DNA of 64,000 nt from Mesorhizobium sp. M9A.F.Ca.ET.002.03.1.2 (GTDB lineage: Bacteria; Pseudomonadota; Alphaproteobacteria; Rhizobiales; Rhizobiaceae), in NCBI RefSeq assembly GCF_003952365.1, contig NZ_CP034443.1, forward strand, positions 5,945,001 through 6,009,000, in the 5' to 3' direction. A program made the position numbers and the translations under genes. The notes under the pieces are model-generated. The model saw only the letters and a list, made by a program, of their open reading frames with translations. It did not search any database and was not told the DNA's origin. Shown piece by piece: positions 1 to 64,000 of this stretch (positions within the stretch are counted from its first letter, which is position 1; every line of letters begins with the position of its first letter).

Positions 1-2
1 TG

Positions 3-494
3 GGAAATGCGCAGTCCTACGTCCTGTTGCGCTGGCTCAGCGGCTCGACCAGCCAGGCGACCGGCATCGATGCCTGGATCATGGTCGCTTGCCTGGTACT
101 GCTGACGCTGCCGCTGTTTCTCGCCACCCGCTGGCTCGACATCCTGCCACTTGGCGCAGATACCGCGCGCGGGCTGGGCCTGCCGGTCGCGGGCGGTCGG
201 CTGATGCTGATCGTTCTCGCCGCGATCCTGACCGCGCTTGCCGCGTTGTTCGTCGGGCCGCTGAGCTTCGTCGGCCTCATCGCGCCGCACCTTGCTCGGC
301 TGGTCGGCTTTGCCCGCGCGCCCGTTCACCTCGCCGGCGCGGTCCTTGTCGGCGCGCTACTGATGATCGTGTCGGACTGGCTGTCGCGCATGGTGGCTTT
401 TCCATACGAATTGCCCGTCGGCCTGTTCGCCTCGCTGCTTGGCGGACCTTATCTCGTCCATCTGCTCGCAAAAGGAGTGCCGCGCCATGGTTGA
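3..494 (+). CDS. Fe3+-siderophore ABC transporter permease, 3' part (FecCD/FhuB family)
   Basis: This is the C-terminal ~163 residues of a BtuC/FecCD-type permease that moves ferric siderophores across the inner membrane. The reading frame is open to the left edge, so the 5' part lies outside the window. Several hydrophobic helices are visible. The conserved loop GPLSFVGLIAPHLARL, which contacts the ATPase in this family, is present, as is the usual ending PVGLFASLLGGPYLVHLL. The opening WLSGSTSQAT resembles the middle of FhuB-type double-length permeases, so the full protein may be a fused permease. The stop codon overlaps the next gene by 8 nt, which indicates translational coupling to the siderophore-interacting protein. 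Family call is firm; the siderophore is unknown. Confidence 0.9.
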   Translation, partial: GNAQSYVLLRWLSGSTSQATGIDAWIMVACLVLLTLPLFLATRWLDILPLGADTARGLGLPVAGGRLMLIVLAAILTALAALFVGPLSFVGLIAPHLARLVGFARAPVHLAGAVLVGALLMIVSDWLSRMVAFPYELPVGLFASLLGGPYLVHLLAKGVPRHG

Positions 495-1587
495 AATGCC
501 GAGGAATCTCAAGGCATCCGCCGACATTGTGCTGTCTCGTCCGCAAGACATCATGAAGCGGCTCTGCGCGCATTTTGCCGATCATGGCGATGTCGCCGTC
601 GACGGCGCCTGCAGCCGCATCGACACGGCCTTCGGTTCGGCCAGCATGGAAGCCAGCCAACACTGCCTGAAGGTTCTTGCCGAAGGCAGAGACGAGACGT
701 CCCTGGCCTATGTGAAGCTCGCCATCGCCGAGCATCTGCTGCATTTCGCCTCGGCGGAAAACCCCAGCATCATCTGGCAAGGCGACGGCGCAGCGGGCCA
801 GAAGCTGCCTTATTTCCGCGAGATGCGCGTTGTGCGAACCGCCAGCGTAACGCCGCATATGCAGCGGCTGACCTTGGCCGGAAACGACCTTGGGCGCTTC
901 GCGACGGGCGGGCTTCATGTTCGTCTGCTGTTTCCCAGGGATGGTGCCGTACCGGCCTGGCCTGTGACCGGCGAGGACGGCCGTCCGGCATGGCCCGAAG
1001 CGGAACGGCGGCCGGACGTACGCGTCTACACCATCCGCCGCATCGACGTCGAAAAAGGCGAAGTCGATATCGACTTCGTATTGCATGATGGCGACGGCAT
1101 GCCCGGCGCACGCTTTGCGGCCAACGCACGCATCGGCGACATCGTCGGGATGACCGGGCCGGGCGGCGGCGACGTCCCCTCGGCCGACTGGTGCCTGCTT
1201 GCCGGCGACGAGACCGCCCTGCCCGCGATCGGCCGCATAGTGGAGGCGCTGCCGGCCGGCGTGCACGCCGTGGTCCGCATCGAGGTCGCCAATGGCGACG
1301 AGGAGCAGAAGCTGGTTTCGCAGGCCACGCTGGACATAAAATGGCTGCACAGGAACGGCGTGGCCTCAGGCAAATCCGTTTTGCTCCAGGACGCGGTCCG
1401 GAACGTGCCTTGGCCCAAAGACAGGCGCAGCGTCTTCGCCTGGGTCGGCTGCGAGCACAAGAGCTTCCGCGCCATCCGGTCCTATCTCAGGCAGGACCGG
1501 AAGCTGGAGCGCGACGCGCATCTCGTGGTCGCCTATTGGCGTTGCGGCTTCGAGGGCGACACCGCACGGCAGAACGACCAAACCTGA
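487..1587 (+). CDS. Siderophore-interacting protein with N-terminal DUF2218 domain
   Basis: Predicted cytoplasmic FAD/NAD(P)H ferric-siderophore reductase of the ViuB/SIP family, releasing iron after import. Residues ~5-95 fit DUF2218, which often precedes the SIP module in alphaproteobacteria. Residues ~110-235 are the FAD-binding barrel (SVTPHMQRLTLAG near its start). The C-terminal third is the SIP NAD-binding domain, ending with the family-typical AYWRCG. I chose ATG 487 because AAAGGAG lies just upstream; a longer in-frame reading from 439 would sit deep inside the permease gene. Co-transcribed with the upstream permease (8-nt overlap). 366 aa. Function by family, not shown for this protein. 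Confidence 0.88.
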   Translation: MVEMPRNLKASADIVLSRPQDIMKRLCAHFADHGDVAVDGACSRIDTAFGSASMEASQHCLKVLAEGRDETSLAYVKLAIAEHLLHFASAENPSIIWQGDGAAGQKLPYFREMRVVRTASVTPHMQRLTLAGNDLGRFATGGLHVRLLFPRDGAVPAWPVTGEDGRPAWPEAERRPDVRVYTIRRIDVEKGEVDIDFVLHDGDGMPGARFAANARIGDIVGMTGPGGGDVPSADWCLLAGDETALPAIGRIVEALPAGVHAVVRIEVANGDEEQKLVSQATLDIKWLHRNGVASGKSVLLQDAVRNVPWPKDRRSVFAWVGCEHKSFRAIRSYLRQDRKLERDAHLVVAYWRCGFEGDTARQNDQT

Positions 1588-1599
1588 GTCTGGCTGGCT

Positions 1600-2601
1600 T
1601 CAGTCGACCAGCACGGCGACCACGGCGGCGCAGTCGCCCGCCTTGACCAGTCCGGGGAAATGCCGCGCGGTCAGAAGGCCGGACATTCTTGCCCTGATCT
1701 CCTGAGGTGCCGCGCCGGTGCGGCCGATGGAGTGGATGCGCGCCACAACCTGGCCCTCTTCCACCGGCTCGCCGAGATCGATCATCGTCTCGATCATCCC
1801 GTCGTCCTCGGCGAACGAAAAGCAATCGCCCGACGGCATGTCCAGCCAGCGGGTCGGCTGCATCTCGACCGCACCGGCGACGATGCCGGCATGGCGCAGC
1901 ACATTGAGTACGCCGCGACGGGCGATCCGTACCGTTTCCGCGCGGGACGTACCACCCCCTCCGAGCTCGGTGGTGATGAACAGCTTCCCCATTTCTTCGG
2001 CGGCGGTGTCGAACATGCCGACGGCGTCGATTTCCAGCATCTTCATCGACCACGGCGCCGAGAACGCTTCGACCGCCCCGAAGCCTTTCGCTTCCAGAAC
2101 CTTGTCGGGCCGGATATGGGCGGCGCAGAACGGCACGAAGTCGAGCGTCCTGCCGCCGGAATGGAAGTCGAGCGCGATGTCGGTGCGCGGCAGCAATTCG
2201 CGCTGGAAGTAATCCGCGATCTTCTCGGTCACCGTGCCGTCGGGCCGGCCGGGAAAGCTGCGGTTCAGGTTGCCCTTGTCGATCGGCGAAGTGCGGGTGC
2301 CGGCACGGAACGCCGGATAGTTCATCGCCGGCACGATGATCACCGTGCCGCTGACGTGCCTGGGATCGAGCGTGCGGGCGAGATCGTAGAGCGCCAGCGG
2401 ACCCTCATATTCGTCGCCATGATTGCCGCCGGTGAGCAACGCGCTCGGCCCGTTGCCGTTGCGGATCACGCAAATCGGGATCATCACCGATCCCCAGGCT
2501 GAGTCGTCACGGCTGTAAGGCAACCGCAGGAAACCGTGCTGCACGCCGTCGCGGTCGAAGTCTACGGTCGGCGTGATCGGCGAAGGGCGAAGGCTGGACA
2601 T
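1600..2601 (-). CDS. doeB: N-alpha-acetyl-L-2,4-diaminobutyrate deacetylase (DoeB/EutE)
   Basis: Zinc-dependent deacetylase of the succinylglutamate desuccinylase/aspartoacylase family. It converts N-alpha-acetyl-diaminobutyrate, the product of DoeA, to L-2,4-diaminobutyrate and acetate in ectoine catabolism. The zinc-site pattern is visible as GGNHGDEYEG (His and Glu ligands, near residue 60) and LDFHSGG (third His ligand). Start ATG 2601 gives 333 aa, normal for DoeB; it lies 5 nt after the doeA stop. A longer in-frame reading only extends into doeA. It is the last gene of the leftward ehu-eut-doe run, the position of eutE in S. meliloti. Assignment from sequence and context together is strong. 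Confidence 0.93.
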   Translation of the reverse strand: MSSLRPSPITPTVDFDRDGVQHGFLRLPYSRDDSAWGSVMIPICVIRNGNGPSALLTGGNHGDEYEGPLALYDLARTLDPRHVSGTVIIVPAMNYPAFRAGTRTSPIDKGNLNRSFPGRPDGTVTEKIADYFQRELLPRTDIALDFHSGGRTLDFVPFCAAHIRPDKVLEAKGFGAVEAFSAPWSMKMLEIDAVGMFDTAAEEMGKLFITTELGGGGTSRAETVRIARRGVLNVLRHAGIVAGAVEMQPTRWLDMPSGDCFSFAEDDGMIETMIDLGEPVEEGQVVARIHSIGRTGAAPQEIRARMSGLLTARHFPGLVKAGDCAAVVAVLVD

Positions 2602-2606
2602 CGGGT

Positions 2607-3785
2607 TCAATTCTTCACCACCAACTTGCGCGGCACATTGGCCAGGCACTCGACGCCGGTCTCGGTGATCAGGATGGATTCGGTAATCTCGAGCCCCATC
2701 GTCTCCAGCCACAGGCCGGTCATGAAGTGGAAGGTCATGCCGGGCTTCAGCTCGGTGCGGTCGCCGGGGCGCAGGCTCATCGTGCGTTCGCCCCAGTCCG
2801 GCGGATAGGACAGCCCGATCGGATAGCCAGTGCGGTTGTCCTTGACGATGCCGTATCTCTTCAGCACCGCGAAGAAGGCGTTGGCGATGTCCTCGCATGT
2901 GTTGCCGGGCTTTGCCGCCGCAAGCCCTGCCTCCATGCCTTCCAGCGTCGCCTTCTCGGCGTCGAGGAATTCCTGCGTGGGTTTGCCAAGGAACACAGTC
3001 CGGGAAAGAGGACAGTGGTACCTGTTGTAGCAGCCGGCGATCTCGAAGAAGGTGCCCTCGCCCGATTTCATCGGCTTGTCGTCCCAGGTCAGATGCGGCG
3101 CCGACGCGTCAGCGCCCGACGGCAGCAGCGGCACGATCGCCGGATAGTCGCCGCCGATGCCGTCGACGCCGCGCGTGCCGGCATCATAGATCTCGGCGAC
3201 CAGATCGCATTTGCGCATGCCGACTTCTATTCTGTCGACGATGCGCTGGTGCATCGCTTCGACGATGCGGGCCGCCTTGCGCATATAATCGATCTCGGTC
3301 GGGCTCTTCACCGCGCGCTGCCAGTTAACGAGTGCCGTGGCGTCGACGAAGCGGGCGCTGGGCATGTGTTTCTGCAGCGAAGCGAAGGCAGCGGCCGAGA
3401 ACCAGTAATTGTCCATCTCGACCCCGATGCTGAGCTTGCCCCAGCCGCGATCGCTGAGCACGCTGGCGAGGTAGTCCATCGGGTGGCGCTCGGTCGACTG
3501 CACATAATGGTCGGCATAGCCAACGATGTTGTCGTGCGCGAGATAGGCGGTGCGCTTGGCGCCGTTGGCGTCCTGGCCGCGCCCGTACCATAAAGGCTCG
3601 CCCGACGGCGGCACGATGACGGCCTGGTGCACGTAGAACGACCAGCCGTCATAGCCGGTCAGCCAGGCCATGTTGGACGGATCGCTGACAATCAGGAGAT
3701 CGACGCCCTTGGCCGCCATGGCTTTTCGGGTCTTGGCGAGGCGGTCCGCATATTCGCCGCGCGAAAATTTCAGGTTGGGCTGCAT
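2607..3785 (-). CDS. doeA: Ectoine hydrolase (DoeA/EutD)
   Basis: M24 (creatinase/prolidase-fold) enzyme that hydrolytically opens the ectoine ring, giving mainly N-alpha-acetyl-L-2,4-diaminobutyrate. The N-terminal creatinase-like domain (about residues 10-150) includes SDPSNMAWLTGYDGWSFYVH. The C-terminal pita-bread domain includes the typical DoeA segments GDYPAIVPLLPSG and CPLSRTVFLG. ATG 3785 is preceded by AAGGACC; a longer reading from 3824 would overlap eutC. 392 aa, the usual length. It lies between eutC and doeB in the same direction, the conserved order in rhizobia. Confidence 0.94.
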   Translation of the reverse strand: MQPNLKFSRGEYADRLAKTRKAMAAKGVDLLIVSDPSNMAWLTGYDGWSFYVHQAVIVPPSGEPLWYGRGQDANGAKRTAYLAHDNIVGYADHYVQSTERHPMDYLASVLSDRGWGKLSIGVEMDNYWFSAAAFASLQKHMPSARFVDATALVNWQRAVKSPTEIDYMRKAARIVEAMHQRIVDRIEVGMRKCDLVAEIYDAGTRGVDGIGGDYPAIVPLLPSGADASAPHLTWDDKPMKSGEGTFFEIAGCYNRYHCPLSRTVFLGKPTQEFLDAEKATLEGMEAGLAAAKPGNTCEDIANAFFAVLKRYGIVKDNRTGYPIGLSYPPDWGERTMSLRPGDRTELKPGMTFHFMTGLWLETMGLEITESILITETGVECLANVPRKLVVKN

Positions 3786-3823
3786 TGTTCTTGGTCCTTG
3801 TTTGTTGGGCCTTGCGGCCAGCA

Positions 3824-4816
3824 TCAGCTTTCGAAAATCGTACCTGCGTTCGCCGCCCGGGCACGGTCGCGGGCGAGCGTGGCGATCGCCGTGTCCTGCA
3901 CGCCGGTGCCGGTGAGGTCGGCGATGGTGATGTCGCTGGGAGAGCGCCGGCCGTGTCTTTCGCCGGCGATGATCTGGCCGAGCTCGGTAATTTCGGCATC
4001 GGCCGCCATCACGCCCGCCGCGATGGCATGATGCAGTTCGCCCAGCAGCCGCGCCTGTTTCGCGCTGTCGGCGACGTAGAGATCGGCCATGCGCAGGATC
4101 GCCGGCGCGATCTCGTTCTTGTGCTCGGCGTCGGAACCCATGGCGGTGATGTGCTGGCCGGCCGCAATAAAACCGGCCTTGATCAGCGGCTCGGTCGACG
4201 GCGTCGTGGTAACGATGATGTCGGCGCCGGCCGCTGCCTTTGCCGCGTCGGGTTCGGCACGCACGGCGATGCCCAGTCTTTCGCGCAATGTATCCGCCGC
4301 AGCCTCGGCCTTGACGGCGTCCCTGGCCCAGATGCGGGCCTCGCTGATCGGCCGCACCAGCATCAGCGCCTCGAGTTGCAGTCCCGCCTGGACGCCGGCG
4401 CCGAAGATCGCGGCAATCGATGAATCAGCTCGCGAAAGATGTTTCGCAGCGACCGCTCCGGCCGCCGCTGTGCGGATATCGGTTAGATAACCGTTGTCGA
4501 GCAGCAGCGCCTCGACCAGTCCGGTTTTTGACGACAGCAACACCATCATGCCGTTGACGCTGGGCAGGCCGAGCTTCGGATTGTCGAAGAAGCCGGGGCT
4601 GATCTTGATCGCAAAACCGTCAATGCCTGGCACATAGGCGGTCTTGACGTCGACCTCGCCGCGATGCTCGGGAATGTCGAGCCGCAGGATCGGCGGCATC
4701 GCCACCGGCAAGGTGGCAAGCGCGCGGAACGCATTTTCGACGCAGGCGACGGCGTCGAGATCGAGCTTCACGATCGCGCGCAAGTCGGCTTCGGTGAGTA
4801 TCGTCATCCGGCTCAT
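3824..4816 (-). CDS. eutC: Ectoine utilization protein EutC (ornithine cyclodeaminase family)
   Basis: Member of the ornithine cyclodeaminase/mu-crystallin family, with a NAD(P)-binding Rossmann motif GAGVQAGLQLEAL near residue 137. In ectoine loci EutC is predicted to work with EutA and EutB in converting hydroxyectoine to ectoine; the individual steps come from the literature model and cannot be read from the sequence. ATG 4816 overlaps the eutB stop (ATGA), with GAGGAG upstream. A second ATG three codons in (4807) is possible. 330 aa. Confidence 0.9.
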   Translation of the reverse strand: MSRMTILTEADLRAIVKLDLDAVACVENAFRALATLPVAMPPILRLDIPEHRGEVDVKTAYVPGIDGFAIKISPGFFDNPKLGLPSVNGMMVLLSSKTGLVEALLLDNGYLTDIRTAAAGAVAAKHLSRADSSIAAIFGAGVQAGLQLEALMLVRPISEARIWARDAVKAEAAADTLRERLGIAVRAEPDAAKAAAGADIIVTTTPSTEPLIKAGFIAAGQHITAMGSDAEHKNEIAPAILRMADLYVADSAKQARLLGELHHAIAAGVMAADAEITELGQIIAGERHGRRSPSDITIADLTGTGVQDTAIATLARDRARAANAGTIFES

Positions 4817-5805
4817 GCGGCGCGCTCCTCAATTGCTTCGCCGCAAACGACTTTCCTGTGCAGCGTCATGTCGATGTTGCGGCCCGACAGGATGAGCACA
4901 GTGGGTCCGCTCGCCCTGACCTTGCCAGCAAGCACGGCGGCGATGCCGACCGCGCCGGCGCCCTCGACGATCTCGCGCTCCTGTTCGTAGGCATGGCGGA
5001 TGCCGGCGGCGATCTCGTCCTCGCTGAGCAGGATCACGTCGTCGAGCAGGTCGCGGCACATGGAGAAGGTCAGCCGGTTGTCGAGGCCTATGCCGCCGCC
5101 GAGCGAATCCGCCAGCGTCGGCAGTTCCTCGACCAGCACCGGCCGGCCGGCGTCGAGGCTCGCCTTCATCGCGGCACCCCGCGCCATCGAAACGCCGATG
5201 ACCTTGGTGCCGGGGCTGACGCCCTTCACAGCCGCGGCGACACCCGCCGCCAGCCCGCCGCCGGAAAGCGGCACCAGCACCAGGGCGGCATCCGCAACCT
5301 GCTCGATGATCTCCAGCCCGAGCGTCCCTTGCCCGGCTATGATATCAGGATGGTCGAAGGGCGGCAGCATCACCAGCCCGTCTTCCGCGACCAGCCGTTC
5401 GACCTCCTGCTGCGCATCGTCCTGGCTGTTGCCGACGATACGGATTTCGGCGCCGAGCCGGCGGATCTCGTCGAGCTTATTCTGCCGCACCAGCCGCGAC
5501 ATGCAGATCGTCGCACGCATGCCCTCAAGCTTCGCCGCATGCGCCAGCGCCCGGCCGTGATTGCCGGTCGAGGCGGCGACCACGCCGCGCGCCTTCTCCT
5601 CGGTGTTCAGCGACGCGATGGCATTCGAGGCACCGCGCAGTTTGAAGCTGCCGGTGGTCTGCCGATGTTCGAGCTTGAGATAAACAGGCGCACCCAAATG
5701 CCCGGAAAGACTCGGGGAAAGCACGGTCGGCGTGCGCTCGACCTTACCTGCGACGCGCTCGCGCGCCGCGCGGATATCGGAGAGAGTGATGTCGTTCGCG
5801 GTCAT
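4813..5805 (-). CDS. eutB: Hydroxyectoine utilization dehydratase EutB (PLP-dependent, threonine dehydratase-like)
   Basis: Fold-type II PLP enzyme resembling threonine/serine dehydratases. The PLP lysine is Lys55 in TTGSFKLRGA. The phosphate-binding glycine loop is SGGGLAAG near residue 182. SSGNHG-type loop is present as STGNHGRALA. In ectoine catabolism it is thought to remove the hydroxyl of hydroxyectoine as part of EutABC. 330 aa, normal. Start ATG 5805 has GGAGCAAAGG upstream. Tightly packed between eutA and eutC. Confidence 0.9.
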   Translation of the reverse strand: MTANDITLSDIRAARERVAGKVERTPTVLSPSLSGHLGAPVYLKLEHRQTTGSFKLRGASNAIASLNTEEKARGVVAASTGNHGRALAHAAKLEGMRATICMSRLVRQNKLDEIRRLGAEIRIVGNSQDDAQQEVERLVAEDGLVMLPPFDHPDIIAGQGTLGLEIIEQVADAALVLVPLSGGGLAAGVAAAVKGVSPGTKVIGVSMARGAAMKASLDAGRPVLVEELPTLADSLGGGIGLDNRLTFSMCRDLLDDVILLSEDEIAAGIRHAYEQEREIVEGAGAVGIAAVLAGKVRASGPTVLILSGRNIDMTLHRKVVCGEAIEERAA

Positions 5806-5821
5806 GACCTTTGCTCCGCGA

Positions 5822-6595
5822 TCAATTCAAAGGCAGCGTCATCAGACGGCCGAACTCGGCGCGCGGCTCGTCGTCGCCGCACAGCCGCAGGCAATTCCAG
5901 GCTGTCGCCTGGTTGCTGGTGACGACCGGGCGGCCGATCGCCTCTTCCATGCCGACCACGGCAAGTGCTGCCCGCAGCGCCGTGCAGGAGACGAACAGCG
6001 CGTCCGCTTGCGCATCGGTCGCCTCGCGTGCCAGATCGACCAGCGACGCCAGCGCAATCCGTGCCATCTCGCGATCGTCCTCGAAGCCGAGGCAGGTGAA
6101 GCTGGCGATCTCGAAACCGTGCGCCACAAAATAGGCGGCCATTGGCCGGCTGGTCTCGACCGTGTAGGGGGTGAGGATGCTGATCGTCCTGGCGCCCAGC
6201 GCCTTCAAGCCGCGCACTCCTGCCATCGGCGGCGTGACCACAGGCACGCCGGGCTTGGCCGCCTGCACCGCCGCCTCGATCTCGGCATCGCCGATGACCA
6301 CGGAGGCCGAGGTGCAGGAATAGCAGATCGCATCGAGCGGCTCATCGGGCAGGATGAGTGCCGCGCCCGCCGTCAGCGACGGCTGCATCTTGCGCAAACT
6401 CTCCGGCGTCGTCGGATTGGCGTAGGGGATGCGCGCGACATAGACGCCGATCCGGTCGCTCGCCACCATGCGGCGAAAATCCGGTTCGGTCGTATGGTCG
6501 GTGGCAAGGATGATCAAGCCGACGCGCTTTTCCAGGGGACGCGCATCGAGCGCCGGCCGTGTCGGCGTCAGTCTGATTTCGGGCAAGGGTCTCAT
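5822..6595 (-). CDS. eutA: Ectoine utilization protein EutA (Asp/Glu/hydantoin racemase family)
   Basis: Cytoplasmic protein of the aspartate/glutamate racemase superfamily. Two cysteine motifs typical of this fold are present: CYSCTSASVVIG near residue 90 and FVSCTALRA near residue 200. Arylmalonate-decarboxylase/maleate-isomerase relatives share this layout. In hydroxyectoine loci EutA is proposed to act with EutB and EutC, perhaps on stereochemistry. 257 aa. ATG 6595 has GAGAGG upstream and the gene starts 6 nt after ehuD. Product name rests on homology class plus conserved position. Confidence 0.88.
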   Translation of the reverse strand: MRPLPEIRLTPTRPALDARPLEKRVGLIILATDHTTEPDFRRMVASDRIGVYVARIPYANPTTPESLRKMQPSLTAGAALILPDEPLDAICYSCTSASVVIGDAEIEAAVQAAKPGVPVVTPPMAGVRGLKALGARTISILTPYTVETSRPMAAYFVAHGFEIASFTCLGFEDDREMARIALASLVDLAREATDAQADALFVSCTALRAALAVVGMEEAIGRPVVTSNQATAWNCLRLCGDDEPRAEFGRLMTLPLN

Positions 6596-6601
6596 GAAGG
6601 G

Positions 6602-7261
6602 CTACCTCTCGATCTTGCCGTAGCGATGCTCCAGCCAGCGCAGCAGGACGACCGAGAATAGGCTGATGACGAGGAAGAAGGCGCCGACCAGCGTCATCGG
6701 CTCGACATAGCGGTAATAGGTGTTGGCGACGCTCTTGGCCTGGTTCATCAGTTCCAGCACGGTGATCGCCGACAGCAGCGGCGTCTCCTTGAACATGGCG
6801 ATGAAGTAGTTGGCAAGCGCCGGGATCATCGGTGGAATCGCCTGCGGCATGATAATGTGCGTCCAAGTCTGCCTGGCGTTGAGATTGCAGGCCTTGGCGG
6901 CTTCCCACTGGCCGCGCGGCACATTGTCGATGCCTGCCCGGTAGACCTCGGCCGTATAGGTGCCGTAGTGCAGGCCGAGGCCGATGACGCCCGCCACCAG
7001 CGGCGGCAAGAGAATGCCGATGTCGGGCAGCACGTAGAAGATGAAATAGAGCTGCACCAAGAGCGGCGTGCCGCGGATGAACTCGGCAAGGAAGCCGACG
7101 GTGCGCGACAAGCCCCTGTTCGGCGAGCGCCGCGCCAGCGCGATGGCCAGCCCGACGATCGCCGCCAGAACCGAGCCGAGCAGCGTCGCCAGGATGGTGA
7201 TCTTCACGCCCTGGATCAGCGTCGGCATGATTTCCCGGACGAAATTCCAATCCCATTCCAT
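6602..7261 (-). CDS. ehuD: Ectoine/hydroxyectoine ABC transporter permease EhuD
   Basis: HisM/GlnP-type polar amino-acid permease with about five transmembrane segments, including VLAAIVGLAIAL, LLVQLYFIFYVLP and FFLVISLFSVVLLRW. The EAA loop that docks the ATPase reads QWEAAKACNLNARQTWTHII. With EhuC it forms the membrane channel of the EhuABCD importer, which brings ectoine and hydroxyectoine into the cytoplasm. I start at ATG 7261 (MEWDWNF); four residues more are possible from 7273. 219 aa. Confidence 0.92.
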   Translation of the reverse strand: MEWDWNFVREIMPTLIQGVKITILATLLGSVLAAIVGLAIALARRSPNRGLSRTVGFLAEFIRGTPLLVQLYFIFYVLPDIGILLPPLVAGVIGLGLHYGTYTAEVYRAGIDNVPRGQWEAAKACNLNARQTWTHIIMPQAIPPMIPALANYFIAMFKETPLLSAITVLELMNQAKSVANTYYRYVEPMTLVGAFFLVISLFSVVLLRWLEHRYGKIER

Positions 7262-7277
7262 TACAGGGCCCACTCCA

Positions 7278-7937
7278 TCAGACGCGCACCCCGTCGAGGC
7301 CGCGCGCCATGCGGCGTTCGAGCGAACGCACGCCCCAAGAAATGATCAGCGCAAGGACGAAATAGATGATCAGGATGGTGGTGAACGGCACCAGCGTGTT
7401 GCCGGTCTGCGAGCGCACCACTTGCGCCTGGAAGGTCAGGTCGGTGAGCGAGATGAGCGAGACGACGGCGGTGGCCTTGAGCAATTCGATGGCGTTGTTG
7501 CCGAAGGTCGGCAGCATGACCAGCAGCGCCTGCGGCAGGATGACATGGCGCATGGCTTGCCAGCGGCCGAGATTGAGCGCGGTGCAGGCCTCGTACTGTT
7601 CGCGGCCGATCGACTGGATGGCGCCGCGCACCACCTCCGCCGCATAGGCGCCGACATTGAGGCCGAGCGCCAGCACGCCGGCCTGCAGCGGCGTCAGCGA
7701 TAGGCCGGCAAAAGGCAGCACGAAATAGGCCCAGAACAGCTGCACGAAGATCGACGTGCCGCGGAAGAATTCGATATAGGCGGTAGCCAGCGCCCGAATG
7801 GCGAAAAAACGCGACAGCCGCCCCAACCCGGCGAGAAAGGCCATGACCAGGGCAAGCACCGACCCCATCAGCGTCAGCTCGATGGTGATCAGCGCTCCCT
7901 GCAATATCAGGCCGAAATAGCCGGACCATTGGGTCAT
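7278..7937 (-). CDS. ehuC: Ectoine/hydroxyectoine ABC transporter permease EhuC
   Basis: Second polar amino-acid-type permease of the importer, 219 aa, with the EAA loop YEACTALNLGRWQAMRHVIL and hydrophobic segments such as LALVMAFLAGLG and TTILIIYFVLALIISWG. Separated from ehuB, upstream in the transcript, by a 168-bp gap that is mostly an inverted-repeat element, and from ehuD by 16 nt. Confidence 0.92.
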   Translation of the reverse strand: MTQWSGYFGLILQGALITIELTLMGSVLALVMAFLAGLGRLSRFFAIRALATAYIEFFRGTSIFVQLFWAYFVLPFAGLSLTPLQAGVLALGLNVGAYAAEVVRGAIQSIGREQYEACTALNLGRWQAMRHVILPQALLVMLPTFGNNAIELLKATAVVSLISLTDLTFQAQVVRSQTGNTLVPFTTILIIYFVLALIISWGVRSLERRMARGLDGVRV

Positions 7938-7970
7938 TGGTGAATTGTCCTACCTGGACGTTTGTCGAAG

Positions 7971-8099
7971 TCCCCCTCACCCGCCCTCCGCTTCGCTCGG
8001 GCGACCTCTCCCCGAGGGGAGAGGAAGCTTGCAACGCCGGCGCCAGCCTCTTCTCCCCATTGGGGAGAAGGTGGCCGGCGAAGCGGCCGGATGAGGGGG
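7971..8099. repeat. Palindromic intergenic element between ehuB and ehuC
   Basis: The outer ends pair as CCCCCTCA and TGAGGGGG. Inside are two compact inverted pairs: CTCTCCCC..GGGGAGAG near 8008-8033 and TTCTCCCCATTGGGGAGAA near 8050-8070. Sequence of this type recurs between genes in Mesorhizobium and other rhizobia (recognised from general knowledge, not searched). As RNA it would fold into strong hairpins just after the ehuB stop, where it could protect the upstream ehuAB message. It contains no credible gene. Confidence 0.75.
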
Positions 8100-8105
8100 C
8101 AGCGC

Positions 8106-8957
8106 CTACTTCGCCGAGCAGAGTTTGTCGCGGCTCGTCGACATCGCCGCCGCCGCCGAGAAGCCGTAGGGCTCGATGATCTTGGCGAATTCACCGGACT
8201 CCTTCAGCTTGGCCAACTCGACGTCATAGGCGTCGCGCAGCGCCTCGTCGCCCTTCTTGAAGGCCGCGCCGTCACAATAGACCGGCGCGCCGACCACCGG
8301 GGCGACGACTTCGAGGTTCGGATCGTTGGCCTTCTTGACCAGATCGTTGATCGACAGCACCGGCAGCGAATAGGCGTCGATGCGGCCGTCCTGCAGCATC
8401 TTCAGGCCGCTCTGGCCGTCCGGCACGACGATGACGCGGTCACGCGGCACGCCGGCAGTGAGCGCCAGCTTCTCCTCGGTGCCGCCGCCCGGCGCCCCGA
8501 TCGTCGCGCTCGTGTCCTTGGCAACATCCTCGTAGCTCTTGAAGCCCTTCGGATTGCCCTTCTTGACCAGCATCGCCTCGGCGTCGCACAGCACCGGCTC
8601 CGAATAGACGACCGCAGCGCAACGCTCCGGCTTCATGAACAGGCCTGCGGTGACGACATCGAAACGGCCGGCCTGCAGGCCGGGGATCATGGCGCCATAT
8701 TCCGAGATCGAGGCGACGATGTCGTTGACGCCGAGGCGCTTGAAGATTTCGCGCGCCACATCGGGCGCCGCGCCCGAAACCTTGCCGTCGGCCGCAACCG
8801 CCGTATAGGGCGGCTCATTGGCAATGGCGACGCGGGCGAAGCCCTGTGCCTTGAGCTCTTCGAGCTTGCCTTCGTCGGCTGATCCCGCTGTCGAGGCGGC
8901 CAGGATCGCGGTCAGTGCTACACCGGCCACGCCTGCCAGAATGCCAAGTTTCTTCAT
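8106..8957 (-). CDS. ehuB: Ectoine/hydroxyectoine ABC transporter periplasmic binding protein EhuB
   Basis: Type II (SBP family 3) binding protein that captures ectoines in the periplasm and delivers them to EhuCD. The N-terminus MKKLGILAGVAGVALTAIL ending near STAGSA is a signal peptide. Mature-domain landmarks are ANEPPYTAV near residue 45, GRFDVVTAGLFM, and IDAYSLPVLSI. ATG 8957 has AAGGAG upstream; a longer reading from 9023 would bury the signal peptide. 283 aa. Second gene of the ehu run, 71 nt after ehuA. Confidence 0.93.
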   Translation of the reverse strand: MKKLGILAGVAGVALTAILAASTAGSADEGKLEELKAQGFARVAIANEPPYTAVAADGKVSGAAPDVAREIFKRLGVNDIVASISEYGAMIPGLQAGRFDVVTAGLFMKPERCAAVVYSEPVLCDAEAMLVKKGNPKGFKSYEDVAKDTSATIGAPGGGTEEKLALTAGVPRDRVIVVPDGQSGLKMLQDGRIDAYSLPVLSINDLVKKANDPNLEVVAPVVGAPVYCDGAAFKKGDEALRDAYDVELAKLKESGEFAKIIEPYGFSAAAAMSTSRDKLCSAK

Positions 8958-9028
8958 TGTTCCCAACTCCTTGCTTCTCTTCTTGGTTTGCTTTGGTCGA
9001 GACGGCTTTGCCGCCTCTGACATGACGG

Positions 9029-9814
9029 TCAGACACGATGTCCGGCCGCGATGATCTTCTTCAGGAAGCCTTGCGTGCGCTCCTGCTTGGGATTGCGGAA
9101 AATCTCGTCGGGCTTGCCTTCCTCGACTATTCTGCCGCGATCGAAGAACAGCACCCGGTCGGCGAAATCATGGGCAAAACCCATTTCGTGGGTGACCAGC
9201 AGCATGGTCATGTCGGTCTCGGAGCAGAGCCGCCACAAGACGTTCAGCACCTCCTCGACCAGTTCCGGATCGAGCGCCGATGTCACCTCGTCGAACAGCA
9301 TGATCCTGGGCTGCAATGCGAGTGCCCGGGCAATCGCCACACGCTGCTTCTGCCCGCCGGAGAGCTGCGCAGGCATGCTTTTAGCCTTGTCGGCCATGCC
9401 GACCATGTCGAGCAGTTCCATCGCCCGTTTTTCGGCGGCGGCGCGCGGCATGCCCTTGGTCAGGATCGGCGCCAGCGTGACGTTGTCGATGACGCTTTTG
9501 TGCGGAAACAGGTTGAACAGCTGGAAGACCATGCCGATCTTCTGGCGCATTCTTGCCAGGTGCCGTTCGTCGGCAGCCAGCAACTGACCGTTGCGCTCCA
9601 TGTGGTAAAGCTGCTCGCCGTCGATCTGGATGTGGCCGCTGTCGATCCTCTCCAGCGTCATCAGGATGCGCAGGATCGTCGTCTTGCCCGAGCCGGATGG
9701 GCCGATCAGCGCCAGCTTCTCGCGCGGCATGACCTGCATCGACAGGCCGTCCAGTACCTTGAAGGTGCCGAAGCTCTTCGAAATGGCGTCGATCTTGATG
9801 ATGGGCGCGGACAC
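9029..9814 (-). CDS. ehuA: Ectoine/hydroxyectoine ABC transporter ATP-binding protein EhuA
   Basis: Polar amino-acid-type ABC ATPase energising EhuCD. Walker A is GPSGSGKTT, the signature is LSGGQKQRVAIARAL, Walker B is RIMLFDEVTSALD, and the switch His lies in LLVTHEMGFA. 261 aa. First gene of the leftward catabolic run; 126 nt separate it from the enuR stop, so it may be read from its own promoter as well as from enuR. In this subfamily the usual DEPTSALD is often DEVTSALD, as here. Confidence 0.93.
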   Translation of the reverse strand: MSAPIIKIDAISKSFGTFKVLDGLSMQVMPREKLALIGPSGSGKTTILRILMTLERIDSGHIQIDGEQLYHMERNGQLLAADERHLARMRQKIGMVFQLFNLFPHKSVIDNVTLAPILTKGMPRAAAEKRAMELLDMVGMADKAKSMPAQLSGGQKQRVAIARALALQPRIMLFDEVTSALDPELVEEVLNVLWRLCSETDMTMLLVTHEMGFAHDFADRVLFFDRGRIVEEGKPDEIFRNPKQERTQGFLKKIIAAGHRV

Positions 9815-9940
9815 TGAATTTCCCCGTTCTGGAGAAGGGCCTGTGCCCTAACGATGCGGAACGCGGCAAATCATGTCAATCGGTAAAATAATATCATTAC
9901 AATGTTTTCGATTCCGCACAGTTTTGCAGCAAATCGCCAG
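9815..9940 (-). promoter_or_regulatory. Candidate promoter region of ehuA
   Basis: AT-rich patch in otherwise GC-rich DNA between enuR and ehuA. On the minus strand a TTGACA hexamer lies at 9879-9874. Just upstream is TAATGATATTA at about 9889-9899, with TAAT/ATTA arms, which could be an operator. No good -10 hexamer stands out, so the exact promoter is uncertain. Confidence 0.35.
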
Positions 9941-11326
9941 CTAAATAGCCAGCAGAAGATGCTCCGGATCGCCGAGCAGAAGCTTGGTGACGACGCTGAG
10001 GCCGGCGCGCAACTCTCCCTCGGTGGTCGAGCCCAGCGAGATACGAACCGCCGGCTGCCAGGGCGCCGCCGAGATGCGGAACGATGTGCCTGGCGCGATC
10101 GCCACGCCCTGCAGTCGGGCCTGTGAGACGAAACTCTCCTCGGCGCGGTCGCCCGGCAGCTGCAGCCACAGATGCAATCCGTCGCGATGGACGCGATAGT
10201 CGACCCCGGCAAGCACTTGCGCCGCGATCTCCTGCCGCCGCCGCAGCGCCGAACGCTGCCAGCGCACGAGTTCCATCGCCGTGCCGTCGGTCACCCATTT
10301 GGTGGCGATCTCCGCCACCAGCGGCGTTGCCATCCAGTTGGAGACGAGATGCCGGTTGGCGACGGCGGCGACATAACGGTCGGGCGCCGCGAGATAGCCG
10401 ATGCGCAGTCCCGGCACCACGATCTTGGTGAAGGAAGTGACATAGAGCGTGCGCTCGGGCGCGAAGGCGGCGACCGGCGGCGGACGGCCTTCGACCAGCG
10501 GGCCGAGCACATCGTTTTCGATGATGGCGATGTCGTGCCTGCGCGCCACCGCGGCGATCTGCTCGCGCCGCGCGGCGTCCATCAGCGTTGCGGTCGGGTT
10601 GATCACCGAGGGCTGCACGAACACGGCGCGGATGTCGGAAAGCCGGCACGCCTCGTCGAGCGCCTCCGGGATGAGGCCGTTGTCGTCGATCGGCAGGCCC
10701 TCGAGGTTGAAACCGAGATAGCGCGCCAGCGGGATCAGCGTGTGGTGGCCGATCGCCTCGGTGGCGACGGTCGAACCGGGCGGCGCCACGCTCATCAGCG
10801 CCACCGTCATCCCGGCTGTGGCGCCGTTGGTCAGGCTGACATTCTGCGCGGACACATCGAGACCGCACAGCCGCAGCCACTCGACCGCCACCGCGCGGTG
10901 ACGCGGGAACACCATGTTCGGCCGGAACGACAGCGCCGAGCTCGACGGCAGGTTCTCGGCCAGCCAGCCAAGCGCCTGCTTCAGCCGCTCCAGATGCATC
11001 GGCTCGCAGACCGGCTTCAGGATGGAGAGATCGATGATCTCGCCAAGGCGCTCCGGCAGGTATGGCGGCTCCGGCTCGCGGCGCTGCGTCTGCACGAAGC
11101 TGCCGCGGCCGATCTCGCCGGAGACCAGGCCCCGGCGGATCAGTTCCTCATAGGCACGACTGACTGTCTGCACCGAGAGCTTCAGGTCGTCGGCCAGCCG
11201 GCGATGCGTCGGCAGCCGCGCGCCGTTGGCCAGCCGCCCGTCATGGATGGCGCGCGCGAACTGGTCGGCAAGCGACTGATAGGCCGGCCGCCGGATGAGC
11301 GCGGGATCTGGACGCCACAATGTCAT
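9941..11326 (-). CDS. enuR: Ectoine catabolism regulator EnuR (MocR/GntR family, PLP-binding)
   Basis: MocR-type regulator with a GntR winged helix-turn-helix at residues ~12-80 (THRRLADDLKLSVQTVSRAY) and an aminotransferase fold-type I domain from ~100 to the end. The PLP lysine is Lys301 in SFTKIVVPGLRIGYL, close to Lys302 reported for Ruegeria EnuR. In that system the regulator represses ectoine catabolic genes and is relieved by catabolic intermediates such as N-alpha-acetyl-diaminobutyrate. 461 aa, normal. It is transcribed toward ehuA and is divergent from the Lrp-type regulator gene, with under 90 bp between starts. Confidence 0.9.
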   Translation of the reverse strand: MTLWRPDPALIRRPAYQSLADQFARAIHDGRLANGARLPTHRRLADDLKLSVQTVSRAYEELIRRGLVSGEIGRGSFVQTQRREPEPPYLPERLGEIIDLSILKPVCEPMHLERLKQALGWLAENLPSSSALSFRPNMVFPRHRAVAVEWLRLCGLDVSAQNVSLTNGATAGMTVALMSVAPPGSTVATEAIGHHTLIPLARYLGFNLEGLPIDDNGLIPEALDEACRLSDIRAVFVQPSVINPTATLMDAARREQIAAVARRHDIAIIENDVLGPLVEGRPPPVAAFAPERTLYVTSFTKIVVPGLRIGYLAAPDRYVAAVANRHLVSNWMATPLVAEIATKWVTDGTAMELVRWQRSALRRRQEIAAQVLAGVDYRVHRDGLHLWLQLPGDRAEESFVSQARLQGVAIAPGTSFRISAAPWQPAVRISLGSTTEGELRAGLSVVTKLLLGDPEHLLLAI

Positions 11327-11409
11327 GACTTATTAGAGATCGAAATCAGTGCAATTGACAATCGAAATAATGCGCCGTCATGGTGTCGGCGACGAAAAAG
11401 TGGACGCTC
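11327..11409. promoter_or_regulatory. Divergent enuR / lrp-type control region with ATCGAAAT direct repeats
   Basis: Short AT-rich spacer between the enuR start and the Lrp-type gene. The octamer ATCGAAAT occurs twice in the same direction, at 11339-11346 and 11361-11368, 22 bp apart, so both would face the same side of the helix. A TTGACA hexamer at 11355-11360 lies between them. Binding by EnuR or by the Lrp-type protein is inference. Confidence 0.35.
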
Positions 11410-11901
11410 ATGGCCGCACCGAAACTCGATCCGATCGACCTCAAAATCCTCGACGCGGTCCAGCGCGACGGCCGCATCACCAAGCTGGCGCTCGCCGACA
11501 AGGTCGGCCTGTCGCCGACGCCGTGCTGGATGCGGCTGCGCAAGCTGGAAAAGGCCGGCATCGTCTCCGGCTATCACGCAAGGATCGCGATGCGCGCCGT
11601 CGCGCCGGTCGCCACCGTACTGATGGAGGTGACGCTGGCCAGCCACCGCCAGGCCGATTTCGATCGTTTCGAGCGCGTCATCCGCGACGTCCCCGAAATC
11701 ATCGCCTGCTGGTCGGTGGGCGGCGGCGTCGACTATCTGCTGAAAGTGATGGCGCGCGACATCGACGCCTACCAGCGGCTCGTCGACGCGTTGCTCGAAC
11801 GCGAGATCGGCATCGACCGTTACTTCACCTACATCGTCACCAAGACGGTGAAGGAGGAGATTGTCCTTCCGGTGGCCGATCTGTCGCCGATGCAGTCGTG
11901 A
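11410..11901 (+). CDS. Lrp/AsnC-family regulator of the ectoine locus (DoeX/AsnC-type)
   Basis: Feast/famine regulator with an N-terminal helix-turn-helix (ITKLALADKVGLSPTPCWMR) and a C-terminal RAM ligand-sensing domain (GGGVDYLLKVMARDIDAYQ). An asnC/doeX-type gene is commonly found in ectoine degradation loci and is thought to modulate them together with EnuR. I prefer ATG 11410, giving 163 aa beginning MAAPKLDPIDL, the normal family start; an in-frame ATG at 11380 adds ten residues and cannot be excluded. Divergent from enuR and 404 nt upstream of doeC. Confidence 0.88.
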   Translation: MAAPKLDPIDLKILDAVQRDGRITKLALADKVGLSPTPCWMRLRKLEKAGIVSGYHARIAMRAVAPVATVLMEVTLASHRQADFDRFERVIRDVPEIIACWSVGGGVDYLLKVMARDIDAYQRLVDALLEREIGIDRYFTYIVTKTVKEEIVLPVADLSPMQS

Positions 11902-11958
11902 GGCCAATCGAAATTGCCAGATCGCACACCCAGGAGATTGGCCGAAACGTCCGTTACT

Positions 11959-12142
11959 TCGTCATCCTGGGGCGAAGCAAGGAGCGAAGCGACGCGGTGC
12001 AGACCCCTGGATCCATGCCGCGACATCAGAACACCGCCACGGTGCAGAATTCTGCTCCGCTGCATTCCTCAGCGAAGGTCACGGAATGGATCCCAGGGTC
12101 TCCGCGACGGAGCTTCGCTCCTGCTTCGCCCAGGGATGACGA
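11959..12142. repeat. Long imperfect inverted-repeat element upstream of doeC
   Basis: The ends mirror each other: TCGTCATCCTGGGGCGAAGCA at the left (11959-11979) and the matching complement TGCTTCGCCCAGGGATGACGA at the right (12122-12142). Between them are further arms such as GGAGCGAAGC / GCTTCGCTCC and GGATCCATG / CATGGATCC-like pieces. It fills most of the 404-bp gap between the Lrp-type gene and doeC. Elements of this kind are widespread in Mesorhizobium (general knowledge). No gene is visible inside; the rest of the gap shows only the doeC ribosome site GGGAGA. Confidence 0.75.
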
Positions 12143-12305
12143 AGCTGAGGAGGTTCAGCCAATCTCCACGGTAGGGCCAGAGAGATCGTCCGTTCCGGCA
12201 GCCCAATAGAGACAATCTTTCTACGCGCGGGCACTGAAACAGCCTCTCTGTCTGCACCGCGCGACTAGTCTCTCCGCATCGCCTCGACACCGGGAGACTT
12301 GATCG

Positions 12306-13799
12306 ATGTCCGCGCATTTTGCTCGCCCACTACGCCACGAAGCGCTTGATCGCCTTGCCGACCGCCGGCTGCTGCGCGAACTCGCCTATGTCGACGGCCA
12401 CTGGACGGCGAGCGAGGCCGCCGAGAGTTTCGAGGTGACCGATCCGGCCACAGGCGCCACTGTCGCCTGGGTTGCCGCACTCGATATCAGGCAGACGAGC
12501 AAGGCGATCGATGCGGCATCCCGCGCCTTTCTCGCCTGGCGGGGACTTTTGCCGCAGGAACGCTCGAAGATCCTGCGAAAATGGTTCGACCTGATCATCG
12601 CTGCCAAGGATGACCTGGCGCTCTTGATGACACTCGAACAGGGCAAGCCGCTCAAGGAATCGCTTGGCGAGATCGACTACGCTGCCTCCTTCGTCGAATG
12701 GTATGCCGAGGAGGCAAAACGCCTCAACGCCGAAAGCGTCACCAGCCATTTGCCTGATGCCGAGATGATGGTGCGGCGCGAACCGCTCGGCGTCGTCGGC
12801 GTCGTCACCCCGTGGAATTTTCCTGCGGCCATGCTGACCCGCAAGGCGGCGGCCGCCCTTGCCGCCGGCTGCACCGTTGTGGCGCATCCTTCGTCGGAAA
12901 CGCCGCTGTCGGCACTGGCGCTGGCCGAACTCGGCGAACGCGCCGGCCTGCCGGCAGGCGTCTTCAACGTTCTCACCGGCAAGGCTTCGACCATTGTTGG
13001 GCGCATGTGCGAAGACGCTCGCATTCGCGCCATGAGCTTCACCGGCTCGACCGAAATCGGCAGGCTGATCGCCGCGCAAAGTGCTGCGACGACGAAGCGG
13101 CTGGTGATGGAGCTCGGCGGCCACGCCCCGCTGATCGTCTTCGCCGACGCCGATCTTGACAAGGCTGTGACCATCGCCGTCGATGCCAAATTCGCCACGT
13201 CCGGCCAGGATTGCCTCGCCGCCAACCGCATCTATGTCCAACGCCCGCTTTACGATCGCTTTTGCGCCGCCTTTGCCAGGCGCATCGAGGCGTTGCGAAC
13301 CGGCAATGGCCTGGTCGACGACACCGACATCGGGCCGTTGATGCACGAGCGCGGCATCAAGAAGATCGAGGAGCAGGTCGCCGATGCGCTGGCTGGCGGC
13401 GCGCGCTGCCTCACCGGCGGCAAGCGGCATCCGGCCGGGCCGCTGTTCTACCAGCCGACGCTGCTCGCCGATGTTGGAGACGGCGCGCTGATCATGCGCG
13501 AGGAAACCTTTGGTCCGGTCGCCGCCGTGACGCCCTTCGACAGCGAAGACGAGGTCGTCGCCCGCGCCAATGCCACCGAATACGGCCTCGTCGCCTATGT
13601 CGTCACCGACAACGGCGCCCGCCAATTGCGCATGGGCCGCGCGCTCGACTACGGTATGGTCGCCATCAACCGCGTGAAGATCACCGGCGCCCCGATCCCG
13701 TTCGGCGGCGTCAAGCAGTCCGGCATCGGCCGCGAGGGCTCGCGCCACGGGCTCGAAGCCTTTACCGATCTTAAATATCTCTGCCTGGACGTCGCCTAG
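12306..13799 (+). CDS. doeC: Aspartate-semialdehyde dehydrogenase DoeC (NAD(P)-dependent ALDH family)
   Basis: Aldehyde dehydrogenase superfamily protein, 497 aa, closest in type to succinate-semialdehyde dehydrogenases. In ectoine catabolism DoeC oxidises aspartate semialdehyde, made by DoeD, to aspartate. Visible landmarks are the nucleotide-binding PWNFPAAM, FTGSTEIG, the catalytic Glu in LVMELGGHAP and the catalytic Cys in SGQDCLAANR. Directly upstream of doeD, same strand, 36 nt apart. By sequence alone it could be called GabD-like; the neighbourhood points to DoeC. Confidence 0.88.
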   Translation: MSAHFARPLRHEALDRLADRRLLRELAYVDGHWTASEAAESFEVTDPATGATVAWVAALDIRQTSKAIDAASRAFLAWRGLLPQERSKILRKWFDLIIAAKDDLALLMTLEQGKPLKESLGEIDYAASFVEWYAEEAKRLNAESVTSHLPDAEMMVRREPLGVVGVVTPWNFPAAMLTRKAAAALAAGCTVVAHPSSETPLSALALAELGERAGLPAGVFNVLTGKASTIVGRMCEDARIRAMSFTGSTEIGRLIAAQSAATTKRLVMELGGHAPLIVFADADLDKAVTIAVDAKFATSGQDCLAANRIYVQRPLYDRFCAAFARRIEALRTGNGLVDDTDIGPLMHERGIKKIEEQVADALAGGARCLTGGKRHPAGPLFYQPTLLADVGDGALIMREETFGPVAAVTPFDSEDEVVARANATEYGLVAYVVTDNGARQLRMGRALDYGMVAINRVKITGAPIPFGGVKQSGIGREGSRHGLEAFTDLKYLCLDVA

Positions 13800-13835
13800 A
13801 ACCGCGCCCGACACTTTTCCTCAGGAGTAAAAAAA

Positions 13836-15215
13836 ATGCTCGACCAGTCCAACGAACTCGCCGCCTGGGACCGCGACCACTTCTTCCATCCCTCGACCCA
13901 TATGGGCACCCACGCGCGCGGTGAATCGCCAACCCGCGTGATCGCCGGTGGCGAAGGCGTCACCATCTGGGACAATAATGGGCGCAAGAGCATCGATGCA
14001 TTCGCCGGCCTCTATTGCGTCAATGTCGGCTATGGCCGTCAGAAGATCGCTGACGCGATTGCCGCGCAAGCCAGGAACCTCGCCTATTACCATGCCTATG
14101 TCGGCCACGGCACCGAGGCGTCGATCACGCTTGCCAAAATGATCATCGATCGGGCGCCGCAAGGCATGTCGCGGGTCTATTTCGGCCTCTCCGGTTCCGA
14201 TGCCAACGAAACCAACATCAAGCTGATCTGGTATTATAACAACGTGCTCGGCCGGCCAGAGAAGAAGAAGATCATCTCGCGCTGGCGCGGCTATCACGGC
14301 TCCGGCGTCATGACGGGATCACTGACCGGGCTCGACCTGTTCCACAACGCCTTCGACCTGCCGCGCGCGCCGATCCTGCACACCGAGGCGCCCTATTATT
14401 TCCGCCGCGCCGACCGTTCGCTGAGCGAGGAGCAGTTTTCCCAACACTGCGCCGACAAGCTCGAGGAGATGATCCTCGCCGAAGGCCCGGACACGGTCGC
14501 CGCCTTCATCGGCGAGCCGATCCTCGGCACCGGCGGCATCGTGCCGCCGCCCACCTCCTATTGGGAGAAGATTCAAGGCGTGCTGAAGAAATACGATGTG
14601 CTGCTGGTCGCCGACGAAGTGGTCACCGGCTTCGGCCGGCTGGGCACCATGTTCGGGTCCGACCATTACGGCATCAAGCCCGACCTGATCACCATCGCCA
14701 AGGGCCTGACCTCGGCCTATGCGCCGCTGTCGGGCGTCATCGTCTCGGACAAGGTCTGGCAGGTGCTGGTGCAGGGTTCCGACAAGCTCGGCAGCATAGG
14801 TCATGGCTGGACCTATTCGGCGCATCCGATCTGCGTTGCCGCCGGGGTGGCCAATCTGGAACTGATCGACGAGATGGACCTGGTGAGGAACGCCGGCGAG
14901 ACCGGCGCCTATTTCCGTGCCGAACTGGCGAAGGCCGTCGGCGGTCACAAAAACGTCGGCGAGGTGCGCGGCGACGGCATGCTGGCGGCGGTCGAATTCG
15001 TCGCCGACAAGGACGACCGGGTGTTCTTCGACGCCTCGCAGAAAATCGGGCCGCAGATCGCCACCGCCCTTGGCGAGCGCGGCGTCATCGGACGCGCCAT
15101 GCCGCAGGGCGACATCCTCGGCTTCGCGCCGCCGCTGTGCCTCACCCGCGAAGAGGCCGACATCGTCGTGGCGAAGACGGCCGATGCGGTGAAGAGCGTG
15201 TTTGCGAACATCTGA
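13836..15215 (+). CDS. doeD: L-2,4-diaminobutyrate aminotransferase DoeD (class III, PLP)
   Basis: Class III aminotransferase that transaminates diaminobutyrate to aspartate semialdehyde in the doe pathway. The PLP lysine sits in TIAKGLTSAYAPLSG, the cofactor Asp in LLVADEVVTGFGR, and the substrate/cofactor loop in LSGSDANETNIKL. 459 aa. The start follows CAGGAG and an A-run. It lies between doeC and an MDR-family oxidoreductase, all rightward. Class III enzymes are hard to tell apart by motif, so the substrate comes from context. Confidence 0.87.
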   Translation: MLDQSNELAAWDRDHFFHPSTHMGTHARGESPTRVIAGGEGVTIWDNNGRKSIDAFAGLYCVNVGYGRQKIADAIAAQARNLAYYHAYVGHGTEASITLAKMIIDRAPQGMSRVYFGLSGSDANETNIKLIWYYNNVLGRPEKKKIISRWRGYHGSGVMTGSLTGLDLFHNAFDLPRAPILHTEAPYYFRRADRSLSEEQFSQHCADKLEEMILAEGPDTVAAFIGEPILGTGGIVPPPTSYWEKIQGVLKKYDVLLVADEVVTGFGRLGTMFGSDHYGIKPDLITIAKGLTSAYAPLSGVIVSDKVWQVLVQGSDKLGSIGHGWTYSAHPICVAAGVANLELIDEMDLVRNAGETGAYFRAELAKAVGGHKNVGEVRGDGMLAAVEFVADKDDRVFFDASQKIGPQIATALGERGVIGRAMPQGDILGFAPPLCLTREEADIVVAKTADAVKSVFANI

Positions 15216-15222
15216 AACCGAC

Positions 15223-16323
15223 ATGAATGCCATGACCAAAACCCTCCCCGCCACTATGGCCGCCGTACTCCTCACCGGGCACGGCGGACCAGAAAAGCTC
15301 GTCTACCGCACCGACGTGAAAGTGCCCTCGCCCGCGCCGGGCGAGGTGCTGGTCAAGGTCACTGCCTGCGGTATGAACAACACCGATGTCTGGGTGCGCC
15401 AGGGCGCGTATGGCACGGAAGAAGACGCTGCCGCCGTGTCGACCTGGCGGCGGCAAGGCAACACGCTGACTTTCCCGCGCATCCAGGGCACCGACACGGT
15501 CGGCCACATCGTCGCCGTCGGCGACGGCGTCTCGCCTGATCGTATCGGCGAGCGGGTGATGGTCGACTTCTCCATCTACAACCGCGACGACGATTCGCTC
15601 GCCGACATTGACTATATGGGCCATGGCCGCGATGGCGGTTATGCCGAATACCAGGCCGTGCCGGCCGAGAACGCGCATGTCGTCGACACCGAACTGACCG
15701 ATGTCGAACTTGCCACCTTCTGCTGCGCCTATCTCACCGGCGAACAGATGCTGGAACGCGCCGCATTGAGGGCCGGCGAGCGCGTGCTGGTCACCGGCGC
15801 GTCGGGCGGCGTCGGCTCGGGCATCGTGCAGCTGGCGCGGGCGCGCGGCGCCATCCCCTATGCCGTCGTCGGCAAGGGCAAGGAACAGGCCGTGCGCGAC
15901 ATCGGCGCCGAGGCGGTGATCACCCGTGGCGTCGCCGACCTGCCCGCGGCGGTCAACGAGGCGACCGGCGGCAAGCCGATCGACGTGGTTGCCGACCTCG
16001 TCGGCGGCGCGATTTTCAACGACCTGTTGCGCATTCTTCGGCCCGAAGGCCGCTACACGACGGCCGGCGCCATCGCAGGCCCGGTCGTGCAGCTCGATCT
16101 CAGGACCATGTACCTGAAGCAATTGCAGCTGCATGGCTCGAGCCAGGGCACGCGGGCGGACTTTCGCCGTATCGTCCGCTACATCGAGGACAAGAAGATC
16201 CGGCCGCTGGTCGGCGGCGTCTACAGGCTGTCCGATTTCCATCGCGCCCAGGCGGATTTCATCGCCAAGGATTTTGTCGGCAAGCTGGTAGTGGTTCCAG
16301 ATGCCGTTGGGAGCGCCACGTAG
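15223..16323 (+). CDS. Zinc-free MDR-family alcohol dehydrogenase / quinone oxidoreductase-like protein
   Basis: Medium-chain dehydrogenase/reductase with a GroES-like N-domain (PAPGEVLVKVTACGMNNTD) and a Rossmann domain with GASGGVGSGIVQLA near residue 190. The classical zinc-ligand set is not evident, so quinone oxidoreductase-like activity is more likely than zinc alcohol dehydrogenase. ATG 15223 lies 7 nt after the doeD stop; ATG 15232 is an alternative. Probably co-transcribed with doeC-doeD. Its role in ectoine breakdown is not established; it may clear aldehyde by-products (inference). Confidence 0.82.
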   Translation: MNAMTKTLPATMAAVLLTGHGGPEKLVYRTDVKVPSPAPGEVLVKVTACGMNNTDVWVRQGAYGTEEDAAAVSTWRRQGNTLTFPRIQGTDTVGHIVAVGDGVSPDRIGERVMVDFSIYNRDDDSLADIDYMGHGRDGGYAEYQAVPAENAHVVDTELTDVELATFCCAYLTGEQMLERAALRAGERVLVTGASGGVGSGIVQLARARGAIPYAVVGKGKEQAVRDIGAEAVITRGVADLPAAVNEATGGKPIDVVADLVGGAIFNDLLRILRPEGRYTTAGAIAGPVVQLDLRTMYLKQLQLHGSSQGTRADFRRIVRYIEDKKIRPLVGGVYRLSDFHRAQADFIAKDFVGKLVVVPDAVGSAT

Positions 16324-16429
16324 CGCCGGCAGACAGGACCATGGCAGGCTTGGGCTGTTCACCGATACGGTGAGGTCGAGCGCGACATGGCCTTGTGGCG
16401 CTCCAGCCTCTTCGTTCCGACGACCCCGA

Positions 16430-17806
16430 TCAGCTCTGTGATCCGACCTGCTTGCCGGCGGCTTCGAGCGATCTTTCAAACGCGTCGATCATCTGATCGA
16501 CCTGCGGCTCGGTGATGATCAGCGGCGGGCAGAAGGCCAGCGCATCGCCCATGTTGCGCGAGATGACGCCGTTCTGCTGCATGAAGCCGTTGACGAGCCC
16601 GCCCAGCGCGCCGACGTCGCCCCACGGCGTCTTGTTCGCCTTGTCGCCGACCAGTTCGACCGCCGCGATCAGGCCGACGCCGCGTACCTCGCCGACAAGC
16701 GGGTGCGAAGCAAGCTTGCGTAACCGCTTCTGCATATGCGCGCCGACCGTGCGCGCATTGCCGACAAGGTCGCGCTCCTCGATCAGCTTCAGGTTTTCGA
16801 ACGCGACCGCCGCCGCAACGGGATGGCCGCCGCCGGTGAAGCCGTGACCGAAGGTGCCGATTCGGTTGCTTTCGTCGGCAATCGGCTCGAACACTTTCTC
16901 GTTGATGAGGAGCGCCGAGATCGGCAGGTAGGAAGACGAGATTTGTTTGGAGAGCACCATGATGTCGGGCTTGATGCCGAAGGTCTGCGACCCGAACATC
17001 TCGCCTGTCCTGCCAAAGCCGCAGATGACCTCGTCGGCGACGAGCAGGATGCCGTATTTCGACAGCACCGCCTGGATCTTCTCCCAGTAGCCGGCCGGCG
17101 GCACGATGACGCCGCCAGCGCCCATGATCGGTTCGCCGAAGAAGGCGGCGATGGTTTCCGGGCCCTCGGCCAGGATCAGCTTTTCCAAGTCGTCGGCAAG
17201 CCGGCTCGAAAACTGCTGTTCGCTCTCGCCCGGCAGCGCCTCGCGCCAGTGGTGCGGCGTCGAAATGTGCAGCACATTGGCGATCGGCAGATCGAACGAA
17301 ATATGGTTGTTGGGCAGTCCAGTCAGGCTCGCCGCGGCGATGGTGACGCCGTGATAGCCGCGATTGCGGCTGATGATCTTCTTGCGTCCCGGCTGGCCGA
17401 GCGCATTCGACCGGTACCAGATCATCTTCATGGCCGTATCGTTGGCCTCGGAGCCGGAATTGGTGAAATACGCCTTGCTCATCGGCACCGGCGCCATCTG
17501 CACAAGCTTCTCGGCAAGATCGATCAGCGGCGAATGCGATTTGGAGCCGAAGTCGTGATAGTAAGGCAGCTTCGACATCTGGCGCACCGCCGCATCGACC
17601 AGCCGCTTCTCGGAAAAACCGACCGCGACGCTCCAAAGGCCCGCCATCGCCTCGATGTAGCGGTTACCGGCCAGATCCTCGACATAGATGCCGTCGCCCT
17701 TCTCGATGACGAGCGGCCCTGCCTCCTGATGCTTGCGGGCATTGGTGTAGCCATGCATGTGGTAGCTGATGTCGCGGGCTTCGGGAGAATTCGGGCGGGC
17801 GTCCAT
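16430..17806 (-). CDS. Class III aminotransferase (aspartate/omega-amino acid aminotransferase family)
   Basis: PLP fold-type I class III aminotransferase, 458 aa. PLP lysine in MVLSKQISSSYLPISALL, cofactor Asp in LLVADEVICGFGR, and the loop TNSGSEANDTAMKM are intact. It resembles beta-alanine/pyruvate and related omega-transaminases; the amino donor is not predictable from sequence. ATG 17806 (MDARPNSP) has CAGGAAC upstream, better than the longer 17920 reading. It converges with the MDR gene (106-nt gap, no convincing terminator) and is divergent from an FAD oxidoreductase. Confidence 0.85.
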   Translation of the reverse strand: MDARPNSPEARDISYHMHGYTNARKHQEAGPLVIEKGDGIYVEDLAGNRYIEAMAGLWSVAVGFSEKRLVDAAVRQMSKLPYYHDFGSKSHSPLIDLAEKLVQMAPVPMSKAYFTNSGSEANDTAMKMIWYRSNALGQPGRKKIISRNRGYHGVTIAAASLTGLPNNHISFDLPIANVLHISTPHHWREALPGESEQQFSSRLADDLEKLILAEGPETIAAFFGEPIMGAGGVIVPPAGYWEKIQAVLSKYGILLVADEVICGFGRTGEMFGSQTFGIKPDIMVLSKQISSSYLPISALLINEKVFEPIADESNRIGTFGHGFTGGGHPVAAAVAFENLKLIEERDLVGNARTVGAHMQKRLRKLASHPLVGEVRGVGLIAAVELVGDKANKTPWGDVGALGGLVNGFMQQNGVISRNMGDALAFCPPLIITEPQVDQMIDAFERSLEAAGKQVGSQS

Positions 17807-18080
17807 GCTGGTTCCTGTCCTGTATGCGGGACGTGGATCCTGCCGCCGTTCGGCGCGCATCGGCAGGTTCCCTCTTGCATTGATGCTGTTTGATGCATCT
17901 GTTTCCTGTAACGGTGTCAAGCCATTTCGGGAGGCTGGCGGATGGACGCAGACGTATGCAGAATTTCGACTTCGAGGCCTGGAACGCGAGAACCTGCGCG
18001 AAACCGTCTGTGCATCGCCGGGACATGACCCTCGAACGGCTCACCAGCAGGCACAACAACAAGGCTGAGGTGGCCTGATC

Positions 18081-19214
18081 ATGGACCATGTCGACTGCAT
18101 CGTCGCCGGCGCCGGCGTCATTGGCCTCGCGATCGCGCGAGGCATGGCGCGTTGCGGCATGGACACCCTGATCCTCGAGGCCGAGAACGCCATCGGCACC
18201 GGGATCAGTTCGCGCAATTCCGAGGTCATCCATGCCGGCATCTACTATCCGGCCGGATCGCTGAAGGCGCGGTTGTGCCTGGCAGGCCGGGAGAAGCTCT
18301 ACCGTTATTGCGAGGAGCGGGCGGTCCCGCATGCGCGCTGCGGCAAGCTCATCGTCGCGACGGATGCCGAACAGGAGCCGGTGCTCGCTTCCATCCGAGC
18401 CAACGCATCTGCTTGCGGCGCGGGCGACCTGACGCCCTTGACCGCGGCAGCGGCGCGCAGGCTGGAGCCCAGGCTGCTGTGCACTTCGGCCCTGCTGTCC
18501 CCCGCCACCGGCATCATCGACAGCCACGCCCTGATGCTTGCGCTGCTGGGCGATGCCGAGGAGCACGGGGCGGCGCTCAGCCTCAACACCCGCGTCGTCT
18601 CCGGCCGCATCGAGCGGGCCGAGCGGGGCCGCATCGTTCTCGATACGATCGACGTCACCAGCGGCGAGCGCTTTGAAATCGCCACCATGCGCTTCTTCAA
18701 CGCCGCCGGGCTTGGCGCCACGGGGCTTGCCGGCTCGCTTGACGGGCTCGACCCGCAATTCGTGCCAAAACTTCGCTACGCCAAGGGCAACTATTTTTCG
18801 GTCGCCGGCCGGGCGCCCTTCTCGCGGCTGGTCTATCCCGTGCCCGAACCCGGTGGGCTCGGCGTGCATCTGACGCTCGACCTCGATGGCGTCGCCCGCT
18901 TCGGGCCGGATGTCGAATGGACGGATCAACTCGACTATCGCGTCGACCCGGCTCGCGGCGAACGCTTCTACAACGAAATCCGCAAATACTGGCCGGACCT
19001 GGCCGATGGCAGCCTGCAGCCGGCCTATAGCGGCATCCGGCCAAAACTCTCCGGTCCCAGCGAAGCCAATGCCGACTTCGTCATCCAGGACGCGGCGGTG
19101 CACGGCGTGGAGGGTCTGGTCAATCTGTTCGGCATCGAGAGCCCTGGCCTGACGTCAAGCCTGGCGATCGCCGACCACGTTGTGCAGCGCCTCGCGCCGC
19201 CGAAGGCAAGCTAA
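18081..19214 (+). CDS. FAD-dependent oxidoreductase of the DAO/LhgO (L-2-hydroxyglutarate oxidase-like) family
   Basis: Flavoprotein with the N-terminal dinucleotide motif GAGVIGLAIARGMARCG. It has the LhgO-like segments SSRNSEVIHAGIYYP and the C-terminal closing segment LVNLFGIESPGLTSSLAIA. Members oxidise 2-hydroxy acids or secondary amines. 377 aa, usual length. GAGGTGG precedes ATG 18081. Divergent from the class III aminotransferase gene, so the two may share a control region and act on one substrate series (inference). Confidence 0.85.
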   Translation: MDHVDCIVAGAGVIGLAIARGMARCGMDTLILEAENAIGTGISSRNSEVIHAGIYYPAGSLKARLCLAGREKLYRYCEERAVPHARCGKLIVATDAEQEPVLASIRANASACGAGDLTPLTAAAARRLEPRLLCTSALLSPATGIIDSHALMLALLGDAEEHGAALSLNTRVVSGRIERAERGRIVLDTIDVTSGERFEIATMRFFNAAGLGATGLAGSLDGLDPQFVPKLRYAKGNYFSVAGRAPFSRLVYPVPEPGGLGVHLTLDLDGVARFGPDVEWTDQLDYRVDPARGERFYNEIRKYWPDLADGSLQPAYSGIRPKLSGPSEANADFVIQDAAVHGVEGLVNLFGIESPGLTSSLAIADHVVQRLAPPKAS

Positions 19215-19450
19215 TCGAGGCGACACCGAGCGAGCGAGCGCCCGCTGCTAAGAGCGCAGCCAAAAACGCCCGTAAGCCATCCGTAAGCCGGGATAGCAGA
19301 ACCTCGGCCCGTCGATCACAGTCGACGATCGGAGGCTTCGAGTTCCCGGAACCGTCGGCTCCATGACGGCGGACAGCGCGAGAGGCGCACCGGAAGCCAG
19401 CCCTGGCATTCTAGACCGCCCGAGGCAACCAAACGACAGGGATCATCGAT

Positions 19451-19705
19451 ATGAAGGACCGTTTCGAGGCCATACCGAACCCAAGCTGCCGGTTCGAGAT
19501 CTGGGACAATGAGAGCGGCGAGCCCGTCGTCCGTCACGGTCGGCTGCTAACCTTCGCCTCGGCAAAGTCGGCGACGAGGATCGCCGGCTTCCTCAACGGC
19601 AGCCGCAGCCTCCGCCGGCCGGTGCCGCCGAATGGCGCGTTGCGGACCGCGACGTCGGCTTGCGAAGGCGTGAATCCGATGCGGTTTTGGATTCGAAATT
19701 CCTGA
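19451..19705 (+). CDS. Small hypothetical protein (84 aa)
   Basis: Unrecognised short ORF with coding character: it opens with MKDRFEAIPNP and a W-D-x-E-S-G-E-P patch followed by RLLTFASAKSATRIAGFLN, which looks like a compact folded segment; the last ~35 residues are low in structure. CAGGGA lies upstream of ATG. It stands alone between an FAD oxidoreductase (236-nt gap with nothing recognisable) and a convergent CBS gene. Could be a real small rhizobial gene; no function suggested. Confidence 0.45.
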   Translation: MKDRFEAIPNPSCRFEIWDNESGEPVVRHGRLLTFASAKSATRIAGFLNGSRSLRRPVPPNGALRTATSACEGVNPMRFWIRNS

Positions 19706-19755
19706 GCGTCGAATGCCGTCGATGGAGCAGGAACTTCAAGCTCACATATGACCCA

Positions 19756-20193
19756 TCAATGCGCCGTCTGCGAATGGTCGCCGCCCGGCTGCGAAATGCC
19801 GCCCAGCGCTTCGCCGGCCCAGGCCGCCTCGCCATTCGTGGCGAGATCGCCGAGCGAGACAATGCCAACCAACCGTCGGTCGCGGCTGATCACCGGCAGT
19901 CGCCGCAGTTTGAGATTGCCCATGTGCTGAAGGACATCGTCGACTTCCTGGTCGTCAAAGCAGCATCGTACCTCGGCGCTCATAACGTCCCTGACCTGGG
20001 CGTCGGGGCCTTTGCCCTCCGCGATCCCACGGACGGCAATGTCGCGGTCCGTGATCATCCCGACCAGCCGGTCATTCTCACCGACGGGCAGAACACCGGC
20101 GTCAAGATCGGCCATGGCTCGTGCGGCATCCTGCAAGGATTGGTCCGGACTGGCGACCTGAACATTCTGTGTCATGCACTCGCTGATTCTCAT
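19756..20193 (-). CDS. CBS domain-pair protein
   Basis: 145-aa cytoplasmic protein made of two tandem CBS motifs. CBS1 is at about residues 5-60, with DRLVGMITDRDIAVRG. CBS2 is at about residues 72-125, with DRRLVGIVSLGDLA. Such Bateman modules bind adenine nucleotides and are often linked to stress responses in rhizobia. ATG 20193 follows GAGGAG; a longer reading from 20280 lacks a site. The final ~20 residues are Gly/Ala-rich and not conserved in the family. Ligand unknown. Confidence 0.88.
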   Translation of the reverse strand: MRISECMTQNVQVASPDQSLQDAARAMADLDAGVLPVGENDRLVGMITDRDIAVRGIAEGKGPDAQVRDVMSAEVRCCFDDQEVDDVLQHMGNLKLRRLPVISRDRRLVGIVSLGDLATNGEAAWAGEALGGISQPGGDHSQTAH

Positions 20194-20422
20194 GATTTTC
20201 TCCTCGAGGTCCAGCGCCCCGCCGATCCTGTGATCAAGGTGTGATCGAGGAAGAATGAACGCCTGTCGGAATCGTTCCATCTTTCCACTGCGCGCGAGGG
20301 ATCCGGACAGGGCCTCAACCAGTGTGACGGACCGGGCGATGCGACGGACCGGGAACCATAATCCGGCACAACGGTTGAGTGGTCACCGAGTGGTCCTCCT
20401 CGCGCAAACGGAAGGAAAGATC

Positions 20423-20863
20423 ATGCGCATATTGACGACAATTGCCGCCCTTTCGGGGTTGGCCCTCGCGCAGCCGATTCACGCGCAATCCACCGACCCG
20501 CAGCTTCCCCAAATCCCGCCCCCGGCCCAGGAGCCCCTGCCCGATCCGATGCCGCCCGATCCCATGCTGCCTGACCAAACGCCGCCGGATCAAGCCGTGC
20601 CGGATCAAGGTTTCACCGACCAGAACTTTACCGGCATTGCGATCGTCGCGCTCGAGGATTTGCCTCCGGAACTCAAGACTCAAGCCGAGGCCGTGATCAC
20701 TCAGACCAGCGTTGAAGATCTGCTTACCCTGCAGAGCTCGATCGATGCGTCGCCGCAGGCAGCATCGGCGCTGGCGGCGAACGGGCTCGATTCCTCGCAG
20801 GTTGTCGCTGCCAACGTCGACGGCGACGGCATGCTGACGCTGATCATCCAGACGACGACTTGA
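20423..20863 (+). CDS. Exported proline-rich hypothetical protein
   Basis: 146 aa. The N-terminus MRILTTIAALSGLALAQPIHAQ is a clear Sec signal peptide with an AHA-type cleavage region. Next is a Pro/Asp/Gln-rich linker with repeating PDP and PDQ units (about residues 30-65), then a compact domain with IAIVALEDLPPELKTQ and VVAANVDGDGMLTLIIQ. Strong ribosome site GGAAGGAAAG before ATG 20423. Divergent from the CBS gene and 73 nt upstream of the orphan nuoD. No family recognised; periplasmic location inferred. Confidence 0.7.
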   Translation: MRILTTIAALSGLALAQPIHAQSTDPQLPQIPPPAQEPLPDPMPPDPMLPDQTPPDQAVPDQGFTDQNFTGIAIVALEDLPPELKTQAEAVITQTSVEDLLTLQSSIDASPQAASALAANGLDSSQVVAANVDGDGMLTLIIQTTT

Positions 20864-20936
20864 TCGGCGGTCCGGGCATGGCGGACCGGACAACTCGGCT
20901 TCGGCCGTGAAAAACGCAGTATAGCGGAGCACCGTC

Positions 20937-22127
20937 ATGGTCGAAGCCGCAGTTCGCAACTTCACCCTCAACTTCGGGCCGCAGCATCCGTCTGCTCACG
21001 GCGTCCTGCGGCTGGTGCTGGAACTCGACGGCGAGATCGTCGACCGCGCCGATCCTCATATCGGCCTGCTCCACCGCGGTACGGAAAAACTCATCGAGTA
21101 CAAGAACTATCTGCAGGCCCTGCCCTATTTCGACCGGCTCGACTATGTCGCGCCGATGAACCAGGAGCATGCGTTCTGCCTCGCCGCCGAGAAGCTGCTC
21201 GAAATATCGATTCCCAGGCGCGGACAGCTCATCCGTGTCCTCTTTTGCGAAATCGGCCGGCTCTTGTCGCATCTCCTCAACGTCACGACACAGGCCATGG
21301 ATATCGGCGCGCTGACCCCGCCGCTTTGGGGTTTCGCCGAGCGCGAGAAGCTGATGGTCTTCTACGAGCGCGCCTCCGGCGCCCGCATGCATGCGAATTA
21401 TTTCAGGGTCGGCGGCGTGCACCAGGACCTGACTCCAAAGCTTCTGGATGACATCTGGGCTTTCTGCGATCCGTTCCTCAAGGTCTGCGACAATCTCGAC
21501 GAATTGCTCACCGGCAACCGCATCTTCAAGCAGCGCAATGTCGATGTCGGTGTGATCGGGCAGGACGACGCCTGGGCCTGGGGCTTCTCCGGCCCGATGG
21601 TGCGCGGGTCGGGTGCGGCATGGGACCTGCGCAAGGCACAGCCCTATGAATGCTATCCCGAGATGGATTTCGACATTCCCGTCGGCAAAAATGGCGACTG
21701 CTATGACCGCTATCTCGTCCGCATGGAGGAAATGCGCCAGTCGGTCCGCATCATGAAGCAATGCCTGGAGAAATTGCGCTCGCCGGAAGGCCGGGGGCCG
21801 GTCGCTGTTGCGAACCAGAAGATCACGCCGCCGCCGCGGGCGACCATGAAACGCTCGATGGAAGCGACAATCCACCATTTCAAGCTCTATACCGAAGGGC
21901 ATCGCGTGCCCGAAGGAGAAGTCTACGCCGCCGTGGAAGCGCCGAAGGGCGAGTTCGGCGTCTATCTGGTTTCGGACGGGAGCAACATTCCCTATCGTTG
22001 CAAGATTCGCGCACCGTCCTTCGCCCATCTGCAGGCGATGGATTTTCTGTCGCGGGGGCATATGATCGCCGATGTCGCCGCCATCATCGGGTCGCTCGAT
22101 ATCGTGTTCGGCGAGATCGACCGCTAA
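20937..22127 (+). CDS. nuoD: NADH-quinone oxidoreductase subunit D paralogue (orphan NuoD)
   Basis: Full-length 49-kDa-type subunit of respiratory complex I, 396 aa. It keeps the family landmarks [20 protein letters not shown] at the N-terminus, [23 protein letters not shown] (near the quinone site) and the C-terminal [11 protein letters not shown]. In complex I, NuoD sits in the peripheral arm and lines the quinone pocket. No other nuo gene is nearby, so this is a stand-alone extra copy rather than part of a nuo operon. GGAG lies upstream of ATG. It converges on a metallophosphoesterase gene 15 nt away. Confidence 0.92.
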
Positions 22128-22142
22128 CGACGTGCAGGTCTT

Positions 22143-22883
22143 TCAGATTTCAAGCAACGCGTAGGGACGGCCGGTCGGCTTCGACACGTGCATGGCGACG
22201 TTATAAACCGGGGCGCCGCCGGGCGTGCGACCTTCATAGACGCCGCGATGCGCGTGGCCGTGCACCACGGCGCTGACCTTGAACCGATCGATCGTCTCCG
22301 CCAGCCGCGACGAGCCCAGGAACGGAAAAATCTCCAATGGCTCGCCGGCGACCGTTTCGACGACCGGAGCGTAGTGCAGGACGACGAGCGTGCGTTTGGT
22401 GCGGACCTGCCGCATTGCGTTTTCGAGCCGCATCGATTCGCTGACGCTTTCAGCAACCATGGCCTTGATCGCCGGCTCGCCGAAGGAGCCGAGCATGCGT
22501 GATCCAAAGCCGCCAATGAAACCTTTCACGCCGACAAAGCCGACCTCCCTGATTTCCGTCGCCTGGCCGTCGAGGAGATGGACGCCCGCCTGCCGAAGAA
22601 TGGCGCTGACCTCGTCGACCGCGCCGGATTCATAATCGTGATTGCCGAGCACGGCGACGACCGGGATTGCGCAGGCGCGCAAATCCTCCGCAAGGATTTC
22701 GGCCTCACGGGGCTTGCCGAGATTGGTGAGGTCGCCGGTGAGCACGAGAACGTCTGCTTCGCGCGAGACCTCGCCGAAGAGATCGCGGCAGGAGGCCTGG
22801 GCGTCTTCGTGCACATGCAGGTCGCCGACGGCCGCGATCTTCACGGCGCCACCGTTCCCAGCTCTTGCCGCTTTTTCAGCCAT
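22143..22883 (-). CDS. Calcineurin-like metallophosphoesterase
   Basis: Binuclear metal phosphoesterase fold, ~246 aa. Metal-binding blocks appear in order: AVGDLHVH (near residue 18), VLTGDLTN, LGNHDYE and VVHGHAH. The second block has Asn where GDLTD is more usual. Substrate not predictable. ATG 22883 overlaps the end of the upstream nucleotidyltransferase-like gene by 8 nt, so the pair is translationally coupled. Confidence 0.85.
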   Translation of the reverse strand: MAEKAARAGNGGAVKIAAVGDLHVHEDAQASCRDLFGEVSREADVLVLTGDLTNLGKPREAEILAEDLRACAIPVVAVLGNHDYESGAVDEVSAILRQAGVHLLDGQATEIREVGFVGVKGFIGGFGSRMLGSFGEPAIKAMVAESVSESMRLENAMRQVRTKRTLVVLHYAPVVETVAGEPLEIFPFLGSSRLAETIDRFKVSAVVHGHAHRGVYEGRTPGGAPVYNVAMHVSKPTGRPYALLEI

Positions 22884-23688
22884 CGCGGAATTCCCCCGTT
22901 CCGCCGACGCCGGCAAAGCCCCATTCCTTCACGTCGATCTCATAGTCGGTCGGCGAAAGCAGTCGTCCGCGGCAGATCTTCATCCGGGGAGTAGGCAACT
23001 CCCTCTGCTTGGCGAGACGGTCGAGTAATTCGTCGAGCAGCCAGGCGGGCACATGATCGCGCTCGCTCGGATAGATCCATCGGAAATGCAGAAGCTGCAT
23101 CAACAGCACCTCCCAGTGAACTTCGAGGTAGGATAGGAGCCGGTGCCAGTCGATCTGATCCTGCGCCTTGAGGATGGTATGGGCGACGTCGGCGCCGTCA
23201 TGGCGGCCTCTGTCCTGGATGAAGCACTTGGACCAGATAAGCTCCGTCGGACCGACAATCCGCACCCGGCTGCCCAGCAAATCGATTTGCCGTGCGTGCT
23301 CCAGCCACAGGTCGCTGACAGGCATGGTGCCGTTCGCCGATGCGAATATGACGTCAAAGAAATGCGTGCCCTTGAAGACCTTGCCGAGCCACCGGTCATC
23401 CAAGATCTCGACCGCATAACCGGCCTGCTTGAAATGGGCGAGGATGCGGGCGTAGTCGCCGGCCTTGCAGAAGATGTCGAGATCCTTCGTCCGGCGCGTG
23501 ACACCCGTATAGGCGCTCACCGCGTAGGTGCCGGCGACAAGAAAGGGAATGTCCGTCGCAGCGAGTTCGCGGATCGCCTCTGTGTAGAAGACCTCGGCCT
23601 CGGCATGCTGAAGCGTCGGCTCCGCTTTTGCATCGATCGTCGGAACGGATGCCGGGATGGCGCCTTCCGGTGTAGAATGATTGGTCAT
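22876..23688 (-). CDS. Nucleotidyltransferase-like protein (DUF2204/AbiEii-type fold)
   Basis: 270 aa. The segment VAGTYAVSAYTGVTRRTKDL followed by DIF fits the nucleotidyltransferase fold: a small helix then a T-x-D-L-D-hydrophobic metal site. A helical C-terminal half includes SKCFIQDRGRHDGADVAH. Similar proteins are annotated as nucleotidyl transferases of unknown function. It is not an obvious toxin: no partner antitoxin gene is seen. Start ATG 23688 with GGAG upstream. Coupled to the metallophosphoesterase downstream. Confidence 0.65.
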   Translation of the reverse strand: MTNHSTPEGAIPASVPTIDAKAEPTLQHAEAEVFYTEAIRELAATDIPFLVAGTYAVSAYTGVTRRTKDLDIFCKAGDYARILAHFKQAGYAVEILDDRWLGKVFKGTHFFDVIFASANGTMPVSDLWLEHARQIDLLGSRVRIVGPTELIWSKCFIQDRGRHDGADVAHTILKAQDQIDWHRLLSYLEVHWEVLLMQLLHFRWIYPSERDHVPAWLLDELLDRLAKQRELPTPRMKICRGRLLSPTDYEIDVKEWGFAGVGGTGEFRDG

Positions 23689-23890
23689 GAAACCGTGGCT
23701 CCGAGACCCAGCAACCTGCAGCTGTCCGTCCTTAAACAAGGCCGCCGCCGCATGGTTCCGTTGCCGGCAAGATGCAAACGGACGTCTTCATCGGACTGCC
23801 AGGCAGCCTGAACCTTTAAAAATGCGATGACGGAGCCTTTTTCGCCGCCGGGGAGTTGAAGGTATGCAAACCATCAGCACGGAGGTGACC

Positions 23891-24175
23891 ATGGAGAACG
23901 AGCGCAAGGCGGTACGCGTCAGGCTCAGTGGAAGGGTGCAAGGCGTCTGTTTTCGCGTGTGGACACGGACCGAGGCCGAGAAGCTCGGCCTGTCGGGATG
24001 GGTTCGCAACGAGTATGACGGATCCGTAACGGCACTGATCGTCGGCGCCGAAGGCGCGGTTTCGACGATGATGGACCGGTTCTGGAAAGGGCCGAACGGA
24101 GCGTCGGTCTCCGGCGTGACATCCCAGGACGTCGATCCCGGCCAGGAGCCGAACGGATTCAGGATCATCGGCTAG
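23891..24175 (+). CDS. Acylphosphatase
   Basis: 94 aa, the standard acylphosphatase size. It hydrolyses acyl-phosphate bonds. The catalytic Arg lies in GRVQGVCFRVW and the catalytic Asn in GWVRNEYDGSV. ATG 23891 is preceded by GGAGG at ideal distance; an earlier ATG at 23864 lacks one. It sits between the nucleotidyltransferase-like gene (opposite strand) and the HAD-ATPase fusion (same strand, 226-nt gap). Confidence 0.92.
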   Translation: MENERKAVRVRLSGRVQGVCFRVWTRTEAEKLGLSGWVRNEYDGSVTALIVGAEGAVSTMMDRFWKGPNGASVSGVTSQDVDPGQEPNGFRIIG

Positions 24176-24185
24176 AACGTGGGTA

Positions 24186-24221
24186 GCGGATTGGGAAAAC
24201 CGATGCTCAACCAAAAGCCAC
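24186..24221. repeat. Short copy of the CCGATGCTCAAACAAAA intergenic element (diverged)
   Basis: GATTGGGAAAACCGATGCTC followed by AACCAAAAG matches, with several changes, three other copies in this window (46207-46244, 52937-52972, 60234-60294). It lies in the 226-bp gap before the HAD-ATPase gene; nothing else in that gap is recognisable. Confidence 0.5.
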
Positions 24222-24401
24222 GCTTCCGCTGCTCTTGCCTTCCGCCGCCGGGAACAATCGGCAGCCAGCGCCGTTGGAACCAATCAGCCCTGATGAACGC
24301 TAACGGGATTCGGCCAATGGAAGTCACCGGAGCAGGTTGCTTTCCGCTCGGCTCGGCGAGCAAGCATCTCAGGTCGGCTTTGGACTGCCGATAATGGTTC
24401 C

Positions 24402-26108
24402 ATGTATGCTCTTGCTCTAGCCACTGACTACGATGGCACACTCGCGGAAAACGGGATCGTTTCCGATGCGACCCGTGCCGCGCTCGAGCGGTTGAAGGAA
24501 ACCGGCCGCAAGTTGATAATGGTGACCGGTCGCGAGCTTGCCGACCTCGAATCCGTTTTCCCGGAGCTTGGCATTTTCGACAAGGTCGTCGCCGAAAATG
24601 GCGCGCTCGTCTACACGCCGGCTTCGAAGAAGATGCGGATCCTGGCGCCTGCCCCTCCGGCGGAATTCGTCGACAGGCTGATGATGCGCAAGGTTTTGCC
24701 CCTGTCGATGGGACGTTCCGTCGTCGCCACCAGGGAGCCTAACGAGACCATCGTGCTGGAAGTGATCAGGGACCTTGGTCTGGAGCTGGAGATCATCTTC
24801 AACAAGGGTGCCGTGATGGTGCTGCCAAGCGGGGTCAACAAGGCGACCGGTCTGGCGGCTGCCCTGGAGGATCTGGAGTTGTCCGCCCACAATGTCGTCG
24901 GCATCGGCGATGCGGAGAACGACCATGCCTTTCTGCGCGCCGTCGGCGTCGGCGTTGCAGTTGCCAATGCACTGCCAAAGGTCAGGGAGACGGCGGATCA
25001 CGTGACGAATGGCGCCCGCGGCGCGGGCGTCAGGGAGTTGATCGAGGCCCTCATCTCGCAGGACGCCGCCTTGCTGGACACGGCGCGGCAACGCATCGAA
25101 ATTGGCGCGGACGATGGATCGGGCGCAGTGATGCATCTTTCACCGCGCGGTGGCAGTGTCCTGCTGGCCGGCACGTCGGGGATCGGAAAATCCACCCTCG
25201 CCACCGCTCTGACCGAGCGCTTCGTCGAGCAAGGCTTCCAGTTTTGCGTGCTCGACCCGGAGGGCGACTACGAGGAGCTGGAGGACGTGCTGGTGGTTGG
25301 CGACGCCAAAAGCCCGCCGAGCTCGCGCGAAATCTTCGACCTTTTGTCCAAGCCGTCCAACAATGTCGCCGTCAACATGCTGGGCATCAAGACCGGGGAG
25401 CGGCCAAACGCCTTCGCCAAGCTGCTGCCGGAGCTTGCCGCGCTTCGCGCCCGCACCGGACGCCCGCATTGGCTGATCATCGACGAGGCGCACCACCTGC
25501 TGCCGCACGCGCGCGATGGCACATCTTTTGCGCTGCCAAAAAGCCTTTCGGCGACGATTCTGATCACAGTTCATCCCGATCTGGTTTCGCGGGATGTGTT
25601 GGCGGGCGTCGACACGGTGCTGGCTCTTGGCCCGGAATCCGACAAGGTCGTCGAGAGCTTCTGTGCCGCAATTGGCGAGGACGTGCCTGAGGGCGTCGTG
25701 CCGCCATCGGAGAACAAGGTCTTGTATTGGAACCGGTCGACAACCGAACCCGCAAGGCCGATCTCGGTCGAGCGTCCCCGGCAGGAACTCAAGCGTCATA
25801 AGCGCAAATACGCCGAAGGTGATCTTGGCGAAAACAGTTTCTATTTCCGCGGCGCTGACGGCACGCTCAACCTGAAAGCGCAAAATCTCATGATGTTCCT
25901 GCAAATCGCCGAGGGAATCGACGACCGCACCTGGGAGCATCACTTGCGTGCGGGCGACTATTCGGCCTGGTTCCGCAACCAGGTCAAGGACAAGGGACTT
26001 GCGGAGGAAGCGGCTGTTATCGAGGACGACGATAGTCTCGATCCGCGTAAAAGCCGCGCCGCCATCGCGGAAGCGGTCCATCGCCGCTACACCGCGCCCG
26101 CCGACTGA
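24402..26108 (+). CDS. HAD-IIB phosphatase fused to a P-loop ATPase and a C-terminal helical domain
   Basis: 568 aa with three parts. Residues ~1-215 are a HAD-IIB (Cof-type) phosphatase: motif I DYDGTLAENG, motif II VTGREL, motif IV GIGDAENDHAFL. Residues ~235-450 are an ATPase: Walker A GTSGIGKST with Lys263, then VLDPEGDY, which is typical of HerA/DUF87-like ATPases, and Walker B LIIDEAHHLLP with Asp361-Glu362. Residues ~475-545 form a further domain with NSFYFRGADGTLNLKAQNL and AGDYSAWFRNQVKDKGLAEE, resembling DUF5752. No signal peptide or membrane segment. ATG 24402 lacks a strong ribosome site. The activity of the combination is unknown; a phosphatase regulated or powered by nucleotide binding is one possibility. 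Confidence 0.85.
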   Translation: MYALALATDYDGTLAENGIVSDATRAALERLKETGRKLIMVTGRELADLESVFPELGIFDKVVAENGALVYTPASKKMRILAPAPPAEFVDRLMMRKVLPLSMGRSVVATREPNETIVLEVIRDLGLELEIIFNKGAVMVLPSGVNKATGLAAALEDLELSAHNVVGIGDAENDHAFLRAVGVGVAVANALPKVRETADHVTNGARGAGVRELIEALISQDAALLDTARQRIEIGADDGSGAVMHLSPRGGSVLLAGTSGIGKSTLATALTERFVEQGFQFCVLDPEGDYEELEDVLVVGDAKSPPSSREIFDLLSKPSNNVAVNMLGIKTGERPNAFAKLLPELAALRARTGRPHWLIIDEAHHLLPHARDGTSFALPKSLSATILITVHPDLVSRDVLAGVDTVLALGPESDKVVESFCAAIGEDVPEGVVPPSENKVLYWNRSTTEPARPISVERPRQELKRHKRKYAEGDLGENSFYFRGADGTLNLKAQNLMMFLQIAEGIDDRTWEHHLRAGDYSAWFRNQVKDKGLAEEAAVIEDDDSLDPRKSRAAIAEAVHRRYTAPAD

Positions 26109-26248
26109 ATCCGCCCATGCCAATGGTATCGAGCTTCGCCGATGGCGGATCGCCGCCGAACGGCATATCCGTCATCAACGCCCATTGATGCGAGGCGTGG
26201 AAATGATGTCGCCCGCCGCCTCCATCTTCCGAACTGCCGGCCCGTAGC

Positions 26249-26286
26249 GTCGATGCCCGCTACGTCAATGCCCGCTACGTCAATGC
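26249..26286. repeat. 15-bp tandem repeat (about 2.5 units)
   Basis: Units GTCGATGCCCGCTAC (26249-26263) and GTCAATGCCCGCTAC (26264-26278) are followed by a partial GTCAATGC. They differ at one base. The run ends at the stop codon of the leftward gene at 26280. Confidence 0.7.
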
Positions 26287-26714
26287 ATGAATGTTCCACG
26301 CAGCCAGGCGAAGAAACCGAACCTCTCGGACTTTGCGGCACGGACGCGAGAGGCGGCCCACCGCGCTCGTATCGTGGCGCCGACATGGCAATGACAAACG
26401 ATTTCGTGCAACTGCCAATCCGTCAGTTCGAAGAAGCGCCTGGCTTCGCCGTAGGTGTCATCCCTCAAGCCTTGCGCACGAAAAATCGGATCCTCGAAGG
26501 CAACAGTGAGAGGTGAGTCGTTGTCACGCATTTTTTCGCGTATCTCAGGAGACTTGTATTCGGTGCCCGTCAGCGCTTCGAGACGCCGATCGGGATTTTG
26601 CTCCAGCAGTTTCGCCCAACGTTCGAGACGCTGGCTTCGAGTCGCTACTAGGTCTGTTGCTTCAGCGTGAACGTCGGCAACGGCATGCAGTTGGTCAAGT
26701 GTTTGGTGTTTCAC
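26280..26714 (-). CDS. Hypothetical protein (144 aa), GTG start
   Basis: Unrecognised soluble protein. It starts at GTG 26714 with an excellent AGGAGG site upstream, the main reason to believe it. Sequence is charged and helical: RLERWAKLLEQNPDRRLEAL and FFELTDWQLHEIVCHCHVGA stand out; the second has a Cys-His-Cys-His cluster that might bind metal (speculative). No signal peptide. Two 24-bp direct repeats lie directly upstream of its ribosome site. Confidence 0.6.
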   Translation of the reverse strand: MKHQTLDQLHAVADVHAEATDLVATRSQRLERWAKLLEQNPDRRLEALTGTEYKSPEIREKMRDNDSPLTVAFEDPIFRAQGLRDDTYGEARRFFELTDWQLHEIVCHCHVGATIRARWAASRVRAAKSERFGFFAWLRGTFMH

Positions 26715-26726
26715 GGCCGCCTCCTA

Positions 26727-26776
26727 TTCAGCAGGTGAGTTCGCTCCACCCTTTCAGCAGGTGAGTTCGCCCCACC
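26727..26776. repeat. 24-bp direct repeat pair upstream of the 26280-26714 gene
   Basis: TTCAGCAGGTGAGTTCGCTC plus CACC at 26727-26750 recurs at 26753-26776 with a single T/C change, 26-bp period. It lies immediately before the ribosome binding site of the leftward gene, so it would be in its 5' leader or promoter. Could be an operator pair. Confidence 0.65.
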
Positions 26777-26828
26777 TGAAATGGAAATTATGGCGCCCCA
26801 CGAAGCCGACAAGGCCTTTGTGCGCGGA

Positions 26829-26945
26829 CTATTCGATCACTTTTCTGATGGCGCCGTCCTGCCATGCCTGATGCCTTGCGGGATCACTGAAGGCCCCATC
26901 GGAACCATAGGCACGCGTGATCGTTCTGCGTGCATCAGCCCGTAG
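26829..26945 (-). other. Coding-like stretch in the 323-bp gap, possible gene remnant
   Basis: Read leftward, the frame ending at the TAG at 26831-26829 gives RADARRTITRAYGSDGAFSD and then PARHQAWQDGAIRKVIE before the stop. The composition looks like a real C-terminus, but there is no start codon with a ribosome site in the gap. Possibly a decayed gene end; chance cannot be excluded. The rest of 26715-27038 holds only the 24-bp repeats and the next gene's ribosome site. Confidence 0.2.
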
Positions 26946-27038
26946 AGCGAAACCGGTCGAAAAGGGGTGGCGTCAAAATCCCGCCCGACGTCGATGACCC
27001 GCCGAGACACAGTGCAGCGAGCGGAAGGAAATCACACC

Positions 27039-27224
27039 ATGGCCATTCTTCCCACTCCCGAACCAACGCCCACTCCAGCGCCCTCGCCACCGCCGTTTCC
27101 TGAACCGAAGCCGGTGCGTGAGCCGGACCCGGACAGACTCCCCGACGAAGCTCCTGTCCCCAATCCGGATGAAAACGACGCGCCACTGAAGATCGGCCCT
27201 AAAGCGTCCAACCCCGGCATTTGA
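27039..27224 (+). CDS. Small proline-rich hypothetical protein (61 aa)
   Basis: Starts MAILPTPEPTPTPAPS and continues with Pro/Glu/Asp-rich sequence, no cysteine and no signal peptide. Likely intrinsically disordered. AAGGAA lies upstream of ATG 27039. Short Pro-rich ORFs can arise by chance in GC-rich DNA, hence moderate confidence. No function suggested. Confidence 0.45.
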   Translation: MAILPTPEPTPTPAPSPPPFPEPKPVREPDPDRLPDEAPVPNPDENDAPLKIGPKASNPGI

Positions 27225-27412
27225 CGGATCGGAATGGCGCGCCACCGAAACAGGAGCGATGACGCGGCTTGCGGCGCTGCGCTTGGAGCGTCTATCATGT
27301 GCTTGAAAAATCGCTGACTTCGGCCTCGCGCCGCGTTCGGCCAGCCAACATTTCCAGCGGCAGATGTAGCCAGCTGCGTAGATTTCAGAACGAATGAAGT
27401 AGCGCACCGCCA

Positions 27413-28030
27413 ATGGCCGATAAAACGCATTTCGGGTTGACCGCCGTCGACACTGTGCCCCTGCATGAGAAAGTCTATCTGGAACTCGTCAGGGCATTGA
27501 TGTCGGGACAGTTCGCGCCCGGCCAGAAGCTGACCTCGCGCAAGCTCGCCAAGGAACTGGGCACCAGCGACATGCCGGTGCGCAGCGCCTTCATGCGGCT
27601 GCAGGCGCTGCGTGCGCTGAGCCCGATGCCGAACGGCAGCGTGGAGGTGCCGATCATCTCGGCCGAAAGATTCTCGCAATTGACCGCCGTGCGAACAATC
27701 CTCGAAGGCTCCGCGACCGAGCTTGCCGCGGCGCTGATCAATGGCAACAATCTGCGGGCGATCCGCCGCCATTGCACCGAGCTGACCGAGGCTGCCCGCA
27801 AGGGCGACATCGACGACTATCTGCGGAAGAACTACAACTTCAAGTTCTCGATCTATCGCCACTGCGGCAACGAGCAGATGATCTTCCTGATCGAGACGGT
27901 GTGGATGCAGGTCGGCCCGTTTCTCAGGAACCTGGCCTCGCCGCATTCCGCATCGATTACCAGAGGAGCGTCGCCGCGATCGAAGCTCAGGACGGGGTGC
28001 GCGCCCGCGCCGCCATCGTGCGCGACATAA
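27413..28030 (+). pseudogene. GntR/FCD-family transcriptional regulator, frameshifted
   Basis: The first ~178 residues are a normal FadR-type regulator: winged helix-turn-helix at ~15-75 (LTSRKLAKELGTSDMPVRSA) and start of the FCD ligand domain (ILEGSATELAAALINGNNLR, YRHCGNEQMIFLIETVWMQV). After LRNLAS near 27945 the frame turns into SITRGASPRSKLRT. The expected FCD ending continues in another frame as FRIDYQRSVAAIEAQDGVRA and RAAIVRDITTA. A further break near 28038 is likely, since ATHLLQHVN reads on in yet another frame. One-base losses would explain this. It would have controlled the adjacent glutamine-synthetase-family gene. Confidence 0.75.
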
Positions 28031-28301
28031 CGACGGCGCGACGCATCTCTTGCAACACGTCAATTCCCGGAGACGCGGCACTGACGGCGGCTCAGATGCG
28101 GCTTGGCTTTACCTGGCCCTACCGCTATATTGCGATCGCAAATCGCGCAATTGGTCTTGAAATGCCGCCCGATATCCCAGCTAGTGAATTGAAAAAATAA
28201 AGGAAATCCTCTGGTAACAGCCAGAGCGGTTTTCAGAAATCCACAAGCTATAGAGATATCGTAACCGGCCAGGGCTACGGCACCTCGGAAAAAACCAGGG
28301 G

Positions 28302-29663
28302 TTGAAATTGGGCGATGCAATCGCGGACGTATTGAAGTGGCTTGAAAGCAGGGACGACATCCAAAGCCTGCGGGCCGCGGTGTGCGACCTCAACGGCATC
28401 ATGCGCGGCAAGCGCATCCCGGTCGAGCAGGCACGCAAGGCGCTGGAGGGCAAGCTGCGCATGCCCTATTCGCTGGTCGGGCTCGACATCTGGGGCGAGG
28501 ATATCGAGGGCAACACGCTGGTTTTCGGCACCGGCGACGCCGACGGCCTTTGCCAGTGGACGGGACGCGGCATCCTACCGGTGAGCTGGACGGCGCACCC
28601 GACAGCGCTTGTCCCGCTCTGGCTGGCCGATGAAACCGGCGCGCCGTTCCTGGGCGACCCGCGGCGGGCGCTGGCCCGTATCCTCGATCGCTACAAGGCT
28701 CTGGGCCTGACCCCGGTCACGGCTACGGAACTGGAGTTCTATCTGGTCGACCCGCAATCGCAGCGGCCGATCGGGCCGGTCTCGCCGGTAACAGGGCGTC
28801 GTCTCGATTCCGACGCAGCCCTGTCGATCGACGAGATCGACGACTTCGAAGCCTTTATCCACGATGTTTACGGCGCCTGCCGCATGCAAGGCATTCCCGT
28901 CGACACCGCGATCGCCGAGAACGGCGTCGGCCAGTTCGAGATCAATCTGAACCATGTCGCGGACGCCTTGCGCGCCGCCGACGACGCCGTTCTGTTCAAG
29001 CGCACCGTCAAGGGCATCGCCCGCAAGCACGGCTTTGCCGCCTGCTTCATGGCGAAGCCTTATGGCGACCGCGCCGGCAACGGCTTTCACGTCCATTTCA
29101 GCCTGACCGACGCCGAAGGCCGCAATGTCTTCGACGACGGCAGCGACCAGGGTTCGGACGTCATGCGCCATGCCGTCGGCGGTCTGCTCGCAGCCATGGC
29201 CGAAAGCACGCTGGTGTTCGCGCCGCACTTCAATTCCTACCGCAGGCTGCGTCCCAGGTCCTATGCGCCGACCGCGGTTGCCTGGGGTTATGAGAACCGC
29301 ATGGTCGCGATCCGCATCCCCGGCGGACCGACGGGCGCGCGCCGGATCGAGCATCGCGTCGCCGGCGCCGACGCCAATCCGTACCTCGTGCTTGCGGCCA
29401 TCCTGGGCGCCGCACTCATCGGCATCGAAGGGCAATTGTCGCCTGGCGATCCAGCGGGCAGAGACGGGCAAGGACTTCAGCCGGCCAAGCTGCCGCCGGA
29501 CTGGGCCTCCGCGATCGCCAGCTTCGAGAGCGGGGCGCATGTGGCGGCGATATTTCCGGCCATCCTGCGCGACTCTTTCATCGCCTGCAAACGGCAGGAG
29601 CTGAATACGTTCGCGCTCAATGTCAGCGACTTCGAACTCGAGACCTATCTCGAAAGCGTTTAA
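28302..29663 (+). CDS. Glutamine synthetase-family protein (glutamate-amine ligase / gamma-glutamylpolyamine synthetase type)
   Basis: 453-aa member of the GS-I-like ligases, which use ATP to join glutamate to an amine. Metal and substrate landmarks are TATELEFYL, ENGVGQFEINLNH, GNGFHVHFSL and the Arg-containing PRSYAPTAVAWGYENR. The N-terminus VCDLNGIMRGKRIP is typical of PuuA/GlnA3-like paralogues rather than housekeeping GlnA. No ATG start is present: TTG 28302 or TTG 28308 are candidates, the latter better spaced from AGGGG. Follows the broken GntR gene. Amine substrate unknown. Confidence 0.85.
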   Translation: MKLGDAIADVLKWLESRDDIQSLRAAVCDLNGIMRGKRIPVEQARKALEGKLRMPYSLVGLDIWGEDIEGNTLVFGTGDADGLCQWTGRGILPVSWTAHPTALVPLWLADETGAPFLGDPRRALARILDRYKALGLTPVTATELEFYLVDPQSQRPIGPVSPVTGRRLDSDAALSIDEIDDFEAFIHDVYGACRMQGIPVDTAIAENGVGQFEINLNHVADALRAADDAVLFKRTVKGIARKHGFAACFMAKPYGDRAGNGFHVHFSLTDAEGRNVFDDGSDQGSDVMRHAVGGLLAAMAESTLVFAPHFNSYRRLRPRSYAPTAVAWGYENRMVAIRIPGGPTGARRIEHRVAGADANPYLVLAAILGAALIGIEGQLSPGDPAGRDGQGLQPAKLPPDWASAIASFESGAHVAAIFPAILRDSFIACKRQELNTFALNVSDFELETYLESV

Positions 29664-29724
29664 TTTTAAGGCCATCGCGCGGAGCGCCAACGACCGACAT
29701 CCCGCCGTCCGCGGCGGGAAACCG

Positions 29725-30738
29725 TCAACCGGCATTCTCGCGCAGCGGCATGCAACTTTCCCCGACGATCAGAGCCGGCTGGAAAACGATGCTGCGCACG
29801 GGCTCCGATACCCTTTCCTCGATGCGATCGACGAGCAGGCGCAGCGCTTCGTTGGTCATGTCGGCGATGGGGTGCTCCGTTCTCGTCAGTCGCGGCTTCA
29901 AGCCGCCGGCGCCCGCGACCGTGTCCGTCGAGGCGATCGAGATGTCCTGCGGACAGCGCAGGCCAAGATCGGCAACGGCGCGCATCACGCCGATCGCCAT
30001 GACGCCGTTCGCGACATAGATCGCCGTCGGGCGGTCGGGCGAACTCATCATGTCGCGAGCGACCGAATAGGCGGCTTCCTCGCGAAATTCGCCGGACCTG
30101 ATATGACCAGGTTGCGGTGCAAGTCCTCGCGCGGCCATCGCATCGATCATGCCATCAAGCCTGCCCTTGCTGGTCGACAGCTGCATCGGACCGGTGATCG
30201 AGCCTATGCGGCGATGTCCAAGGTCGAGCAGGTAGTCGGCGGCCTGTCTGCCGGCTTCCCGATTGTCGATAGTCACCGTATCGGCGCTGTTGCCTTCGAT
30301 CGATCGCCCCAGAAGAACGGTCGCGATGCCATCGAACTCGTGTGGCTGATATTGATTTGCCGCGCCCACCGGTACCAGGACCATTCCGTCGCAGCCAAGA
30401 GTGCGAATTCGCGACAGGATGCGCCGTTCCGTATCGGGCTTTTCATCGCTGTTGAACAGCACGAGCGAATAGCCCCACGCCGCGACAGCCGCCTCCGCCG
30501 ACCAGACGATGCGCGCGTAGAACGGGTTCGAGAGATCGGCCACCGCAAGGGCGATCAACTGGCTGCGGCTGCGGCGCAGATTGCGGGCAGCCAGCGACGG
30601 TTCGTAGCGCAGCTCGCGAATGGCGGTAACGACACGAGCCCTCAGTTCGGGGCTGACGAAGGCAGTATCGTTCATGACGGCCGAGACCGTCGCAGTCGAT
30701 ACGCCCGCCTTTCTGGCAACGTCTTTGATGGTGGCCAT
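29725..30738 (-). CDS. LacI-family transcriptional regulator
   Basis: 337 aa. Helix-turn-helix at the N-terminus (MATIKDVARKAGVSTATVSA) with the hinge helix (RNLRRSRSQLIALAVADL), then a periplasmic-binding-like sugar-sensing core. ATG 30738 is the standard LacI start; the longer 30858 reading runs through the promoter. Divergent from the ABC importer genes (158-bp gap) with two matching operator-like sites between them, so it probably represses that operon and itself until a sugar-like ligand binds. Confidence 0.9.
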   Translation of the reverse strand: MATIKDVARKAGVSTATVSAVMNDTAFVSPELRARVVTAIRELRYEPSLAARNLRRSRSQLIALAVADLSNPFYARIVWSAEAAVAAWGYSLVLFNSDEKPDTERRILSRIRTLGCDGMVLVPVGAANQYQPHEFDGIATVLLGRSIEGNSADTVTIDNREAGRQAADYLLDLGHRRIGSITGPMQLSTSKGRLDGMIDAMAARGLAPQPGHIRSGEFREEAAYSVARDMMSSPDRPTAIYVANGVMAIGVMRAVADLGLRCPQDISIASTDTVAGAGGLKPRLTRTEHPIADMTNEALRLLVDRIEERVSEPVRSIVFQPALIVGESCMPLRENAG

Positions 30739-30751
30739 TTTGCCCTGATAG

Positions 30752-30851
30752 CTAATCGTTTCGCTGAAGTCTGGTTCAGATTTATGGCCGTGTCCAGCGG
30801 ATTCATGCTTGCATTGGATCGCATTTTGCGTGACGTTAGCGAAACGGTTTG
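30752..30851. promoter_or_regulatory. Pair of LacI-type operator candidates
   Basis: The motif AGCGAAACGGTTTG at 30838-30851 matches AGCGAAACGATTAG on the opposite strand at 30765-30752. The core AGCGAAACG plus TT is shared, and the two lie 86 bp apart between the divergent lacI-type gene and the binding-protein gene. LacI proteins commonly bind such paired sites. Sites are seen; binding is inference. Confidence 0.5.
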
Positions 30852-30896
30852 CTGCCAAGAGGCTCTGGCGGCAGATCAGGTGAAGGAGGAGAACCC

Positions 30897-31838
30897 ATGA
30901 GAAATCTAGCTTGCATCATCGCCGCCGGAGTGCTCTCGCTCGTGACGGCTGGCGCTGCCGCGCAGGACAAGCCGCTGCTTGGCATCGTGTCCATCAGCGC
31001 CACCGAAGCCAACAATGTCCGCTACATCCAGGGCGCCACGAAGGCAGCCGATGAGCTTGGCTGGAAGACCAACGTTGTGGATGCCGCCGGCAGTGCCGAC
31101 CAGGCGAACGCGGCGATCCAAAATTTCGCGCAGCTCAAGGCGCATGCGATCATCGACATGGTATTTCCCTATTCGTCGATCGGCGCCGGTCTGGCCGCCG
31201 CGGGCGACGCTGGAATACCTGTGGTGACCTGGGGCGGCGGGCTTGGCTCGACCGTTGCCGCCACCAACGGCTCGGGCGGCCCGATGGCGATACCGGTCGT
31301 CGATCTCATGGTCGAGAAAATGGGCGGCAAGGGTTCGATCCTGGCCCTCACCTACCGGACCGGCGAAGTCTGCCGCAACCGCGAAGTCGTGATGGACGAG
31401 ATCGTCGCCAAACATCCCGAGATCACCGTCATCAAGAACGAAGTGCGCATCCCCGGCTATTTCGAGGACGGCGCCCAATACGCGAATGCATGGCTGGCTT
31501 CGCATCCGGCCGGCAAGGAGAACCTGGCGATCTGGGGATGCTGGGACGACCCGGCCATTGGCGCCATCGGTTCGCTGCGCGCCCAGGGACGCGACGACGT
31601 TCTCGTTTACGGCATCAATGGCAATGCCCAGGCGCTGGAGAACATCAAGAACGGCTTCATGACCGCGACGGCCTGGCAGGACAGCTTCACCGAAGGCTAC
31701 AACATGGTCAAAATGCTGAAGGACATCAAGGACGCGGGCGCCGCCTGGCAAGCCAAGGCAGCCGAGGTTCCGGCGGTGCTGGTGACCAAGGAGACTGCTG
31801 ATGCCTTTCTCGAGGACCATCCGGAAGCCATAAAGTAG
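30897..31838 (+). CDS. Sugar ABC transporter periplasmic binding protein (RbsB-like, type I fold)
   Basis: 313 aa. MRNLACIIAAGVLSLVTAGA followed by AAQD is a signal peptide. The mature protein has the ribose-binding-protein fold: GIVSISATEANNVRYIQGA, the middle segment LALTYRTGEVCRNREVVMDE and the ligand-facing IWGCWDDPAIGAIGSLRAQG. ATG 30897 follows AAGGAGG. First gene of an importer operon; ligand likely a sugar or polyol, not identifiable. Confidence 0.9.
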   Translation: MRNLACIIAAGVLSLVTAGAAAQDKPLLGIVSISATEANNVRYIQGATKAADELGWKTNVVDAAGSADQANAAIQNFAQLKAHAIIDMVFPYSSIGAGLAAAGDAGIPVVTWGGGLGSTVAATNGSGGPMAIPVVDLMVEKMGGKGSILALTYRTGEVCRNREVVMDEIVAKHPEITVIKNEVRIPGYFEDGAQYANAWLASHPAGKENLAIWGCWDDPAIGAIGSLRAQGRDDVLVYGINGNAQALENIKNGFMTATAWQDSFTEGYNMVKMLKDIKDAGAAWQAKAAEVPAVLVTKETADAFLEDHPEAIK

Positions 31839-31870
31839 GATTTGGTTTGGAGGCGGCGTTCTCAAGGGGT

Positions 31871-31890
31871 GCGCCGCAGCCAGGCGGCGC
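31871..31890 (+). promoter_or_regulatory. Hairpin between binding-protein and ATPase genes
   Basis: GCGCCGC-AGCCAG-GCGGCGC is a perfect 7-bp stem with a 6-nt loop, ending 4 nt before the ATPase ATG. It covers the place where a ribosome site would lie, so it could lower ATPase translation relative to the binding protein. Confidence 0.5.
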
Positions 31891-31894
31891 TGAA

Positions 31895-33424
31895 ATGACA
31901 ACTCCATTCCTGGTCGCGCGCGATATCGCAAAGGCCTTCGGCGGCACGCAGGCGCTGAAGGGCGTGTCGCTCGACATTGCGCCCGGCGAAATCCATGGTC
32001 TTGTCGGCGCCAACGGCGCAGGCAAGTCGACCTTCATCCGTATCCTGGCCGGGCTGAACCACCCCGATGCCGGCCGTCTCGAGCTCGACGGCCACAGCCA
32101 GGAGATTGGCACGCCGCAGCGGGCGACCGAGCTCGGCATGAGCTTCATTCATCAGGAGCTTGCCTTTGTGCCGGGCATGACCGTGCTGCAGAACATCATG
32201 CTGGGCGTCCCGAAGAAAACCCGCTTCGGGCTGACCGACTGGCGTGCGATCGCGCGCGACGTTGCGCCGATCGCCAGGCGCGTCGGCATATCGGCCCCGC
32301 TCAACGGCGGCGTGAAGGGCCTTTCGACGGCCGAGATATGGCTGATCAACATTTGCCGCGCTTTGGTGCGCAAGGCGCGGCTGATTGTCATGGATGAGCC
32401 GACGGCATCGCTTGCCGCCAGCGAGGCGGAACGGCTGTTCGCGATCGTGCGCGATCTTTCCGCGTCGGGGGTGGCGGTGCTCTACATCTCGCACCGGCTG
32501 GACGAGATCCTGAGCCTGTGCACGCGCGTATCGGTCTTTCGCGACGGCCGCTCCGTGGCCGAGCTTGCCGGAGACGCGCTCAACCGCCCTGCGCTGGTCG
32601 AGGCGATCGTCGGCGGCGCAATTCGCGATCCCCAAAGGACAGCCACGACACGGCAGCGCGGCGATGTCGTGATGCAAGCGAAGAAGCTGGCGCGGGCGCC
32701 GAACGTCCGCGGCGTCAGCCTTCAGCTTCACGCCGGCGAAGTCTTGGGCATCGGCGGCCTTGTCGGCGCCGGGCGAACCGAACTCGCCCGGCTGCTCTTC
32801 GGGGCGGATCGGCCCGACAGCGGCGAGATGATGCTGGGGGGCCGGCCCTATGCACCCGCCTCCCCCGCGGCGGCGGTCCAGGCCGGGCTTGGACTGGTCC
32901 CGGAGGAGCGCCGGGCGGAAGCGCTCTTTCTCTCCAAGAGCATCGCCTTCAATCTAGGCATCGCCAATCTCGACAAGATTGCTTTTGGCCGATACCTGCC
33001 GCTGATGAACCGCCGCGCCCGCACGTCGATGGCCGGCGAGACGATCCGCTCCCTGTCGATAAAGGCGCGAAGTGCAAGCACGCCGGTTGGCCGCCTCAGC
33101 GGCGGCAATCAGCAGAAGGTTGCGATCGGCCGCTGGCTCCAGCGCACGCCGAAAGTGCTGATCCTCGACGAGCCGACGCGAGGCGTCGATATCGGCGCGC
33201 GCGCAGAGATCCACCGGCTGATCCGCCAGCAGGCAGAGTCCGGAATGGCGGTTCTGGTGATCTCGTCGGAACCGGATGAACTCCCTGATTTGTGCGACCG
33301 CGTTCTGGTCATGGCGGAAGGCCGCATCGTTCGCGAGCTGACCGGCCCGGCGGTGTCGCGAAAGGCGATCGTCGAAGCAAGCTATATCGAACCGGAAGCC
33401 CTGATGGAGGATCATCCCGCATGA
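31895..33424 (+). CDS. Sugar ABC transporter ATP-binding protein (RbsA-like, two NBDs)
   Basis: 509 aa with two fused ATPase modules. NBD1 has Walker A GANGAGKST and Walker B LIVMDEPTASL, but its signature region reads VKGLSTAEIWLINICRAL, unlike the LSxAxxQ form common in this family. NBD2 has the usual degenerate Walker A GLVGAGRTEL, signature LSGGNQQKVAIGRWL and Walker B LILDEPTRGVD. ATG 31895 has only a weak ribosome site behind a hairpin. Its stop overlaps the permease start by 4 nt. Confidence 0.9.
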   Translation: MTTPFLVARDIAKAFGGTQALKGVSLDIAPGEIHGLVGANGAGKSTFIRILAGLNHPDAGRLELDGHSQEIGTPQRATELGMSFIHQELAFVPGMTVLQNIMLGVPKKTRFGLTDWRAIARDVAPIARRVGISAPLNGGVKGLSTAEIWLINICRALVRKARLIVMDEPTASLAASEAERLFAIVRDLSASGVAVLYISHRLDEILSLCTRVSVFRDGRSVAELAGDALNRPALVEAIVGGAIRDPQRTATTRQRGDVVMQAKKLARAPNVRGVSLQLHAGEVLGIGGLVGAGRTELARLLFGADRPDSGEMMLGGRPYAPASPAAAVQAGLGLVPEERRAEALFLSKSIAFNLGIANLDKIAFGRYLPLMNRRARTSMAGETIRSLSIKARSASTPVGRLSGGNQQKVAIGRWLQRTPKVLILDEPTRGVDIGARAEIHRLIRQQAESGMAVLVISSEPDELPDLCDRVLVMAEGRIVRELTGPAVSRKAIVEASYIEPEALMEDHPA

Positions 33425-34416
33425 GCGATGTTGCGATTAGCGCCCGGCGTCTGTCGCCCGGAACCAAGGCGGTGCTCGGCATCTTTGCCCGTTACGGGAC
33501 AATCATCGGACTTCTGGCGATGATCGTCACATTTTCGATCCTGTCGCCGCACGCCTTTCCCACCGTGGGCAATTTCACCAATGTGCTGAACCAGGCCTCG
33601 CTGGCCATGATCATTGCCGGCGGGCTGACGCTTGCCGTGGTCGTTGGCGAACTCGACCTGTCGATAGGCTTCGCCGCCAGCCTGCACGGCATTCTGATCA
33701 CCGGCCTTGTCGTCCATGACAAGCTGCCAATTCCGCTCGCGGTGGTCATCGTCATCGCACTGGGCGCGGTGATCGGTCTCGTCAACGGCTTCATCGTCAC
33801 CAAGGTCAAGGTCAATTCCGTCATTGCGACGCTCGGCGTCGGAACGATCCTGACTGGTCTTGCCTTCGCCTATTCCGCCGGCGTTCCCATCGTGGCGGGC
33901 GTGCCGGAGGCGTTCCTACAGCTTTCCCTTGGCCGCTGGCTGTTCGGCATCCCCAACAACATCATCGTCATGATCCTCGTTCTCGGCGGGCTTTGGCTTC
34001 TGGTCGAGCGGACACCGCTCGGCCAGGAGATCCAGGCCGTGGGCGGCAATGCCGTGGCCGCGCGCCTTGCCGGCGTGAATGTCGACCGCATCAAGATCCT
34101 CGGCTTCGTCATTTCGGGAATGTGCGCCGCACTGACCGGAATACTGCTTGCCTCGCGCCTCGGCAGCGGCACGGCAAGTGCCGCCGACTCCTATCTGCTC
34201 ACCGCCTTCGCGGCGGTGTTCCTTGGCTCGGCGACGCTGCGCGACGGCGAATTCCACGTGCTGGGCACGCTGGTCGGCGCCCTCATCATCGCCTTCGGCT
34301 TCAACGGCCTCAACATTTTCGGCGCGCCGACCTTCTCGCAATATGTGCTGCAGGGCGCCATTCTGATCATCGCCGTGGGCATGGCCAGTCTCGGCCGCTC
34401 GCTGGCGGAGCGCTGA
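33421..34416 (+). CDS. Sugar ABC transporter permease (RbsC-like)
   Basis: 331 aa, about ten membrane segments. BPD_transp_2 landmarks are GGLTLAVVVGELDLSIGF and GGNAVAARLAGVNVDRIKIL, the latter the ATPase-coupling loop. Start ATG 33421 overlaps the ATPase stop. It should form the inner-membrane channel of this importer as a homodimer. Confidence 0.9.
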   Translation: MSDVAISARRLSPGTKAVLGIFARYGTIIGLLAMIVTFSILSPHAFPTVGNFTNVLNQASLAMIIAGGLTLAVVVGELDLSIGFAASLHGILITGLVVHDKLPIPLAVVIVIALGAVIGLVNGFIVTKVKVNSVIATLGVGTILTGLAFAYSAGVPIVAGVPEAFLQLSLGRWLFGIPNNIIVMILVLGGLWLLVERTPLGQEIQAVGGNAVAARLAGVNVDRIKILGFVISGMCAALTGILLASRLGSGTASAADSYLLTAFAAVFLGSATLRDGEFHVLGTLVGALIIAFGFNGLNIFGAPTFSQYVLQGAILIIAVGMASLGRSLAER

Positions 34417-34427
34417 AGGAGGAAGCG

Positions 34428-35264
34428 ATGACAAGCAACAACAAGCCCTGGGAAGTCTATGTCATCGAATTCGCCCGATCTAAGCAGCAGCCCTGGGTGG
34501 ATCTCGTCGCCGGCATGTATGACGATGGCAAGGTCGATCTGCCCTTTTCCTTCGTCCTTTTGAAGCGTGGCGACCGCAACGTGCTGGTCGACACCGGGTT
34601 TATCCAGGAATCGAGCGACGCCTTCTCGCTGAAATTCGACATTCCCAACTGGGTTTCGCCGGTTCGGATGCTGGCCGAGCTTGGCATCGGACCCGACGCC
34701 ATCACGGACATTTTTGTAACCCATGCGCATTTCGATCACATGGGCTCGATCGCCGAGTTCCCGAACGCCAATCTCCACATCCAGAAAAGCGAGTTGCTCT
34801 CCTGGTATGAGGCGATCGCATTGCCGCCCCGCTTCGGTTATCTCACCGCCATCATCGATCCGGACACGCTGCGCGCCGCCCTCGATGCATCGGTCGAACA
34901 CCGCGTCTCGCTGATCGACGGCGACAAGGACGATGTGCTGCCGGGCATCCATGTGCGGCTGGGAAGCGGCCATACGATCGGACAGCAGTTCGTCATCGTC
35001 CAGTCCGCACGAGGCAGACTGGTCATCTCCGGCGATTGTGTTTATTCGAGCCGGCAGATCACCGGACACAAGCATGACGGCGTCTACGCGCCGCTGAACA
35101 ATGCCGTCGGCAGCGTCTGGGAGCAGCTGAAGACCATCGATCGCATCAACACCGAGATCGGCGGCGATCTCGGGCAACTGATCATCCTGCACGACATAGA
35201 GCGATGGAAGGGCCTGCCGATCGTTGCGGAGCTTGAAGGGTTTCGCATCGTCAGGGCCGGATAG
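34428..35264 (+). CDS. Metallo-beta-lactamase-fold hydrolase (N-acyl homoserine lactonase-like)
   Basis: 278 aa MBL-fold enzyme. The zinc motif is THAHFDHMG (H-x-H-x-D-H), with later metal ligands likely in GSGHTIGQQ, ISGDCVY and ILHDIERW. The subgroup includes acyl-homoserine lactonases and other lactonases. GAAGGAGG upstream of ATG and an 11-nt gap from the permease show it belongs to the importer operon, which favours a sugar-lactone or ester as substrate over a quorum signal (inference). Confidence 0.82.
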   Translation: MTSNNKPWEVYVIEFARSKQQPWVDLVAGMYDDGKVDLPFSFVLLKRGDRNVLVDTGFIQESSDAFSLKFDIPNWVSPVRMLAELGIGPDAITDIFVTHAHFDHMGSIAEFPNANLHIQKSELLSWYEAIALPPRFGYLTAIIDPDTLRAALDASVEHRVSLIDGDKDDVLPGIHVRLGSGHTIGQQFVIVQSARGRLVISGDCVYSSRQITGHKHDGVYAPLNNAVGSVWEQLKTIDRINTEIGGDLGQLIILHDIERWKGLPIVAELEGFRIVRAG

Positions 35265-35287
35265 GGCAATCCGACGGCGGCGCGCCT

Positions 35288-35932
35288 TCAGAAGCGATAA
35301 CGGATTCCAAGCGTATTCGCATTGGAACCCTCATTCATGTTTCCAAATGTACCGTCGGCGCCGGATCTATGGTGGAGTTGGTAGACTAGCTCGACATTGG
35401 GAGCTTGCCTGACTCTGAACGAAAGCTCCGCACCGACGAAACCGAGGAATGATGCATCGCCGTCGTAACGGATTTCGCGAGCGCGCTCGATCTCGGTAGG
35501 GCCTGTAACGGCACTGAATCCAGCCGTCAGCGCGGGCGCAATCGCCAGATCGCCGATGACAAGACCCTGATGGCGAAGCCGCACGCCGGCCCAAAATTCT
35601 CCGGACGTATCGTCGTCATCGCCAAACCTTATGGCGGCTCCGGTCACGCCGCCAAGAACGAACCCGGCGCCAATATCGGTGAAGTCGCGGCCGTATGCGG
35701 CTCCGACCATGTAACTGTCCGTATAGTCGGCCGCGAAGACGTTGATCGTGTCTCCGAAGGACCCGGTCGTGAAGACGCCGCCAAAAACATAGATATCGTT
35801 CTTCGTCGGTTGGCCGCCAGCGAAAGGATCTTCGGTTGCAAAATAGATGAAGGGGGAACTATTATCGGCGAGTCCGGGAGTGACTGAGGCGAACAGTATC
35901 ATTGCAGCGAATGCTGCTTGCACGCCGCGCAT
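35288..35932 (-). CDS. Outer-membrane beta-barrel protein, possibly PagL-like lipid A 3-O-deacylase
   Basis: 214 aa with signal peptide (MRGVQAAFAAMILFASVTPG, cleavage near ADN). Alternating hydrophobic strands and a terminal Phe (NTLGIRYRF) indicate an outer-membrane barrel. The C-terminal LVYQLHHRSG followed 11 residues after the Ser by Glu (NEGSN) recalls the His-x-Ser...Glu active site of PagL. That comparison is from memory of the family; a plain surface barrel is the alternative. Converges with the MBL gene. Confidence 0.55.
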   Translation of the reverse strand: MRGVQAAFAAMILFASVTPGLADNSSPFIYFATEDPFAGGQPTKNDIYVFGGVFTTGSFGDTINVFAADYTDSYMVGAAYGRDFTDIGAGFVLGGVTGAAIRFGDDDDTSGEFWAGVRLRHQGLVIGDLAIAPALTAGFSAVTGPTEIERAREIRYDGDASFLGFVGAELSFRVRQAPNVELVYQLHHRSGADGTFGNMNEGSNANTLGIRYRF

Positions 35933-36020
35933 GAATGAGCTCCGAATCAGTCCCCATCGATTATCAATTGCTCCGGTATTTCATCGAAATAGACAAGGCC
36001 CAAATACTGCATAATCAAGA

Positions 36021-36122
36021 TCAGCCGAAAAAGCCCGCATCATCCTGTGCAAGATAGCGCTCGGCGCCTTCGGGGATGAGGTCCACACCCATTCCAGGCC
36101 GGTCGATGACCGTGATCATGCC
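36021..36122 (-). pseudogene. C-terminal remnant of an enolase-superfamily (mandelate racemase/sugar acid dehydratase-like) gene
   Basis: Reading leftward to the stop at 36023-36021 gives GMITVIDRPGMGVDLIPEGA then ERYLAQDDAGFFG. The V-x-D-R-P-G-x-G-V-D block is the typical C-terminal end of mandelate racemase/muconate lactonizing enzymes. No upstream domain is present, so about 90% of the gene is missing. The rest of the 387-bp gap before the mscS gene shows nothing I can identify. Confidence 0.5.
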
Positions 36123-36319
36123 ATCCCCTGACGATGGGGAGGATTGCAGCGGGCGTTCAAGTTTTAGCAAGGCGGCTGTCTTTATGCACGTTACTGTTTG
36201 ACGAAAACATCCTTGCCGATGTCTTCCCGGAGACGTAGCATCGCCAGCACAGTTGCCTATAAAGGGCGAGTGGCTGCTATGTGCGGAAACGGCTGCGGCG
36301 TTAAAAACGCGGGGGACTC

Positions 36320-38395
36320 ATGAAGAACATGCTCGTCCGCATCGGGTTCTTGCCAGTTGTCGCCGTGCTCTTGCTAGCGCTCTTGCAGGGAGCTTCGCTC
36401 GCTCAACAGTCGTCTCCCGACGTCCCGCCCGAAAAGGCGAAGCAGTTCCTCGAGCTTTTGTCCGATCCGGAACTAAAGGCATGGCTCGAGGGAAAGATTC
36501 CAGCGGCCACGGACGAGCCCGGCCTGTCTATTTCTGAGAACATCTTGAGCCTGGAGGCAGGTATTCGTGCCCGCATCGGCGCGCTCGGCGCCGCGATCCC
36601 GCGCCTGCCGGAAGAATTGGCGCGCGCCGCCGACGTTGTCTCGCGTGACGTAAACTCCGGCAGGCCAGGGCTGGTTATAGGCATCCTGGCGGTCTTGATC
36701 GCGGTCGGCTTCGGAGCCGAGTGGCTGGTCCAACGAGGGCTCGCCGGGACGAGGAGCGTGGTTACCCAGGAAGACGTTGGTCGGGCAATCCTCTTCGAAG
36801 CCGTCACCTTGCTGTCCTTTGCCATAGCCAGCACCGTTTCGTTCCTGGCATTCGAATGGCCACCCTTGCTGCGCAGGATCATTCTGACCTTGCTTCTTGC
36901 GTTCATCGCGTTCCGTGCCGTTGGCTCGGCAGCCCGATTGCTGTTTGCGTTCGGCGGCGCGACGAGTGAAGCATCGGAGCCGGCTCCGCTTTTCGAAAGT
37001 GAGGCATTGACCCATTTCTGGCGTTGGCGGGTCAGCCTCGTGGCCGGCTTTCTGTTTTTCGGCTGGGCGATCGCCAGCCTCTTGCCTGGACTGGGCTTCT
37101 CCCGAGAGGTCGCGGAGCTCGCCGCCTTCCTGTTCGGGCTTGGCATTCTGGCAACCGCGATCGACGTCGTCTGGCGACGGCTCGACGGGCGAGGCTCTCT
37201 GGTCAAGCAATCGTTTCTCACCTTGGTCCTGATCGTGCTCTGGGTGGCCTGGGTGGCCGGCCTGCTCGGCGTCCTCTGGCTCGGGATTTTCACCCTGGTG
37301 CTGCCGACAGCCGTGCGCGGCGTCGGCGACGCGGCACACGCCTTTGCCGGCAGGACGAAGCGCAGCGGCGCCATGGGCGTCGTACTTGACGTGCTCATTG
37401 TCAGGGGCGCCAGGGCAGTGGTCATTGCCGCGGCTGTCGCATGGCTCGCTTATATCTGGCGGATTAGGGCTGCGAGCCTCGCCGGCAGCGAAACCTCCGG
37501 CTTCCTGATAACCGGACTGCTCAACGGCATCATCATTCTGCTGATCGCCGACCTGCTCTGGCAACTGTCGAAGGCGTCGATCGAATATCGCATGAACCTC
37601 GCGCCGGCGGATGGGAGCAGCGCCGATGAACTGGCCCGCAGCGGCCGGCTGCGCACGCTGTTGCCGATCTTCCGCAACGCCCTTGCCGTGTTCATAGCCG
37701 CCGTCACCGCGCTGACGATCCTCGCTGGGCTCGGCGTGCAGATACTTCCCCTCATTGCGGGCGCCGGCATCTTCGGCATCGCCATCGGTTTCGGCTCGCA
37801 GACCCTGGTCAAGGACGTGCTGAGCGGCGTGTTCTACATGATGGACGACGCTTTTCGGGTCGGCGAATACATCCAGAGCGGCAGCTATAAGGGCACGGTC
37901 GAATCATTCAGCCTGCGGTCGGTTCGGCTGCGCCATCATCGCGGCCCCGTCTACACCGTCCCGTTCGGTGAGCTCGGGGCGATCCAGAACATGAGCCGGG
38001 ATTGGGTGATCGACAAGATGACGATTGGCGTGACCTACGACTCCGACGTCGACTTGGCGCGCAAGCTCATCAAGAAGATCGGCCAGGAGCTGGCCGCCGA
38101 TCCGGAGTTTGCAGGCGACACGATCGAACCGCTCAAGATGCAGGGCATCGATAGTTTTGGCGATTTCGCGGTCATCCTGCGGATGAAGTTGACGACGAAG
38201 CCTGGCACCCAATTCCCGATCAGCCGACGCGCCCTCATGATGATCAAGACGGCTTTCGCGGAAAACGGCATCAAAATCGCCTATCCGACCGTTCACGTCG
38301 AGGGTGGCGGAGGGACCGAGGCCGCCGCACATCAGGCTTACGAGGCCTCAAAAAAGAGCAAGCCCCCCTTGGAGGTGGTGAGGGACACGCCGTAG
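36320..38395 (+). CDS. Large MscS-family mechanosensitive channel
   Basis: 691 aa. Signal peptide (MKNMLVRIGFLPVVAVLLLA, then QGASLAQQ), a periplasmic region to ~110, multiple membrane helices, then the MscS core. The pore helix is AGAGIFGIAIGFGSQTLVKD near residue 490, followed by the beta-domain (DDAFRVGEYIQSGSYKGTVE, VPFGELGAIQNMSRDW) and cytoplasmic C-domain. It opens under membrane tension to release solutes on osmotic downshock, a plausible partner to osmolyte metabolism elsewhere in the window. Monocistronic. Confidence 0.92.
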   Translation: MKNMLVRIGFLPVVAVLLLALLQGASLAQQSSPDVPPEKAKQFLELLSDPELKAWLEGKIPAATDEPGLSISENILSLEAGIRARIGALGAAIPRLPEELARAADVVSRDVNSGRPGLVIGILAVLIAVGFGAEWLVQRGLAGTRSVVTQEDVGRAILFEAVTLLSFAIASTVSFLAFEWPPLLRRIILTLLLAFIAFRAVGSAARLLFAFGGATSEASEPAPLFESEALTHFWRWRVSLVAGFLFFGWAIASLLPGLGFSREVAELAAFLFGLGILATAIDVVWRRLDGRGSLVKQSFLTLVLIVLWVAWVAGLLGVLWLGIFTLVLPTAVRGVGDAAHAFAGRTKRSGAMGVVLDVLIVRGARAVVIAAAVAWLAYIWRIRAASLAGSETSGFLITGLLNGIIILLIADLLWQLSKASIEYRMNLAPADGSSADELARSGRLRTLLPIFRNALAVFIAAVTALTILAGLGVQILPLIAGAGIFGIAIGFGSQTLVKDVLSGVFYMMDDAFRVGEYIQSGSYKGTVESFSLRSVRLRHHRGPVYTVPFGELGAIQNMSRDWVIDKMTIGVTYDSDVDLARKLIKKIGQELAADPEFAGDTIEPLKMQGIDSFGDFAVILRMKLTTKPGTQFPISRRALMMIKTAFAENGIKIAYPTVHVEGGGGTEAAAHQAYEASKKSKPPLEVVRDTP

Positions 38396-38762
38396 CGCTG
38401 CGCGATTTGTACACGTCATGCGCGAGTACGGGCGAATGGCGGCCCGGAGTAGGCTTCTAGCAACGGCGTCAACGCAAGAAGAGGACGGATGAAGCATAGC
38501 GACATTTCTGCCAAAGCCGCTGGTGTCGGCGTGACGCCGCAAAGGTACCGGCAACGCTTTAAGTCCGTGGGCATCGGGGCAGCCTGAACTGCACGCGGAC
38601 GACATGCCAACGCCGACAGCAAATTCCGTCAATACGGCCGGTGCGCTCAGCGGCACGACAACGACATCGTGAAGTTGTGCAGGTTGACTCGGTTGTCTGC
38701 TTGCCTAACTAAGGTTCTCGGGGCCAGCACAAATCACAACAGCCGGTATGATATTTTCCCGC
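38396..38762. other. Gene-poor gap with a possible AraC-type C-terminal remnant
   Basis: The 367-bp gap holds one short rightward ORF (38489-38587, 32 residues) preceded by GAGGACGG. Its SDISAKAAGVGVTPQRYRQR and following RF resemble the very end of AraC-family regulators (second helix-turn-helix). It may be a remnant or a chance ORF. No promoter, terminator or repeat stands out. Confidence 0.25.
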
Positions 38763-39251
38763 ATGCGAAAGCTTGTCCTTCTTGTTCTCTTGGCCGGCAG
38801 TTCCATCCTGTCCTCCTGCGTCGCCCCCGACGACACGTCCGACATCTCGAAGGAGGACACAACGACGGCGGCGGCCCGCAAGGAGATGGTCGGTCTCAGC
38901 GAGGCGGACGTTCGAATGTGCGCCGGCTTTCCGACAGCCACCGCCGATGCGGGCGGATCAGCCCAGATCTGGACCTATCAGCGCACCGTTCAACGCGGCA
39001 ATCTCAACGTCGTGATTCCAACCTTGGCCGTGGGTGCGATCCCGACGGTCGGAGGATCCCTGAACGTCAATCCTGGCGGCTACTGCAACACGCAAATTCG
39101 AATGGTCGATGGCCGTGTTGCCGAGGTCGCCTATGCGGGCGACAACAATCTGCCGAACCACCGCGATGGGCTCTGCGTCAGCACGGTAGACGCCTGCGTG
39201 GCATATGCCCGCCAGCGCCGTCCAGTCAGGACAGGGGCCGGCTCCAGGTAA
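38763..39251 (+). CDS. Putative lipoprotein
   Basis: 162 aa. MRKLVLLVLLAGSSILSSC is a lipoprotein signal with lipobox ILSSC, so Cys19 would be lipidated. Next come a Thr/Ala/Glu linker and a compact domain with GLSEADVRMCAGFPTAT and IWTYQRTV, then a Gly/Asn-rich strand and a paired-Cys end (LCVSTVDAC). The LSEADVRxxxGxPT block is reminiscent of SmpA/OmlA-like small lipoproteins. An ATG 15 nt upstream (38748) is an alternative start. Converges with the molybdenum hydroxylase operon 13 nt away. Confidence 0.7.
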   Translation: MRKLVLLVLLAGSSILSSCVAPDDTSDISKEDTTTAAARKEMVGLSEADVRMCAGFPTATADAGGSAQIWTYQRTVQRGNLNVVIPTLAVGAIPTVGGSLNVNPGGYCNTQIRMVDGRVAEVAYAGDNNLPNHRDGLCVSTVDACVAYARQRRPVRTGAGSR

Positions 39252-39264
39252 TCGGACTGGCTGT

Positions 39265-41643
39265 TCAATCCCCCGGCGCAATCACATTGTCGCGCCATGT
39301 GTCGGCGATGTGAGGGAAATCCAGAGGCTGGTTGTTGCCGAGCAGCAATTCCAGGACACGCGGCGGCGTCAACGGTATCTCCTGGACGCGGCGGCCGGTG
39401 GCGTTGGAAACGGCGCAGGCGATTGTCGCGGCGACGTTGAGGATCGGAACCTCGCCGGCCCCCTTCGTGCCCAGCGGCCCGATCGACGGCGCCCCTTCGT
39501 ACAGGCTGATCTCGACCGGTACGACATCCTGTGCAAGCGGCACCCGGTAGGTCTCCAGGCCGGCCTGGCAGATGCGGCCATTGCCGCCGATGGAGATCTC
39601 CTCATGCAAGGCATAACCCAGGCCCTGCACGACGCCGCCCTGTATCTGTCCGTAGATGGCGCGGGGATTGAGCGCCCGCCCGACATCCTGGACGACCGTA
39701 TAGCTCAACACCTCGACATGTCCGGTTTCGGGGTCGACGGCCACTTCGCAGTCATGCACCGCAAAGACCGGAATATCGATGGCGTCGATGAAGTGGCCGG
39801 CCGCGCAGCCCGGCATCGCCGCCACGCCAGGCCCGGTGAAGGCGCCGCTTCCCGAGATCGGACCTGTCACCCGTTGCGCGCGCTCGGCAACCTTCTCGAT
39901 CGTCGTTCCGGATCCCTTGATGCCAAGGATCTCGACGCGCCCGTTTTCGAGAACGAGATCCTCGGAGGAAGCCTCCAGCATGTCCGAGGCGACATGCAGC
40001 AGCTTCTTGCGGACCTCGACGGCGGCGGCAAGGCTGGCGGCGCCCAGCGAAACGGTCGTCCTGCCGCCGCCGACGCCGAGATCGAAACCGCCGGCATCCG
40101 TGTCGGCGGTGCGCACGACGACGTCTTGCGGCCGCAGGCCAAGCGTGCTGGCGACGATCTGCGGCAGCGACTGCATCATCGAGCCTGAGCCGATCTCGAC
40201 GCCGGAGGTCACCAGCGTCGCGCTGCCGTCCGGGTTGAGGTTGACCGTTGCCGCCGACGGACCGACAAAGATGAACCAAGTGCCGACCGTCGTGGCGCGC
40301 CCATACAGCCTCTCCCCCGCCAGATGTTTTTTCGACGGCTTGGCCTCGCGCAATTCGGCCATGCGATCGAGCATTGGCCTGAGAACATCGCCTTCGAACA
40401 CCTGCCCGGTCGCGCCAAGGTCCTTGTCGCCCAGCACATTGCGCCGGCGAAACTCCAGGGGTTCCATGCCGATGGCGGCGCAGATCTCATCCGTATGCCG
40501 CTCCAGCGCGAAGGTGTTGTAAACGCCGTTACAGGCCCGGAACGCACCGTTCGGCGCGGTGTTGGTGTAGATGGCGCGGGTCGAGATTTTCACCGAGCCG
40601 AGCCGGTAGTTGCCGCCCAGCGTGTGGGCGGTCATGGTCGTGAGAAAAATCTGTTCGCCGCCATAGGCGCCGCAATCCATCAGCACCACGGCCTCGCGCC
40701 CGACGATCTCGCCTTGCCTGGTCACGGCCGAGCGGATGCGGATCTCGGCGTTTTCGCGCGAGAGGCAGGTCAGCATCTCCTCCTCGCGTGAATTGACGAG
40801 CTTGACCGGCCTTCCTGCGGCGCGCGCCAGAAGCGCTGCGAAGGGCTCGAGCGAGCAGTCGAACTTGAGCCCGAATCCACCGCCAACCGCCGGCACGGTA
40901 ACCCGAACATGCGACGCTGGCACGCCGACAAGGCGCGCGGTGACGTTCCGGACGGTCCAGGGCACCTGCGTCGACGTCTCGATATGGAACCGCCCGTCTT
41001 CGTAGGAGGCGACGACGGCGCGCGGCTCGAAGGACAAATGGTTCTGCCGGCCGATCCGGAAGCAAGAGTCGACGATCTCGATATCGTCGCGTGCGAACGC
41101 CGCATCGGTGTCGCCGCGCACGACCGTTGCTTCCCAAGCCACGTTGCCGGCATGCGCGCCGCCTTCGAGCAGGACCTCGTAGTCCCGCCAATCGGGATGG
41201 ACCAGCGGCGCATCCGGCGCCAGCGCGTCCGCCATGGTGATCACCGCCGGCAATGGTTCCAGTTCGACGATGATCGCCGCGGCGGCGGCCTTGGCCTGCA
41301 CCAGGGTCTCGGCGGCGACGGCCGCGATCGGCTCGCCATCGTAGCGGATGCAGCCGGTCGCGAACAAGGAATGGTCGGCGATGCCTATGCCGTGGCGCGC
41401 GGGCGAATCCTCGGCCGTCACGATGGCGCGGACGCCGGGCATCTTGCGCGCCACTGACGTGTCGATGCGCAGGATCCGCGCCGACGCCACCTCGGCGCGC
41501 AGTTGCACGGCGTGAAGCATGCCGGGGCGTCCCTGATCGACGGTATAGCGCGTGCGACCCTGCAGCTTGTCGCGGGCATCGCGCCTCGGAAAGTCCATGG
41601 TCGCGGTTGAGGTGTCCGACATGCTTTTTGCCTCTGAACTCAT
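39265..41643 (-). CDS. Molybdenum hydroxylase large subunit (xanthine dehydrogenase/CoxL family)
   Basis: 792-aa catalytic subunit binding the molybdopterin cytosine dinucleotide cofactor. Landmarks: RYTVDQGRPGMLHA, YDGEPIAAVAA, the Mo-pterin motif AVGGGFGLKFD, GSGSMMQSLPQ and the C-terminal catalytic Glu in GTKGAGEVPI. The segment usually read GAFRGFGxPQ in aldehyde/xanthine enzymes is here NGAFRACNGVYNTFALE, so the pocket is non-standard. Such enzymes hydroxylate N-heterocycles, aldehydes or CO; the CO-type active-site Cys loop was not seen. ATG 41643 overlaps the [2Fe-2S] subunit stop (ATGA). Last gene of the operon. Confidence 0.9.
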   Translation of the reverse strand: MSSEAKSMSDTSTATMDFPRRDARDKLQGRTRYTVDQGRPGMLHAVQLRAEVASARILRIDTSVARKMPGVRAIVTAEDSPARHGIGIADHSLFATGCIRYDGEPIAAVAAETLVQAKAAAAAIIVELEPLPAVITMADALAPDAPLVHPDWRDYEVLLEGGAHAGNVAWEATVVRGDTDAAFARDDIEIVDSCFRIGRQNHLSFEPRAVVASYEDGRFHIETSTQVPWTVRNVTARLVGVPASHVRVTVPAVGGGFGLKFDCSLEPFAALLARAAGRPVKLVNSREEEMLTCLSRENAEIRIRSAVTRQGEIVGREAVVLMDCGAYGGEQIFLTTMTAHTLGGNYRLGSVKISTRAIYTNTAPNGAFRACNGVYNTFALERHTDEICAAIGMEPLEFRRRNVLGDKDLGATGQVFEGDVLRPMLDRMAELREAKPSKKHLAGERLYGRATTVGTWFIFVGPSAATVNLNPDGSATLVTSGVEIGSGSMMQSLPQIVASTLGLRPQDVVVRTADTDAGGFDLGVGGGRTTVSLGAASLAAAVEVRKKLLHVASDMLEASSEDLVLENGRVEILGIKGSGTTIEKVAERAQRVTGPISGSGAFTGPGVAAMPGCAAGHFIDAIDIPVFAVHDCEVAVDPETGHVEVLSYTVVQDVGRALNPRAIYGQIQGGVVQGLGYALHEEISIGGNGRICQAGLETYRVPLAQDVVPVEISLYEGAPSIGPLGTKGAGEVPILNVAATIACAVSNATGRRVQEIPLTPPRVLELLLGNNQPLDFPHIADTWRDNVIAPGD

Positions 41644-42098
41644 TCGGCCCGGACGACGGACAAGGCCGCGTCGACGATACGCTCATATCCGGTGCAGCGG
41701 CAGATATTCCCGGCAAGGGCGGCCTTTATGTCGTCGCGGCTTGGATTCGGCTCGCGCTCAAGAAAGCTGGTCAGGCTCATCAGCATACCGGGAAAGCACA
41801 TTCCGCATTGCACCGCGTCGTGCTGTTCCATCGCCTGCTGCAATGGCGAAAGAACGCCGTCCGTCGCCAGCGACTCGACCGTGCGCACCTCGCAATCCGC
41901 CGCCAGCCCCACGGGCACAAGGCAGGACATCACCGGGCGCCCGTCCAGCAACACGGTACAGGCGCCGCAGAAGCCTTCGCGGCAGACAATCTTCGCCCCA
42001 GTCAGATGGAATTCATCCCTCAGCACATCGACAAGCGGCGTCAGCGGCTCGGCGAGCGAAAACCGGTCTTCACCATTGACGTTGAGACGCAAGGACAT
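41640..42098 (-). CDS. Molybdenum hydroxylase [2Fe-2S] subunit (CoxS-like)
   Basis: 152 aa. Two [2Fe-2S] clusters: plant-ferredoxin type CREGFCGACTVLLDG with its distant Cys in MSCL, and the helical-domain type CGMCFPGM with CRCTGY. It relays electrons from the Mo centre to the FAD subunit. ATG 42098 lies 21 nt after the FAD-subunit stop; its own stop overlaps the large-subunit start. Confidence 0.93.
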   Translation of the reverse strand: MSLRLNVNGEDRFSLAEPLTPLVDVLRDEFHLTGAKIVCREGFCGACTVLLDGRPVMSCLVPVGLAADCEVRTVESLATDGVLSPLQQAMEQHDAVQCGMCFPGMLMSLTSFLEREPNPSRDDIKAALAGNICRCTGYERIVDAALSVVRAE

Positions 42099-42119
42099 CG
42101 GCTTGATCCCTTCTCGACT

Positions 42120-42980
42120 TCAGGACTGCTCTTGCAGGGCGACGACAGCGCGGCGCACCAGGCTCGGCAGAACTTTCACGCGATACCAGCCAGGCGCCTC
42201 GATGCCGTCGCGGCCCGAAAAATCGCCGCACAGGCGCTCGGCCTGCTCGGCGGCATAGCGCGGGTCGAGGGCACGGCCGACAAGACCTGCTTCGAGCTGC
42301 GTCCAGCGGCGCGCGGCCGGCTCGACCGAGCCGACTGCCACTCTGGCGCTTTCTACGAGGCCGGTCGGCCCCGGCGTGGCGGCCAGACTGACTGACGCCA
42401 CGGGATAATCTCCCGCCTTGCGCAGAGGCAGCCTTATATGCGCCGAGCGTCGCGTCGTGCGGGGGACAATCACGCGGCGGACCAGACAGCCGGGTACGAT
42501 GCCTGCCCTGATCTCCAGAAAACGCTCGACCGTCATCCGTTCGGACCCGCCTGGTCTTGCGATTTCGAGTTCGGCGTCGAGGCAAATCAGGGCGGGCACG
42601 AGATCCGCCGCCGCGAAGGCCGAAGCGCAGAGGTTTCCGCCAATCGTGGCGACATGGCGGACTGCCGGATTTGCGGAACTGCCGGCAGCCTGCGCCAGCG
42701 CGCTGCATTCGGGCGAGGATGCAAGCGCGTTCGCCAGTTCCGCATGGGTGACACAGGCTCCGATGCTGATCTCGTGATCGAGAACTTCGACGCGGCGCAA
42801 CTCGTCGATCCCTGAAATCGCCACATAGGACAGATCCTGCGGCTCGTGCCTGAGCGGAGCCCGCATGATCCAGGTCGCTCCGGCAAGCACGCTTGCTGCC
42901 CCTCCCCGCTCGGCAAGGGCGGCAAGCGCGTCGGCCAGCGACGTCGCCACATAGAGCCGCTCTCCATCTTGGCTGGACAC
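42120..42980 (-). CDS. Molybdenum hydroxylase FAD-binding subunit (CoxM-like)
   Basis: 286 aa. FAD motifs are AGATWIMRAPLRHEPQ, where AGGTDL is more usual, and TIGGNLCASAFAAADLVPAL. A CO dehydrogenase flavoprotein C-terminal domain follows. Completes the S-M-L trio, gene order M-S-L here. It lies 30 nt after bioY. Confidence 0.9.
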   Translation of the reverse strand: MSSQDGERLYVATSLADALAALAERGGAASVLAGATWIMRAPLRHEPQDLSYVAISGIDELRRVEVLDHEISIGACVTHAELANALASSPECSALAQAAGSSANPAVRHVATIGGNLCASAFAAADLVPALICLDAELEIARPGGSERMTVERFLEIRAGIVPGCLVRRVIVPRTTRRSAHIRLPLRKAGDYPVASVSLAATPGPTGLVESARVAVGSVEPAARRWTQLEAGLVGRALDPRYAAEQAERLCGDFSGRDGIEAPGWYRVKVLPSLVRRAVVALQEQS

Positions 42981-43010
42981 GCGAGAGGTCCTTCCTGCAG
43001 CAGGCCGATT

Positions 43011-43598
43011 TCAGCGATCGAGATGGCCGGCGAACTTCCACGCCAGCGGCAGCACTGCGGCGGCAAGTGCCAGCTTGAGCAGGTCGCCGAGGATGAACGG
43101 TGTGAGGCCCCAGGCAAGGATCGGCTTGTCCCATCCTAAGACGGCGCCCAGCCAGGAAAGCCCGAAGGCATAGATGACGACGGTCCCCAAAAGCATGGAA
43201 AGCGCCATGGTGACGATCCTGCGGTCCCAGCCACGCTTGGCGAGGAAACCGCAAAGCGCTGCGGCGGGCAGATAGCCGAGGAGGTAGCCGCCGGTCGGGC
43301 CGGCCATATAGGCGAGGCCGATGCCTTTTTCGGGCGTTCCGGCGAAAACCGGAAGCCCGAGCGCGCCTTCGGCGAGATAGAGCGCGATCGTCGCAGCGCC
43401 GAGGCGCCATCCGAAAGCCGTTCCGATCACTAGGACAACGAAGGTCTGCATGGTCATCGGCACCGGATAGAACGGCACCTGCAGCTTGGCCGACAGCCAC
43501 AGCGCCAGCGATCCGGCAATGGCCAGAACACCATTCCTGAGCGCCGTCCGGCCGGAAAAAGCCTGATCCGCAAGCACGGGATAGGTTGAGGAAAACAT
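43011..43598 (-). CDS. bioY: Biotin transporter BioY
   Basis: 195-aa S-component of the biotin ECF transporter family, about six helices, with VPFYPVPMTMQTFVVL and GPTGGYLLGYLPAA. Rhizobial BioY can work with BioMN or alone; no bioM or bioN is present here. Its place inside an operon with biotin carboxylase and a biotin carrier protein fits a local need for biotin. 33 nt after the permease gene. Confidence 0.92.
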   Translation of the reverse strand: MFSSTYPVLADQAFSGRTALRNGVLAIAGSLALWLSAKLQVPFYPVPMTMQTFVVLVIGTAFGWRLGAATIALYLAEGALGLPVFAGTPEKGIGLAYMAGPTGGYLLGYLPAAALCGFLAKRGWDRRIVTMALSMLLGTVVIYAFGLSWLGAVLGWDKPILAWGLTPFILGDLLKLALAAAVLPLAWKFAGHLDR

Positions 43599-43631
43599 GG
43601 GTCTTTCCTTTCGATTGTCGGGTTTGACTGG

Positions 43632-44672
43632 TCAGCTCTCGCCAACCAGCATGCGGTAGCGGAACTGGTCGAGGATGACGGCGAGCACCAGCAGCGAGCC
43701 AAGCAGCACCATCTGCATATACGAGCCGATCTGGGCGATGTTCATGCCGTTCTTCAGCAGCACGATGAAGAAGGCGCCGAGAACGACATTCTCCACACGC
43801 CCGAGCCCGCCTCGCAGGGAAACGCCGCCGATGACGCAGGCGGCGATCGATTCCAGCGCGATCGTGCCGCCGAGATTGCTTTCACCGGACTCGACGCGCG
43901 CCGTGAGCAGAAGGCCCGCGAGAGAGGCCAGCAGCGCGCACAGCACATAGGCCAGGAACAGCACCCGCTTGGTGTTGACGCCTGAAAGGTTGGCTGCCCT
44001 TACATTGCCGCCAACCGCGTAGATGTGAGAGCCGAGTTTCGTCCGGTTCATCACCAGCCAGATGGCAACGATTGCCAGCAAGGCGATCATCACCGGCACG
44101 GGGACGCCGAGCACCCGCCCGAAGCCGAAGAAATTGCCGAAATCATAGGGCAGCCCGGCCACGGGAACGCCGCCGGTCAGGAACAGCGCGATCCCCGCGC
44201 CGACCGACTGCACGCCAAGTGTCATGATGAACGGCGAGACATCGAACTGGGCGATGCCGAGCCCGTTCAGGCATCCGATCAGCAGCGCGGCGCCCAGGCC
44301 GGCGCCGGCGCCAAGCAGGATCACCAGCCAGATCATATCAGGCATCAGCGGCGCCAGCGCGACCATCGCCAGCGCCGACACGACCGAGGTCATGGCGATT
44401 GCCGTGCCGACCGACAGGTCGAAGCCTCCGGTGATGAGAACCAGCATCTGCCCCAGCGAGACGAGGACCAGATAGACCGACTGCCTGGCGACATTGGTGA
44501 GGTTCTGGATCGACAGGAACTGGTTCGAGATCAGTGAAAAGACGATCAGCGAAACGACGAGGAAAAACGGCAGCACCCCGACGCGCAGGAACACCGACTT
44601 GATGGCTGCCAGCAGGATGGCGGGGCCGCGTGGCGCCTCTGCATCCCCGGCTTGGCTGCTCTGAATGGTCAT
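43632..44672 (-). CDS. ABC transporter permease (RbsC-like)
   Basis: 346 aa, BPD_transp_2 family, about ten membrane segments. Coupling loop GGNVRAANLSGVNTKRVLFL and the channel segment GQMLVLITGGFDLSVGTAIA are clear. ATG 44672 overlaps the ATPase stop (ATGA). It is the channel of the importer in this operon. Confidence 0.9.
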   Translation of the reverse strand: MTIQSSQAGDAEAPRGPAILLAAIKSVFLRVGVLPFFLVVSLIVFSLISNQFLSIQNLTNVARQSVYLVLVSLGQMLVLITGGFDLSVGTAIAMTSVVSALAMVALAPLMPDMIWLVILLGAGAGLGAALLIGCLNGLGIAQFDVSPFIMTLGVQSVGAGIALFLTGGVPVAGLPYDFGNFFGFGRVLGVPVPVMIALLAIVAIWLVMNRTKLGSHIYAVGGNVRAANLSGVNTKRVLFLAYVLCALLASLAGLLLTARVESGESNLGGTIALESIAACVIGGVSLRGGLGRVENVVLGAFFIVLLKNGMNIAQIGSYMQMVLLGSLLVLAVILDQFRYRMLVGES

Positions 44673-46186
44673 GATTGGATCCCCGTCTCCGCAAAGAAAT
44701 GTTTCAGCACATTCTCCTCCGCGATCTCGGCGCCGGTGAGTTCGGCCGACACCCTGCCCTTCGAGAAAACCAGCAGGCGGTGCGCAAGGTTCATCACCTC
44801 CGGCAGGTCGGAAGAGATCACCACCACCGCCTTGCCGGCCTCGGCGATCTCCTTGATCAGCCGGTAGAGCGCGGCGCGCGTGCCCATGTCGACGCCGACT
44901 GTCGGCTCGTCGAAGATGTAGATGTCCCGCTCCTCGCCAAATCCCTTGCCGAACAGCACCTTCTGCTGGTTGCCGCCTGAAAGCTTCGAGACAATCCGGC
45001 CCATATGGCCCGAGGCAATGCCGACGCGTTCGCCGATCTTGTCGGCCAAAGCCTTGATGCGGCGCGGCGCAACGAAGCCGAAGCGGCCCGCCGTATCGAC
45101 ACGGCCAAGCAGGCTGAGCTTGATGTTTTCGCGCGCTGTCGCCGCCAGTTGCAGGCCCTCGCTCTTGCGGTCCGGCGGCAGGTAGTAGACGCCGCCTCGC
45201 AGCATATGCCTTGTCGCCGCATGGGTCACGTCGCGCCCGTTCAGCGTGACCGTCCCGGCCCGGATCGGCTGCAGTCCAAGCACGCTGCGCCAGATCCGCG
45301 ACTTGCCGCTTCCGACCAGGCCGGCAATGCCAAGAACCTCGCCGGCGCGCACATCGATATCGACGCCGTGGAAGCCGGCGCCATGCATCTGGCGCAGTGT
45401 CATCAGTGTCCGGCCATCGCTCTGGCGGCCGATCTCAGGATAGATCTGGTCGATCGCCCGGCCGGTCATCAGCTCGACCAGCGCCTTCTCCGACGTGTCG
45501 CGCGCCGACACCGTGCCGATCAGCCGGCCGTCGCGAAGCACGCTGATATTGTCGGCGATCTCGCGGAATTCCTGGATGCGATGCGAGATGTAGATGATGC
45601 CGACGCCGTCGGCCTTCGCCTTGGCGATGAACGCGAAGAGCTTGCGCGTCTCCTTCTCGGTGAGCGAGGCGGTCGGCTCGTCGAGGATCAGGACCTGCGC
45701 CTTGGCCAGGAACACCTTGGCGATCTCCACCATCTGCTGCTCGGCGCGCGACAGGGTGGAAACGCGGCGGCGGATGTCGATCTCGAAGCCCAGATCCCGA
45801 AACAGCTTGCGCGCGCCCTCGACCATGGCGCGCCGGTCGGTCAAGGGACCGCGCTTGAGCTCGCGGCCGAGATAGACGTTCTCGAAAACGCGCAATGTCG
45901 GGATCAGCGAGAATTCCTGGAACACCGTGCCGATGCCATGTTTGGCAGCGTCGTGCACGGAGCGCAGATCGGCCTCTTCGCCATCGATCCGCAAAGACCC
46001 CGATGTCGGCCTGTAAAGGCCGGAGAGGATCGAGATCAGCGTCGACTTTCCGGCGCCGTTCTCGCCGAACAGCACATGAACCTCGCCGCGCTCAAGCGTG
46101 AAATCGACGCCGTCGAGCGCCTTGACGCCGGGAAACTCCTTCGAGATCCGGGTCATTTCCACGAGCGGTGGGTTTGTGTCGTCCAT
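44669..46186 (-). CDS. ABC transporter ATP-binding protein (RbsA-like, two NBDs)
   Basis: 505 aa. NBD1: Walker A GENGAGKSTL, signature LSRAEQQMVEIAKVF, Walker B LILDEPTASL. NBD2: GLVGSGKSRIWRSVLGL, signature LSGGNQQKVLFGKGF and IYIFDEPTVGVD. All catalytic blocks look intact, unlike the adjacent binding-protein gene. ATG 46186 (MDDTNPPL) is chosen over a longer reading that runs into the intergenic element. Confidence 0.9.
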   Translation of the reverse strand: MDDTNPPLVEMTRISKEFPGVKALDGVDFTLERGEVHVLFGENGAGKSTLISILSGLYRPTSGSLRIDGEEADLRSVHDAAKHGIGTVFQEFSLIPTLRVFENVYLGRELKRGPLTDRRAMVEGARKLFRDLGFEIDIRRRVSTLSRAEQQMVEIAKVFLAKAQVLILDEPTASLTEKETRKLFAFIAKAKADGVGIIYISHRIQEFREIADNISVLRDGRLIGTVSARDTSEKALVELMTGRAIDQIYPEIGRQSDGRTLMTLRQMHGAGFHGVDIDVRAGEVLGIAGLVGSGKSRIWRSVLGLQPIRAGTVTLNGRDVTHAATRHMLRGGVYYLPPDRKSEGLQLAATARENIKLSLLGRVDTAGRFGFVAPRRIKALADKIGERVGIASGHMGRIVSKLSGGNQQKVLFGKGFGEERDIYIFDEPTVGVDMGTRAALYRLIKEIAEAGKAVVVISSDLPEVMNLAHRLLVFSKGRVSAELTGAEIAEENVLKHFFAETGIQS

Positions 46187-46206
46187 TTTTGCCTGGGATC
46201 CAGAGC

Positions 46207-46244
46207 AACCGGTTTTTGGGAAAATCCGATGCTCAAACAAAAGA
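46207..46244. repeat. Intergenic element copy (AACCGGTTTT...CCGATGCTCAAACAAAA)
   Basis: AACCGGTTTTTGGGAAAATC then CGATGCTCAAACAAAAG. Nearly the same sequence occurs at 52937-52972 and 60234-60294. It sits in the gap between the broken binding-protein gene and the ATPase gene. Confidence 0.7.
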
Positions 46245-46292
46245 CCGGTCCGGTCCCGCCTTGCCTGGCGGGACCGAAACGGAACGTCGCGT

Positions 46293-47346
46293 TCAGTTCA
46301 CGTTGAAGACCGGCTTGTAGCCATCCGGCGGCAGGATGTTCGTCGGCGAAACGTCGTTGATGTTGGACGGATCCACGACAAAGATCTTCGGGCCGACATG
46401 CTTGACGTAATCCTTGCCTTCCAGGATGCGCACGGCCTGATCCACGGCAATGCGGCCCTGGATGACCATCGAGTCGGCCGGCGAAGCGAGGATGAAACCG
46501 CGCTTGATACCCTCGTAGACGCCGGGCGTCATGTAGAACGAGAGCAGATCGACCTGGCCTTGCAGGCCGCGCTCGCGAATGATGCCCTGCGCCGCCTCCG
46601 CCGTCACTGCGGTGCCGGCGATGTAGCGGATGTTCGGATTGGCCTGCAGCGCGTCCTCGACCAGCTTGAGCTGCACTTCCTTGCCGGTGTCGCCGAACTT
46701 CGGCTCCAGCACCTTGACCGCGGAACCCTTGACGGCGGCGAGGAAGCCTTCGTTAGCCGCGCTCACCCAGCCGGCGCCCGCCGGTCCGGGGAACCAGCCC
46801 ACCTCGACCTCGTCGCTGCCAGCCGGATGCTTCTTGGCGAGATAGGCGCCGGCTTCCGAACCCATCGTATAGAACGACACCAGCGACTTCGCCGAAATAT
46901 CCGGCGACGAGATGCCGTTGATGACGTCGATCACCGGATGTCCTTCTTGCGGACTTCCGAGACGAGGTTGTTGAGGCGTCGGCGGAACGATGCGACCGAG
47001 CCGCCGATGCGACGCAATCCTCGATCTGCGAAATCTGCTTGTCGAGCTCCGTATAGCCGCCGGCCTCGGACAGGTTCATCTTGACGCCGAGCCGCTTGGC
47101 CTCCTCGGCAACGCCGTAGTCGACGCCGAGCCAATAGGCGTCCTTCATGTGCGGAAACGAGACGCAGATGTTCCAGGGCTTCGTCGCCTTGTCGAGCGGC
47201 TCGTAGGTGACATCAACCGACTTGCCGTCGGCGGCAAAGGCCGGCTCGATCTTGGCGGCGTCGTAGGGATACCAGTCGGCGGCGTAGGCGGCGCCGGCAA
47301 CTAGGGTTGCCGCCGTTGCAAGCATCATTTTTCCGAGATTTCTCAT
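46293..47346 (-). pseudogene. ABC transporter periplasmic binding protein (TorT/RbsB-like), frameshifted
   Basis: The 5' part (ATG 47346, ribosome site AAAGGGGAA) encodes a signal peptide ending AAYAADW and a binding-protein N-domain up to TELDKQISQIEDCVAS. The frame then breaks near 46985-47012. A middle piece in a second frame reads RLNNLVSEVRKKDI. After a further break near 46936, consistent with one lost C, the rest continues in a third frame as IDVINGISSPDISAKSLVSF to the stop at 46293. The three pieces together would make one type I binding protein of about 345 aa, TorT-like. Either a true pseudogene or two sequencing errors. Confidence 0.8.
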
Positions 47347-47433
47347 GCCATTCCCCTTTCTTGTTATCGGCCGCCGTCTTCCGGACGGTTCGGCCGCACT
47401 TACCCAAATGCCAGTTGCCCAAATGCCCAAATG

Positions 47434-48405
47434 TCAGTCGAAAACGCTCCTGATCCTGTCGAGCAATGCTGCCCGGTCGGCGCGGGCTTTCAGCGCGCCG
47501 TCCATGTCGACCTTGACGAAAGATGTCGGTGTGTTCGGCTGCAATTGGCCGATCAGATCCATGTCGGCCGAGACGACGGTGCCGACCATGAAGTAGCCGC
47601 CGCCCGAGACCGCATCGCGATGCAGGATGATCGGCTCGGTGCCGCCCGGCACCTGGATCGAGCCGTAGGGGTAGCAACTGTCGACGATGTTCGATGGATC
47701 CGAGCCGGCCCCGAAGGGCTGGTCGCGCTCGACGAATTGCAACGGCCGGCCGCCGCGAAATCGGTAGCCCATGCGGTCGGCCTCGGGCGCCACCTTCCAC
47801 TGGTCGTCGAAGAAGTTCCGGTGCGTCTCCTCGGTGACACGGTGCCAATAGAGACCCGGCAGAACCCGCAGTTCGGCCGGCATTCCCGGCCGCCGGCGCA
47901 GCGCTTCCGGAATGCTGCGCCCTTCCTTGCCGGCGGCGGCGGTGCCGACCGGCAGCTCGTCGTCCTTGGCGATGGCGCGGCCCTTGAAGCCGCCCAGCGC
48001 GCCGATCGGGTAAGTCGAGCGGCTGCCGAGCGCGATCGGCACGTCGATGCCGCCGGCGATCGCGATGTAGATGCGCGCGCCGGTCTTAAGGAAACCGAAG
48101 CTCAGCACCTGGCCTGCCCTTACCTTCAGCGCGGTCCAGGACGGCTGTTCCTCGCCGTCGAGCTTTATCGGCATGTCGGCGCCGGTGACCGCGATTAGCG
48201 CGTCGCGGGTGAATTCGAGATGCGGCCCGATGAACACCGCCTCGAGGCCGGCCGCTCCCTCGTCATTGCCGACGATCAGGTTGGCGGCGCGCAGCGCCAG
48301 CCGGTCCATGGCGCCGCCGATCGGGATGCCGAGATGAAAATAGCCCGGACGGCCAAGATCCTGAACCGTGGTCGAAAGCCCCGGATTGAGTACCTTAACG
48401 GCCAT
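47434..48405 (-). CDS. pxpC: PxpC-like biotin-dependent carboxyltransferase subunit (5-oxoprolinase/urea amidolyase family)
   Basis: 323 aa, carboxyltransferase subdomain family (KipA/PxpC; urea carboxylase C-part). Landmarks: VLNPGLSTTVQDLGRPGYFH, PIGGAMDRLALRAANLIVGN and the late PGGTEPIILHRDAVSGGGYF. With PxpB it forms the carboxyltransferase half that acts on a lactam or urea-like substrate. ATG 48405 overlaps the pxpB end by 11 nt. The symbol gives the family; the true substrate may not be 5-oxoproline. Confidence 0.85.
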   Translation of the reverse strand: MAVKVLNPGLSTTVQDLGRPGYFHLGIPIGGAMDRLALRAANLIVGNDEGAAGLEAVFIGPHLEFTRDALIAVTGADMPIKLDGEEQPSWTALKVRAGQVLSFGFLKTGARIYIAIAGGIDVPIALGSRSTYPIGALGGFKGRAIAKDDELPVGTAAAGKEGRSIPEALRRRPGMPAELRVLPGLYWHRVTEETHRNFFDDQWKVAPEADRMGYRFRGGRPLQFVERDQPFGAGSDPSNIVDSCYPYGSIQVPGGTEPIILHRDAVSGGGYFMVGTVVSADMDLIGQLQPNTPTSFVKVDMDGALKARADRAALLDRIRSVFD

Positions 48406-49270
48406 TGATCATGCCCTCCAGCCTGGCGTTGTAGCCGTCGATGTCCTTCTGGAATTCGCGCAGGTCGAAGGTGACGTCGCTGATTGCCGGCGCGAACCGG
48501 CCGGCGGCGACGTCCTCGACCGTATGGTCGTATTCTTCGCGCCCGATCGGCTTGAACTTGACGATGTCGCCGGGACGGAAGAACACCATGAAATCGCGGA
48601 GGTAGCTGGTCTTCTGCTCCGGATCGAAGATCGGCATCGGCGTGATGCCGAACATCTGGTAGCCACCGGCGCCGCGCACCGAATAGATGCAGGAAAAGCA
48701 GCCGCCATAGCCGATGGTGAGCTTGGGCGTATCGGTGCGGGGCCTGAGGTATTTCGGCACCTGGATCTGCCGTGGCCGGTCGACCATCTGGTACATGAAG
48801 GGCAGCCCGGCGACGAAGCCGACCATCGACACGAACCAGGGCGACCCGGCATGGGCAGCGATGAAGTCGTCGACCGTCGAATAGTTATTGATCCGGGCGG
48901 CATATTCGAGATCGGTGGCCTTCGGATCCTGGTGCCGCTCGCGAAAACGCATCAGCGTCTCGTGCGTCCAGGGATCCTGGTAGAACACCGGAATTTCGAT
49001 GATCCTCGTTGCGATCACCGGATCGGTTTTACTGGCCGCGCTTTCAATCGCCTGCACTTCGCGCAGCATGTCGTCGGGCCGGATGATGTCGGGATTGAAC
49101 TTGATCTGAAACGAGGCGTTGGCCGGGCATATCTCGGTGACGCCCTTGATCTGGCTGTCGCGCACGGCGTTGGTCATCGACAGGCTTTTGAAAAACGCCT
49201 CCAGCGACATGCTCTCGTCGCACTCGACGAAGAGATGCTCGTCGCCTCCGAATGAATAGCGGTTTTGCAT
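48395..49270 (-). CDS. pxpB: PxpB-like carboxyltransferase subunit (KipI/allophanate hydrolase subunit 1 family)
   Basis: 291 aa. Usual family blocks: SPWFVSMVGFVAGLPFMYQM, IGYGGCFSCIYSVRGAGGYQ and FRPGDIVKFKPI. About 60 residues longer at the N-terminus than short PxpB proteins, as in urea-amidolyase-type versions. ATG 49270 overlaps the biotin carboxylase stop by one base (TGATG). Expected to pair with PxpC. Confidence 0.85.
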   Translation of the reverse strand: MQNRYSFGGDEHLFVECDESMSLEAFFKSLSMTNAVRDSQIKGVTEICPANASFQIKFNPDIIRPDDMLREVQAIESAASKTDPVIATRIIEIPVFYQDPWTHETLMRFRERHQDPKATDLEYAARINNYSTVDDFIAAHAGSPWFVSMVGFVAGLPFMYQMVDRPRQIQVPKYLRPRTDTPKLTIGYGGCFSCIYSVRGAGGYQMFGITPMPIFDPEQKTSYLRDFMVFFRPGDIVKFKPIGREEYDHTVEDVAAGRFAPAISDVTFDLREFQKDIDGYNARLEGMINGR

Positions 49271-50655
49271 CAGGCCACCTCTCTCGTGCCGCTTGGTGGG
49301 GCGGCGAATTTCGTTTCCAGCCAGTTCTCGAGAAAACGCGTGTGGAAGCGCCCGGCCGCCACGTCGGCATCGGCAGCGAGCGCCTGATGCAGCGGCACGG
49401 TCGTCGGAATGCCTGATATGCCGAGGCCGGCCAGCGCCGTGCGCAGCTTCGCCAGGCAGGCGGCGCGATCGGCGCCATGCACGATCAGCTTTCCCAGCAG
49501 CGAATCGTAGAACGGCGGCACCGCGTAGCCGGCAAACAGCATGGTGTCGAAACGGATGCCCTCGCCTTCCGGCACGGCAAGCGTGTCCACCGTGCCCGGG
49601 CCGGGCATGAAACCCCTGTGCGGATCCTCGGCGTTGATCCGGCACTCGATGGCGTGGCCGGCAATGGCGATATCGTCCTGGCTGACCGACAAGGGCTGAC
49701 CGCCGGCGATGCGCAGCATCTCCTGGACGAGATCGAGCCCGGTGATCATCTCCGTCACCGGATGCTCGACCTGGATGCGGGTGTTGACCTCGATGAAATA
49801 GAAATCGCGGCTGGCGTCGTCGTAAAGATACTCGACCGTACCGGCGCCGCTGTAGCCGACCGAGCGCGCCAGGGCGACGGCGCTGTCACACAGTCGTTTG
49901 CGGACCTCGGCCGGCAGTCCGGCCGCCGGGGCTTCCTCCCAGACCTTCTGCCGGCGTCGTTGCAGCGAGCACTCGCGCTCGTAGCAATGGACGAAATTCG
50001 TGCCGTCGCCGAGGATCTGCACCTCGATATGACGCGCCTTCTCGATCACCTTCTCGATGTAGAGGCCGCCATCGCCGAAAGCCGCCGCGGCCTCAGCCGA
50101 AGCCTGCGGGAAATGACGCTCGAATTCCTCGAGGCCGTGGGCGATGCGGATGCCTCTGCCGCCGCCGCCGGCCGCCGCCTTGATCATCACGGGAAAGCCG
50201 ATGCGCGAGACGATCGCCGCCGCCTCGGCGAGGTCGCAGACGCGCCCGTCGCTGCCCGGCACCGTCGGCACGCCGGCCCTGGCCGCGACCTGGCGCGCCG
50301 CGACCTTGTCGCCGAGCAGCCGGATCGCCGCTGCGTTCGGCCCGACAAACTTCATTCCCGCCGCAGCTACCGCTTCGGCGAAGTCGGCATTCTCCGACAG
50401 GAAGCCGTAGCCGGGATGGATGGCATCGACCTTCGCCGCCTTAGCCGCCGCGAGCACCGCCTCGATGTTGAGATAGGATTTCTTCGCCGCGGCCGGGCCT
50501 ATGTCGATCGCCTCGTCGGCGAGCTTCACCGCCAGCGAGCCGGCATCGGCCTGGCTGTGCACCTGCACGGTCCGCAGCCCCAGGGCTTTCGCCGCGCGGA
50601 TGATCCGCACCGCGATCTCGCCCCGATTGGCCACCAGGACGGAATGGATGGTCAT
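49270..50655 (-). CDS. Biotin carboxylase (AccC-like)
   Basis: 461 aa ATP-grasp enzyme that carboxylates biotin on its carrier protein using bicarbonate and ATP. N-domain VLVANRGEIAVRIIRAAKAL, glycine-rich ATP loop KAAAGGGGRGIRI, and active-site segments HIEVQILGDG, CSLQRRRQKVWEEAP and EVNTRIQVEHPVTEM are all present. It lies between the biotin carrier and the PxpBC genes rather than beside a fatty-acid gene, so a dedicated copy for this pathway is likely. ATGA overlap with the carrier gene. Confidence 0.92.
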   Translation of the reverse strand: MTIHSVLVANRGEIAVRIIRAAKALGLRTVQVHSQADAGSLAVKLADEAIDIGPAAAKKSYLNIEAVLAAAKAAKVDAIHPGYGFLSENADFAEAVAAAGMKFVGPNAAAIRLLGDKVAARQVAARAGVPTVPGSDGRVCDLAEAAAIVSRIGFPVMIKAAAGGGGRGIRIAHGLEEFERHFPQASAEAAAAFGDGGLYIEKVIEKARHIEVQILGDGTNFVHCYERECSLQRRRQKVWEEAPAAGLPAEVRKRLCDSAVALARSVGYSGAGTVEYLYDDASRDFYFIEVNTRIQVEHPVTEMITGLDLVQEMLRIAGGQPLSVSQDDIAIAGHAIECRINAEDPHRGFMPGPGTVDTLAVPEGEGIRFDTMLFAGYAVPPFYDSLLGKLIVHGADRAACLAKLRTALAGLGISGIPTTVPLHQALAADADVAAGRFHTRFLENWLETKFAAPPSGTREVA

Positions 50656-50894
50656 GCCTCGACCTCGGCAAGCGCCTGGCCGGCCATCACCGCGTCGGCG
50701 TCGTCGACAAGGAAGCGGATCGCGTTGCCGTCGACGCCGGCCGTCACTTCATGGAACGACTTCATCACCTCGACGATGCCGATCACGTCGGCCGCGGAGA
50801 CAGTGTCGCCATCGTTCTTGAACGGCGCGCTTTCGGGCGACGGCCTGCGGTAGAACATGCCTGGCAGCGGCGACTTGATTTCGGCTTTGCTCAT
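50652..50894 (-). CDS. Stand-alone biotin carboxyl carrier protein (80 aa)
   Basis: Short biotinyl domain with the Pro/Gly turn [14 protein letters not shown] and the biotinylation site VEVMKSF, Lys45. The canonical site is EAMKM; Val before Met and Ser after Lys are variants seen in some accessory carriers. It lacks the long N-terminal linker of AccB, so it consists of the carrier domain alone. ATG 50894 overlaps the pxpA stop (ATGA); its stop overlaps the biotin carboxylase start. Confidence 0.88.
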
Positions 50895-51697
50895 TTGGAA
50901 CCCCTCGCGGCTTGGGCCTGTTGTGTGGGCACTTCCGACACCGGCGCGATCCGGATCCCGTTCGCGACCAGGGCGGAACGCATGGCGCCGGCGATTTTCA
51001 GGCAACCCGGCGTATCGGAATGGAAGCAGATCGACTCGAAGCCGATGTCGATATCGGCGCCGTCGACGGTGCGGACCTTGCCCTCGAGACAGGCGCGCAC
51101 GACCTTGTCGGCGATTGCGGCCGGATCGAGCTTGCCGACATGGCGCGTGAACACGATCGAACCGGAGCGATCATAGTCCCGGTCGGCGTAGAACTCCCTG
51201 ATGACCGGCTGGCCGGCCTCGGTGGCGATCCGATAGGTCTCCGACATCCCCATGCAGAAGACGAAGGCGTTTGGCGCGACGGTGCGCATCAGCCTGACGA
51301 AGGATCGCGACAGCGCCTCGTTGGCGGCGAGTTCCATGTAGAGCGCGCCGTGCGGCTTGACGTGCTGCAAATTGGCGCCGTGACGGCGTGCGAATTCGCG
51401 CAGCGCGCCGATCTGGTAGACGATGTCGTTGATGATCTCGTCGTCATTGCCGTTGATCTTGCGGCGGCCGAAGCCTTGCAGGTCCCGGTAGCCCGGATGC
51501 ACGCCGATGCCGACGCCGTGCTGGGTCGCAAGCCGTACCGTGGCGTCCATCAGGTTGGGATCGCCAGCATGGAAACCGGCGGCGATGTTGGCGGAGCTGA
51601 TCAGCTCCATCAGCCTGGCATCGTCGGTCTCGCTCAGCCGCCATTGGCCGAACGCCTCACCCATATCGCAATTGATGTCGACAATCGTGACCGGCAC
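50891..51697 (-). CDS. pxpA: PxpA-like 5-oxoprolinase subunit (LamB/YcsF family)
   Basis: 268 aa. N-terminal [44 protein letters not shown] and [11 protein letters not shown] are the conserved metal/substrate blocks of the YcsF family. In the PxpABC 5-oxoprolinase this subunit hydrolyses the carboxylated ring. Start is GTG 51697 with GGGAG upstream; the longer reading from 51883 would cross the divergent promoter region. First gene of the 12-gene leftward operon. Confidence 0.9.
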
Positions 51698-51793
51698 GTT
51701 GCTCCCTTTGCAATCCTGGCGCTGATCGACAGCGCGGTTCCCGTCTTCTTGTTTTCTGAACGTTAACGCGGCAACGAAGCATTGAAAAATTCT

Positions 51794-51948
51794 ATTCTCA
51801 GAATTTGACATTCTGATTTTCAGATACCTGTTTTGGATGGCGCTGGAGCGGAAAGTGCAGAATACCGCCAGAAACACGGGCACGCTGTGCGATCAAAAAA
51901 AGCAACGGCTGCACAAAGAAGTTGCGCGTATCGTATTTTCAGAAAATA
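51794..51948. promoter_or_regulatory. Palindromes in the LysR / pxpA divergent control region
   Basis: ATTCTCAGAAT at 51794-51804 has perfect 5-bp arms around a central C. TATTTTCAGAAAATA at 51934-51948 has perfect 7-bp arms around one base. The word ATTTTCAGA also recurs at 51816-51824. These AT-rich palindromes are in a 289-bp spacer between divergent starts, as expected for LysR-type binding and activation sites. Binding is inference. Confidence 0.4.
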
Positions 51949-51986
51949 AGAGCCGGCTGTCTCAGAGAAACAGAAGGCTTCCTCAG

Positions 51987-52892
51987 GTGTCGATCAGCCT
52001 GCGTCAAATCCGCTATTTCGTCTCTACCGCCGAGCAGGGCCAGATTTCGCAAGCGGCGGTCGACCTCGCCATTTCGCAGTCGGCGATCACGACGGCGATC
52101 AAGGAGCTGGAGCGCGTGATCGGCGCCGACCTGTTTGTCCGCTCCCCCCAAGGCATGGAACTCACGGCGGCGGGGCGCCAGTTCCTGTTCCACGCCTACG
52201 ACATCCTCAACAAGGTGCAGGAAGCGACCAGCCTGAACGTGCCGGCCAACGATCTCGAGGGCAGCCTCACGGTCGCCGCGACCTATACGGTGATCGGCTA
52301 TTTCCTGCCCAACCATCTGGAGAAGCTGAAGCGCAATTTTCCGAAGCTCGACATCCAGCTTTTCGAGCTCAACCGCGAGGCGATCGAGGAGGGTCTTCTG
52401 TCCAACCGGTATGACATCGCCGTCCTGCTCACCTCGAACGTGCTCAATCCGGATCTCTCGACCGAAACGCTGCTGGGCTCGCGACGCCGGCTCTGGGTCG
52501 CCTCCAAGCATCACCTCCTGCAGCGGGAATCCGTCGGCCTGAAGGAGATTTCGCAAGAACCCTACATCATGCTGACCGTCGATGAGGCGGCGCACACCTC
52601 GCTGAAATACTGGAGCAAGACGCCCTATCAGCCCTCCGTCACGCTGCGCACATCGTCCGTCGAGGCGGTGCGTTCGATGGTTGCCAACGGACAGGGCGTC
52701 GCAATTCTCTCGGACATGGTCCTGCGGCCATGGTCGCTGGAAGGCAAGCGCATCGAAACCCTGGTCCCAAGCGACCCTATCCCGGCGATGGATGTCGGCC
52801 TGGCCTGGCGGCGCAATGCCCAATTCACCCCTGCCATGGAGGCGTTCCGTTCCTATTTCAGGCAGACGTTCTATATTCCGAACAGTCGCTAA
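51987..52892 (+). CDS. LysR-family transcriptional regulator (divergent from the pxpA operon)
   Basis: 301 aa from GTG 51987, the normal LysR length; a longer ATG reading from 51837 would extend through the palindromes. Helix-turn-helix QISQAAVDLAISQSAITTAI near residues 20-40, followed by a periplasmic-binding-like effector domain (EGSLTVAATYTVIGYFLPNH). Likely activator of the pxpA-to-Mo-hydroxylase operon, responding to its substrate. The last 112 bp of this gene are duplicated at 57055-57166. Confidence 0.88.
   Translation: MSISLRQIRYFVSTAEQGQISQAAVDLAISQSAITTAIKELERVIGADLFVRSPQGMELTAAGRQFLFHAYDILNKVQEATSLNVPANDLEGSLTVAATYTVIGYFLPNHLEKLKRNFPKLDIQLFELNREAIEEGLLSNRYDIAVLLTSNVLNPDLSTETLLGSRRRLWVASKHHLLQRESVGLKEISQEPYIMLTVDEAAHTSLKYWSKTPYQPSVTLRTSSVEAVRSMVANGQGVAILSDMVLRPWSLEGKRIETLVPSDPIPAMDVGLAWRRNAQFTPAMEAFRSYFRQTFYIPNSR
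52781..52892 (+). repeat. Direct repeat, left copy (3' end of the LysR gene)
   Basis: 112 bp, in frame within the LysR gene and including its stop codon. The right copy is at 57055-57166 and differs at three positions only, all third codon positions (AAT/AAC, CAA/CAG, TTC/TTT), leaving the encoded residues unchanged. Confidence 0.9.
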
Positions 52893-52936
52893 GGCATTGG
52901 CCCCGAAGCCTGCCCTCGGGCCTGACCGGGGGTGGT

Positions 52937-52972
52937 ACCGGTTTTGGGAAAATCCGATGCTCGAACAAAAAG
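52937..52972. repeat. Intergenic element copy overlapping the start of the AraC gene
   Basis: ACCGGTTTTGGGAAAATCCG then ATGCTCGAACAAAAAG. Matches the copies at 46207-46244 and 60234-60294. The ATG of the downstream AraC reading frame is inside this element. Confidence 0.7.
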
Positions 52973-53727
52973 ATGGAGCGGCGGTACGTTTCGACTTGAA
53001 AAGTTCGCCGCTCTTACCGCCGGCTCCTGCACCGGGGCGCTATGGAATCGTGACCTACGACCTACCGGTAACAGGCCAAGTGATCGAGGCGACGCCTGGC
53101 AAGCCCTATCTCTGTCTGTACCTCGATTTCGATCCGGTCATGCTGGGGGAGTTGGCGTTGCGCGTGCCGCCGCTGCCGGGAGCCCCCGCCCCGCCGATAG
53201 GCAAGACGGTGTCCGACGCCAGCGCCGATCTGCTCAACGCGGCGCTGCATCTGCTGCGCCTGCTCGACGATCCGGCAGCGCTGCCCGTGCTCGGGCCACT
53301 TGCCGAGCAGGAAATTCTCTACCGCCTGCTAACCGGCCCGGACGGCGCCAGGATGCGCCACATCACCACGGGTCAGGGCCGGGTAGCCCAGGTCGGCCGC
53401 GCCATCGCCTGGATCCGGCGGAACTTCCGGGAGCGGTTCAGCATCGAGCGCCTTGCCGCGGAAGTGGGCATGAGTCCGTCGAGCCTGCACGAGCATTTTC
53501 GCGCCGTGACTGCGATGACGCCGCTGCAATTCCAGAAGCAGCTCAGGCTGCACGACGCGCGCGGCCTGATGCTGGTCCAGGACATCGACGCCACGACTGC
53601 TGCCTTCCGCGTCGGTTACGAAAGCCCATCGCAGTTCAGTCGCGAATACCGCCGTCACTTCGGAGAACCACCGGCGCGCGACATAGCCCGCTTGCGTGCT
53701 TCGCCGGGCTTGGCAGTGGTAGCTTGA
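52957..53727 (+). CDS. AraC-family regulator, N-terminally truncated
   Basis: 256 aa as read, ~40-50 residues short of the AraC_N/HTH_18 family norm of about 300. What remains of the N-domain begins at YDLPVTGQVIEATPGKPYLC; the usual opening cupin-like region is missing and replaced by unrelated residues translated from the repeat element. The two C-terminal helix-turn-helix motifs are intact (RFSIERLAAEVGMSPSSLHE; ATTAAFRVGYESPSQFSREY). The gene begins right after the LysR 3' end, so its 5' end was probably lost in the rearrangement that made the flanking repeats. May be inactive. Confidence 0.75.
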   Translation: MLEQKDGAAVRFDLKSSPLLPPAPAPGRYGIVTYDLPVTGQVIEATPGKPYLCLYLDFDPVMLGELALRVPPLPGAPAPPIGKTVSDASADLLNAALHLLRLLDDPAALPVLGPLAEQEILYRLLTGPDGARMRHITTGQGRVAQVGRAIAWIRRNFRERFSIERLAAEVGMSPSSLHEHFRAVTAMTPLQFQKQLRLHDARGLMLVQDIDATTAAFRVGYESPSQFSREYRRHFGEPPARDIARLRASPGLAVVA

Positions 53728-53751
53728 GTTCAGCGCATTAACGGTTCAGTC

Positions 53752-54918
53752 CTAAATATCGCACCTTGAACGAAGCGGCCTGAAGAACGTTCGGATTTCC
53801 TCGGCCAGCGCCTCCGGTTGCTCGATTGCCGCGAAATGGCCGCCCGCAGGCATGTGGGTCCAGCGCACAACATTGAACGCGCGTTCGACCCAGGAGCGCG
53901 GGGGCATAGGCAGCTCGCGCGGGAAGACGGTCACTCCGAACGGCACGCTCACCCGCTCGCCCGCCTCGAAGGTCAGCGGCTGAAGGCGCATTTCCTTGTA
54001 CAGTCGCAACGACGCAGCGATGTTGCCGGAGAACCAGTAGATCGAAATATCGGTAAGCAAGGTATCGATAGGTATCGCGCGCCCGAGTTCGCCGCCGCAA
54101 TCGCTCCAGGCGCGAAATTTCTCGGCAATCCAGGCAGCCAGACCGATGGGACTGTCGGAGAGCGCAAAGGCCAGGGTCAGCGGCTTGGTGGCCTGGAGCG
54201 CCGCGTAGGCGCCCTCGGCTGCCGCGAAGGCCGCCGCCTTGTCGAGGAAAGCCATCTCTTCGCCGGACAGCGGCGCCGTGCTTTCGTCCCGACCCGGCCG
54301 GAAGCTGCCGGGGATGTAGTTGAGATGGACGCCAAGGAGGCTCTCGGGAAAACAGCGCGCCAGCCAGCACGAGACGCCCGCTCCGATGTCGCCTCCTTGG
54401 GCTGCGAAGCGATCATAACCAAGTCCGCCCATGAGCTCTCGCCACATGGCAGCGATCTCCCGAGCACTGACGCCAGCAACGGCAGGCGCTTGCGAGAAGC
54501 CGTAGCCGGGCAGCGATGGCACGACGACGTGGAACGCGTCTGCGGGATCGCCGCCATGGGCGCCCGGATCGGCCAAAAGGGGGATGATGCGCTCCATCTC
54601 CACGAATGAACCCGGCCAGCCATGCGTGAGGATGAGTGGCATGGGCGCCGGGCCCACCCCCGGCTGGTGCACGAAGTGGATGTCGAGGCCCCGGATCGTC
54701 GAAACATACTGCGGCAACCGGTTCAGGCGACACTCCTGCATCCTCCAGTCGAACTGGTGCAGCCAGTGGTCTCGCAGGCACTTGAGGAACGAAAGGCTGG
54801 TGCCGTCGTCCCAGCTGTCTGCATCGATCGAATCGGGCCAATGACCATTCCGCAGGCGGCGGTGCAGATCTTTTATGGCTTCGTCGGTTACGTGGATCGT
54901 GAAGGGACGGCTTTCCAT
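53752..54918 (-). CDS. Epoxide hydrolase-family alpha/beta hydrolase
   Basis: 388 aa with the N-terminal EHN domain (residues ~5-110, RLRNGHWPDSIDADSW) and an alpha/beta-hydrolase fold. The oxyanion-hole motif HGWPGSF, nucleophile Asp in QGGDIGAGV and catalytic His in MPAGGHFAA identify the microsomal-type epoxide hydrolase group. Acts in the cytoplasm on epoxides; native substrate unknown. Possible target, with the neighbouring SDR genes, of the truncated AraC regulator. Confidence 0.9.
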   Translation of the reverse strand: MESRPFTIHVTDEAIKDLHRRLRNGHWPDSIDADSWDDGTSLSFLKCLRDHWLHQFDWRMQECRLNRLPQYVSTIRGLDIHFVHQPGVGPAPMPLILTHGWPGSFVEMERIIPLLADPGAHGGDPADAFHVVVPSLPGYGFSQAPAVAGVSAREIAAMWRELMGGLGYDRFAAQGGDIGAGVSCWLARCFPESLLGVHLNYIPGSFRPGRDESTAPLSGEEMAFLDKAAAFAAAEGAYAALQATKPLTLAFALSDSPIGLAAWIAEKFRAWSDCGGELGRAIPIDTLLTDISIYWFSGNIAASLRLYKEMRLQPLTFEAGERVSVPFGVTVFPRELPMPPRSWVERAFNVVRWTHMPAGGHFAAIEQPEALAEEIRTFFRPLRSRCDI

Positions 54919-54928
54919 GCGAGCCTAC

Positions 54929-55228
54929 CTAACGGTTGCGGAAGTTGCCAACTGAGAACAGCGTAGCATTGTTGACGAGGACGTCGATCCGGCTGAACCG
55001 CTGCCGCGCCTCGGCGACGAGTTTCATGCTGGCGCGTTCGGTCACGTCGAGGGCGCGGGCGGCGGCCTTACCGCCCTTCGCCTCGATCTCCTCGACGAGT
55101 GTGGCGAGCCGATCGGTCCGCCGCGCGCCCAGCATGAGAGTGGCGCCGGCGTCGGCGAGGACACGCGCGGTGGCCTCCCCGATACCGCTGGAAGCGCCGG
55201 TGATGAGAACGACCTGGTCGATGGTCAT
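54929..55228 (-). pseudogene. Short-chain dehydrogenase/reductase, 3'-truncated
   Basis: The first ~88 residues are a normal SDR start: VVLITGASSGIGEATARVLA (nucleotide site) and IDVLVNNA. The reading then ends with TLFSVGNFRNR and a stop, so the catalytic Tyr-x-x-x-Lys half (~150 residues) is absent. The fragment abuts the epoxide hydrolase start (10 nt), suggesting a deletion joined the two. Start ATG 55228. Not expected to be an active enzyme. Confidence 0.75.
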
Positions 55229-55269
55229 GGCAACCTCCTGTATTGTGTTGGCTGTGACGGGCTGAACGC

Positions 55270-56016
55270 TCACTGCGCCGTATAGCCGCCGTCGACGAAG
55301 AGCTGTGCCCCGGTGATGAAGCTCGAGGCGGGGGAAGCGAGGAAGGCGATCGCCTCGGCCACCTCCTCCGGGCGGCCGATGCGCCCGATCGGGTGGGCGT
55401 CGCCGAAGCTGCGCAGCATCTCCCGGCCGTTCTCGACCACGCCTTCCATGATGTCGGTATCGATGACGCCGGGCAGGACCACGTTGCAGCGGATGCCGCG
55501 GCGGCCGTACTCGACCGCGACGATGCGGGCGAGCTGCGCTGAGGCCGCCTTGGACGAGGCATAGGCCGCCTGCGTCGGGAACGCCGTCGTCGCCGACAGC
55601 GAGGCATTGATGACGACGGCGCCGCCCTCCTCCATCAGCGGCACCGCCGCCCGGATCGTGACGAAGGCGCCGCGGGCGTTGATCTGGAAGATGCGGTCGT
55701 ATTCCTCGACCGAGGTCTCGGTCAGCGGCTTGTTGAGGGTTCGTCCGGCATTGCTGACGACGATGTCGAGCCGGCCGAAGCGCTCGCGGGCGAGCTCGAC
55801 CGAGCGCCGGGCGAGGCCCTCGTCCGCAACGTCGCCGACCAGCGTGGCGACATCGCCGGCTTCGAGCGCTTGGACCTCGTCGGAGAGGTCGGAGGCGACG
55901 ATCCGGGCGCCGCGGGCGCGCAACAGGTCGAGCGTGGCGCGTCCGATGCCGCGACGGGCGCCGGTCACGAGCGCCACCTTGCCGGTGAGATCATAGGTAT
56001 TGGGCAGATTGGTCAT
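55270..56016 (-). CDS. Short-chain dehydrogenase/reductase (3-oxoacyl-ACP reductase/glucose dehydrogenase-like)
   Basis: 248 aa classical SDR. Cofactor motif [14 protein letters not shown], structural NAG in VVSNAGRTL, catalytic Ser in INASLSATT, and Tyr-x-x-x-Lys in [10 protein letters not shown]; ends with FVDGGYTAQ. An Asp in SDLSDEV after strand 2 suggests NAD(H) preference. ATG 56016. Divergent from a LysR gene (124 bp), which probably controls it. Confidence 0.9.
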
Positions 56017-56121
56017 TGCTGTCTCCGTGATGTTGGCGGAGCGCACCCGTGCGCCCGCCATCGATGCTCGGAAGATAGCAATCGCCCGCTGTCGATATAA
56101 CTTGCCGCGAACTGGACCTTA

Positions 56122-56140
56122 TGGTTAGGAACACTAACCA
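56122..56140. promoter_or_regulatory. Perfect 7-bp inverted repeat adjoining the LysR start codon
   Basis: TGGTTAG-GAACA-CTAACCA, a 19-bp palindrome of LysR type (its core has the T-N11-A form), ending directly before ATG 56141. It lies between the divergent LysR and SDR genes. A protein bound here would block translation-proximal transcription of its own gene, as in LysR autoregulation. Confidence 0.6.
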
Positions 56141-57040
56141 ATGCAGATCGATCTCAACCTCCTCACCCTGTTCGCCGCGGTCGCGGAGACGGGCAATTTC
56201 CGCGCCGCGGCCGACCGGCTCGGGGTAACGCGCTCGGCGGTAAGCCAGGGCGTGCGGCGCCTGGAGACGGCGCTCGGCCAGGCGCTGTTCCTGCGCACCA
56301 CCCGCAGCGTGCGCCTGACCGAGGCCGGCGAGCGCTTCCTGGCCCAGGTCTCGGCGCCATTGGCCGAGATCGCGAACGCCCTCGAAGCGGCGTCCGGCTC
56401 GGCGGAGGAGCCCCGCGGTCTCTTGCGGATCGCTGTCACCTCGATCGCCGAGGAGTTCCTGTCCGGACCGCTGATCACCTCCTTCAGCGAGGCGCATCCC
56501 GGCGTCACCCTCGACGTGACGGTGACTGATCTGGAATTCGACATCGTCGCAGCCGGCTTCGACGCCGGCGTGCGCCTCGGCGAGGTCATCGAACGCGACA
56601 TGATCGCGGTGCCGCTGACGGGCGACCAGCGCCAGGTTGCGGTGGCGACGCCGCACTATCTCGCGGGCCACGGCACGCCAGAGCATCCGCGCGATCTCGT
56701 CCGCCACCGCTGCATCGGCTGGCGGCCGCAGCCGCACACCGCACCCTATCGCTGGGAATTCGAGAAGGACGGTCGCGCCTTCGACGTCTCGGTCGAGCCG
56801 CAGATCACCACCAACGACATGCTCCTGATGATCCGCACGGCACTCGCCGGCGGCGGCATCACCTTCGGCATGGAGGAAACCTTCCGGCCCCATCTCGAGC
56901 GCGGCGAGATCGTCTCGATCCTTTCCGACTGGTTGCCGCCCTTCGCCGGCTTCTTCCTGTACTTCCCGAGCCGCCGCACCGTGACGCCGAAGCTGAGGGC
57001 GCTCATCGACCATGTGCGGCACTATCGCAAACGATCTTAG
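56141..57040 (+). CDS. LysR-family transcriptional regulator (divergent from SDR)
   Basis: 299 aa. Helix-turn-helix NFRAAADRLGVTRSAVSQGV; effector domain starts at GLLRIAVTSIAEEFLSGPL. Belongs to the large LysR group that usually controls an adjacent divergent oxidoreductase gene, here the SDR. Strikingly GC-rich. It is the last complete gene before the right copy of the 112-bp repeat. Confidence 0.9.
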   Translation: MQIDLNLLTLFAAVAETGNFRAAADRLGVTRSAVSQGVRRLETALGQALFLRTTRSVRLTEAGERFLAQVSAPLAEIANALEAASGSAEEPRGLLRIAVTSIAEEFLSGPLITSFSEAHPGVTLDVTVTDLEFDIVAAGFDAGVRLGEVIERDMIAVPLTGDQRQVAVATPHYLAGHGTPEHPRDLVRHRCIGWRPQPHTAPYRWEFEKDGRAFDVSVEPQITTNDMLLMIRTALAGGGITFGMEETFRPHLERGEIVSILSDWLPPFAGFFLYFPSRRTVTPKLRALIDHVRHYRKRS

Positions 57041-57054
57041 GCGCGGCGCGGTAA

Positions 57055-57166
57055 CCCGGCGATGGATGTCGGCCTGGCCTGGCGGCGCAACGCCCAGTTC
57101 ACCCCTGCCATGGAGGCGTTTCGTTCCTATTTCAGGCAGACGTTCTATATTCCGAACAGTCGCTAA
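57055..57166 (+). repeat. Direct repeat, right copy (orphan LysR 3' end)
   Basis: Same 112 bp as 52781-52892 with three synonymous differences; here it has no upstream gene body and cannot encode a regulator. Together the two copies bracket 4.16 kb holding the truncated AraC, epoxide hydrolase, SDR fragment, SDR and LysR genes. Confidence 0.9.
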
Positions 57167-57255
57167 AGACCGACCGCCGGCTTCCGCCGATCGGCCTTGC
57201 GAAGGCCGGTCGCCCGGAACCTTTCTTGGGGCCCGAAGTACAGGGATGGCGCACG

Positions 57256-58170
57256 ATGATCATCACCCGTAGGACATTCGTGAAGGCTGCCGCCGCTTCC
57301 GGAGCGGCTTTCGCGTTGCCGGGAGCCGCGCCCGGTGCGCCGCCTGCACCGCTGATGCGGGCCGTACCCTCCTCGGGAGAGATGCTTCCCGCCGTGGGCC
57401 TCGGCACCTGGATCACTTTCAATGTCGGCGACGATCCGGTGCTGCGCGACGAATGCGCCGACGTGATCGCGGCCTTCTTCGAGGCAGGCGGCCGCATGAT
57501 CGATTCCTCGCCCATGTACGGCTCCTCGCAGCCGGTGATCGGCTACGGCCTCGAAAAGCTCGGCCGGCCCGAAGCGCTGTTTTCCGCCGAGAAGGTCTGG
57601 ACCTCCTCCGCCGACGGACCCGCTCAGATCGAGCAGTCGCGCCGCTTCTGGGGTGTGCCGCGCTTCGATCTCATGCAGGTCCACAACCTCGTCGATTGGG
57701 AGACACATCTCGAAACCTTGTTCGCCATGAAGGCGGACGGGCGCCTCCGTCATGTCGGCATCACGACGTCCGAAGGACGGCGGCACGATCTGTTCGAACA
57801 AGTTATGCGCGCGCATCCGCTCGATTTCGTGCAGCTCACTTACAACGTCGTCGACCGCGAGGCCGAGGAGCGGCTCCTGCCGCTGGCGGCCGAGCGCGGC
57901 ATGGCCGTCATCGTCAACCGGCCGTTTCGGCAGGGCGCGCTGACGCGTCGGCTCGAAGGCGAGACGCTGCCGGACTGGGCGGCCGAGATCGGTGCCCGGA
58001 CCTGGGCGCAATTCATCTTGAAGTTCATCCTTTCGCATCCCTCCGTCACCGTCGCCATCCCCGCCACGACCCGCGTCGACCATGTGCGCGAGAACATGAT
58101 GGCCGCGACCGGTCCCCTTCCCGACGCGGCCATGCGCGAGCGGATGGCCGCCTACGTCCGGGACCTCTAA
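57256..58170 (+). CDS. Aldo/keto reductase with Tat signal
   Basis: 304 aa. N-terminus ITRRTFVKAAAASGAAFALP is a twin-arginine signal, so the enzyme is probably exported folded with its cofactor. AKR barrel landmarks: VGLGTWITFNVGD, GGRMIDSSPMYGSSQPVIG (catalytic Asp and Tyr), KVWTSSADG (Lys), FDLMQVHNLVD (His position) and the C-terminal IPATTRVDHVRENM. Start ATG 57256 with AGGGATGG upstream. Sits 90 bp after the right 112-bp repeat, so it was probably the original downstream neighbour of the LysR gene. Confidence 0.88.
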   Translation: MIITRRTFVKAAAASGAAFALPGAAPGAPPAPLMRAVPSSGEMLPAVGLGTWITFNVGDDPVLRDECADVIAAFFEAGGRMIDSSPMYGSSQPVIGYGLEKLGRPEALFSAEKVWTSSADGPAQIEQSRRFWGVPRFDLMQVHNLVDWETHLETLFAMKADGRLRHVGITTSEGRRHDLFEQVMRAHPLDFVQLTYNVVDREAEERLLPLAAERGMAVIVNRPFRQGALTRRLEGETLPDWAAEIGARTWAQFILKFILSHPSVTVAIPATTRVDHVRENMMAATGPLPDAAMRERMAAYVRDL

Positions 58171-58284
58171 GCAGGTTCCGCAAAAGTGTCCCACGGTTTT
58201 GCGATGAGAACCTGCGGCAAACACCAAGCAGGTTCCGCAAAAGTGTCCCTCGGTTTTGCGATGAGAACCTGCGGCAAACAAAGG
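58171..58284. repeat. 57-bp tandem repeat (two units)
   Basis: Units begin GCAGGTTCCGCAAAAGTGTC at 58171 and 58228, with one base changed between them (CCACGG/CCTCGG). Each unit contains the pair GCAGGTTC / GAACCTGC, so each folds as a hairpin. The AAAAGTGT..CGGTTTTGCG word is common in rhizobial intergenic repeats (general knowledge). It follows the aldo/keto reductase stop directly. Confidence 0.8.
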
Positions 58285-58329
58285 ACTCTAAACGAGCATT
58301 CGCGGGGCAACCCGCGAATGTCTGCTTAG

Positions 58330-58995
58330 ATGTCGGAATGGTGGACCTACCGGCTGGAAGATTTCCTGCTCTTCTCGCCGCGCGTCTACTGGCGCATGTT
58401 CGAGTTGCACAATGCTGCACTCTGGCCGCTGCATCTCCTGACGCTCGCCGCTGGCCTTGCCATTGTGCTGCTCGTGCTTAGGCGGCCGCGTCGCCATGGT
58501 CTGTGGATTGCGCTCGTCCTCGCCGCGCTCTTTGCCTTCGTCGGCTGGTCCTTCCTGTGGAGCCGCTATGCCGCGATCAACTGGGCGGTCGTCTATGTCG
58601 CGCCGGCCTTCGGCCTGCAGGCGCTGCTGCTGGCGATCGGCGGTGCCGCACGGGGCGGCCTCGCCTTCGACCGGCGGGACATGGCGGGGCGGCTCGGGCT
58701 GCTGATCATGGTCGTTGGCCTCGTCGCCTATCCCCTCCTGCCGCCGCTCTTCGGGCGGCCATGGGCAAGCGCCGAGGTCTTCGGCATCGCGCCGGACCCG
58801 ACGGCGATCGCGGCACTCGGCGTCCTGCTTGCGGCAAGCGGCGGGTCTGCGCCGCTGCTGTTTCCGATCCCGCTGCTGTGGCTGCTGCTCAGCGGCCTGA
58901 CGCTCCATGCCATGGGCGATCCGCAAGCCTGGCTGCCGCTTCTGGCAGTGGGCGCCACTGTCGCCGTCCTGGCCCTGCGCCGCATGGCTCGATGA
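58330..58995 (+). CDS. Membrane protein, DUF6064-like
   Basis: 221 aa, mostly hydrophobic, with about six helices. The opening WWTYRLEDFLLFSPRVYWRM followed by FELHNAALWP is the recognisable part, typical of DUF6064 proteins. Function unknown. Downstream of the Tat aldo/keto reductase, separated by the 57-bp tandem repeats. Confidence 0.75.
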   Translation: MSEWWTYRLEDFLLFSPRVYWRMFELHNAALWPLHLLTLAAGLAIVLLVLRRPRRHGLWIALVLAALFAFVGWSFLWSRYAAINWAVVYVAPAFGLQALLLAIGGAARGGLAFDRRDMAGRLGLLIMVVGLVAYPLLPPLFGRPWASAEVFGIAPDPTAIAALGVLLAASGGSAPLLFPIPLLWLLLSGLTLHAMGDPQAWLPLLAVGATVAVLALRRMAR

Positions 58996-59111
58996 TGCGA
59001 CGGCGTGTTCGCCCCGTCAGGAAACGCGAGCTCAGGGCAATCGCTTCCATGCAGATACAAGGGGCAGCGCAAAACCGAGGCGATTTCCCTGCAACTTTGG
59101 GTAGTTTCAAC

Positions 59112-59193
59112 TTGACAGGTGACGGCAGTTATGCTAGGAATTTATTCATGGTGCTGATTTGCGCCAACGACCCGCCCCCGAGGCGGGTTTTTG
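59112..59193 (+). ncRNA. Candidate small RNA: promoter, short hairpin and strong terminator
   Basis: A TTGACA hexamer at 59112-59117 is followed after 17 bp by TAGGAA (59135-59140), a weak -10. About 50 nt later comes a textbook terminator (59171-59193). Between them GGTGC-TGATTT-GCGCC forms a small hairpin. No ORF fits. The transcript would be ~45-50 nt from about 59147. The 324-bp gap between the DUF6064 gene and the LysR gene otherwise holds nothing recognisable. Alternatively the terminator belongs to the upstream gene. Confidence 0.4.
59171..59193 (+). terminator. Rho-independent terminator
   Basis: Stem CCCGCC / GGCGGG with loop CCCGA and a TTTTTG tail. The clearest intrinsic terminator I found in the window. 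Confidence 0.85.
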
Positions 59194-59319
59194 TTTCCAG
59201 GTTTCCGCGCATTCTTCACAAGGCTTCGTTCCGGGATGAACGGGCCGGGAATTGCGTCGAACGACCCGCTTGAGCGACATACGTCGATCAGGGATGATGA
59301 ACTGGTCCCTGGCTCGTAG

Positions 59320-60234
59320 GTGAGTTCGTTGAACATCCGGCAATTGGAGTATTTTCTGACGGTCGCGGCCCACAAGAGCGTGACCGTCGCCGCCGCAAAA
59401 CTCGGTGTATCACAGCCGACGCTGACAAAGACGATCCGCTCATTGGAGCTGGAACTCGGCGTTTCGCTGTTTGAACGAATGCCACGCGGCGTCGACCTCA
59501 CCCCTTACGGCCAAAGCCTGCTGCGTCATGCCGAAGCGATACGCGTCCAGTTCGGTGACGCGAAAAGCGAGATCGAGAGCCTGCGCGGCGGGAAATACGG
59601 CACCGTGCTGATCGGCGCCGGTCCCGCATGGCTGCGTCGGCACCTGCCGCGCGCCGTGGCCATCGCCACCGGCAAGAACCCTTCTATCAAGGTCAATGTC
59701 GAAGGTGGCTATGACGATGCGCTGCTGCGCGCATTGCGTCGCGGCGAACTGGACATGGTGATCGCCGAGCTTCCCCCCAAGGACGAAGTCCGCGACCTCG
59801 ATCTGCGCCCGCTCACATCCGACCGTCTATGCGTCTGCTGCCGGGCCGGTCACGAACTGCAAGGCCAGCCCAAGCTCTCGCTGCCGGACCTGCTCCGATT
59901 TCCATGGGCCATGCCGCCGGAAGCGACGCGCGCGCACCAAAGATTTCGGTCTGTCTTCATTTCCAAGGATCTCGCGCCGCCCAATGCCGTCGTCGAGACC
60001 AAATCGATGGCTTTCCTTCTGCAGATGGTGCGCTTTTCCGATGCGCTGACCTTCACGGTGACGACCACGCTGAAGACCCCTGAAGCGACCGGCGTCGTCA
60101 TCCTCGATGTTCCCGAGGTGGCGGCCATGCGCAGCGCCGGCATCATCACGCGCAAGGACTCGTGGCTGTCCCCCGCGGCGGAAGCAATCATCGACGAACT
60201 GGTCGAGATTTGCGCGCGCGAGCCGACCAACTAG
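59320..60234 (+). CDS. LysR-family transcriptional regulator (importer/sulfatase locus)
   Basis: 304 aa, GTG start. Helix-turn-helix SVTVAAAKLGVSQPTLTKTI; effector domain from GTVLIGAGPAWLRRHLPRAV. Same strand and 171 bp upstream of the carbohydrate importer, which it likely regulates together with the sulfatase. Confidence 0.88.
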   Translation: MSSLNIRQLEYFLTVAAHKSVTVAAAKLGVSQPTLTKTIRSLELELGVSLFERMPRGVDLTPYGQSLLRHAEAIRVQFGDAKSEIESLRGGKYGTVLIGAGPAWLRRHLPRAVAIATGKNPSIKVNVEGGYDDALLRALRRGELDMVIAELPPKDEVRDLDLRPLTSDRLCVCCRAGHELQGQPKLSLPDLLRFPWAMPPEATRAHQRFRSVFISKDLAPPNAVVETKSMAFLLQMVRFSDALTFTVTTTLKTPEATGVVILDVPEVAAMRSAGIITRKDSWLSPAAEAIIDELVEICAREPTN

Positions 60235-60294
60235 AGCATCGGACCCAAAAGTGGAAACCGGTTTTGGGGAAGATCCGATGCTCAAACAAAAAGC
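60234..60294. repeat. Intergenic element, fullest copy, with inverted ends
   Basis: GAGCATCGGA (60234-60243) and TCCGATGCTC (60274-60283) are perfect inverted arms around CCCAAAAGTGGAAACCGGTT and TTGGGG; CAAACAAAAAG follows. This complete form explains the shorter copies elsewhere in the window. It overlaps the LysR stop codon. Confidence 0.8.
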
Positions 60295-60405
60295 GACTGA
60301 GTCATGCCAAAATGGCATGATTCTGGTCGATCTATTCATTTGTCGGAATGCTTCTTTTATGGCCATCTTGCTGCCGACGGTGGAGGCCGTCCAAGGGAGG
60401 AACCG

Positions 60406-61746
60406 ATGAGAAAGTTCGCAATCAACCGGCGCACGGCGCTCATGGGGATCGGCGCTGCCGCCACCGCAAGCATGATCCGGCCGCTCTGGGGGCAGACCGT
60501 CGCGCCGATCACGATCGTAATCAACCAGTCGCCCTGGTTCGAGAGTTTCCGCAAGACGGTCGAGCTCTATGAATCCGAAACCGGCAACACCGTCGAACTC
60601 GACGTGAACCCGTTTGCCGGTTCGCTCGAGAAGCAACGCAACTCCGTCCGGGCGGCACAGGGTCAGTACGACATCCTGATCATGAACTCGGGATGGTTCA
60701 CCGAGATGTATGCCGGCGGATTCGTCTCGCCGCTGACCGATATCGATCCAGGCTTCAAGCTCGATCCGGACGTGTACACACTCGGCGACACGGTTTTCTA
60801 CAACGCGGACAAGAAAACGGTTACGCCGGACGGAAAACTGATGTCGGTCCCGGTGTCGCCGCTCATTCCGCTGCTCTATTATCGCGGCGATCTCTATCAG
60901 GAAGCGGGGCTGTCGGCGCCGAAGACGTTCGCCGAGCTCGAGGCCAACGCACGCAAGCTTCACAACCCGCCGGAGCGCTACGGCATCGTGCAGCGTGGCG
61001 CGCGCGGGCCGCACACGGTCGCCTACGATTTCTATCCCTATCTCTACGGTCACGGCGGCGGTATCTTCAAAGACCAGTCCGCCGGCGACTACTCCGTCAC
61101 GCTGAACAGCGCCGAAGGCCGCGAAGCGCTGGAATACTATGTTCGCCTTGCCAAGGAAGCCGGCCATCCGAAGACAGCGGCAAGCGACCAGGCGGAAGTC
61201 ATTCAGGCCATGGTCACCGGCAACGCCGCGCACATCATGATGGTCATCGCGGCCTGGTCGCAGATGGACGACCCGAACAAGTCCGCCGTCGTCGACATGG
61301 TCGAGTTCGCGCCCACCCCGTCATTGCCGGGTCTTCCGACCGCTCCGGGACTGGGACACTGGCTGGCGGGCATCGCGCACAACGTGCCCGACGATCGCAA
61401 GCGCGCCGCCTTGGAATTCCTCCGCTGGTTCCAGACCAAGGAGGCGCAGCTGGCCACCGCTGAGGCCGGGGGCATTCCGACCCATGCCGCGGTCTACAAG
61501 GAGCCGATTGCCGAGGAGCGCCGCTACCGCTGGATGAAACCACTGGCGCAATCGCTGCCGCATGCGGTGAACATCTACCAGTTCCCGGAAGCCAGCGAAG
61601 TCATCGCGGTGCTGGAGCTTGGGCTTAACCGCGCCGTCGCGGGTGAAATCACGCCGGTGGATGCCCTGAACGGCATGGCCGGCGAGATCCACACAGTGAT
61701 GGAGAAATACAAATACAAGACCGCCGAATTGGAGCCGTTGCGCTAG
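60406..61746 (+). CDS. Carbohydrate ABC transporter substrate-binding protein (SBP family 1)
   Basis: 446 aa. The N-terminus FAINRRTALMGIGAAATASM has a twin-arginine-like signal, less usual than Sec for this family. The mature protein has the MalE/UgpB-type fold: TVELYESETGNTVELDVNPF, GQYDILIMNSGWFTEMYAGG and the hinge MMVIAAWSQM. ATG 60406 is preceded by GGGAGG. First gene of an importer with two permeases; no ATPase gene is seen within the window. Confidence 0.9.
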   Translation: MRKFAINRRTALMGIGAAATASMIRPLWGQTVAPITIVINQSPWFESFRKTVELYESETGNTVELDVNPFAGSLEKQRNSVRAAQGQYDILIMNSGWFTEMYAGGFVSPLTDIDPGFKLDPDVYTLGDTVFYNADKKTVTPDGKLMSVPVSPLIPLLYYRGDLYQEAGLSAPKTFAELEANARKLHNPPERYGIVQRGARGPHTVAYDFYPYLYGHGGGIFKDQSAGDYSVTLNSAEGREALEYYVRLAKEAGHPKTAASDQAEVIQAMVTGNAAHIMMVIAAWSQMDDPNKSAVVDMVEFAPTPSLPGLPTAPGLGHWLAGIAHNVPDDRKRAALEFLRWFQTKEAQLATAEAGGIPTHAAVYKEPIAEERRYRWMKPLAQSLPHAVNIYQFPEASEVIAVLELGLNRAVAGEITPVDALNGMAGEIHTVMEKYKYKTAELEPLR

Positions 61747-61870
61747 AGCGTGTCGCGTCGAAACGGATTAAGCCGGCGCTTTAAGTCTTTGTTTTTATGC
61801 ATGTCGTTGTCCTAAAACCGCTGCGCACCCCCGGTTTAAGCCCGAGGGCATGCTTTGGGCGACATGCATT
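61745..61870. repeat. Inverted-repeat element between binding-protein and permease genes
   Basis: ATGCATGTCG at 61797-61806 and CGACATGCAT at 61860-61869 are perfect 10-bp inverted arms. Between them TTGTCCTAAAACCGCTGCGC resembles a common rhizobial intergenic repeat. It occupies most of the 145-bp gap. Confidence 0.7.
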
Positions 61871-61891
61871 AGGGTTCGAAGGTCCTTTGTC

Positions 61892-62833
61892 ATGAGCACG
61901 ACATCGCTTCCCTCCCAGGCAGCCTTCGAGCCGGCCTCGCGTGCCGGCGGCGCGGCACTCGGAGACGACCGGCTCTGGCGATGGCTGACCTTCTCGCCGG
62001 CGTTGGGGCTCATGGTGCTGCTGACCGCCCTGCCGCTGGCCAATCTCTTTGTGAGCAGCTTTCAGGACATTCTGTGGTCGGGCGGACAAGCGGTCCGAAG
62101 CAATGCCGGCCTCGCGCACTATGCGGCGCTTCCCTCCGACGCCTTGTTCCGCGCCGGCCTGTCCAACACCTTCGTCTTCGCGCTCTCGGCCGTCTCCGGC
62201 CAGATGGTGCTCGGCCTGCTGCTGGCGCTCCTCTGCAGCAAGGTCACACGCGGACGTGTCCTCTATCGCGCGATCTTCATCCTGCCCATCCTGATCCCCG
62301 GCATCGTCATCGGCGCCATCTGGAAGCTCATGCTCAACTTCGACTTCGGCCCGGTCAACCAGGCGCTGGGACTGATCGGCATGGCTCCGCACGACTGGCT
62401 GGGAGCTAGGGAGACGGCGCTGCTGTCTGTGGTTCTGGTCGACATCTGGCACTGGACGCCGTTCTGCTTCCTGCTGTTTCTGGCCGGCATCGAGGCGCTT
62501 CCGCAAGACGTGTTCGAGGCGGCACGCATCGACGGAGCGACCTCCTGGCAGGAATTCCGGTTCGTCACGCTGCCGCTTCTGGTCCCAACGCTCATCGTGA
62601 CCTTCGCCTTTCGGCTGGTGCTCGCGTTCAAGGTCTTCGACGAAGTCTACCTCTTGACCAGCGGTGGCCCGGGGACGTCCACGGAGGTCGTCTCCTTCAC
62701 GCTCTACCAGCGCTTCTTCACGGAAGACCGCATCGGTTACGGCTCCGCCATGTCGGTCGCCGTGATCTTCATCGTTTCCCTTCTGCTGGTCGTGGCGCTC
62801 TCGGCCCGCAAGCGTTCGGATGCCGCCGCATGA
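61892..62833 (+). CDS. Carbohydrate ABC transporter permease 1 (MalF/UgpA type)
   Basis: 313 aa, six membrane segments expected. The first is LGLMVLLTALPLANLFVSSF. The EAA loop is DVFEAARIDGATSWQEFRFV, followed by TLPLLVPTLIVTF. ATG 61892 gives MSTTSLPSQ; the reading from 61850 is less likely. Its stop overlaps the next permease start by 4 nt. Confidence 0.9.
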   Translation: MSTTSLPSQAAFEPASRAGGAALGDDRLWRWLTFSPALGLMVLLTALPLANLFVSSFQDILWSGGQAVRSNAGLAHYAALPSDALFRAGLSNTFVFALSAVSGQMVLGLLLALLCSKVTRGRVLYRAIFILPILIPGIVIGAIWKLMLNFDFGPVNQALGLIGMAPHDWLGARETALLSVVLVDIWHWTPFCFLLFLAGIEALPQDVFEAARIDGATSWQEFRFVTLPLLVPTLIVTFAFRLVLAFKVFDEVYLLTSGGPGTSTEVVSFTLYQRFFTEDRIGYGSAMSVAVIFIVSLLLVVALSARKRSDAAA

Positions 62834-63666
62834 GTTTCGTTGCTGTCCACAGAGTCCGCTCCGCCCTGGTGCACGCCGTGCTGATCGGCTTTGCGCTGCT
62901 CATCGTGCTTCCCGTGATCTGGACGGTTGCGGCCGGGTTCCGGACGCAGATCTCGCTGCTGATGGGCGATGTCTTCTTCACGCCCGTCTTCTTCAATTTC
63001 GGGGAAGTCCTGTTCTCGAAGACCTCGGACTTCCTGGTAAACTATCGGAACTCGCTGGTCGTCGGCATCACCAGCACGGCCCTGTGCCTGGTTGTCGCGA
63101 CAACCGCCGCCTGGTCGCTCCATCGGATGCGCTGGCCGCGCTGGATACCGAACATCTTCCTGGCATGGACGCTGATCTTCCACATGATCCCGCCGGTCGC
63201 TCTCGCCAGCGCCTGGTACACGATGGCGCGCACGGTCGGCCTCGACAACACCTTCACCGGGCTGATCCTGGCGCACACGACCCTCAACCTGCCGATGGCG
63301 ATCTGGCTGATGAGCGTCTTTGTCAGGGACGTCCCCAAGGAGCTGGAAGAAGCGGCATTGCTCGATGGCGCGTCGACGCCGATCCTGCTGCGCCACGTCG
63401 TGCTGCCGATCATCGCGCCGGGCCTCGCCGCGACGGCGGTCCTGACATTCGTCTTTTCCTGGAATGAGTTCGCCGTCGCCTTGACGCTCACCATGAAACA
63501 GACGGCAACCGTACCGGTCGCCATCGCCAAGTTCGCGCAGGATTTCGAGATCCTCTACACCCAGATGGCCGCGAGCGCTGCGCTGTCGATCCTGCCTGCC
63601 CTCCTCCTCCTGCTCATCGCCCAGCGCTACATCGTGAAAGGGCTGACACAGGGCGCGGTCAAGTGA
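62830..63666 (+). CDS. Carbohydrate ABC transporter permease 2 (MalG/UgpE type)
   Basis: 278 aa. First helix VLIGFALLIVLPVIWTVAAG; EAA loop ELEEAALLDGASTPILLRHV followed by VLPIIAPGLAATAV. Start overlaps the previous stop (ATGA). Pairs with permease 1 in the membrane channel. Confidence 0.9.
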   Translation: MSFVAVHRVRSALVHAVLIGFALLIVLPVIWTVAAGFRTQISLLMGDVFFTPVFFNFGEVLFSKTSDFLVNYRNSLVVGITSTALCLVVATTAAWSLHRMRWPRWIPNIFLAWTLIFHMIPPVALASAWYTMARTVGLDNTFTGLILAHTTLNLPMAIWLMSVFVRDVPKELEEAALLDGASTPILLRHVVLPIIAPGLAATAVLTFVFSWNEFAVALTLTMKQTATVPVAIAKFAQDFEILYTQMAASAALSILPALLLLLIAQRYIVKGLTQGAVK

Positions 63667-63720
63667 GCGCCAGACAGTCCAGCCTGCATTCCCGGAGTCT
63701 GCAATGAAAGCCAGTTTGCC

Positions 63721-64000
63721 ATGAAAGCCGTATTCGTCCTGTTCGATTCGCTCAATCGCCATGTCCTGGCGCCCTACCGGGGAACGCGGGTCCCAACTCC
63801 GAACTTCGACCGGCTGGCCGCGCGGACGGTGACGTATGACAACCACTATGTCGGCAGCCTTCCCTGCATGCCGGCGAGACGCGACATGCTGACCGGGCGC
63901 CTCACCTTCCTGCATCGCAGTTGGGGACCGCTCGAGCCTTTCGACAACGCGTTTCCCGAGCTTCTGCACCGGAAGGGCATCTACAGCCATCTGGTCACCG
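63721..64000 (+). CDS. Sulfatase, 5' part (formylglycine-dependent)
   Basis: The first 93 residues of a type I sulfatase; the gene continues past the right edge. It opens MKAVFVLFDSLNRHVLAPYR with the metal Asp near residue 9, then TPNFDRLAARTVTYDNHYVG and the activation motif CMPAR near residue 50, a C-x-P-x-R site whose Cys becomes formylglycine. No signal peptide is seen, so it is probably cytoplasmic and acts on an imported sulfate (or phosphonate) ester. 54 nt after permease 2. Confidence 0.85.
   Translation, partial: MKAVFVLFDSLNRHVLAPYRGTRVPTPNFDRLAARTVTYDNHYVGSLPCMPARRDMLTGRLTFLHRSWGPLEPFDNAFPELLHRKGIYSHLVT

Follow-up and report, generated by a model that had tools for sequence, protein, structure and literature searches.

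A Mesorhizobium operon that joins a molybdenum hydroxylase to a putative biotin-dependent lactam-opening module

The operon described here joins a three-subunit molybdenum (Mo) hydroxylase to a block of five genes which, judged by their sequences, we read as a split biotin-dependent lactam carboxylase together with a ring-opening hydrolase. What was observed is gene content, conservation, family membership and catalytic residues; from these we infer the individual reactions and their order, the need for biotin and the compound used. We consider the chances about even that the twelve genes serve to break down a small N-ring compound by an inducible pathway. Parts of the operon recur in many bacteria, and searches of an open-access library listed no paper describing the gene set.

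The operon lies in the soil bacterium Mesorhizobium sp. M9A.F.Ca.ET.002.03.1.2 (GCF_003952365.1), within an analysed window of 64,000 nt (positions 5,945,001 to 6,009,000 of NZ_CP034443.1). Twelve collinear genes occupy the minus strand from window position 51697 to 39265 in the order pxpA, biotin carrier, biotin carboxylase, pxpB, pxpC, binding protein, ATPase, permease, bioY, coxM, coxS and coxL; genes, strand and coordinates of this one-direction run with a divergent LysR gene were confirmed, and profile assignment with Pfam and NCBIfam returned the family names first given for all twelve. The repeated ATGA or 1-11 nt overlaps of the original prediction apply to six of the eleven junctions (4, 4, 1, 11, 4 and 4 nt), and since the other five are gaps (87, 106, 33, 30 and 21 nt), overlap is confined to the pxpA-pxpC block, ATPase-permease and coxS-coxL. 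A terminator-like hairpin (46249..46278, minus strand; 12 pairs, 9 of them G-C), one of 17 such sites found against 10.3 expected in shuffles, lies in the 106-nt gap between the binding-protein and ATPase genes, and the distal genes are therefore possibly transcribed at another level. The LysR-type regulator is represented by an ORF at 51837..52892 on the plus strand, inside which its true start probably lies.

One genome scan yielded 495 stretches with a relative of this PxpB, the best 80 of which were analysed as core loci. The five-gene block was complete and collinear in 78 of these 80 and interrupted by contig ends in the two exceptions (L042 and L094); the gene grouping is therefore not due to chance. 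A LysR homologue was present in 77 of the same 80 loci, divergent from the core in those listed. In a phylum sample with 15 PxpB loci other than the operon's own, 13 have a biotin carboxylase, which supports our reading. A point against it is locus L029, in whose 4.4-kb stretch pxpA was not found.

In the proposed pathway, an RbsABC/TorT-type ABC transporter would take in a small N-ring compound, and the Mo hydroxylase would turn this cyclic imine or N-heterocycle into a lactam by placing oxygen beside its ring nitrogen. The biotin carboxylase would then load the small biotin carrier with CO2 at the expense of ATP and bicarbonate, the PxpB/PxpC-like carboxyltransferase would transfer the carboxyl group onto the nitrogen of the lactam, comparable to urea carboxylase acting on urea, and the PxpA hydrolase would cut the weakened amide, whereupon the N-carboxy amino acid would shed CO2 to leave an omega-amino acid. 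BioY would supply biotin. The most likely lactam would be 2-pyrrolidinone, which would come from 1-pyrroline and yield GABA on opening, or the homologue with a six-membered ring.

The TorT-like binding-protein gene (46293..47346, minus strand; PF13407; C-terminal part 269 bits with NF008185, cut-off 200) is broken, as had been noted, and falls into pieces in three frames from about 46993 to 46937. Almost every copy in relatives aligns in one frame, and that of L101 aligns in two. It is followed by an ATPase gene with two ABC domains in the ribose/sugar RbsA layout (44669..46186, minus strand; two PF00005 stretches) and a permease gene (43632..44672, minus strand; PF02653) with top NCBIfam scores for MglC, allose and RbsC permeases, all under cut-off. 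BioY, a biotin transporter S component (43011..43598, minus strand; PF02632, 141 bits, cut-off 25), is one of two copies in the genome and occurs in 10 of the best 80 of 495 core loci, with and without a Mo hydroxylase. Given this frequency and the presence of bioB in the genome, the role in biotin supply assigned to BioY holds as an extra supply and is no proof of auxotrophy.

The Mo hydroxylase consists of a CoxM-type FAD subunit (42120..42980, minus strand, GTG start; PF00941 and PF03450), a CoxS-type 2Fe-2S subunit (41640..42098, minus strand; PF01799 and PF00111), whose nine cysteines are arranged as is usual for two [2Fe-2S] sites, and a CoxL-type Mo-binding subunit of 792 aa (39265..41643, minus strand; PF02738 224 bits, PF20256 198, PF01315 77). 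Glu731 of CoxL lies within a GAGE motif, and the position is Glu in all 59 aligned copies, paralogues included. Mo-cofactor domains, this active-site Glu and the [2Fe-2S] and FAD subunits place the enzyme in the xanthine oxidase family of Mo hydroxylases, while no NCBIfam equivalog cut-off was attained. Aerobic CO dehydrogenase (CoxMSL proper) was rejected, the large subunit scoring 268 bits with TIGR02416 against a cut-off of 991. It counts against our best explanation that the enzyme could also work downstream of ring opening or use an aldehyde as substrate.

Across the 31 genomes for which the search reached that far, the CoxL clade of the operon is separate, with orthologues at least 68% and the next paralogues at most 38% identical. 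Orthologues with 68-82% identity were found in 14 other genomes, and an ATP-dependent lactam or hydantoin opener lies near CoxL in 12 of these 14 loci compared with 3 of 20 paralogue neighbourhoods taken as controls (one-sided Fisher p = 5.7e-5); for pxpB/C the counts are 6/14 and 0/20. HyuAB stands beside CoxL in six orthologue loci, HyuA/B or CapA in seven, and the three positive controls adjoin HyuAB; no lactam opener was found near CoxL in L125 and L139. The partner of CoxL alternates between the biotin/pxp module, HyuAB and CapA, with at least four switches on the CoxL tree. Locus L127 has the run HyuA-HyuB-coxMSL-PxpA-like-class-III aminotransferase, and in L039 and L167 a second, different Mo-hydroxylase clade directly follows bioY in the biotin/pxp module. 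These counts show that the Mo hydroxylase and ATP-dependent lactam openers are paired non-randomly and that the pairing was re-formed repeatedly, and the check for co-occurrence suggested with the original prediction thus came out positive both for the core (78/80) and for CoxL orthologues (12/14). The pattern supports a scheme of oxidising to a lactam and then opening it. At somewhat less than an even chance, we tentatively propose an oxidative route, not described before, for cyclic imines and related N-heterocycles, in which the lactam made by a Mo hydroxylase would be passed to interchangeable ATP-dependent openers, one of them a four-protein biotin N-carboxylase with a PxpA-type hydrolase and bicarbonate as recycled activator, and which would have been assembled several times.

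The six loci with HyuAB beside CoxL would also fit a pathway for hydantoins, cyclic ureides or imides, with the Mo hydroxylase making the ring and HyuAB or the biotin module opening it to a carbamoyl amino acid instead of an omega-amino acid. NCS1 permeases, a nucleobase/hydantoin type, point the same way and were found in 6 of the best 80 of 495 core loci, the one scanned reaching 40 bits with TIGR00800 (cut-off 353). However, CapA-type genes occur in 9 of these 80 loci, and the only one of them scanned (L040), as well as the CapA beside CoxL in L137, passes the caprolactamase model; the best model of the L127 HyuA is likewise CapA, although its 515 bits are far under the cut-off of 1000. No N-carbamoyl amino acid hydrolase was seen among the few neighbours scanned, and we regard this explanation as unlikely. 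In L044, a neighbouring GABA transaminase (827 bits, cut-off 724) and succinate semialdehyde dehydrogenase (SSADH; 720 bits, cut-off 646) were identified; near the best 80 of 495 core loci the former was found in three and the latter in five, three of which are Agrobacterium vitis strains. The 20-locus control, too small for comparison, had one 32% transaminase match and no SSADH, and Mesorhizobium itself carries a GABA transaminase elsewhere in its genome (852 bits). These few GABA-catabolism neighbours, together with the fungal lam genes, suggest 2-pyrrolidinone as a candidate substrate. The sequence from heterocycle to lactam to ring opening envisaged at the outset is partly supported, namely in that the biotin set encoded with PxpA is best taken to act on a lactam and the Mo hydroxylase to supply it. 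An aromatic N-heterocycle is not required as substrate, and the neighbours favour a simple gamma- or delta-lactam converted to an omega-amino acid.

A Mo hydroxylase was present in 11 of the best 80 of 495 core loci and was not found in the other 69 fetched stretches, about a dozen of which are incomplete; the core is independent of the enzyme, which is accessory, and an imported lactam would therefore suffice in these 69 loci. This would agree with a downstream or side role of the Mo hydroxylase, for example in semialdehyde oxidation, with the imported compound already a lactam, and the matches of the large subunit include aldehyde-oxidising relatives. On the other hand, unrelated lactam openers accompany the operon's Mo-hydroxylase clade and semialdehyde oxidation is the usual work of aldehyde dehydrogenases; neither point is decisive, and we judge such a role improbable.

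Within the five-gene block, pxpA (50891..51697, minus strand, GTG start) encodes a LamB-YcsF family ring-opening hydrolase of 268 aa (PF03746, 290 bits), the sole LamB/YcsF protein of its genome. It exceeds the subfamily model NF003814 (288 bits, cut-off 226), reached none of three PxpA equivalog models of NCBIfam, and has eight conserved His/Asp/Glu residues that are retained, with a single exception, throughout 129-130 aligned copies. The biotin carrier (50652..50894, minus strand; 80 aa; PF00364; NF005457 123 bits, cut-off 87) has the biotin-acceptor motif VMKS, whose K45 is present in 129/129 aligned copies, and the biotin carboxylase (49270..50655, minus strand; 461 aa; NF009471 766 bits, cut-off 686) is matched by solved biotin carboxylases across about 440 aa. 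Acetyl-CoA-carboxylase-type models are exceeded by both proteins.

PxpB (48395..49270, minus strand; 291 aa; CT_C_D, PF02682) reached 117 bits with urea carboxylase (TIGR02712) versus 68 with PxpB (TIGR00370, cut-off 145.55), and PxpC (47434..48405, minus strand; 323 aa; CT_A_B, PF02626, 295 bits) reached 255 with TIGR00724 (cut-off 230), 239 with TIGR02712 and 213 with PxpC (NF045499, cut-off 500). The four separate proteins score 517, 239, 117 and 20 bits with TIGR02712, each below its cut-off of 1303.85, which is set for the fused protein. PxpB K173 aligns with K1605 of Kluyveromyces lactis urea amidolyase, which PMC5770610 gives as the most likely general base of carboxyl transfer, and lysine occupies this position in 135/135 aligned copies. 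It is arginine in two KipI-type chains, those with alignments shown; as PDB 9yx5 combines chains of the KipI/KipA type with the alpha-3 subunit of a biotin-dependent acyl-CoA carboxylase, arginine may still be compatible with the use of biotin, which makes the lysine less telling than it seems. A urea-carboxylase-like set is thus complete, comprising biotin carboxylase, carrier lysine and a urea-type carboxyltransferase with catalytic lysine. Being far under the 5-oxoprolinase equivalog cut-offs and closer to urea carboxylase, PxpB and PxpC appear by sequence to be a carboxyltransferase; the linkage of PxpBC with the biotin genes and PxpA that was originally noted stands, and a 5-oxoprolinase identity is unlikely.

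These scores, and the urea-carboxylase lysine in PxpB, speak against a biotin-free opening of 5-oxoproline or another lactam in the manner of PxpABC, with the biotin genes serving another reaction and the Mo hydroxylase unrelated. Carrier and carboxylase also lie between pxpA and pxpB in 78/78 complete loci (best 80 of 495), and the genome has a second biotin carboxylase (at 5084334, 54% identical) that is probably the housekeeping AccC. In favour of such an opening are the PxpA subfamily score, the acetyl-CoA-carboxylase-type scores, PxpA as the only LamB/YcsF protein and two genomes of one genus (L172 and L174) with LysR-pxpA-pxpB-pxpC of the same clade, in which no biotin carboxylase or carrier was found between or beside the pxp genes. 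The latter set, which counts against our own reading, either borrows a housekeeping carboxylase or needs no biotin. The dedicated carboxylase and carrier once predicted are therefore not universal, being present in 78 of the 80 core loci but not in L172 and L174; all considered, we find biotin-free opening quite unlikely. A split urea or guanidine carboxylase, with which the domain set and lysine would agree, is very improbable, given the LamB/YcsF hydrolase, the lack of an allophanate hydrolase among the operon proteins and the lactam and GABA genes among the neighbours.

Standard family models label parts of the block as subunits of acetyl-CoA carboxylase and 5-oxoprolinase. Should the block carboxylate the nitrogen of lactams, these would join acyl-CoAs, pyruvate, urea and guanidine as a new class of biotin-carboxylase substrates, and the block might serve as a tool for pyrrolidone and lactams of the nylon type. 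The interchangeable pairing makes the substrates of orphan Mo hydroxylases directly testable, with lactams as the products to look for.

Compared with known systems, the Mo hydroxylase shares domains and subunit layout with 4-hydroxybenzoyl-CoA reductase, 6-hydroxypseudooxynicotine dehydrogenase, quinoline 2-oxidoreductase and nicotinate dehydrogenase, but forms a separate clade. Caprolactamase CapAB and HyuAB also open lactam-type rings with ATP, are absent from the Mesorhizobium operon and have, to our knowledge, no biotin carrier; they belong to a different protein family from the pxp set (PMC8453981). PxpABC 5-oxoprolinase resembles the operon in having PxpA-, PxpB- and PxpC-like proteins, whereas the B and C proteins here are under the equivalog cut-offs and biotin genes are inserted in 78/78 complete core loci, though not in L172 and L174. 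Urea carboxylase/amidolyase shares the biotin carboxylase, the CT_A_B and CT_C_D carboxyltransferase, the carrier and the catalytic lysine; the operon has four separate proteins instead, with a LamB/YcsF hydrolase in place of an allophanate hydrolase or amidase. PDB 9yx5 lists a biotin carboxylase/carrier subunit beside "allophanate hydrolase" chains of the KipI/KipA type and may be a structural precedent; it was not among the matches listed in the fold searches. The fungal Lam system combines a carboxylase/carboxyltransferase with a LamB/YcsF hydrolase; in Aspergillus nidulans, lamA and lamB are both needed for 2-pyrrolidinone use, and the lamA product is presumably P38095, with carboxylase, carboxyltransferase and carrier in one chain. 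P38095 is described as a "urea carboxylase" of 1,241 aa without an amidase domain (PMC3073912) and lamB, related to YcsF, as a gene for the utilisation of lactams such as 2-pyrrolidinone (PMC3412718). A biotin carboxylase and urea-type carboxyltransferase share one locus with a LamB/YcsF hydrolase in 78 of the best 80 of 495 loci, and Mesorhizobium differs from A. nidulans in that the carboxylase is split into four proteins and an ABC transporter, BioY and a Mo hydroxylase are added.

The twelve genes form a collinear run on the minus strand of the window with a LysR gene divergent from its head, as the original prediction had claimed. By open reading frames with Pfam/NCBIfam assignment, the core at the head of the run consists of pxpA (51697-50891) and the genes for a biotin carrier (50894-50652), a biotin carboxylase (50655-49270), PxpB (49270-48395) and PxpC (48405-47434). 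Assigned likewise, it is followed by the genes for an ABC binding protein, broken into pieces in three frames (47346-46293), an ABC ATPase (46186-44669), an ABC permease (44672-43632), BioY (43598-43011) and the FAD (coxM, 42980-42120), 2Fe-2S (coxS, 42098-41640) and Mo-binding (coxL, 41643-39265) subunits of a Mo hydroxylase. The overlaps said to join the genes are present at six of the eleven junctions (1-11 nt), whereas the other five have gaps of 21-106 nt. A strong terminator-like hairpin of 12 pairs with a T-rich tail (46249-46278) between the binding-protein and ATPase genes possibly results in unequal expression within the operon. The scan for sigma-70 promoters (0 sites, 2.2 expected in shuffles) was uninformative, and the promoter argument for a single operon was therefore dropped. 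A 22-base repeat with one position free has exactly four copies genome-wide, two of them in the window, between the binding-protein and ATPase genes (46221-46242) and just past LysR (52949-52970).

The binding-protein gene carries closely spaced lesions at 46937-46993, outside of which it is 96-98% identical to the intact copy of a homologous locus (L032). It is in one frame in nearly all other relatives and in two frames in L101; some loci are cut. The break is either a sequencing or assembly fault or a very recent loss, and if real, it would impair uptake in this strain. Given that the genome also encodes bioB (412 bits) and a second BioY, it need not depend on the BioY of the operon.

A PxpB scan of GTDB representative genomes yielded 495 relatives, and the best 80 of these 495 were kept. 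The nearest are from Mesorhizobium, which marks the host of the window (5,945,001-6,009,000 of a 6.4-Mb genome in one contig) as a rhizobium of the Mesorhizobium type. At 78 of the 80 loci all five genes of the core lie side by side in collinear order; the remaining two are interrupted by contig ends. A LysR homologue is found at 77. Among the same best 80, the RbsABC-type transporter in the version of the window occurs at 30 loci, a putrescine-type ABC permease at 31 (L048 and L061 among them), an NCS1 permease at six, BioY at ten, window-type CoxL at ten, another Mo hydroxylase at one, a caprolactamase-type CapA at nine and the hydantoinase-type HyuA at one; GABA transaminase (three) and SSADH (five) are restricted to few loci. 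What surrounds the almost invariant core differs from locus to locus; since at most loci no Mo hydroxylase was found within the fetched stretch, we conclude that the core has a job of its own and that the Mo hydroxylase is an extension. At the 31 putrescine-type loci, the ABC system and short-chain dehydrogenases replace the RbsABC-type transporter. The nine loci with CapA beside the biotin module (L040, L041, L043, L058, L062, L064, L085, L088, L095) encode CapA-type proteins at least 60% identical to that of L040, which passes the caprolactamase model, so that two unrelated lactam openers are close together there.

The reading of the core as PxpABC fits PxpA, a good LamB/YcsF protein by family models, but not its partners. 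With the urea carboxylase model PxpB reaches 117 bits, against 68 for the PxpB equivalog (cut-off 145.55). PxpC reaches 239 bits with urea carboxylase and 213 with the PxpC model (cut-off 500), but it clears the broader domain model for 5-oxoprolinase/urea amidolyase (255 bits, cut-off 230). Judged by sequence, the core is not a 5-oxoprolinase. PxpB K173 aligns on K1605 of the Kluyveromyces lactis urea amidolyase, which PMC5770610 presents as most likely the essential general base of carboxyl transfer. Counting all loci then in the set, duplicates and the window included, this lysine is invariant (135 of 135 aligned copies), as is the lysine of the carrier that accepts biotin (129 of 129). Two KipI-type chains, of four alignments shown, have R at the K173 position. 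In the PDB entry 9yx5, KipI/KipA-type "allophanate hydrolase" chains are listed along with the alpha-3 subunit of a biotin-dependent acyl-CoA carboxylase; the R-type pairs, too, may therefore meet a biotin carrier, and the entry hints at a possible use of biotin by other KipI/KipA pairs. The PxpC structure model, built from six rows, has a mean pLDDT of 53, and its fold matches (KlUA, KlUC, YbgJK, Msmeg0435-0436, TTHA0988), among which 9yx5 is absent, only repeat the sequence evidence. Two other identities were dropped: CO dehydrogenase, because the large subunit reaches 268 bits (cut-off 991), and acetyl-CoA carboxylase, because no CoA-type carboxyltransferase is among the operon proteins.

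Searches for CoxL orthologues, with the own genome counted in each, were positive for 9 of 297 genomes at the level of the order (E <= 1e-220), for 4 of 385 at that of the class (E <= 1e-200) and, at a search depth of 1e-50, for 4 of 31 relatives. The orthologues are 68-82% identical, with the next paralogues at no more than 38% in the 31 genomes, and form one fully supported clade in a first tree from which a length filter had excluded L035 (CoxL 79%) and which was built without duplicates or short copies (L001, L002, L112-L120, L129-L131, L177). An ATP-dependent lactam or hydantoin opener was present in 12 of the 14 non-own orthologue neighbourhoods of about 19 kb: biotin core genes at L122, L123, L124, L126, L138 and L140, HyuAB at L121, L122, L127, L128, L141 and L142 and CapA at L137, where the names HyuAB and CapA come from family models for L127, L040 and L137 and from tblastn to those proteins for all other loci. 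No opener was found within the ~19 kb at L125 and L139, and the L127 genome has the core about 8 kb beyond coxL (L145). The paralogue controls had HyuAB in 3 of 20 neighbourhoods and pxpB/C in none of 20 (12/14 vs 3/20, one-sided Fisher p = 5.7e-5), a comparison in which the rows are not independent, the controls were hand-picked and spread down the list (13 from one genus, two from the window's own genome) and the 14 orthologue loci represent ten genus codes, eight of them with an opener. The co-occurrence search proposed in the original prediction was positive. At the three positive controls (L156, L160, L161), Mo hydroxylases of other families lie beside HyuAB, so that the pairing of an oxidase with a ring opener that uses ATP may be a common pattern.

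The partner type switches at least four times on a CoxL tree with stars on just 10 of its 24 inner branches, L125 and L139 being left out (six changes with them) and L122 and L127 scored by the adjacent HyuAB although a biotin module is nearby. In the Mesorhizobium loci L034-L036 the core is 91-99% identical to that of the window and the cox genes only 60-79%; transporter and bioY reach 91-96% in L035 and 77-88% in L034 and L036. With L140 added, the core stays at 91-99% and coxMSL at only 60-81%. The oxidase cassette looks as if exchanged in place, alone or with preceding genes. In L039 (16302-18674) and L167 (5637-7979), bioY behind the same core is directly followed by the large subunit of a Mo hydroxylase from a different clade (28% identity to the CoxL of the window); the fetched stretch showed neither an FAD nor an iron-sulphur subunit. 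That the pair has formed again and again speaks more strongly for a joint function than its presence in one operon would.

Regarding the substrate, locus L044 encodes a GABA transaminase (827 bits, cut-off 724) and an SSADH (720 bits, cut-off 646) that overlap by 4 nt downstream of the permease in the same direction. A transaminase at least 50% identical to it occurs in L052 and L104, an SSADH-like gene in L104 and three A. vitis loci and another, below the cut-off (580 against 646), in L145; the own genome encodes a GABA transaminase as well, at a site distant from the operon. In L127, from a relative within the genus, genes for AraC, HyuA, HyuB, CoxM, CoxS, CoxL, a PxpA-like protein, a class-III aminotransferase (PRK06105, 727 bits, cut-off 517) and a further small gene run in one direction (5694-17511), which gives the genus a second lactam-type pathway of another make-up. 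The Pfam name of the PxpA family derives from lamB of Aspergillus nidulans, and we take the "urea carboxylase" P38095 of this fungus to be LamA. The literature connects lamB with the use of the lactam 2-pyrrolidinone (PMC3412718) and describes P38095 as without amidase (PMC3073912). Together, the GABA genes, the L127 run and the lam genes point to a gamma- or delta-lactam as substrate and an omega-amino acid as product; the conversion of 2-pyrrolidinone to GABA would be the simplest example. The compound oxidised by the Mo hydroxylase would in that case be 1-pyrroline or a related one, in keeping with the known chemistry of this enzyme family.

In the phylum sample, PxpB was found at E <= 1e-50 in 16 of 398 genomes, own included, and 13 of the 15 non-own loci have the biotin carboxylase. 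L172 and L174, from one genus, contain LysR, pxpA, pxpB and pxpC adjacent to each other (L172:8680-12341, L174:7490-11176; same clade, 57-67% identical), and neither a biotin carboxylase nor a carrier lies between these genes; the short locus L029, found via its biotin carboxylase, shows no pxpA within 4.4 kb. Because the version of the set in L172 and L174 may rely on a housekeeping carboxylase or do without one, the biotin dependence of the core is likely, not proved by gene content. With these two loci, our best explanation, that an imported N-ring compound is oxidised to a lactam by the Mo hydroxylase, which belongs to the pathway, and opened by the biotin-dependent core, loses some weight and stands for us at about an even chance. 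The same two loci lower the tentative reading that the Mo hydroxylase makes a lactam opened by interchangeable ATP-dependent modules, the biotin four-protein enzyme among them. They raise the rival in which PxpABC opens the lactam biotin-free, carboxylase and carrier serve another reaction and the Mo hydroxylase is unrelated, which we nevertheless regard as improbable. The predicted sequence of hydroxylation to a lactam, carboxylation and opening holds in outline, with corrections concerning PxpB/C, the independence of the core and biotin. The individual parts would not surprise a specialist; among the matches listed from the open-access literature, no description was found of a biotin module that recurs in this way and pairs repeatedly with Mo hydroxylases.

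In the mechanism preferred here, ATP and bicarbonate would charge the biotin of the carrier, PxpB/C would carboxylate the lactam nitrogen, PxpA would hydrolyse the activated amide and the carbamate would then lose CO2, so that ring opening would be driven by ATP and bicarbonate regenerated. Bicarbonate-dependent lactam activation is discussed for an unrelated enzyme in the caprolactamase paper (PMC8453981). Urea amidolyase follows the same ATP/bicarbonate logic, which we propose here for a lactam instead.
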